From the IMG/VR virus record IMGVR_UViG_3300024518_006512, positions 1-24,171 of that record: a DNA stretch of 24,171 nucleotides, one strand, 5' to 3'. Positions 1 to 24,171 of the stretch are shown here, in pieces. A program made the translations under genes and the position numbers. Origin of the DNA: a virus. The notes under the pieces are model-generated. The model was given only the letters and a program-made list of their open reading frames with translations, made no database searches and was not told the origin of the DNA. Numbering within the stretch: position 1 is the stretch's first letter; each line of letters begins with the position of its first letter.

Positions 1-231
1 ATCGAACGGCCCTGGAGGTGCCGTTCACTACGGACTTTTTTTGGCCTAAGTGATGAATACATCAAGTCGGTTTATGAAGAATTCTTCTTGATGAAATATC
101 ACGGTGGTTGGAGCTTTATTGAAGCATATAATTTACCTATAAAAATTAGGAGATGGTTTCTACAAAGGTTATCTGATCAAATTGAAAAAGAAAGTAATGC
201 AATAAAAAAATCACACAAAACCAAGAGATAG
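1..231 (+). CDS. Small tail/baseplate assembly-like protein, 5'-truncated
   Basis: Frame 1 is open from the first base to a TAG at 229-231, giving the last 76 residues of a protein whose start lies outside the window. The visible part reads as a short helical protein with a W-S-F-x-E-A-Y-x-L-P core followed by a charged tail (R-R-W-F, then Lys/Glu-rich). From memory, small proteins of this type, with a run like 'WSF.EAYNLP...R.WF..RL', sit in the tail modules of T4-like phages and are annotated as baseplate hub or tail assembly proteins. The position directly upstream of a tail-tube-like gene and a tape measure gene agrees with an assembly chaperone role, but the function is inferred. The last codons overlap a terminator hairpin. 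Confidence 0.6.
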   Translation: MERPWRCRSLRTFFGLSDEYIKSVYEEFFLMKYHGGWSFIEAYNLPIKIRRWFLQRLSDQIEKESNAIKKSHKTKR

Positions 232-251
232 GGAATATTTCTTGGTTTTTT
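217..251 (+). terminator. Rho-independent terminator
   Basis: A perfect 10-bp stem (AAAACCAAGA at 217-226 with TCTTGGTTTT at 240-249) encloses a 13-base loop, and the 3' arm runs into a T tract ending at 251. The stop codon of the preceding gene (229-231) lies in the loop. The stem is A/T-rich at its base, so it is also complementary on the other strand, but all genes here read rightward. It would separate the upstream structural transcript from the tail gene at 279. Confidence 0.75.
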
Positions 252-278
252 ACTATTTATTTCAGGAGAAGGTATACC

Positions 279-947
279 GTGACTAAATTTTGGACAGACA
301 AAGAAGTAATCCCACTTCAAAAATATCGTTTTGTGGTTCAGGTGAATCTTTATGCCGGCACGCCAAGTTATGAAGGTGAAGATTTTAAGATTACAAATAT
401 AAAGACATTTGATATTTCCAAACACTTAATTAAATCTGTAAATTTGCCAGAATTATCGCTCACAATTGACAACGACGCGGCCAATATTGGTGGCAGCCAA
501 ATAATGGAAGGTCGCGACCCAGTTAGTACAGATCTGGAAATAGTTCTATATATGACGCCTTATCTTATGGAAAAAATAAGAAATATGATGATGACATATT
601 ATAACTCCGACTTGAAAAACAAAATGAAAGAGTCGCCCAAACCTCAAGTACAACTTCAGAATGAATCAAACATACTGGTCAAGGTCCTTAACCCAGAAGG
701 CGAAATGGTTAAAACTTTGGGATTTTATCAGGTTATTCCAGTTTCTTATGATTTGGGAGACCTTGAATATGGCTCCTCGGATGTTGTCGAGGGGAATATT
801 AAATTTCATTTTAACTCCACCCACGTCAACGCGCCAGCCATCGAGGAGGGCGGCACGGGCCCCATAAATCCCTCCCCCACCGTCCAAGACAAACCGGGAT
901 CACCTGATAAAAAAAATGAGAATCAACCCCTGGGCCCCCGAGAATAG
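279..947 (+). CDS. Tail tube-fold protein (gp19-like)
   Basis: This 222-aa protein starts with GTG at 279 behind a strong AGGAGAAGG ribosome site. Residues about 14-182 show the pattern of the tail-tube/tube-initiator fold: an N-terminal strand (Q-K-Y-R-F-V-V-Q-V), then a strand running I-K-S-V-N-L-P-E-L, a middle section ending in Y-M-T-P-Y-L-M, and a closing pair of strands with V-K-V-L-N-P-E-G and G-N-I-K-F-H-F. The last 40 residues are a low-complexity Gly/Pro/Lys/Glu tail that probably is not part of the fold. It lies two genes upstream of the tape measure gene, where a tube or tube-cap component is expected. It could be the main tube subunit or a paralogue. The assignment rests on strand pattern and position, not on a recognised catalytic motif. 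Confidence 0.55.
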   Translation: MTKFWTDKEVIPLQKYRFVVQVNLYAGTPSYEGEDFKITNIKTFDISKHLIKSVNLPELSLTIDNDAANIGGSQIMEGRDPVSTDLEIVLYMTPYLMEKIRNMMMTYYNSDLKNKMKESPKPQVQLQNESNILVKVLNPEGEMVKTLGFYQVIPVSYDLGDLEYGSSDVVEGNIKFHFNSTHVNAPAIEEGGTGPINPSPTVQDKPGSPDKKNENQPLGPRE

Positions 948-962
948 TAAGGAACAAAGTAA

Positions 963-1289
963 ATGCAAGAAATAGAAATAGATTTAGAAGAAATGAAGAA
1001 AAATGAAGACATGCTCAACGAGAGCTTCTTGAGAATGTATGGAAGTATTATTCAGCTTGTCCTTAAACAAATGTTTGGCGCTCCAATTTTTAGCTCTGGG
1101 AGCAAAATAAAGGGCAAGCCAGCAGACATCAAGGCATTCGCTCGTGCAATTGGTGGAGAAAAAAAATATATAGAAGCTGTCACGCGCCACGGATTAAATA
1201 ATCCAAAAACATATAGGCAGAAATCAGTTTTACAAAAAGCAACGAAGGCATTTGAAAAGACGACAGGAATCAAGTGGCCGTTTAAATGA
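963..1289 (+). CDS. Small protein upstream of tape measure, possible tail assembly chaperone
   Basis: This 108-aa protein starts with ATG at 963, with AAGGA as ribosome site, and ends 12 bases before the tape measure gene. The N-terminal third is acidic and helical (many Glu, Met and Lys residues). The middle is hydrophobic (I-I-Q-L-V-L-K-Q-M-F-G). The C-terminal half is basic (G-S-K-I-K-G-K-P, then K-A-F-A-R-A-I-G-G). I do not recognise a family. In many tailed phages the slot just before the tape measure gene holds a chaperone that coats the tape measure protein; this gene has the right size and place, which is the only reason for the suggestion. No frameshift site linking it to a longer product was seen. 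Confidence 0.65.
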   Translation: MQEIEIDLEEMKKNEDMLNESFLRMYGSIIQLVLKQMFGAPIFSSGSKIKGKPADIKAFARAIGGEKKYIEAVTRHGLNNPKTYRQKSVLQKATKAFEKTTGIKWPFK

Positions 1290-1301
1290 GGGTAACAATC
1301 T

Positions 1302-4094
1302 ATGGCAAACGGTAATAACCTACAGTTAGATCCAGCAGTAGTCATTCGCCTTACAGAAGCGTTGGAAAAATTAGATGCGACTATGCCTCCTTTGGTTAAA
1401 GCATTGGTGATGATGACGGGAGCCCTCGTAGATGGATCAGAGGGTGGTGAAGCCCTTGAAAAAGTTATGTCAGAACTTGGCGGCTCTCTTGGGTCGTTTG
1501 GTGCCCTTGCAGACAGCGCAGCTGACTCCGTTGCAAAAGCTGAGGAGGCAATGGGGAAATATGGAGATCGAATACAGAAGGCCCTGGGAATCCAAAGTAA
1601 CTTCCTTAATAGCATCTCGCAAGACATAGAACTAATGTTAACGAGCACAAAAGCCCGAAAGAATCTTATCAAAGGTTTGAAGGAGGGTGGCGCCGCCTCC
1701 ATAGCGGCAGCTGCAGCTTTTAATCTGTCTACGAGAGCATTATCCACGCTTATCGCTGGCACTGCTGAACTTGCGGCTGCAACCGACGACGCCTTGGTTG
1801 CTTTCAACAAACAAACCGGCGCCTTTGATTTGTATGGAAGGGAAATAACAAATCTTGAAAAAGATATGATGAAATACAATGTCACTATAGTAGATGTCGC
1901 AAAAAGTTATACGTCTATGACAACAAATGTTACGGACCTGAATAAGATGTCAAAAGCATCCAGAAAAGAGCTTGGCGAAACAACTGCTATATTGAATGAG
2001 TTGGGCGTCGAATCCGACATAACAACAGAAAATTTTCAATTTATGACAAAGGTGTTGGGAAAATCTGCACGACAAGCGAATAGGACAAGCAGAGATCTCT
2101 TTGTTCTTGCGCGGGCAATTGGTATGCCACCGCAGCAGATGGCCCAAGATTTTACTGCCGCAATGCCGAAATTGGCCGCATTCGGTTCCAGCGCAACAGA
2201 TGTTTTTCAAAAATTGGCAGTAAATGCAAGGGCATCTGGCATGTCCGTCGAGCAGATGTTAAATATTACAGAGAAATTTGATAAGTTTGATACAGCAGCA
2301 GAAGCTGTTGGAAGATTGAACGCAGCCCTCGGCGGACCATACTTGAGTACCCTAGAAATGGTTACCACGACGGACCCCACAGAAAGAATGAAAAAGATGG
2401 CAGACGCAATAAACTCAGCTGGAAGATCTTTTGATAATATGGAATATTATGAGAGAAAAATGATAGCAACCAGTATGGGACTAAGTGATGTTAATGAGTT
2501 GGCCTTGGTTATGCGAGGGGAATTTGATTTACTCCCCGGCGCCATCAAAAAATCATCATCTGAGATTATTAATCTCGCACAGCAAACTGCTGATTATAAT
2601 ACCGTTATAGAAACAATGACAACATTAATGAGGCAAGTTGTAATTCAACTTGGGCCGGTAATAAACGGCATTAAAAATTTAACAATGGGCCTAATCAGAA
2701 TTATAAATTATGCGCCATCCTTTAAGTTGGTCCTGGCAGGAATGGCAGCGGCATTCACGGCATTTTCTCTGACAGTTATAGCTGGCATTATCGCAATAAT
2801 GTTTTGGACGGGCGTTCTCACCGCTGGTATCTTACCCGTCATCCAATTGGTGGTCGCGGCTCTTGCCGTTTTGGCCACCGGCATCGCTGCCACGCTTGGA
2901 CTCGTGTATTCTTACTTGGGAAATCTGGGAGATATTTTCGATTCCACAAATCTTGCTGCAAGTGGCTTGAAGATTGCCATCATTGGCTTATTGGCCGTTT
3001 TCGCCCTCCTGTCCGGCCCGCTTGGTTGGACGATCGCAGTCGCAGCCGCTATGACATATGCTTGGATCCAAGTATTTGTATATTGGCAGGAAATTGTGGA
3101 CGGGTTTATGAAAATAATAAAACCTCTCCAGCCAAGAATAAAAGAATTGCAAAAGAGATTCGGGGAGCTTGGAGATTCGACACAGGGTGCCGGAACCGCA
3201 TTCGAGACTTTTGGTAATGTTGTTTTGTGGGCATTGGAACATGTGATATACGCCCTCATAGATAGCGTCCTGACGCTGTTCGAGGTATTTATGCCTGTGA
3301 TAGAAATTTTAGATATCATAATCATGAAATCGGGAGCCTGGAAAGTGATTCTTGCCGCACTTGCCCTCGCCACCTTGATTATTTTATCGCCCCTTATCGC
3401 CTTAGTGGACATAGTGACGGTGCTCTTGAAGATAGTTACTTGGCTCCTCCAGAAGTGGAGAGATTTTGCCGATCAATTTATTTTCACGGCCAAAGCGTTC
3501 GCCAAATTCACCGAATACGCCGAAAGAGTCGCTGCTGCGATAAACGAGGTATTTTCATCAATCCATGCGTTGGGCGTCGGCCTTGCTGATAAACTTGCCA
3601 GTCCGGGCCTTTTGGAGTTGCTTGATATGACGGCAGCGCGCTTTGGAATATTGGGAGAAGCGATCGCAGCCCCCCTTCGCCCGCTGGCTATGCTGCTTGA
3701 TAAAATGAGAGAGTTTGCAGAATATGTATTTAAAAATAGTATTTTTGGAAAAGCATTTGGTATGATATCTTCTCTTACTGGAGCGGCTTTCGGCGCAGAA
3801 GTAAGTGGATCAGTGACCGGAGAAGCAATAGTCAAGGGTTCAAAGACAGGCAAGATATCGAAAGGAAAAGATCATGCACTACTCGCAGAAGCAATTGGAA
3901 AAGAGGTGAGCAAGCAAATCGTGGAGGCTTGGAAGGGTGCCCCGCCGCTTGAAGGAAAAATAGCAATAGATACAATTTTTAGCCCAACAGCACTATTTAA
4001 TTTTGTATCAAGGGGCTTCGATCTTCAACAGGCAGGGAAGCCCATTAACGTTGCAAAAATGCTGGGCCACACGTCCGCGAAGGGAGTAAAATAA
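1302..4094 (+). CDS. Tail tape measure protein
   Basis: This 930-aa protein is the second-longest in the window. The first 450 residues are helical and rich in Ala, Met, Lys and Glu. Three very hydrophobic stretches follow at about residues 473-540, 555-596 and 680-716, then a helical amphipathic C-terminus. This layout (long helical protein, central membrane-like segments, directly after small tail genes and before baseplate genes) is typical of tape measure proteins, which fix tail length and may later form a membrane channel for DNA. With the usual rule of about 1.5 angstrom per residue the tail would be roughly 140 nm, which is an inference. No lytic transglycosylase or peptidase motif was seen. 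A long open frame on the opposite strand at 1052-1885 is a coding shadow. Confidence 0.85.
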   Translation: MANGNNLQLDPAVVIRLTEALEKLDATMPPLVKALVMMTGALVDGSEGGEALEKVMSELGGSLGSFGALADSAADSVAKAEEAMGKYGDRIQKALGIQSNFLNSISQDIELMLTSTKARKNLIKGLKEGGAASIAAAAAFNLSTRALSTLIAGTAELAAATDDALVAFNKQTGAFDLYGREITNLEKDMMKYNVTIVDVAKSYTSMTTNVTDLNKMSKASRKELGETTAILNELGVESDITTENFQFMTKVLGKSARQANRTSRDLFVLARAIGMPPQQMAQDFTAAMPKLAAFGSSATDVFQKLAVNARASGMSVEQMLNITEKFDKFDTAAEAVGRLNAALGGPYLSTLEMVTTTDPTERMKKMADAINSAGRSFDNMEYYERKMIATSMGLSDVNELALVMRGEFDLLPGAIKKSSSEIINLAQQTADYNTVIETMTTLMRQVVIQLGPVINGIKNLTMGLIRIINYAPSFKLVLAGMAAAFTAFSLTVIAGIIAIMFWTGVLTAGILPVIQLVVAALAVLATGIAATLGLVYSYLGNLGDIFDSTNLAASGLKIAIIGLLAVFALLSGPLGWTIAVAAAMTYAWIQVFVYWQEIVDGFMKIIKPLQPRIKELQKRFGELGDSTQGAGTAFETFGNVVLWALEHVIYALIDSVLTLFEVFMPVIEILDIIIMKSGAWKVILAALALATLIILSPLIALVDIVTVLLKIVTWLLQKWRDFADQFIFTAKAFAKFTEYAERVAAAINEVFSSIHALGVGLADKLASPGLLELLDMTAARFGILGEAIAAPLRPLAMLLDKMREFAEYVFKNSIFGKAFGMISSLTGAAFGAEVSGSVTGEAIVKGSKTGKISKGKDHALLAEAIGKEVSKQIVEAWKGAPPLEGKIAIDTIFSPTALFNFVSRGFDLQQAGKPINVAKMLGHTSAKGVK

Positions 4095-4694
4095 ATGGCA
4101 AAAAATATATTACGACTACAATATCTGCCTAGTCCGGGTGTTCGTTATGATTTCGATACTGGAATTGATTCTCTGAATGTCACCACTAATATGCAGTGGG
4201 ACTCGCAGAGCGTTTATGGAAGAAGGGATCCTATACAAACATATAAATCTTCCGATGATAGTTTTTCGCTTGCGTGGCCGGTGAATAGTCCCGATAAAGT
4301 TCTGCTTGACAATTTAAAATATATGCGAAGAATGATGACCCGCGCATTCTATGATGGCGGCGTCATCAAGGAAGCGCCGCTCTGGAGGGTTACGTTTCCT
4401 TTCGGCGCCGAGATTCCCTGGATTGATGTTTATTGTGCCCCAACCAATATTTCTTTTGATTTTGGAGACCGGGCAAGGAAGGAAGAGCAGGTAATCCGAG
4501 ACACTGGCGGCTCGTTTGGTGTCATTGGTGAGGCCAGACTCCTCCCGCAAAAAATTCTTGTAACATTGTCTGCAAATGTTATTGGCTTACCCCCAGGAAA
4601 GAGGAATAATAAAAAGAAAAATACCCCCGTTGACAATACCGATAGCCCGCAGCCAATTTTGGACGGCGAGACAGCCAACATACTAGGTTCGTAA
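4095..4694 (+). CDS. Putative tail tube/baseplate junction protein
   Basis: This 199-aa protein begins at the base after the tape measure stop codon, using GGGAG at the end of that gene as ribosome site. Residues 1-165 alternate short beta strands with aromatic residues (R-L-Q-Y-L-P-S-P-G-V-R-Y-D-F; Y-G-R-R-D-P-I-Q-T-Y; W-R-V-T-F-P-F-G). The last 35 residues are a disordered Lys/Asn/Pro tail. It lies between the tape measure gene and a gp53-like wedge gene, the position where T4-like and related phages encode tube-initiator or baseplate-tube proteins such as gp48/gp54. That assignment is inferred from order and beta-rich composition. No enzyme motif was seen. Confidence 0.5.
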   Translation: MAKNILRLQYLPSPGVRYDFDTGIDSLNVTTNMQWDSQSVYGRRDPIQTYKSSDDSFSLAWPVNSPDKVLLDNLKYMRRMMTRAFYDGGVIKEAPLWRVTFPFGAEIPWIDVYCAPTNISFDFGDRARKEEQVIRDTGGSFGVIGEARLLPQKILVTLSANVIGLPPGKRNNKKKNTPVDNTDSPQPILDGETANILGS

Positions 4695-4709
4695 GAGGAG
4701 AAATAGGAC

Positions 4710-5051
4710 ATGCCACTTTCAAGATACTCAAAATCAGATATAATTATAAATGATAACGAAATGTATGATGACGTTTTCAAAGAAAGAGGTGTCAGAAATA
4801 TTCGCCAGTTTAAGACAAGGACTGTTTTCTATCCATCTGGCGAAGATATGGAAAGAATAACATTTGAAACTCGCAGGTGGAAAGTGGGAGATAAATTATA
4901 TAAATTGGCATATGAGGCATATGGTGATTCAAAGTATTGGTGGGTGATAGCTCAATTTAATCAAAAGCCAACTGATTCTCACTTTAAAGTAGGTGATATT
5001 TATTATGTCCCCCTTTCTGTTGAACAAATTTTAGATTATTTTAATATATAG
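4710..5051 (+). CDS. Baseplate wedge protein, gp53/LysM-like
   Basis: This 113-aa protein starts with ATG at 4710 after AGAGGAG. Residues about 55-104 form a LysM-like unit: W-K-V-G-D-K-L-Y-K-L-A, then A-Y-G-D-S-K-Y-W-W-V-I-A-x-F-N, and finally V-G-D-I-Y-Y-V-P. This matches the arrangement in the T4 gp53 baseplate wedge family and similar small LysM proteins of myophage baseplates, where it binds other wedge or hub components and not necessarily peptidoglycan. Neighbours on both sides are structural. I am fairly sure of the LysM-like baseplate class and less sure of strict equivalence to gp53. Confidence 0.75.
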   Translation: MPLSRYSKSDIIINDNEMYDDVFKERGVRNIRQFKTRTVFYPSGEDMERITFETRRWKVGDKLYKLAYEAYGDSKYWWVIAQFNQKPTDSHFKVGDIYYVPLSVEQILDYFNI

Positions 5052-5060
5052 GGATACCAA

Positions 5061-7844
5061 ATGGCACTCACTCCAAAAAACAAATTAATATTTTTATCAC
5101 AAATTCCCGGATTTGAAGGTGATTTGCAAAAAATTGATTCAGAAGCAACTTCGCCTAGTTATTGGAGTGACGGCAATCCAGCCAAGCAAGAAGGCGTCAT
5201 ACAAGGGTCGTCTGCCCTTTTCAGTGACTCGGCCACCCTCGACCCAGACAAAGCCTCGCTTGATAAGGCACATCTTGCGACAATGAAGAGCTTGTCTTCC
5301 AATCCCAAAATCGCAGCTTCCGTTGCAAGGGACATTTATGGCGAAGACGCGGAAGCGATTATAAAAATTCTTGATGTCAATAACGCCCTCCCCCTCTCTT
5401 CGCAATTAAATGACGGTCAATTGTTAGATTTGATAGGAACATATCAAACAACAAAGGCAAGAGTAGAGGCAAAAGAAAGAGCAACCGAGATAGTTGATAA
5501 TGTTGACAATGCTGCGGTTGAAGACGAAGCTGTTAAGAAATTTTTAGCAGATGAGGAAGAAAAGAAATTACTTGAGAAAGCGCTGAAAGAAAAAGGAATT
5601 GTGCCACCTGACGAGCCGAAAACAGATTCAGACGGAAATCCAATACCAGGCCCATCCGATGAAGAAGAGGATGCAGCAGCAACAGAGGCACTTGAGCTGG
5701 AGTTGGCATCAGCTTTAAAATTTGGACCACAGCGATATCTGCTTCAGCAAATGCCAATTTTATCGCCTGCATCCGCCAATCGCCACCCGAAAGATCAGAT
5801 CTCTATAGAGTACACAAAAACAATTCCTCTTGACAGAAGCAGTGAAAATCCAATTGGAAAGCTCTCACAAAGGAGCGAGGCAGCAAAAATAGCAACATTG
5901 AGTACAAAAACTCTATCTTCTTTGGTGCCAAGGATAAAACTCTCTAAAGTATCCTATAAAGACGAAAAAACAACAATCATTCCTATACCGTTTCCTTTTA
6001 GTACTGGAGTCGGCAAAGGAGGTCAATATCAGCCAGATATCAAAGATATTTTCAATTATAGTGCGACAACTACGACGGGAACATTCTATAAAACTAGGGC
6101 TGGCTTTGGTATAAAATCCTTTTCATGGAGCTATATTGGAACCGACACATATTCGGCCAATCGAGACATAACGGCATCCCTTGTCTTGTATTTTCAGGAC
6201 TTCGCACAATTAACTGTCGAGAGGGACTCTGGAAGTGGAAAATATAAATATCTTGATCTTCTTTTGGCGACAGACGAAAATTCGAAAGCAAAGCCAAATA
6301 AAGGAAAATATCAGCAAGATATTCTGGTTGAAGCAGGGTGGGAGATTCCGAATTCTGCGACCCCGGAGGAGAGGGGAATAATAGAAGATAACTCTGTCTC
6401 TTTGTTGTTGACAATGGAAGATTATTCTATATCATTCGATGAGGGAGGCTCCGGAACCGTCGAGCTTCAAATAGATTATCGAGCAAGAAGCGAGTCGCTA
6501 GCAAGAGATAAATTAATAAATGTTGTAGCTCCGCTCCCCGAAACGGTTAGAAAAATAAACAATTTGCAGAAAGCAATTGATGCAGCAGGAGACAAGGATG
6601 AAAGGAATGAGCTTAAGGACGAAAGGACGAAACTAATATCTGATTCCAAAAAAGAGGCATACCCAAGGATGCTAAATGAGTTGACAAAAGAAAATTCAAT
6701 ATATTTTTCGGATTTATCTCTAGTCGATATAATAAAATCTGAGCAGCCGCTAATACCCGCCATCCCGATACCTGGCAGCGCCGGAGATTCCATCAATTAT
6801 TTGGAACAGGCGATCGCTGCTGGATCTTCCGATGTTCTTTTTGAAAATGCAGAAAAAGCGGATGATGGAAGACATCGTATTTATTTTACATTCCTCGGAG
6901 ATATTGTTGAGGCAGCCATAAGAATAGGCACCAACAAGGAGGTTGCCAAAATGAGTGGTACTCCCGAGGGCCCCCTATCTAATTATAAGGCAATTTTGTG
7001 TGATTTTAAGGTGGGTAATAAAACCTATAATATTGCAGATATTCCAATACATTTGTCATTATTCGGCAGCTTCATGTTTGACAAGGTTATTTCCGAAGAT
7101 ACCCAAACAAAATCTTTGGGAATGTTTATTAAAGAATTGATGGCATATATTGTTTCAAATAAATTGGAAAAATTTTGGAATAGCCAAAATGACGACAGTC
7201 GGAGTTTTAGAACTTCATATTTGGAGTTTGATTCTGGTAAGAGTCCCCTATTGTCCAACAATAGGTTCGGACCCCACAAAAATTTAAGAATAAGTTTGAA
7301 TCCCCCCTCGCAGTTTGTACCCGGAGTGGATATTCCGGCAATGATTGTCTATTCAAATCCCAGCGCCTTGGATCTAAAAATAACTGGAACATATGCCGAT
7401 TCTAAAAAAAGAGATGAGGCAAGCGGAATTCCACATTTTCAACTGGGAGAAACCACTTCAATTGTGAAAAATATATCATTTGAAAGATTAAGCTGGGAAT
7501 ACGCCAGGGAACACAGGCTTGTAGAAAATGCCTCTAGTCCATTTAACATATTATCCAATATTTTCAATGTTACCATAAAACTCTTTGGAAACGTTGTTGT
7601 TGAGCCCGGATCTTTAATATTTGTCAATCCAACCTCTATGGGAGATATAGGGCGCCCCTGGAAAAAAGGATCCATTTCAAATATTATGGGACTTGGAGGC
7701 TATCATTTTGTAACAAAAGTTGATCACTCTATTTCTGATGGTACTTTTGAAACTTCGGTCGAGGCAATTTGGAATAGCGCGGGCGATGGGAAAGCAAAGT
7801 TTACAGAAACAGATAAGACAGGCACAGGAACGGAAGATAGCTAA
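5061..7844 (+). CDS. Large baseplate hub-like structural protein
   Basis: This 927-aa protein begins with ATG at 5061. The first 230 residues are helical and strongly acidic, with a Glu/Asp-rich linker near residues 150-210. A beta-rich body follows (T-T-T-T-G-T-F-Y-K-T; S-F-S-W-S-Y-I-G-T-D-T-Y; L-V-L-Y-F-Q-D-F). The C-terminal 150 residues carry a run resembling the closing domain of gp27/gpD-type hub proteins: a strand ending in P-G-S-L-I-F-V-N-P, then G-L-G-G-Y-H-F-V-T-K-V-D-H-S-I-S-D-G-T-F-E-T. In hub proteins this part closes a tube-like domain. The gene sits after the gp53-like wedge gene, as expected for a hub protein. It is much longer than T4 gp27, so extra domains are present. The function is a family-level inference. 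Confidence 0.65.
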   Translation: MALTPKNKLIFLSQIPGFEGDLQKIDSEATSPSYWSDGNPAKQEGVIQGSSALFSDSATLDPDKASLDKAHLATMKSLSSNPKIAASVARDIYGEDAEAIIKILDVNNALPLSSQLNDGQLLDLIGTYQTTKARVEAKERATEIVDNVDNAAVEDEAVKKFLADEEEKKLLEKALKEKGIVPPDEPKTDSDGNPIPGPSDEEEDAAATEALELELASALKFGPQRYLLQQMPILSPASANRHPKDQISIEYTKTIPLDRSSENPIGKLSQRSEAAKIATLSTKTLSSLVPRIKLSKVSYKDEKTTIIPIPFPFSTGVGKGGQYQPDIKDIFNYSATTTTGTFYKTRAGFGIKSFSWSYIGTDTYSANRDITASLVLYFQDFAQLTVERDSGSGKYKYLDLLLATDENSKAKPNKGKYQQDILVEAGWEIPNSATPEERGIIEDNSVSLLLTMEDYSISFDEGGSGTVELQIDYRARSESLARDKLINVVAPLPETVRKINNLQKAIDAAGDKDERNELKDERTKLISDSKKEAYPRMLNELTKENSIYFSDLSLVDIIKSEQPLIPAIPIPGSAGDSINYLEQAIAAGSSDVLFENAEKADDGRHRIYFTFLGDIVEAAIRIGTNKEVAKMSGTPEGPLSNYKAILCDFKVGNKTYNIADIPIHLSLFGSFMFDKVISEDTQTKSLGMFIKELMAYIVSNKLEKFWNSQNDDSRSFRTSYLEFDSGKSPLLSNNRFGPHKNLRISLNPPSQFVPGVDIPAMIVYSNPSALDLKITGTYADSKKRDEASGIPHFQLGETTSIVKNISFERLSWEYAREHRLVENASSPFNILSNIFNVTIKLFGNVVVEPGSLIFVNPTSMGDIGRPWKKGSISNIMGLGGYHFVTKVDHSISDGTFETSVEAIWNSAGDGKAKFTETDKTGTGTEDS

Positions 7845-9103
7845 TGACAAAACCAATAACCCTAACTTCAACTAATTCAACAGATGCTCGAAATATATTT
7901 TATGAGAGGATCTTGTATGAATTGTTTTTCTTATCAACAACCCAAGACATAGACCCAAAAAATATAGATATAAAAACATTTCCAGGAATAAAAGATTATT
8001 GGAAAAAAGAAAATATTCTTTATGGAAAGGTCGACAAGGCCATGGCCGTAATTGAGCCGATCCAGGAATATATGAGCTACATCTCGCAGGGTGATGACCT
8101 TTTTTATATGTTGCCGGAAGTGGCCGATTCATATCAGGAATTTTTAGGATTCTTCAAGTCGGCAGCTAAGGCAGGTCGACTTTCTTCTGACAATTATCTT
8201 GAAAATATAAAAATTTATAGAGCCTATTCGGATCCGATGATAGAATATAATAAATATTTAATAGATATTATTGAAAATTTTAATAAAAAACTATTTCAAG
8301 ATCGTTCAGAAAATAAAATAAAAAACATAAAAGATTATTCAAAGGAATTCTTTTCATATATCATGAGCGAGAAAGATATAAAATATTTAACAAAGACATC
8401 ACATATTTTATCTTCGAATGTTTCCGCTTTGAATTCCGGCCTATCAATAGAGATCGCAGACCTTGATCCTTCCAGAAATGCCGATAAGCAAATAATTTTA
8501 AATAGCATAAATTTTGATTTCTATAAAGATGTTGCTCGTGAAGCGGGCTTCTTAATAGATAAAAATATTCCCTGGAGACTTAATTTCGATATATCATCTC
8601 CCGCTAACTCATCAAAATTAAAAGGTTCCGGCGATGTTGTACAAAGATACTTAAATAGCAGATTTTTGAGAGCAAGAACAAAAGATATAGAATATTTGTT
8701 ATCGACAGTGATCTTGGGATATAATGACTTGGTCGACAAAAAAGGATATTATACGGAAAATAGATGTAAATTCAATAGAAAATCAGCAGACAAGCTTGAA
8801 GTCTCAAGAGATGTATTGACAGAAAACTATTGGATAAAGCAATATATCAAGGTAAAGAATAAGGAAGCAGACTTTCAATATACCGATTCTGAAATTAAAA
8901 AAATAATTTTCAATGCGATAGACCTTCCTCGTGGTCGAGATGATTACATCGATAAAAAATTTAGATTCCCGTTTTTGCAGAAGGGATCCACATCCAGAAC
9001 GACTTTAGAGGATTATTTTTTACAAAATAACAATTTAAGTATTGACAATTTCTCTGAACATGTTATAATATTATTAAAGAGATCCATTAACGAATTATAC
9101 TGA
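7844..9103 (+). CDS. Putative virion structural protein, last gene of the tail module
   Basis: This 419-aa protein overlaps the previous stop codon by one base (TAATG), so it is translationally coupled to the hub gene. It is rich in Asn, Lys, Ile and Tyr and largely helical. Around residues 223-254 it has the run F-D-F-Y-K-D-V-A-R-E-A-G-F-L-I-D-K, followed by P-W-R-L-N-F-D-I-S-S-P. I recall similar '.PWRL..D..SP' segments in uncharacterised structural proteins of large aquatic myophages, but cannot name a family. Its place at the end of the tail block and before a promoter supports a virion role. A promoter for the replication genes lies inside its last 20 codons. Confidence 0.6.
   Translation: MTKPITLTSTNSTDARNIFYERILYELFFLSTTQDIDPKNIDIKTFPGIKDYWKKENILYGKVDKAMAVIEPIQEYMSYISQGDDLFYMLPEVADSYQEFLGFFKSAAKAGRLSSDNYLENIKIYRAYSDPMIEYNKYLIDIIENFNKKLFQDRSENKIKNIKDYSKEFFSYIMSEKDIKYLTKTSHILSSNVSALNSGLSIEIADLDPSRNADKQIILNSINFDFYKDVAREAGFLIDKNIPWRLNFDISSPANSSKLKGSGDVVQRYLNSRFLRARTKDIEYLLSTVILGYNDLVDKKGYYTENRCKFNRKSADKLEVSRDVLTENYWIKQYIKVKNKEADFQYTDSEIKKIIFNAIDLPRGRDDYIDKKFRFPFLQKGSTSRTTLEDYFLQNNNLSIDNFSEHVIILLKRSINELY
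9042..9069 (+). promoter_or_regulatory. Sigma70-like promoter at structural/replication boundary
   Basis: A perfect TTGACA (9042-9047) and a perfect TATAAT (9064-9069) are separated by 16 bases, and the -10 box is preceded by ATGT. Transcription would begin near 9076, about 35 bases before the polymerase start codon at 9111. The boxes lie within the 3' end of the preceding structural gene. The same ATGT-TATA arrangement recurs at 10942, 11419 and 15801, which strengthens the call. Confidence 0.75.
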
Positions 9104-9110
9104 GGTAATA

Positions 9111-10292
9111 TTGCTCTTTCAGACGCTTGATGACAAAAAGGACTGTGTTGGAATTTTCTATGGTGATCTAATTTTTGGAGAAAACCTTCCCCACGACCTG
9201 ACTCACACTTGGTCATATTCAGGATTTCTCAAGGAAAGGGAGATTGAGTATGGCAAACTTTATTGTGGAGGAAAGTCCTTGGATATCGTATGCCCAGAGG
9301 CCCTGAGGGAGCGCTGGGAAGACGCAAGCAACAAACTCAAGGCTTTCATCAAATCATTTAATACGGCTCGTGTATCGCTTGATGAGAACTGTTTTTTTGA
9401 TTTGGTTCCTAAAAAATTCCTCATAGAGTTTTGTCAGGTTAAAAATAAAATATGTGAACACGTCTTTGACTATTATAGTCGTCCAATAAATTATGATTAT
9501 CTTGTATCTCTGTCTAAAATATTAGAAGACATGAAATACAGAAAATTAAACATAAACCCAAAGAATTTATCTTTGTTTAAATCAGAACATAGAAAGTTTG
9601 CACAAAACTTAAATAAGATTGAACATTCGTGCAAGTTTAATATCTTTGGAACAAAGACGGGAAGATTGACGACAGAGCCTAGAAGTTTCCCAATATTGAC
9701 TCTTAAAAAGGAACTTAGGTGCACAATCGAACCACATAATGATTATTTTGTAGAATTGGACTTTAATGCGGCGGAATTGAGAACCCTGCTTTCTTTACAG
9801 GGAAGGCAACAGCCGGAGGGGGATATCCATGAGTGGAATATTAAAAACATATTTCAAGACTCACTAACTAGGGACGAGGCTAAAAAAAGAATTTTTGCTT
9901 GGCTCTACAATCCCGAAAGCGACGACCATATGTGCGAACGCGCGTACAATAGAGAGTTGGTGGTACAAAAATACTTCACTCAGGGCCAAGTGACGACCTT
10001 TTGGGACAAGGTGATTCCTTCGACAGAAAGAACTGCATTGAACTATATTATTCAGAGCACTTGTGCAGAAAATGTCCTGAGACAAATGATAAAGGTGTCT
10101 AATTATTTAAAAGGATGTAAATCATATGTTGCTTTCCCGATCCATGATTCTATTGTACTTGACCTTTCTAATGAAGACAAAGAAAGATTGCCAGAAATCA
10201 TAGATATTTTCTCCAACACTACTCTTGGTAAATTTAAAGTGAATATAGGTGTTGGCAATAATTTTGGAAGACTAAGAAAGCTGGAGGTGTGA
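9111..10292 (+). CDS. Compact family A DNA polymerase
   Basis: This 393-aa protein begins with TTG at 9111, 5 bases after a GAGG that overlaps the upstream stop codon. The C-terminal 215 residues contain all family A polymerase motifs: T-x-T-G-R-L (181-186), motif A L-D-F-N-A-A-E-L-R with catalytic Asp217, the O-helix R254-x3-K258-x3-F262-x3-Y266 with E. coli Pol I spacing, E-R-T-A-L-N-x3-Q (Arg307, Asn311, Gln315), and motif C H-D-S with catalytic Asp346. The usual Glu after Asp in motif C is Ser. Segments between motif A and the O-helix, and between the O-helix and Arg307, are shorter than in Pol I. No 3'-5' exonuclease motifs are visible in the N-terminal 170 residues. The 5'-3' exonuclease is a separate gene at 14816. 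It is probably the phage replicative polymerase. Confidence 0.92.
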   Translation: MLFQTLDDKKDCVGIFYGDLIFGENLPHDLTHTWSYSGFLKEREIEYGKLYCGGKSLDIVCPEALRERWEDASNKLKAFIKSFNTARVSLDENCFFDLVPKKFLIEFCQVKNKICEHVFDYYSRPINYDYLVSLSKILEDMKYRKLNINPKNLSLFKSEHRKFAQNLNKIEHSCKFNIFGTKTGRLTTEPRSFPILTLKKELRCTIEPHNDYFVELDFNAAELRTLLSLQGRQQPEGDIHEWNIKNIFQDSLTRDEAKKRIFAWLYNPESDDHMCERAYNRELVVQKYFTQGQVTTFWDKVIPSTERTALNYIIQSTCAENVLRQMIKVSNYLKGCKSYVAFPIHDSIVLDLSNEDKERLPEIIDIFSNTTLGKFKVNIGVGNNFGRLRKLEV

Positions 10293-10293
10293 A

Positions 10294-11133
10294 GTGAATA
10301 TTATAGGATTGGGATCCGCAGGGTGCAAGGTGGCAGATGAACTCTCACAGCATCCTCAATATAAAATTTTTAAAATAGATGTCGGCATTTCTGGAGATGG
10401 ATGTTATAATATACCAAGCTTTGAGGCGCCCGAAGAATTTGAAGCATATAAATTTCCAAAGATGAAAACTTTTTTCAAGGGAATTGTTGGGGAGACTACA
10501 TTCGTTGTTGCCGGCGGTGGCAAAGCCTCTTGTGCTTCTTTAAAAATTCTTCAAAACATCAAACATTTGCCCATTTCTATCCTCTATATCAAGCCAGATT
10601 TAGAAATGCTAAATCAGACACAAAAAATGCAAGAAAGATTAGTTTTCGGCGTGCTTCAAGAGTATGCTCGCTCTGGTATTTTTGAGAAAATTTGCCTAGT
10701 TTCCAATACAGTGCTTGACTCGGTAGTGGGCGGCGCGCCAATTATCGGTTATTATGATAAGCTAAACGAAGCGCTTGTTTCCGTTTTCCATATGATAAAT
10801 GTATTTTATAATACAGATGCGGCCATTGGTAAAATTGAAAAACCAAAAGAAACCCACCGCATTGTCACGATCGGGCTTTTCGACGTGGAAAAAAATGAAG
10901 AAAAAATGTTTTTTTCCCTTGACAACTCTCGTGAAAAATGTTATATTTATAGTATAAGCGAGGAGAAGCTGAAAACAGATAAAGAATTATTTAGGAGATT
11001 GAAAAATCAAATAAAATTAAAATCAAAAGAAAATGTCAATATAACATATGCAGTATACTCGTCAGATTATGAACAAGATTTTGGATATATTATAGAAAGA
11101 ACACCACACATACAATTACAGGAAGTAGAGTGA
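10294..11133 (+). CDS. FtsZ/tubulin-like phage protein of unknown role
   Basis: This 279-aa protein starts with GTG at 10294, six bases after GGAGG. The N-terminus I-I-G-L-G-S-A-G-C-K-V-A-D-E-L looks like the first nucleotide-binding loop of the FtsZ/tubulin superfamily. Residues 70-83 (F-V-V-A-G-G-G-K-A-S-C-A-S-L) occupy the place of the Gly-rich GGGTGTG phosphate loop but are not canonical. A helical stretch near residues 154-173 (Y-Y-D-K-L-N-E-A-L-V) may correspond to the later core helices. The protein is shorter than FtsZ and appears to lack much of the C-terminal domain. From memory, related proteins of unknown function are conserved in T4-like cyanophages close to replication genes. 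Polymerisation or GTPase activity is not shown by the sequence. A promoter lies inside the gene. Confidence 0.6.
   Translation: MNIIGLGSAGCKVADELSQHPQYKIFKIDVGISGDGCYNIPSFEAPEEFEAYKFPKMKTFFKGIVGETTFVVAGGGKASCASLKILQNIKHLPISILYIKPDLEMLNQTQKMQERLVFGVLQEYARSGIFEKICLVSNTVLDSVVGGAPIIGYYDKLNEALVSVFHMINVFYNTDAAIGKIEKPKETHRIVTIGLFDVEKNEEKMFFSLDNSREKCYIYSISEEKLKTDKELFRRLKNQIKLKSKENVNITYAVYSSDYEQDFGYIIERTPHIQLQEVE
10919..10947 (+). promoter_or_regulatory. Internal sigma70-like promoter
   Basis: TTGACA (10919-10924), a 17-base spacer ending in ATGT, and TATATT (10942-10947) lie inside the tubulin-like gene. The box arrangement and the AAAAATGTTATATT run are nearly the same as in the promoter at 11396. 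It could give extra transcription of the 89-aa gene at 11130 and of the SSB gene. Its position inside a coding region lowers the confidence. Confidence 0.55.
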
Positions 11134-11399
11134 AAGCAAATTTAGGAATTTTTAAGAAGAAAGACGGGAGCCTGAGGACGATGAAATTCGTTGAGTTGGT
11201 AGACCTCCCAGAAGGATTTTTTATTTCCCAGACCAAGGGCACCAGCAAGAAAACAAATCTTACCGAAGGAAGCAACCTTGTTTGGGATTTGGATAAGCAA
11301 GGATTTCGTGTTTTTAACAAAAGCACGACTGTTGGAGAGATTGAGACTTTCAATATCGAGAGTCTTGAAAACTTTGAAAAATTTAAAAATAATGCTTGA
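11130..11399 (+). CDS. Conserved small phage protein, unknown function
   Basis: This 89-aa protein starts with GTG at 11130, overlapping the upstream TGA (GTGA), with GGAAG as a weak ribosome site. It reads as a small beta-rich domain: F-K-K-K-D-G-S-L-R-T-M-K-F-V at the start and L-V-W-D-L-D-K-Q-G-F-R-V-F-N near residues 69-82. I recall similar short proteins next to uvsX/SSB-region genes in T4-like aquatic phages, without a known function. It is coupled to the tubulin-like gene and followed by the SSB promoter, whose -35 box overlaps this gene's stop codon. Confidence 0.7.
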   Translation: MKANLGIFKKKDGSLRTMKFVELVDLPEGFFISQTKGTSKKTNLTEGSNLVWDLDKQGFRVFNKSTTVGEIETFNIESLENFEKFKNNA

Positions 11400-11424
11400 C
11401 AAGCATTCAAAAAAATGTTATATT
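11396..11424 (+). promoter_or_regulatory. Sigma70-like promoter of the SSB gene
   Basis: TTGACA (11396-11401), a 17-base spacer ending in ATGT, and TATATT (11419-11424) precede the SSB gene. A second, perfect TATAAT follows at 11426-11431 but is too far from the -35 box. The -35 box overlaps the TGA of the upstream gene. Transcription starting near 11431 would give a leader of about 70 bases that begins with a hairpin. Confidence 0.8.
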
Positions 11425-11433
11425 ATATAATAG

Positions 11434-11457
11434 AAAGACGAGAGATTTGTCGTCTTT
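11434..11457 (+). promoter_or_regulatory. Leader hairpin of the SSB mRNA
   Basis: A perfect 8-bp stem (AAAGACGA at 11434-11441 with TCGTCTTT at 11450-11457) and an 8-base loop lie at the predicted 5' end of the SSB transcript, 46 bases before its start codon. Five loop bases (11443-11447) could pair with 11475-11479 to give a short pseudoknot. It may stabilise the mRNA or serve autoregulation, as the T4 gene 32 leader pseudoknot does; that role is inferred. No T run follows, so it is not a terminator. Confidence 0.5.
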
Positions 11458-11503
11458 ACTTTAGCCAATGGCACAATTTCAATAATAAAAGGAGAAAATT
11501 AAC

Positions 11504-12277
11504 ATGGCATTAGATATCGCAAAAATTCGAGCACGGCTCGATAGCGTAAAAAGCAACGGAAAAGCTGGGGGGTCGTTTTGGCGCCCCAAGGATGGTACTC
11601 AAACAATTCGTATTGTACCAACGGAAGATGGCGACCCCTTCAAGGATTATTGGTTTCATTATAACTTGGGCCCAGATCAGAGAGGCGGCTTGCTTTGTCC
11701 AAACAAAAATCACGGAGAGGATTGTCCAATCTGTAATTTTAAGGACCAACTCTGGAAAGAATTTAACAGCAATCAGGATCCTGATACGATGAAGCTCGCA
11801 AAAGACTTGAGCCCTCGTCAACGCTTCTTTTCACCAGTTATGGTCCGCAGTGAGGAATCAGAAGGAATCCGTATCTGGGGCTATGGGAAAGAGGCATATA
11901 CCTCACTCCTTAATTTGGTTTTGAACCCCGAGTATGGAGATATTACAGATATCGATGACGGAACCGATCTGACTCTCACTTATGGTAAGCCACCCGGCGC
12001 CCAGTTTCCAAAGACTACTTTGACGCCCCGCCGACGCACATCGCCACTTTGTGACGAGGCCGTAGGGGGAGAAGAGGAATGTTCTCGTCTGATGGACAAC
12101 ATCCCAAATATTGATAGCCTTTTCCCCAAAAAGACACAGGAAGAAGTCCAAGCCGCTTTGGACGGATTTATTCAGTCTTTATCTGGATCAGAGGATACTA
12201 TTGATCAGGCAGACGTTTCAGTGCCGTCTACTACATCTGATGTGGTGGCTGCATTTAATGAGTTGACAGGAAACTAA
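11504..12277 (+). CDS. gp32-like single-stranded DNA-binding protein
   Basis: This 257-aa protein starts with ATG at 11504 after AAGGAGA. It follows the layout of T4 gp32: a basic N-terminal segment (residues 1-20), an OB-fold core beginning F-W-R-P-K-D-G-T-Q-T-I-R-I-V-P, a zinc-ribbon-like cluster Cys65, His70, Cys74, Cys77 in the loop where gp32 binds zinc, and an acidic Ser/Asp/Glu-rich tail of about 40 residues that would recruit partner proteins. gp32 has 301 residues, so this is a shorter member. It would coat ssDNA at the fork and load the recombinase encoded at 13061. It has its own promoter and leader hairpin and is followed by a terminator, consistent with strong, separate expression. 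Confidence 0.9.
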   Translation: MALDIAKIRARLDSVKSNGKAGGSFWRPKDGTQTIRIVPTEDGDPFKDYWFHYNLGPDQRGGLLCPNKNHGEDCPICNFKDQLWKEFNSNQDPDTMKLAKDLSPRQRFFSPVMVRSEESEGIRIWGYGKEAYTSLLNLVLNPEYGDITDIDDGTDLTLTYGKPPGAQFPKTTLTPRRRTSPLCDEAVGGEEECSRLMDNIPNIDSLFPKKTQEEVQAALDGFIQSLSGSEDTIDQADVSVPSTTSDVVAAFNELTGN

Positions 12278-12286
12278 CACCCCCCA

Positions 12287-12332
12287 CCGCAGGGAGGCAC
12301 GGGTTTATAGGTGCCTCACTTTATTTTTTTTA
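12287..12332 (+). terminator. Terminator with repeated GAGGCAC hairpin, copy 1
   Basis: GAGGCAC (12294-12300) pairs perfectly with GTGCCTC (12311-12317) across a 10-base loop and is followed by ACTTTA and a run of eight T. It closes the SSB transcription unit. Seventeen bases ahead of and into the hairpin (12287-12303) are identical to 12826-12842 after the next gene, so this is a repeated element. Confidence 0.85.
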
Positions 12333-12344
12333 AAAGGAAAAACC

Positions 12345-12812
12345 ATGACTACAGCTACAACTGGCGATAATGTTTCTGTTCATTATCGCGGCACATTAAC
12401 AGATGGTACCGAATTCGATAACTCGTATTCTCGCGGTACCCCGATTGAATTTGAAATTGGAAGTGGCCAAATGATTTCTGGCTTCTCCGACGCTATCGTA
12501 GGGATGGCAGTGGGAGATAAAAAGACAATTAGCCTCACTTCTTCCGAGGCATATGGGGAGGTTAATCCAGAGGCATCAACCTCAATCCCGCGCACATCGT
12601 TTCCAGCGGAAGTGGAGTTGACAGAGGGCATGCCAGTGCCGCTGGCCACTTCTGACGGGAGGCACTTGCTCGGAAGAGTGAGTGAAGTTGATACCGAAAC
12701 GGTGACCGTAGATTTAAATCATCCACTGGCGGGAAAAGCTCTGCAGTTCGAAGTTGAATTGATGGGTGTGGGCACTACAACAACCACGCCAGAAGAAGAC
12801 ACCACCACATAG
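12345..12812 (+). CDS. FKBP-type peptidyl-prolyl isomerase, SlyD-like
   Basis: This 155-aa protein starts with ATG at 12345 after AAAAGGA. It has the FKBP core with V-H-Y-R-G-T-L-T-D-G-T-E-F-D-N-S (residues 12-27, active-site Tyr14, Phe25 and Asp26), G-S-G-Q-M-I-S-G-F-S-D-A-I-V-G-M (39-54), and the SlyD-type return V-D-L-N-H-P-L-A-G-K-A-L-Q-F-E-V-E-L (122-139). Residues about 68-120 replace the flap, matching the chaperone insert of SlyD. No signal peptide and no His-rich metal-binding tail are present; the end is a Thr/Glu tail. It would speed proline isomerisation and help folding in the cytoplasm. The gene stands alone between two near-identical terminators and has no visible promoter, so it depends on read-through. 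It may have been picked up as a cassette. Confidence 0.93.
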   Translation: MTTATTGDNVSVHYRGTLTDGTEFDNSYSRGTPIEFEIGSGQMISGFSDAIVGMAVGDKKTISLTSSEAYGEVNPEASTSIPRTSFPAEVELTEGMPVPLATSDGRHLLGRVSEVDTETVTVDLNHPLAGKALQFEVELMGVGTTTTTPEEDTTT

Positions 12813-12825
12813 GATACCCCCCTGC

Positions 12826-12862
12826 CCGCAGGGAGGCACGGGGTACAGGTGCCTCACTTTTT
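12826..12862 (+). terminator. Terminator with repeated GAGGCAC hairpin, copy 2
   Basis: GAGGCAC (12833-12839) pairs with GTGCCTC (12849-12855) over a 9-base loop, followed by ACTTTTT. The sequences CCGCAGGGAGGCACGGG and AGGTGCCTCACTTT are shared with copy 1, so a near-identical hairpin lies on each side of the prolyl isomerase gene. The T run is shorter than in copy 1, so termination may be partial. Confidence 0.75.
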
Positions 12863-12876
12863 AATAAGGAAGTGTG

Positions 12877-13056
12877 ATGACAAAAGAATATCTACAGCGA
12901 CGCAGCGCACGACTTGCCCGAAAAAGTGCCAAGAGAAAACTAAAAGCGACGGCTAAGAGGATTGCAAAGCAACAGAAAAAGCATGAAGAAAACGTTCGTC
13001 GCCGCAAGGAACAGGCCGAGCGCCGCAAGCTCCTCGAAAATGGGATGCGGGGGTAA
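12877..13056 (+). CDS. Very basic 59-aa protein, unknown
   Basis: I chose ATG at 12877, six bases after AGGA, over the in-frame GTG one codon upstream. The 59 residues hold a large excess of Lys and Arg with regular heptad-like spacing (R-R-S-A-R-L-A-R-K-S, then K-A-T-A-K-R-I-A-K-Q-Q-K-K) and no Cys, so a single long basic helix is likely. I do not recognise a family. The gene lies between the second terminator and the recombinase gene and ends 4 bases before the latter, so the two are probably co-translated. A nucleic acid-binding role is suggested only by charge. Confidence 0.65.
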   Translation: MTKEYLQRRSARLARKSAKRKLKATAKRIAKQQKKHEENVRRRKEQAERRKLLENGMRG

Positions 13057-13060
13057 ATAA

Positions 13061-14167
13061 ATGGCAAGAAAAACAAAATCATCGGGTAAACTTACGATGC
13101 AAGAAATGAGAAAACTTGTCAACAAAAAGGCCGGTATGAATGTCGCCTTCGACCTCAAGGAAGAAAATCCAACTGAGGTGAAGGAATGGATTCCCACCGG
13201 CTCTCGTTGGCTTGATTCAATTATCTGTCGAGGAAAATATGCAGGAATTCCCGTAAGTAAAGTTGTCGAAATTGCGGGCCTTGAGGCCACAGGAAAGTCC
13301 TATATGGCTGCACAAATTGCAGCAAATGCTCAAAAGAAGGGCATTGAGGTAGTTTATTTTGATTCGGAGTCTGCAATCGACCCATCCTTTTTGGCAAATG
13401 CCGGCTGTGATTTAGATAGGCTTCTATATATCCAGGCCACTTCTGTTGAGTTTGTTTTGGAAACCATCGAAGAGCTTTTGGACTCCGGCAATAAAATGCT
13501 GTTTATCTGGGATTCGTTAGCGCTGACTCCCTGCGAGAGTGAGGTGCAGGGAAGCTTTGACCCAATGTCCCAAATGGCCATGAAGGCTCGAATTTTAGCA
13601 CGAGCAATGTCAAAATTAACAATTCAGATTGCAAATGCGGATGCGACCCTGTTGGTCCTAAATCAGTTGAAGACAAATATTACGAGAATTGCTTCTGAGG
13701 CGATGACTACCCCATATGTGACTCCGGGAGGAAAAGCTATGAGTTACGCCTACTCTCTTCGAATCTGGCTCACAGGCCGCAAAGCGAAGAAGAGTTTCGT
13801 ACTTGACGATAATGGATTCCGAATTGGATCCGAGGTCAAAGTAAAATTAGAGAAGTCTCGCTTCGGAACCTCCGGGCGACAATGTAATTTCCGCATCCTT
13901 TGGGGCGGGAATGATGTCGCCATCCAAGACGACGAGTCACTCTTCGATGCTGTGAGTGGATCCGATAATATTATCCAGTCAGGAGCCTGGTATACTATGG
14001 TTTTTGAGGATGGCTCAACAGAGAAATTCCAGTCAGCGAAGTGGGTTGAGAAAATGCAAGATGATAAATTCCGCCAACGTGTTTATCAGATTATAGATGA
14101 GGAAATTATTTATAAATTCGAGAGACGCGAGGGAAAAGCAGAAGATTTTTATGAATCCGAAGAGTAG
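13061..14167 (+). CDS. uvsX: UvsX/RecA-type recombinase
   Basis: This 368-aa protein contains the RecA core: Walker A G-L-E-A-T-G-K-S (residues 73-80), the catalytic Glu region V-Y-F-D-S-E-S-A-I-D (Glu103), Walker B L-F-I-W-D-S-L (Asp151), and N-Q-L-K-T-N (201-206) at the start of DNA-binding loop L2, followed by T-P-G-G-K-A. Length and the start of the L2 region are closer to T4 UvsX than to bacterial RecA. It would form a filament on ssDNA and drive strand exchange for repair and recombination-dependent replication with the SSB protein at 11504. The ATG at 13061 follows the previous stop by 4 bases. The symbol uvsX reflects family resemblance. Confidence 0.92.
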   Translation: MARKTKSSGKLTMQEMRKLVNKKAGMNVAFDLKEENPTEVKEWIPTGSRWLDSIICRGKYAGIPVSKVVEIAGLEATGKSYMAAQIAANAQKKGIEVVYFDSESAIDPSFLANAGCDLDRLLYIQATSVEFVLETIEELLDSGNKMLFIWDSLALTPCESEVQGSFDPMSQMAMKARILARAMSKLTIQIANADATLLVLNQLKTNITRIASEAMTTPYVTPGGKAMSYAYSLRIWLTGRKAKKSFVLDDNGFRIGSEVKVKLEKSRFGTSGRQCNFRILWGGNDVAIQDDESLFDAVSGSDNIIQSGAWYTMVFEDGSTEKFQSAKWVEKMQDDKFRQRVYQIIDEEIIYKFERREGKAEDFYESEE

Positions 14168-14187
14168 ATTCATAACTATATTATATT

Positions 14188-14823
14188 ATGTCTGATGATA
14201 TTTTAAAAATGAAGCATCACAAGCTCCTTTTCGAGCTTAAATTTTTGTATGCCGATTTGGAATACCACCAAACCATGCAAAATCACGCAACACAAAAATT
14301 CCAAGAAGAGTTTTTGAAATATTCAGAAGAGAATAAGACTCTTAAGATTATGTTTCCTGACGCCGAGGTGCCTCCCCCCACGAAAGGGGAGGCACCTCAA
14401 GTAGACAACGAGAAAATTTTCAAAATAGATAAAAAGAAAATAAGCAAGGAGGTGGCTGAATTATATAAAAAGGTGGTTTCAGTAACTCATCCAGATAAGT
14501 CAATTAATCTATCTAAACAGGAAAAGAGGCATAGGAAATCGGTCTTTTTAAAAGCGTCGGAGGCAGCACAGGAAGACAATTTATTTGCACTGCAACAGAT
14601 TGCGTTGGATTTAGGTTTTGAATTAAGTTCTCCGACAGAAAATCAAATTCAAATATTTGAAAAAGAAGCTGAAAAAATAAAACATAGAATAAAAGATATC
14701 ACAAAAACATATGCTTGGAGTTGGCACATGACAGCAGAAAATGAGAGAAAAGGGCAGATAATGGAAGAATATAATAATTTAATGGTGTTCAGGGCAGCTG
14801 AAAAAAGCACAGACGATGACTAA
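14188..14823 (+). CDS. J-domain-like (DnaJ-type) protein
   Basis: This 211-aa protein has an N-terminal coiled coil (about residues 1-55), a Pro-rich linker (58-72) encoded by a palindrome, and a J-like domain at about residues 85-145: helix E-L-Y-K-K-V-V-S-V-T, then the His-Pro-Asp motif at 101-103, a basic stretch K-R-H-R-K-S, and helix F-L-K-A-S-E-A-A. The HPD motif is the essential DnaK-stimulating element of J-domain proteins. A charged helical C-terminus follows. There is no Gly/Phe region, zinc domain or peptide-binding domain, so it is not a full DnaJ. It probably directs host DnaK to phage replication complexes. The following gene overlaps it by 8 bases. Confidence 0.8.
   Translation: MSDDILKMKHHKLLFELKFLYADLEYHQTMQNHATQKFQEEFLKYSEENKTLKIMFPDAEVPPPTKGEAPQVDNEKIFKIDKKKISKEVAELYKKVVSVTHPDKSINLSKQEKRHRKSVFLKASEAAQEDNLFALQQIALDLGFELSSPTENQIQIFEKEAEKIKHRIKDITKTYAWSWHMTAENERKGQIMEEYNNLMVFRAAEKSTDDD
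14365..14398 (+). repeat. In-frame palindromic repeat inside the J-domain gene
   Basis: A perfect 13-bp inverted repeat (GAGGTGCCTCCCC at 14365-14377 and GGGGAGGCACCTC at 14386-14398) surrounds an 8-base loop. Its arms contain AGGTGCCTC and GGGAGGCAC, the same nine-base words that form the arms of the terminators at 12294 and 12833, but in the opposite order. It is read in frame as the Pro-rich linker V-P-P-P-T-K-G-E-A-P. No T run follows it. It looks like a palindromic element inserted into a protein-tolerant site. Confidence 0.8.
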
Positions 14824-15781
14824 ATCAAAGAGGTTATTGATAGTTGATGCTCTAAACGCATATTTCCGAGCATATATTGTTAATCCGAGTCTATCAAAGA
14901 ACGGCCAACCAATCGGGGGTTATAAAGGATTTCTTGGAATCCTGCAAAAGCTTTGTCGAGAAATGAAGCCGGCTGAGATTATCATCGCTTGGGACGGCGC
15001 CGGCGGATCCTTACGCAGAAAAGAGGTCAACTCCAACTATAAGGAGGGTCGAAAGCCTATTCGCCTCAACCGCGATGTCCGAGTGTTGACAAAAGATGAG
15101 GAGATGCAGAATAAGGTTTGGCAACAATATCGCTTAATGGAGATGCTTAACTTCATGCCCGTCATCCAATTGATGGCTGATCGGGTCGAGGCTGATGACA
15201 TCATCTCATATGTTGCTCAATCCCCGCAGTATTCAGGCTGGGAAAAGATTATCGTGTCGAGCGACAAGGACTTCTTTCAACTTTGCGATGATGAAACAGT
15301 ACTTTATCGCCCCATACAAAAGAAGTTTATCAACAAGCCGAGGATCCTGGAGGAGTTTAAAATTCACCCAACGAATTTTGCTTTAGCTCGTGCTATGGCG
15401 GGAGATAAGTCCGACAACCTCCCAGGGGTCAGGGGTGTTGGCCTGGGTACCATTTCAAAAAGATTACCATTCTTTGCCGGTGAAGAGTCAGTAACAATTC
15501 CGGAACTTATTGAGTTTTGTGAAAATGATAATACGGGTCTAAAGGCCTTCTCTTCGATATGCGAAGCAGAAGATATTATTAAGGAAAATTATAAAATTAT
15601 GCAGCTTTACTCGCCGACAATGTCAATCGATGATAAAAGCAGGATAAAATACATTCTTGATAATTTTGAGCCACAGTTTAACAAGACGGAAGTAATTAAG
15701 CGCATGGCGGAAGACGGTTTCGGAAATTGGGATACGTCAGACTTGTTTACTACATTCAAAAGAATTTCAAATAAGTCTTGA
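14816..15781 (+). CDS. 5'-3' exonuclease / flap endonuclease (RNase H-like)
   Basis: This 321-aa protein belongs to the 5' nuclease family of Pol I N-terminal domains, T5 D15 and T4 RNase H. Metal-binding acidic residues are in place: Asp11 (L-L-I-V-D-A-L-N), Asp60 (I-I-A-W-D-G), Glu125-Asp127-Asp128 (V-E-A-D-D-I), Asp150 and Asp152 (V-S-S-D-K-D-F), and Asp197 and Asp200 (G-D-K-S-D-N), followed by a helix-hairpin-helix-like G-V-R-G-V-G. It would remove RNA primers and flaps. With the polymerase at 9111 it provides the two activities that bacterial Pol I holds in one chain. The gene overlaps the J-domain gene by 8 bases, and its stop codon overlaps the -35 box of the helicase promoter. Confidence 0.93.
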   Translation: MTKSKRLLIVDALNAYFRAYIVNPSLSKNGQPIGGYKGFLGILQKLCREMKPAEIIIAWDGAGGSLRRKEVNSNYKEGRKPIRLNRDVRVLTKDEEMQNKVWQQYRLMEMLNFMPVIQLMADRVEADDIISYVAQSPQYSGWEKIIVSSDKDFFQLCDDETVLYRPIQKKFINKPRILEEFKIHPTNFALARAMAGDKSDNLPGVRGVGLGTISKRLPFFAGEESVTIPELIEFCENDNTGLKAFSSICEAEDIIKENYKIMQLYSPTMSIDDKSRIKYILDNFEPQFNKTEVIKRMAEDGFGNWDTSDLFTTFKRISNKS

Positions 15782-15806
15782 CATCGCGGGCATCGTATGT
15801 TATATT
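15778..15806 (+). promoter_or_regulatory. Sigma70-like promoter of the helicase gene
   Basis: TTGACA (15778-15783), a 17-base spacer ending in ATGT, and TATATT (15801-15806) precede the helicase gene. The -35 box overlaps the stop codon of the exonuclease gene, the same arrangement as at 11396. The leader would be about 14 bases and includes the GGGGG ribosome site. Confidence 0.8.
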
Positions 15807-15826
15807 AAGAATAGATAGGGGGAAAA

Positions 15827-17188
15827 ATGTCTAAGGAAGACTTTAGCCAATATGGCAAAGACTTTCAGGAAACCTTGTGTCATCTGATCTTGGTCAATAG
15901 GCCCTTTGCAGATCAGATGTTTGAGGTTTTGAATATTAATTTTCTGGAGCTTAAATATCTTCAAGTTTTTGTCCAGCTAGTTAAGGAATATAGAGAAAAA
16001 TATTCTGTCCATCCGACAGAAAAAATTATGACTTCTATATTGAGAACGGAATTGACCAACGAAAATGAGTCTGTCCAACAACAAATTAGGCATTTTTTTG
16101 CTAGAATATCTAAAACTACAATAGAAGATTCTGAATATATTATAGAAACATCTTTAGACTTTTGTAGGAAACAAAAGCTAAAAGAGGCAATGCTTAAATC
16201 TGTAAAACTATTAAAGAACTCGTCTTTTGACGAGATTTCTCAGGTTATAAACGAGGCGCTCAAGCTTGGTTCCGATTCAAATTTCGGACACGATTATGTA
16301 AAAGATTTTGAACAGAGATTTATTTTTAAAGCTAGAAATCCAATCGCCACTGGCTGGGCGGAAATAGATGCGATAACTCATCAGGGCTTGGGACAGGGAG
16401 AACTTGGGGTGGTCATTGCCCCAACGGGCGCGGGTAAAAGTATGGCCCTCGTTCACATGGGCGCCCAAGCTATGAAGGCAGGAAAAAATGTTGTATATTA
16501 TACGCTAGAATTATCTGAAACGGTAGTTGGGTCACGCTTTGACAGTTGTATAACAAATGTCCCGCTCAATGATTTATCTGCATTTAAAGAAGAAATATAT
16601 GAAAAAGTTCAAATGATAGAGGGCAATTTGATAGTGAAAGAATATCCCACCAAGTCTGCTAGCTGCCAAACCCTAAAGAATCATCTAGAAAAGTTGGTGA
16701 ACCGAGGATTCAAGCCCGATATGGTTCTGGTGGATTACGGAGATTTATTGCGGCCAATTTCAACATTAAGGGAGAAAAGACACGAGCTGGAGACTATTTA
16801 TGAACAGCTTCGAGCAATTGCTCAGACACATGGTTGTTGTGTCTGGACAGCATCTCAAACGAACCGTTCTGGATTAAATGCCGAAGTTATTACAATGGAA
16901 TCAATATCGGAGGCTTTTAATAAATGTTTTGTTGCAGATTTTATTTTTTCAATATCCAGAACGGCGGAAGATAAATTGGCAAACACGGGACGTATTTTTG
17001 TTGCTAAGAATAGGAATGGTGTTGATGGTATAATTTATCCAATTTATATGGATACCAGAAATGTAACAATTAATGTTCAAACATCTACCGGCGAGACCAT
17101 CGGCGATGTAAAAAAAGAAGCCAAGAAGAGACAAGAGAAAAAATTAGTAACGTTATATAAGAAAGTAAAGGATGGGGGGAGAAAATAA
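15827..17188 (+). CDS. DnaB-type replicative helicase (gp41-like)
   Basis: This 453-aa protein has a helical N-terminal domain (about residues 1-145) that would bind a primase, then a RecA-like motor: Walker A A-P-T-G-A-G-K-S (198-205), motif H1a Y-T-L-E-L-S-E (Glu228), Walker B M-V-L-V-D-Y-G-D (Asp303), and motif H3 T-A-S-Q-T-N-R (Gln344). The order and sequences match DnaB/gp41 hexameric helicases that move 5'-3' on the lagging strand. The C-terminus is basic and Lys-rich. No primase gene was recognised in the window. The reductase gene that follows overlaps by one base (TAATG), so the two are coupled and share the promoter at 15778. Confidence 0.93.
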   Translation: MSKEDFSQYGKDFQETLCHLILVNRPFADQMFEVLNINFLELKYLQVFVQLVKEYREKYSVHPTEKIMTSILRTELTNENESVQQQIRHFFARISKTTIEDSEYIIETSLDFCRKQKLKEAMLKSVKLLKNSSFDEISQVINEALKLGSDSNFGHDYVKDFEQRFIFKARNPIATGWAEIDAITHQGLGQGELGVVIAPTGAGKSMALVHMGAQAMKAGKNVVYYTLELSETVVGSRFDSCITNVPLNDLSAFKEEIYEKVQMIEGNLIVKEYPTKSASCQTLKNHLEKLVNRGFKPDMVLVDYGDLLRPISTLREKRHELETIYEQLRAIAQTHGCCVWTASQTNRSGLNAEVITMESISEAFNKCFVADFIFSISRTAEDKLANTGRIFVAKNRNGVDGIIYPIYMDTRNVTINVQTSTGETIGDVKKEAKKRQEKKLVTLYKKVKDGGRK

Positions 17189-19437
17189 TGTCGTTAAGTG
17201 CACTTCAAGATTATACTAGGATAGCAAAATATGCTAAATATTTGCCAGAGAACAAGAGGCGCGAAACCTGGAAAGAACAGGTTACTCGTGTATTCAACAT
17301 GCATAGGGAAAAATTTAAGGATAATGAGGAAATTTTATCTTTTATTGAAGAGGCAGAATTAGCGGTACAAAAGAAAGAGGTTCTTGGATCGCAAAGAATT
17401 TTGCAGTTTGGCGGCCGCCCAATTTTTAAGCATAACGCACGCGTTTATAATTGTGCCTTTGGCCATATCAATCGAACGAGATCATTTCAAGAGCTTATGT
17501 ATCTTCTTCTGTGCGGCTGTGGAGTGGGCTTTTCAGTTCAGAAACATCATGTGGCATCCATTCCTCTTGCTGCACGCCCAGAAGAGGAAATCAGTAAGAT
17601 TTTTGTGGTTCCCGACACGATTGAGGGGTGGGCTGATGCAATTGGTGTGCTAGTTACGAGTTATCTTGGAGGCAATGCCGATTTTGATGATTATATCGGC
17701 TTTAGGGTGGTTTTTGATTATTCAAAAATTCGACCTGCGGGATCCCCCCTCAGTTCCGGGTCAAAAGCTCCAGGCCCTGCGGGCCTAGAGAGGTCAATTG
17801 AAAAAATTAGAGAAGTTTTTGAAAAGAGGCTCGGAGTCTCAAGCCGCACACGCCTTGAGCCTGTTGATGTTTATGATATTATTATGCACGCTGCCGATGC
17901 AGTAATCTCCGGCGGAGTCCGCCGCTCCGCAACAATAGCCCTCTTTTCTCCGGACGATAAAGCAATGGCTACCGCCAAGACTGGCAATTGGTTCGTGGAG
18001 AACCCCCAGCGCGGCCGCTCAAACAATAGTGCTCTCCTCATTCGCGACAAAACCTCGAAAGAGACATTCAACCGACTAATGGGCTGGGTGCGCGAGTTCG
18101 GAGAGCCAGGATTTGTATGGGCCGACAGTACAGAAATGGGCTTTAATCCTTGTGTTGAGATTGGTCTATATCCCGTAGATATTGAGACTAACAAGCCCGG
18201 TTGGCAATTTTGCAATTTGACAGAAATCAATGGCAAGAAAGCAAAAACTCCAGAAAGTTTCCACAGCGCTTGCCGCGCTGCGGCAATTATTGGCACGCTT
18301 CAATCAGCATATACGGATTTCCCCTATTTGGGGGAAACAACCGAAAAGATTACAAGACGGGAATCACTCCTTGGGGTTTCAATCACTGGTATGATGGATA
18401 ACCCAGAAGTCTTGTTTAATCCGCAAGTTCAAAGAGCTGGCGCAAAGATTGTCAAGGATATTAATAAAGAAATTGCTTCTATGATTGGAATTAATCAGGC
18501 AGCGCGAACGACGTGCGTAAAACCCGCCGGCTCAACTAGTTGTATTCTTGGCACCGCTTCGGGAATTCACCCGCACCACGCTAAGAGATACTTTCGCCGA
18601 GTGCAGGCAAACGTACAGGAAAACCCAGTTCAGCACTTTAAAAAATTTAATCCGCGCGCAGTTGAGAAGTCCGTCTGGGATCCGAATGGAGTAACAGAAG
18701 TTATTACTTTTCTCTGTGAAGTGCCAGTTGGCGCTAAGACCAAGAATCAAATTGATGCATCAAGATTGTTGGAAAGCGTGAAATTAACACAGCAGAATTG
18801 GGTTCGCTATGGAACAAACAAAGATTTGTGTGCTCAGCCGTGGTTAAGTCATAATGTTTCTAATACTATTCACGTCCGAGAAAATGAGTGGGCTGAGATA
18901 GCCGATTACATTTATAAGAATAGGAAATACTTTGCAGGAATTTCTTTAATTCCAAATTCTGGAGATAAAGACTATCCCCAAGCTCCGTTTTGTGCCGTTC
19001 CATATCCTGCGGACATCTTGAGGGAGTATGGCGCCGGCTCCTTTTTCGCTTCTGGAATAATAGAGTCCGCGCTTTTTGCATTTTCTGGTGATTTGTGGGC
19101 GGCCAGCGATTGCTTGCTTGGAATAGGAGAACCACTTGATAAAGTTACTCCAATCAAGCGCAGTTGGGCAACTTCTGCCATCAAATTCGCCGATAGCCAT
19201 TTTAACGGAAATGTCAGGATAATGACATATTGTCTAAAGGACATATATAATTTAAAACTTTGGGAAAAACTTTCTCAGGAATATAAAGATATTGATTGGA
19301 CATCAATGTGTGAAGAAGAAGATAATATTGACTTTGCACAAGATTCTGCATGTGCTGGTGGTACATGTGAAATCCCCATTGAATATTTAAATGCCCTAAG
19401 GGAAAATAAAGAACAACAAATCGACATAAAGGAATAA
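17188..19437 (+). CDS. nrdJ: Adenosylcobalamin-dependent (class II) ribonucleoside-triphosphate reductase
   Basis: This 749-aa enzyme makes deoxyribonucleotides using a B12-generated thiyl radical. It resembles the monomeric Lactobacillus leichmannii type (739 aa). Key residues are all visible: Cys89 in Y-N-C-A-F (like Cys119), Asn320, Cys322 and Glu324 in N-P-C-V-E (like Asn406, Cys408, Glu410), Cys342 in F-C-N-L-T-E-I (like Cys419), and the C-terminal redox pair Cys722 and Cys727 in C-A-G-G-T-C (like Cys731/Cys736). The run R-P-A-G-S-P-L-S-S-G-S-K-A-P-G-P and the C-V-K-P-A-G-S-T-S segment are also typical. It needs host cobalamin or a salvage supply, works with oxygen, and needs no small subunit, so no nrdB or nrdD is expected. 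It is coupled to the helicase gene. Confidence 0.95.
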   Translation: MSLSALQDYTRIAKYAKYLPENKRRETWKEQVTRVFNMHREKFKDNEEILSFIEEAELAVQKKEVLGSQRILQFGGRPIFKHNARVYNCAFGHINRTRSFQELMYLLLCGCGVGFSVQKHHVASIPLAARPEEEISKIFVVPDTIEGWADAIGVLVTSYLGGNADFDDYIGFRVVFDYSKIRPAGSPLSSGSKAPGPAGLERSIEKIREVFEKRLGVSSRTRLEPVDVYDIIMHAADAVISGGVRRSATIALFSPDDKAMATAKTGNWFVENPQRGRSNNSALLIRDKTSKETFNRLMGWVREFGEPGFVWADSTEMGFNPCVEIGLYPVDIETNKPGWQFCNLTEINGKKAKTPESFHSACRAAAIIGTLQSAYTDFPYLGETTEKITRRESLLGVSITGMMDNPEVLFNPQVQRAGAKIVKDINKEIASMIGINQAARTTCVKPAGSTSCILGTASGIHPHHAKRYFRRVQANVQENPVQHFKKFNPRAVEKSVWDPNGVTEVITFLCEVPVGAKTKNQIDASRLLESVKLTQQNWVRYGTNKDLCAQPWLSHNVSNTIHVRENEWAEIADYIYKNRKYFAGISLIPNSGDKDYPQAPFCAVPYPADILREYGAGSFFASGIIESALFAFSGDLWAASDCLLGIGEPLDKVTPIKRSWATSAIKFADSHFNGNVRIMTYCLKDIYNLKLWEKLSQEYKDIDWTSMCEEEDNIDFAQDSACAGGTCEIPIEYLNALRENKEQQIDIKE

Positions 19438-19441
19438 TAAT

Positions 19442-19708
19442 ATGATGAGACCATGTAACAGGTATGTTTTAATTTCACAGCCGAAAGCGGAAAAAGGCGA
19501 AAGTTTAATCGCGTTGCCAGAGGGATCCTTCAGGCCCGAAAGTAAATATTCAAAAGTAGAAATTTTTGCTGCGGCACCAGACGTCCGCCCCCCCATTTCG
19601 GTTGGGAATCAGGCAATCGTTTTAACACATATGATCGAAGAAGTGGAATTTGACAATGAAGTAGTCTATTTAGTATTGGAAAATCATATTCTTGCGATTT
19701 TAGATTAG
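19442..19708 (+). CDS. GroES-like co-chaperonin
   Basis: This 88-aa protein follows the GroES/gp31 pattern: R-P-C-N-R-Y-V-L-I near the start (like the first strand of GroES), a mobile-loop equivalent with hydrophobic L-I-A-L at 22-25, a middle V-G-N-Q-A-I-V-L-T, and an ending N-E-V-V-Y-L-V-L-E-N-H-I-L-A-I-L, which lines up well with the closing strands of bacterial GroES. It would cap the host GroEL ring, probably to fold phage proteins, as gp31 does for the T4 capsid protein. I chose ATG 19442, eight bases after AAAGGA; a second ATG follows directly. It sits just after the reductase gene. Confidence 0.8.
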   Translation: MMRPCNRYVLISQPKAEKGESLIALPEGSFRPESKYSKVEIFAAAPDVRPPISVGNQAIVLTHMIEEVEFDNEVVYLVLENHILAILD

Positions 19709-19720
19709 GGGAACTTTGAT

Positions 19721-19876
19721 ATGAATAGAAACTTTTTAAATTTAATTAAGGAATTGGTCAGTGAAGAGCTTTTCAAGAGGGAAGCACTTCTGGAGTCGCC
19801 GGTTAATAAAAGCAGACAAATTATTTTGGAAAGAAAACTCAATAAGATGTTGGGAAAAAAGATAGATGAGCGATGA
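19721..19876 (+). CDS. 51-aa small protein, unknown
   Basis: A short gene starts with ATG at 19721, 10 bases after GGGGA, and ends at TGA 19874-19876. The product is an amphipathic helix with alternating hydrophobic and charged residues (F-L-N-L-I-K-E-L-V-S-E-E-L at positions 5-17), then a Lys/Arg-rich end. Its stop region overlaps the next start codon by 11 bases, so it fits the tight packing of neighbouring genes. The N-terminal run, hydrophobic helix then E-E, weakly recalls the leader seen in the genes from 21130 on. No family recognised. Confidence 0.6.
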   Translation: MNRNFLNLIKELVSEELFKREALLESPVNKSRQIILERKLNKMLGKKIDER

Positions 19877-20057
19877 TGCTTATGAAGTTAATAAAATAAT
19901 AAAATCTTGGGATCTTGGATATAATTTGGGCCACGCTTTGAAATATATTGTGAAATATAAGGAAGGTAGTGAAAAGCCAATTGATGATTTGAGAAAGGCA
20001 AGATTTTTTATTGATCGCCACATCCGACTCTTGAATCAGGAAGATGAAGCTCAATAA
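19866..20057 (+). CDS. DUF3310-like small protein
   Basis: This 63-aa protein matches the core of the DUF3310 family, common in tailed phages: Y-E-V-N-K-I-I-K-S-W-D-L-G-Y-N-L-G-H-A-L-K-Y-I (residues 6-28) and I-D-D-L-R-K-A-R-F-F-I-D-R-H-I (39-53). The usual His-Tyr motif near the N-terminus is absent, so this is a short version. DUF3310 proteins are sometimes annotated as nucleotide kinases, but their function is not settled. It overlaps the preceding and the following gene, so all three are likely translated together. Confidence 0.75.
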   Translation: MSDDAYEVNKIIKSWDLGYNLGHALKYIVKYKEGSEKPIDDLRKARFFIDRHIRLLNQEDEAQ

Positions 20058-20925
20058 GCATATTTATAAAAAGGAAACTATTGTTATCGGCGGAGGACTG
20101 AGTGCTCTTTTATATTCTTATTATAACAATTTGCCTTGTATTTTTTCTAAGTCCAGCGTTCCCTTTGAGTTTGATGTGTTTGATGGGGGGTACGACTTCT
20201 CGTTCCTCGGAGTTGAGGAGCCGAATAGACTAGTCATCTGGCAAAGGCTTATAACCTCCCTCTCTCTGGGTGGTCAGTTGCCGATGTCGGATAAGACAGA
20301 GTCTATTAGTATACAAGACAACAATCTTAAGGCAGTTACCGGCAATTCTAGGCTGGGTCGGTTTGAATTTGACAAGTTGGTTGTTTTCGACGACAGGGAC
20401 ATTCGAGGCTTGCCACCCACAAGGGGCCAGGAAGTTGGAAAATGCAGAGTTATTGATTGGTTTCATGTTCGATCCGGGATGGAGCATAATCATAATTCGC
20501 TGGAGACTGAAGACAACTTCATTCAGAAAGTTATTTTCTACCCGTCAGATAGATTTGGAAATCAAACGTCAGAAAGGGTTAGAAAGGATCTTGTGGCGAT
20601 ATCACATTTGGACGAGGATCAATTAGATGATTTTGATTATTCGGATACGATGGCAAAGTTCAAAATCACACAGATGATGAAAGACGCTGGAATAAAGGGC
20701 GCGCGCAACGGCAGAGATACTTATAATCCCAATATTTACAGATATTATTCTCCCAAGATAGAGGCAGCAGAAAGACAAGTAATTTCAAATGTTAAAAACT
20801 TTTATAAAAAAGATAAAAGATTTGAATTTAGGCACGAAACACCAGAAGAAATTATTAAATTATTTTCGTGTGATCCTCAATCTTATTGTTCAAAAATTAC
20901 GGAGTTATTGTATAAAAATAACTAA
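20044..20925 (+). CDS. Putative FAD/NAD-binding protein of unknown role
   Basis: This 293-aa protein starts with ATG at 20044 (AGG three bases before, overlapping the previous gene by 14 bases). Residues 13-22 read I-V-I-G-G-G-L-S-A-L, the start of a dinucleotide-binding Rossmann fold as in flavoprotein oxidoreductases. The rest contains L-V-I-W-Q-R-L-I-T-S-L-S-L-G-G-Q (63-78), F-D-K-L-V-V-F-D-D (109-117), and a basic C-terminal half. I recall similar proteins conserved in T4-like cyanophages near replication and nucleotide genes, with no known function. The second Gly-rich and Asp motifs of classical FAD enzymes are not evident, so cofactor binding is an inference. Confidence 0.55.
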   Translation: MKLNKHIYKKETIVIGGGLSALLYSYYNNLPCIFSKSSVPFEFDVFDGGYDFSFLGVEEPNRLVIWQRLITSLSLGGQLPMSDKTESISIQDNNLKAVTGNSRLGRFEFDKLVVFDDRDIRGLPPTRGQEVGKCRVIDWFHVRSGMEHNHNSLETEDNFIQKVIFYPSDRFGNQTSERVRKDLVAISHLDEDQLDDFDYSDTMAKFKITQMMKDAGIKGARNGRDTYNPNIYRYYSPKIEAAERQVISNVKNFYKKDKRFEFRHETPEEIIKLFSCDPQSYCSKITELLYKNN

Positions 20926-20935
20926 TTATATAACG

Positions 20936-21133
20936 ATGGGTCACCTAAGAGACATTAACGAGGGATATTTTGAGCATTTCCGCCATGCCTTTGAGATGGG
21001 GTCTGTCTTATTCTTGGCTTCCTTCGGTCAGTTCTTGCACTCTGTGTTCCCGGCCATACGGCCGCCTCTCGGATCCGATGTGAGGTCCCTGATTAAATTT
21101 TTAGAAACAAAGCTGCCGGAGAATAGAAAATGA
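20936..21133 (+). CDS. Small membrane protein, DUF6356-like
   Basis: I place the start at ATG 20936, ten bases after the upstream stop, giving 65 residues. An in-frame open stretch reaches back to 20789 but lies inside the previous gene. The product has F-E-H-F-R-H-A-F-E-M-G-S-V-L-F-L-A-S-F-G-Q-F near residues 12-33 and H-S-V-F-P-A, and so looks like the small proteins annotated as DUF6356, which carry one membrane-spanning helix. The role is unknown. It overlaps the next gene by four bases (ATGA), suggesting coupling. Confidence 0.6.
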   Translation: MGHLRDINEGYFEHFRHAFEMGSVLFLASFGQFLHSVFPAIRPPLGSDVRSLIKFLETKLPENRK

Positions 21134-23298
21134 AGCAATTTTTTGAAGGCTTGCGCCGCTGGGGAACCCTTACTGAGGAACAGCTTCTTGTCGAGAGCAT
21201 CCTTAAAGACGCGAAGAAAAAATATCCGAATGTTGACCCCAATTGGGTTGACAGGCTAAGTGAAAGAGACCCGTCTGGGAAAAATAAATATTTGATGTGG
21301 GCAACAAAGCAGTTCGCGAAGATGACAGAACCATATCGCGAGAAAGCCCAAGCCCAAAGCGATGCCCGTGGTGGGCACCTACATCCCGACGACGAAGTCG
21401 TCGTCGCCCAAGCGTCATACGAGGCATACAGGGCCATAGCCGATGCTGTAGGGAAATTCCATGCAAATTCTCAAAGATTGAAGAGTAAAGATATCAACGC
21501 CTACAAAACCGCCGATGATATTACGGCGGCGATTAGGGATCTTGGGATGAGCGATAGGCAAAAAAGACAAAAAAGGAGAGAGCGCGCCCAGGAGGGATCA
21601 ACGAAAATAGGAGAGGATGATAATTTTTTGGTGATGAGGCCCCTGACGCCGGCGGCGTCCTGTTACTATGGCCAGGGGACTGGAACACCCAAATATGGTC
21701 CGTGGTGCATTGCAAAAACAAAGGGGCAGAATTATTTTCAATCATACACCGATGACGGGAAAGCTTTTTATATAGTCAACATGAAAAATCTTGATGAAGA
21801 TACTGATGGCAAAAAGATTGCTCTGGTATATGAAAGGGACTGGGATTATGATGCTCCGGAGGAGATTTGGAATAGGCCAAATGATAGTGTCGAAGAAGAT
21901 TCATTTCTCAGGTACGTTACAAAAAATATTATCGCCGCATGGTTTTCTGATTATGAGAAGGTTTATATGGAGTGGGAAACATTCCACTCCGACCCGGAAA
22001 AAGAAAATTTAACAGATAATCTCAAAAAGCTCGCATCCAACTTGGGCCTCGACATCGAGCCCCCCGACGACGTCGACCTGGAACTCACTGAAATATTTCA
22101 GGAGGAGGTCTTCGACATTTTTAAATTATCAGCTGAACACAACAGGGAAAATCCAGCCGGCCCAGACCCGCAGGCCTATGAGGATCTACTGAACGCGCAG
22201 GACTTTTCAAATGTTCATGTAACTCTTGAGGATTACGGAGAGGGTATGTGGTGGGATGGCGGAGTATATTGGAAACTCCCAGAATTAGAATACGCCGTGG
22301 ACGAGCTGGGCGACGAACAGGGTTTCGGCCATTGGAAGGATGACATCCTAGAAATTTTCATATCAGTTGCTGACAATAATTATATATATCCAGATGAGTC
22401 CGAAGCCATTTCGAGTGAGGAGGCTATTCGATTTGTATTTCATCCGGACCATGGCCAAAGCACCTCCCTAGAGGGGTTTGAATCCTTCTTGGAAAGCATG
22501 CAGACGGTTGAAGATGCATATGATACTATTTTGAAAGAGGCCCTGCAAGTTATGGTCGAGGCAGGTATAACGACGTCTGAAGAGTATGATAAGAGGGCGG
22601 AACAAATCAGAAAGAAGTATCTCAACAAGTTTGAGAATTTTGGCGCGATATTCGAGAAAGGAAAAATAAAGTTTTACCAGAAAGAGGAGTATGTGGTGCA
22701 AATGCCACTCTTCAGAACCCTCGGTGGCCCAGAACTCAGGCGAGTTGAACCCAGGTCCGCCGCCCAATGGCTCGCCCCTTCTCCAGAGAGGGACCAATAT
22801 TTCAAAAACACCGTTGGATATCTCAACACGCTCAGCGTTAAGGACCGAGCACTCAAATATGCCTTTGATAAAACTTGGCCACTAGCTTACGACCGATCCA
22901 AGGAAATGCAAAAACAACTCTCATTGACGGAGATTCATTTATACGGTGATTATCCCAATCTACACCAGCTGGAATTCACAGAATATCTTGTTGACCTAGA
23001 GAATGGCGGAGAACTCGGCGCCGCAGTTATATTTTCTAGGGTACCCACGGACGATGAGCGGGGCTTGGCATATGCCGACTGGCTTGATGAAAATTTAGAC
23101 ACCTTCTACGACGCAGTTGCGGAGTTTATCTTAAAAACGGCCCACGAAACCCGCGTTCACCAAGGGCGCGCCAACCCCGGCAAATTTGAGGCAGGTCGAA
23201 AGTTGGGATTTGGAGCACAAGACTCAGAAGAGCAGGTTTCTGAAAATGCCTCTTATAGTAAACTTTGCGAAGGGTGGAAAAGGTGGGCAGGCAAGTGA
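21130..23298 (+). CDS. 722-aa protein with possible packaged-protein leader
   Basis: The product starts M-K-Q-F-F-E-G-L-R-R-W-G-T-L-T-E-E, a relative of the leaders of the next two genes. Residues 47-62 (D-P-S-G-K-N-K-Y-L-M-W-A-T-K-Q-F) and 110-125 (F-H-A-N-S-Q-R-L-K-S-K-D-I-N-A-Y) form a helical domain I have seen in uncharacterised phage proteins. A second unit at about 165-240 has A-S-C-Y-Y-G-Q-G-T, W-C-I-A, then Y-F-x2-Y and F-Y-I-V-N, an arrangement I recall from other phage proteins of unknown role. The rest is acidic, rich in Asp, Glu, Trp and Tyr. No signal peptide or known catalytic site was found. The first ATG overlaps the previous stop. Confidence 0.7.
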   Translation: MKQFFEGLRRWGTLTEEQLLVESILKDAKKKYPNVDPNWVDRLSERDPSGKNKYLMWATKQFAKMTEPYREKAQAQSDARGGHLHPDDEVVVAQASYEAYRAIADAVGKFHANSQRLKSKDINAYKTADDITAAIRDLGMSDRQKRQKRRERAQEGSTKIGEDDNFLVMRPLTPAASCYYGQGTGTPKYGPWCIAKTKGQNYFQSYTDDGKAFYIVNMKNLDEDTDGKKIALVYERDWDYDAPEEIWNRPNDSVEEDSFLRYVTKNIIAAWFSDYEKVYMEWETFHSDPEKENLTDNLKKLASNLGLDIEPPDDVDLELTEIFQEEVFDIFKLSAEHNRENPAGPDPQAYEDLLNAQDFSNVHVTLEDYGEGMWWDGGVYWKLPELEYAVDELGDEQGFGHWKDDILEIFISVADNNYIYPDESEAISSEEAIRFVFHPDHGQSTSLEGFESFLESMQTVEDAYDTILKEALQVMVEAGITTSEEYDKRAEQIRKKYLNKFENFGAIFEKGKIKFYQKEEYVVQMPLFRTLGGPELRRVEPRSAAQWLAPSPERDQYFKNTVGYLNTLSVKDRALKYAFDKTWPLAYDRSKEMQKQLSLTEIHLYGDYPNLHQLEFTEYLVDLENGGELGAAVIFSRVPTDDERGLAYADWLDENLDTFYDAVAEFILKTAHETRVHQGRANPGKFEAGRKLGFGAQDSEEQVSENASYSKLCEGWKRWAGK

Positions 23299-24068
23299 AA
23301 CTCCTACTTGAAAATTGGCGAAGGTATCTAAAAGAAGAAAAACAACTCGATCTTTTTAAGAGTGAGAATTTATATGATAATTATTATATAACGTATGACT
23401 TCGGAGGGCCCGAGAGTGTTGATTCTCGGTCAACCGATAAAATAGAGGTATCTGATTGTGGGGAGGGGATCATCGGAGGAGCTAACGAAGGTGTGGGCAC
23501 CGTTTATTTACATGACCGGTGGTCCGGTGAGAGTTTAATGAAATTTAGAATCCACAAATATAGGGGCTGGATAGGCGACTTGATGGCCGTTCGGGACTGT
23601 TCGGACTATGCCCGTGACAAGTGTGAGCATGATGACCGCGACTATGAGAGTTGCCAACAAGAAGAGTGCGAGTACTGTTCTAGTGATCTTAAGGATACGG
23701 GAGTTATTACCGATGAGTTTTTGGACGAAGAGTTTTATAGCGGACACTGGAGTCTGGATGACATCGCCCGGGAAAGATTAAAACAAGGCGGACATCAGCG
23801 CAAGTTTGCTAAACTCGGGATAGCCCTTAGAGAATCTGCTTTAGCACTCCTTCAAGGGATATATGGCGCTAAGTATTATGTGTTTGCTGACGCCACTCAT
23901 CAAGGGGGGTCCAATGAGGCAGCCCAAAAAGTTGTAAAGATTTTGGTTAAAAGGGGCGCCCTTGGTCGGGAAGACGGCTTGGTGCCGAGCTTTGTTGATG
24001 AAGATAAGATTAATCAATATTTGATTTTTCCAATTTTAAATCCAAAAAACAAATTTAAAATAAAATGA
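23295..24068 (+). CDS. 257-aa Cys-rich protein with possible packaged-protein leader
   Basis: I chose GTG at 23295, which overlaps the upstream TGA (GTGA) and starts a leader V-K-L-L-L-E-N-W-R-R-Y-L-K-E-E nearly identical to that of the next gene. An in-frame upstream start at 23265 would add ten residues that have no counterpart there. The middle (residues about 101-131) has six Cys in C-S-D-Y-A-R-D-K-C, S-C-Q-Q-E-E-C-E-Y-C, a possible metal site. The C-terminal third (A-L-R-E-S-A-L-A-L-L, then A-D-A-T-H-Q-G-G-S-N-E-A-A-Q-K-V) faintly recalls an acetyltransferase, which I do not claim. The role is unknown. Confidence 0.7.
   Translation: MKLLLENWRRYLKEEKQLDLFKSENLYDNYYITYDFGGPESVDSRSTDKIEVSDCGEGIIGGANEGVGTVYLHDRWSGESLMKFRIHKYRGWIGDLMAVRDCSDYARDKCEHDDRDYESCQQEECEYCSSDLKDTGVITDEFLDEEFYSGHWSLDDIARERLKQGGHQRKFAKLGIALRESALALLQGIYGAKYYVFADATHQGGSNEAAQKVVKILVKRGALGREDGLVPSFVDEDKINQYLIFPILNPKNKFKIK
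23296..23325 (+). repeat. Direct repeat at gene start, copy 1
   Basis: The 30 bases from 23296 are identical to 24066-24095. They include the stop codon of the upstream gene (TGA) and the first ten codons of the gene at 23295. The sequences diverge immediately after. The identity is at the nucleotide level, including third positions, so it reflects recent duplication, recombination or strong sequence constraint. Confidence 0.95.
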
Positions 24069-24171
24069 AACTCCTACTTGAAAATTGGCGAAGGTTCTTG
24101 AATGAAGGTGATCTTGAGGCCGCCCTTGATTATCTAGAGGATGCCTTTGGAAATAAGCATGCATCGGGAAG
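24065..24171 (+). CDS. Third leader-bearing gene, 3'-truncated
   Basis: ATG at 24065 overlaps the previous stop (ATGA) and the window ends after 35 codons. The visible product begins M-K-L-L-L-E-N-W-R-R-F-L-N-E-G and continues into an acidic helix (D-L-E-A-A-L-D-Y-L-E-D-A). Thirty bases starting inside its first codon are identical to the start of the preceding gene. The leader contains L-N-E-G, a match to the cleavage pattern L-x-E followed by a small residue used by T4-type prohead proteases. The rest of the protein cannot be seen. Confidence 0.75.
   Translation, partial: MKLLLENWRRFLNEGDLEAALDYLEDAFGNKHASG
24066..24095 (+). repeat. Direct repeat at gene start, copy 2
   Basis: Second copy of the 30-base repeat at 23296, again spanning the overlapping stop codon of the upstream gene and the first ten codons of the next gene. 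The spacing between copies is 770 bases, the length of the intervening gene. Confidence 0.95.

Follow-up and report, generated by a model that had tools for sequence, protein, structure and literature searches.

A common N-terminal leader on unrelated proteins of uncultured T4-like phages probably marks swappable proteins injected with the phage DNA

What does it mean when three adjacent phage genes encode different proteins behind the same start? The question arises at the end of the window analyzed here, a stretch of 24,171 nucleotides that comprises positions 1 to 24,171 of the IMG/VR virus record IMGVR_UViG_3300024518_006512. T4-like tail, baseplate and replication genes were located at 279..20922 on the plus strand, and were colinear with five leader-bearing genomes of 180-203 kb (UvsX-like protein 67-72%, helicase 60-66% and DNA polymerase 42-50% identical). 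The three genes starting at 21130, 23295 and 24065 lie on the same strand. The original prediction described their common start as K-x-[LF]-[LF]-E-x-x-R-R-[WYF] plus L-x-E; the shared leader can be seen directly in the sequence, and the pattern was found in all three genes.

The first gene (21130..23298, ATG start) encodes a protein of 722 aa with the N-terminus MKQFFEGLRRWGTLTEEQ. The second (23295..24068, GTG start) encodes a Cys-rich protein of 257 aa with the N-terminus (M)KLLLENWRRYLKEEK, and a search for relatives of this protein returned none. The third (24065..24171, ATG start, N-terminus MKLLLENWRRFLNEG) is interrupted by the window end. Both junctions are stop/start overlaps of 4 nt, the GTG of the second gene overlapping the preceding stop. 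Canonical type A leaders with a predicted cut after E14 were identified by inspection and by pattern scan in the second gene ((M)KLLLENWRRYLKE, 23295..23336) and the third gene (MKLLLENWRRFLNE, 24065..24106), and 30 nucleotides are identical between them as a direct repeat (23296..23325 and 24066..24095). The degenerate leader pattern with three mismatches allowed matched only these two sites in the whole window while 0.03 were expected, so the match is beyond chance. The leader of the first gene, MKQFFEGLRRWGTLTE (21130..21177, predicted cut after E16), reads W-G-T-L-T-E, with the L-x-E displaced relative to the canonical position. Relatives of the 722-aa protein displayed the canonical form MKLLFENWRQYLNE, as in L382 (MKLLFENWRQYLNEEQLLIEGRIEDVKKRYP) and also L385. 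In these relatives EEQLLxEGRxED starts after the canonical leader, and the 21130 product has EEQLLxE and the body in common with them. Judged from these sequences, the 21130 leader is divergent, yet a member of the same leader family. Among cultured phages, neither the window end (megablast) nor the leader (tblastn) had a match.

The leader was then searched in viral contigs with a degenerate DNA pattern for residues 1-9, and the counts given refer to the matches listed. The consensus MKLL[LF]ENWR[KREQ][YF][LI]xE (leader A) was identified at the start of at least 262 ORFs (collected loci, ORFs of at least 40 aa), and the bodies behind it belonged to at least 104 families mutually unrelated by BLAST. 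It is a short N-terminal leader on otherwise unrelated proteins. Looking for the motif at N-termini in related phages had been suggested as a check, and it was found almost only at protein starts (267 N-terminal, nine C-terminal and four internal among the matches listed). The distributions of leader scores were bimodal, and high scores were almost confined to start codons. A longer leader DNA pattern had no match in 257 Gb of prokaryote genomes. The phages carrying the leader are uncultured, mostly marine and T4-like. Five near-complete genomes contained three to 12 type A genes per phage, mostly in arrays. Orphan leaders of 11 codons closing in a stop codon were also seen.

The domains recognized in the cargo included protein kinase, SET, guanylate kinase, zeta-toxin-like kinase, NUDIX, CCA-adding enzyme, DEDD exonuclease, RNA-repair (SAK) domains, acetyltransferase and DUF192, and most of the leader-borne bodies carried no named domain. 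Among the internal proteins of T4, one is an anti-restriction protein, and infection of one E. coli strain depends on another (PMC3012670, PMC9391042). The examples of T4 IPI and IPIII make a role of the cargo in counter-defence or takeover plausible by analogy. An ADP-ribosyltransferase identity of the YHGT-type bodies was considered and found no support in Pfam or PDB, with one sub-threshold match to ART-PolyVal (E 0.11). Matches of the cargo to defence-related HMMs were single and weak and were set aside.

The leader was compared with the signal of T4 IPIII, MKTYQEFIAE, in which amber suppression assigned targeting mainly to residues 4 and 7 and processing to residues 8 and 10, the gp21 protease cleaving after L/I-x-E (PMC9026906). 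These four positions align at equal spacing with W8, Y/F11, L/I12 and E14 of the leader. Among the at least 104 families, W/Y/F was present at position 8 in 104/104, F/Y/W/H at position 11 in 99/104, L/I/V/M at position 12 in 97/104 and E at position 14 in 88/104, which places aromatic residues at the targeting positions and I/L and E at the processing positions. In the pattern set, which fixed residues 1-9 only and left residues 10-15 unselected, E14 was present in 131 of 160 leaders and absent from about one sixth. The cleavage motif [LIVM]xE occupied residues 12-14 in 87 of the 104 families, V or M being counted as L/I. In ten of the other 17 families LxE was shifted by a few residues, and seven had no LxE near the leader. 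LxE had a background frequency of 0-1% when its position was fixed and of 11-20% when it could lie anywhere within 12 residues. The L/I-x-E of T4 IPI is likewise displaced (MKTFKEFTSTTTPVSTITE, T4 record).

The window fragment itself stops short of the head genes, and the gp21-type (S77) protease was sought in longer records. It was encoded by all eight leader-bearing records of at least 150 kb, as the original prediction had anticipated for leader-bearing genomes. It was also present in one of four random large records, and in 16 of 19 large records picked mainly via leader B (see below) or the 722-aa body. With so many otherwise-chosen records positive and a random sample of four, co-occurrence was too weak to serve as the sole test and was dropped in that role; it is supportive only. 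The Gp23-type capsid gene was found in 5/5 near-complete leader-bearing genomes checked, the five genomes of 180-203 kb having a head module in T4 order (terminase, portal, S77 protease, scaffold and Gp23 capsid). The N-terminal region of their capsid proteins closes in LL[RK]E before A, and their proteases carry LLTE before D near the start, the exact cuts being inferred. These sites fit the same cut rule as that predicted for the leader. In G012, G023, G056, G020 and G025, leader A genes were no more than 1.6 kb away from the protease, and in G015, G055, G049 and G048 the slot directly after it was occupied by leader B genes.

The 722-aa protein has 46 relatives in viral contigs, and the profile of this family had one match in Pseudomonas phage PA5oct (EST35_0205, E 1.4e-32). 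EST35_0205 is annotated as a structural protein with the note ESI-MS/MS, and two other such proteins are nearby. Its N-terminus, MKLFEVFTLYE, displays the T4-like F4-x-x-F7 followed by L-Y-E, and the PA5oct genome encodes an S77 protease. This annotation is the sole experimental trace placing the 722-aa body family in virions. The 722-aa protein also ends in a leader-like tag, SYSKLCEGWKRWAGK (23251..23295, plus strand), which is conserved in its closest full-length relatives (L371/L373, L374, L375 and L376) and similar in L379. The family has the leader-like motif, a candidate propeptide, at both ends. No ADP-ribosyltransferase domain of the T4 Alt kind was matched in the 722-aa protein, and the fold of its N-terminal domain had no match in PDB. 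What matched by fold was limited to viral proteins without known function, PcfJ-like proteins (weak) and the PA5oct structural protein. In the structural model, the leader forms a helix of residues 2-31, with low confidence over the first 20 residues, and this helix is given no weight as evidence.

Leader A is, as far as its sequence can tell, in agreement with every feature of T4 capsid targeting that could be tested. Its position match, the upkeep of LxE, the protease in relatives, the leader genes beside that protease and the annotated PA5oct virion protein all support the T4-type capsid targeting originally proposed. We consider it very likely that the leader acts as a capsid-targeting signal of the T4 type, and that the proteins bearing it form an enlarged set of exchangeable cargo packaged in the head. 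Since the same tag on unrelated proteins matches the packing and trimming label of T4, it probably marks swappable proteins that are injected with the phage DNA. The steps inferred for these phages run from core targeting and cleavage through packaging and injection to what the cargo does. The MKLL[LF]ENWRK[YF][LI]xE segment would steer fresh proteins into the prohead core, where the gp21-type prohead protease would cleave behind the glutamate that closes [LI]-x-E. Once trimmed, the bodies would remain packaged beside the DNA and accompany it into the host, where the injected cargo would probably serve early host takeover and counter-defence. The accessory bodies would be replaceable, the leader DNA acting as the recombination point for cargo exchange. 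Several points count against this reading: the protease co-occurrence is weak by itself, seven of the 104 families have no LxE near the leader and about one sixth of leaders lack E14, some cargo (guanylate kinase, NUDIX and CCA-adding enzyme) resembles ordinary phage metabolism, for which a need of packaging is not obvious, and conservation at the codon level goes further than a tag acting purely as protein would need.

It could be argued that the leader has no relation to the head and docks its proteins elsewhere in the infected cell, for example on a host protein, at the membrane or in the replication complex: amphipathic N-terminal helices serve generally for docking, and a number of the bodies are enzymes that act in nucleotide or RNA metabolism. 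We regard this as unlikely, because such a helix leaves unexplained the conserved LxE and its retention when shifted, the match to the T4 positions, the protease in 8/8 long records together with the leader genes beside it, and the PA5oct virion protein.

De novo comparison of N-termini revealed a second leader in the same genomes (leader B, MKITKxxLKxIIKE), which has 14 residues and is non-homologous to leader A; its broader form in this comparison was MK[IL]TKxxLKxIIKEE. Eight body families were found behind leader A or leader B, depending on the phage. The bodies of L048 and L323, for example, align just past residue 14 (MKLLLENWRKYMKE followed by NIDLDIKVGD and MKITKLQLRRIIAE followed by AIDLDIEKGD), and both leaders close on E14 within [LIM]-x-E. 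Because the same bodies align after residue 14 and E14 is found in both, the alignment argues that A and B are alternative removable tags.

Leader genes were accessory and never core. None of the 71 leader A and B genes in the five genomes was common to all five and 52 had no relative in the others, while 340 of all 1090 ORFs were present in all five. Where two genes had a common upstream flank, unrelated bodies were seen in 22 of 33 pairs with the leader vs. 22 of 214 pairs without it. At L017, L030 and L084, for example, identity of 93-100% extended to the end of the leader and fell to background level beyond it. At the window locus, the gene following the 722-aa gene varies among L373, L374, L375 and L376, and its leader always begins across the stop codon. 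Unrelated cargo was exchanged within one slot, and the leader marked the breakpoint. Homogenization of leaders within a genome was also considered and was unsupported, codon identity being 0.78 within and 0.75 between contigs (permutation 134/1000). As copies within a genome are no more alike than those between genomes, the comparison points to exchange between phages rather than recent copying inside one.

The leader codons Leu3 CTC, Leu4 CTA, Leu5 CTT and Arg9 CGA were far from the usage of the bodies (chi-square p 1e-48 to 3e-19), and an identical 26-nt core of leader DNA was shared by five genes each in G012 and G015 and also occurred in the window. Both facts, and the orphan leaders with their stop, would suit a translation element or recombination site in which the first 30 nucleotides are conserved as DNA or RNA and the peptide is incidental. 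This explanation is nonetheless highly improbable. Conservation halts at the start codon, the 20 nt upstream being 32-34% identical; divergent leaders retain the peptide pattern with different DNA; the non-homologous leader B substitutes on the same bodies; C-terminal copies occur; and LxE is retained when shifted. That the genes, side by side with a common start, are paralogues from one ancestor retaining only the N-terminus is barely credible, given at least 104 BLAST-unrelated families, folds as varied as protein kinase, SET, NUDIX, guanylate kinase and exonuclease, a domain variety that already contradicts common descent of the bodies, leaders that interchange on the same body, and leaderless relatives of the 722-aa body in other phages.

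A capsid-targeting leader would have its closest likeness in IPI, IPII and IPIII of T4, which have a short N-terminal propeptide with unrelated variable cargo behind a constant leader (PMC9026906, PMC3012670). The aromatic-x-x-aromatic-[LI]-x-E core at equal spacing, the gp21-type protease and the Gp23-type capsid are in common. In contrast to the T4 proteins, the leader described here is four residues longer with different letters and is known from genes alone, up to 12 type A genes are present per genome, many with enzyme domains, and a second, non-homologous leader and leader-like C-termini occur in the same genomes. T4 Alt, an ADP-ribosyltransferase that is packaged and loses a piece at each end to gp21 (PMC9026906), resembles the 722-aa protein with its leader-like segments at both ends; unlike Alt, the latter has no detected ADP-ribosyltransferase domain and its body is related to the PA5oct virion protein. 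The ejection proteins of phiKZ, 201phi2-1 and SPN3US are similar in that many head proteins are cut after glutamate by a gp21-related protease (PMC9026906), whereas the phiKZ cut motif is S/A-x-E and a common leader of the leader A kind is not described in the available part of that source (PMC9026906). A literature search found no report of leader A or B in phages and no paper in which the term capsid targeting sequence goes together with metagenomics. New in this analysis are how widespread the leader is, that a second one exists, that cargo exchange falls at leader DNA, and that C-terminal copies occur. We lean slightly towards a broader interpretation, modular effector loading in a large, mostly marine T4-like group, with interchangeable tags A and B, tag DNA as a homologous-recombination anchor for effector trade, and a gene pool whose cargo families, numbering in the hundreds, sequence alone would reveal. 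Phage-injected proteins are known for very few phages, and a sequence tag makes finding them a search. Leader A already yields at least 104 families of cargo and leader B points to about 270 further ones, most of them all being without known function. First-minute effectors of abundant uncultured marine phages become directly testable, and cargo exchange is visible at the tag itself.

De novo comparison of shared N-termini gave nothing above control level in Mel-JY01, RM378 and S-SSM7, and some excess, partly signal peptides, in immuto. The T4 protein set was too small for this comparison. The relaxed core motif [WYF]xx[FYWH][LIM]xE was found at 38 N-termini in the five near-complete genomes vs. 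about two expected from internal windows, and T4 searched with this motif returned ipII and ipIII.

The small ORF starting MGHLRDINEGYFEHFRHAF (20936-21133) overlaps by 4 nt the start of 21130, the gene for the 722-aa leader-bearing cargo protein. A similar body is leader-bearing (DQNEGYFEHMFAA) in the viral locus L055, and because of this likeness the 20936-21133 ORF may be a leaderless member of the array preceding 21130. The 722-aa family also displayed a C-terminal leader-like motif, located at 23251-23295 in the window and likewise detected in L374, L375, L376 and L379. Such a C-terminal motif (NCLFENWRGFLKED) was also found in a 611-aa protein unrelated to this family (L026, genome G006). 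These C-termini recall T4 Alt, which is trimmed at both ends. In T4 itself, the capsid-targeting sequence is nearly matched by the N-terminus (MKTFKEFIKEDM) of gp61.1, a 54-aa hypothetical protein (NC_000866 18966-19130; L538).

A second shared N-terminal leader, MK[IL]TKxxLKxIIKEE (type B), was identified in the L130-L181 genomes and in L245-L323. About 350 ORFs in about 280 body families started with type B, which also adjoined the prohead protease. Eight body families were encoded with either leader A or B. Several contigs (L041:3537, L109, L032 and L034) contained orphan leaders of 11 codons, MKLLLENWRG[LMI], followed by a stop immediately 5' of the ATG of the next gene. These might be exchange scars or a coupling device.

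The ribonucleotide-reductase-like gene of the window (17188-19437) displayed 43-44% identity to the same-slot genes of G006 and G003, but only 24-25% to those of G012 and G023. Judged from these sequence comparisons, two ribonucleotide-reductase-like lineages seem to substitute for one another in this slot.
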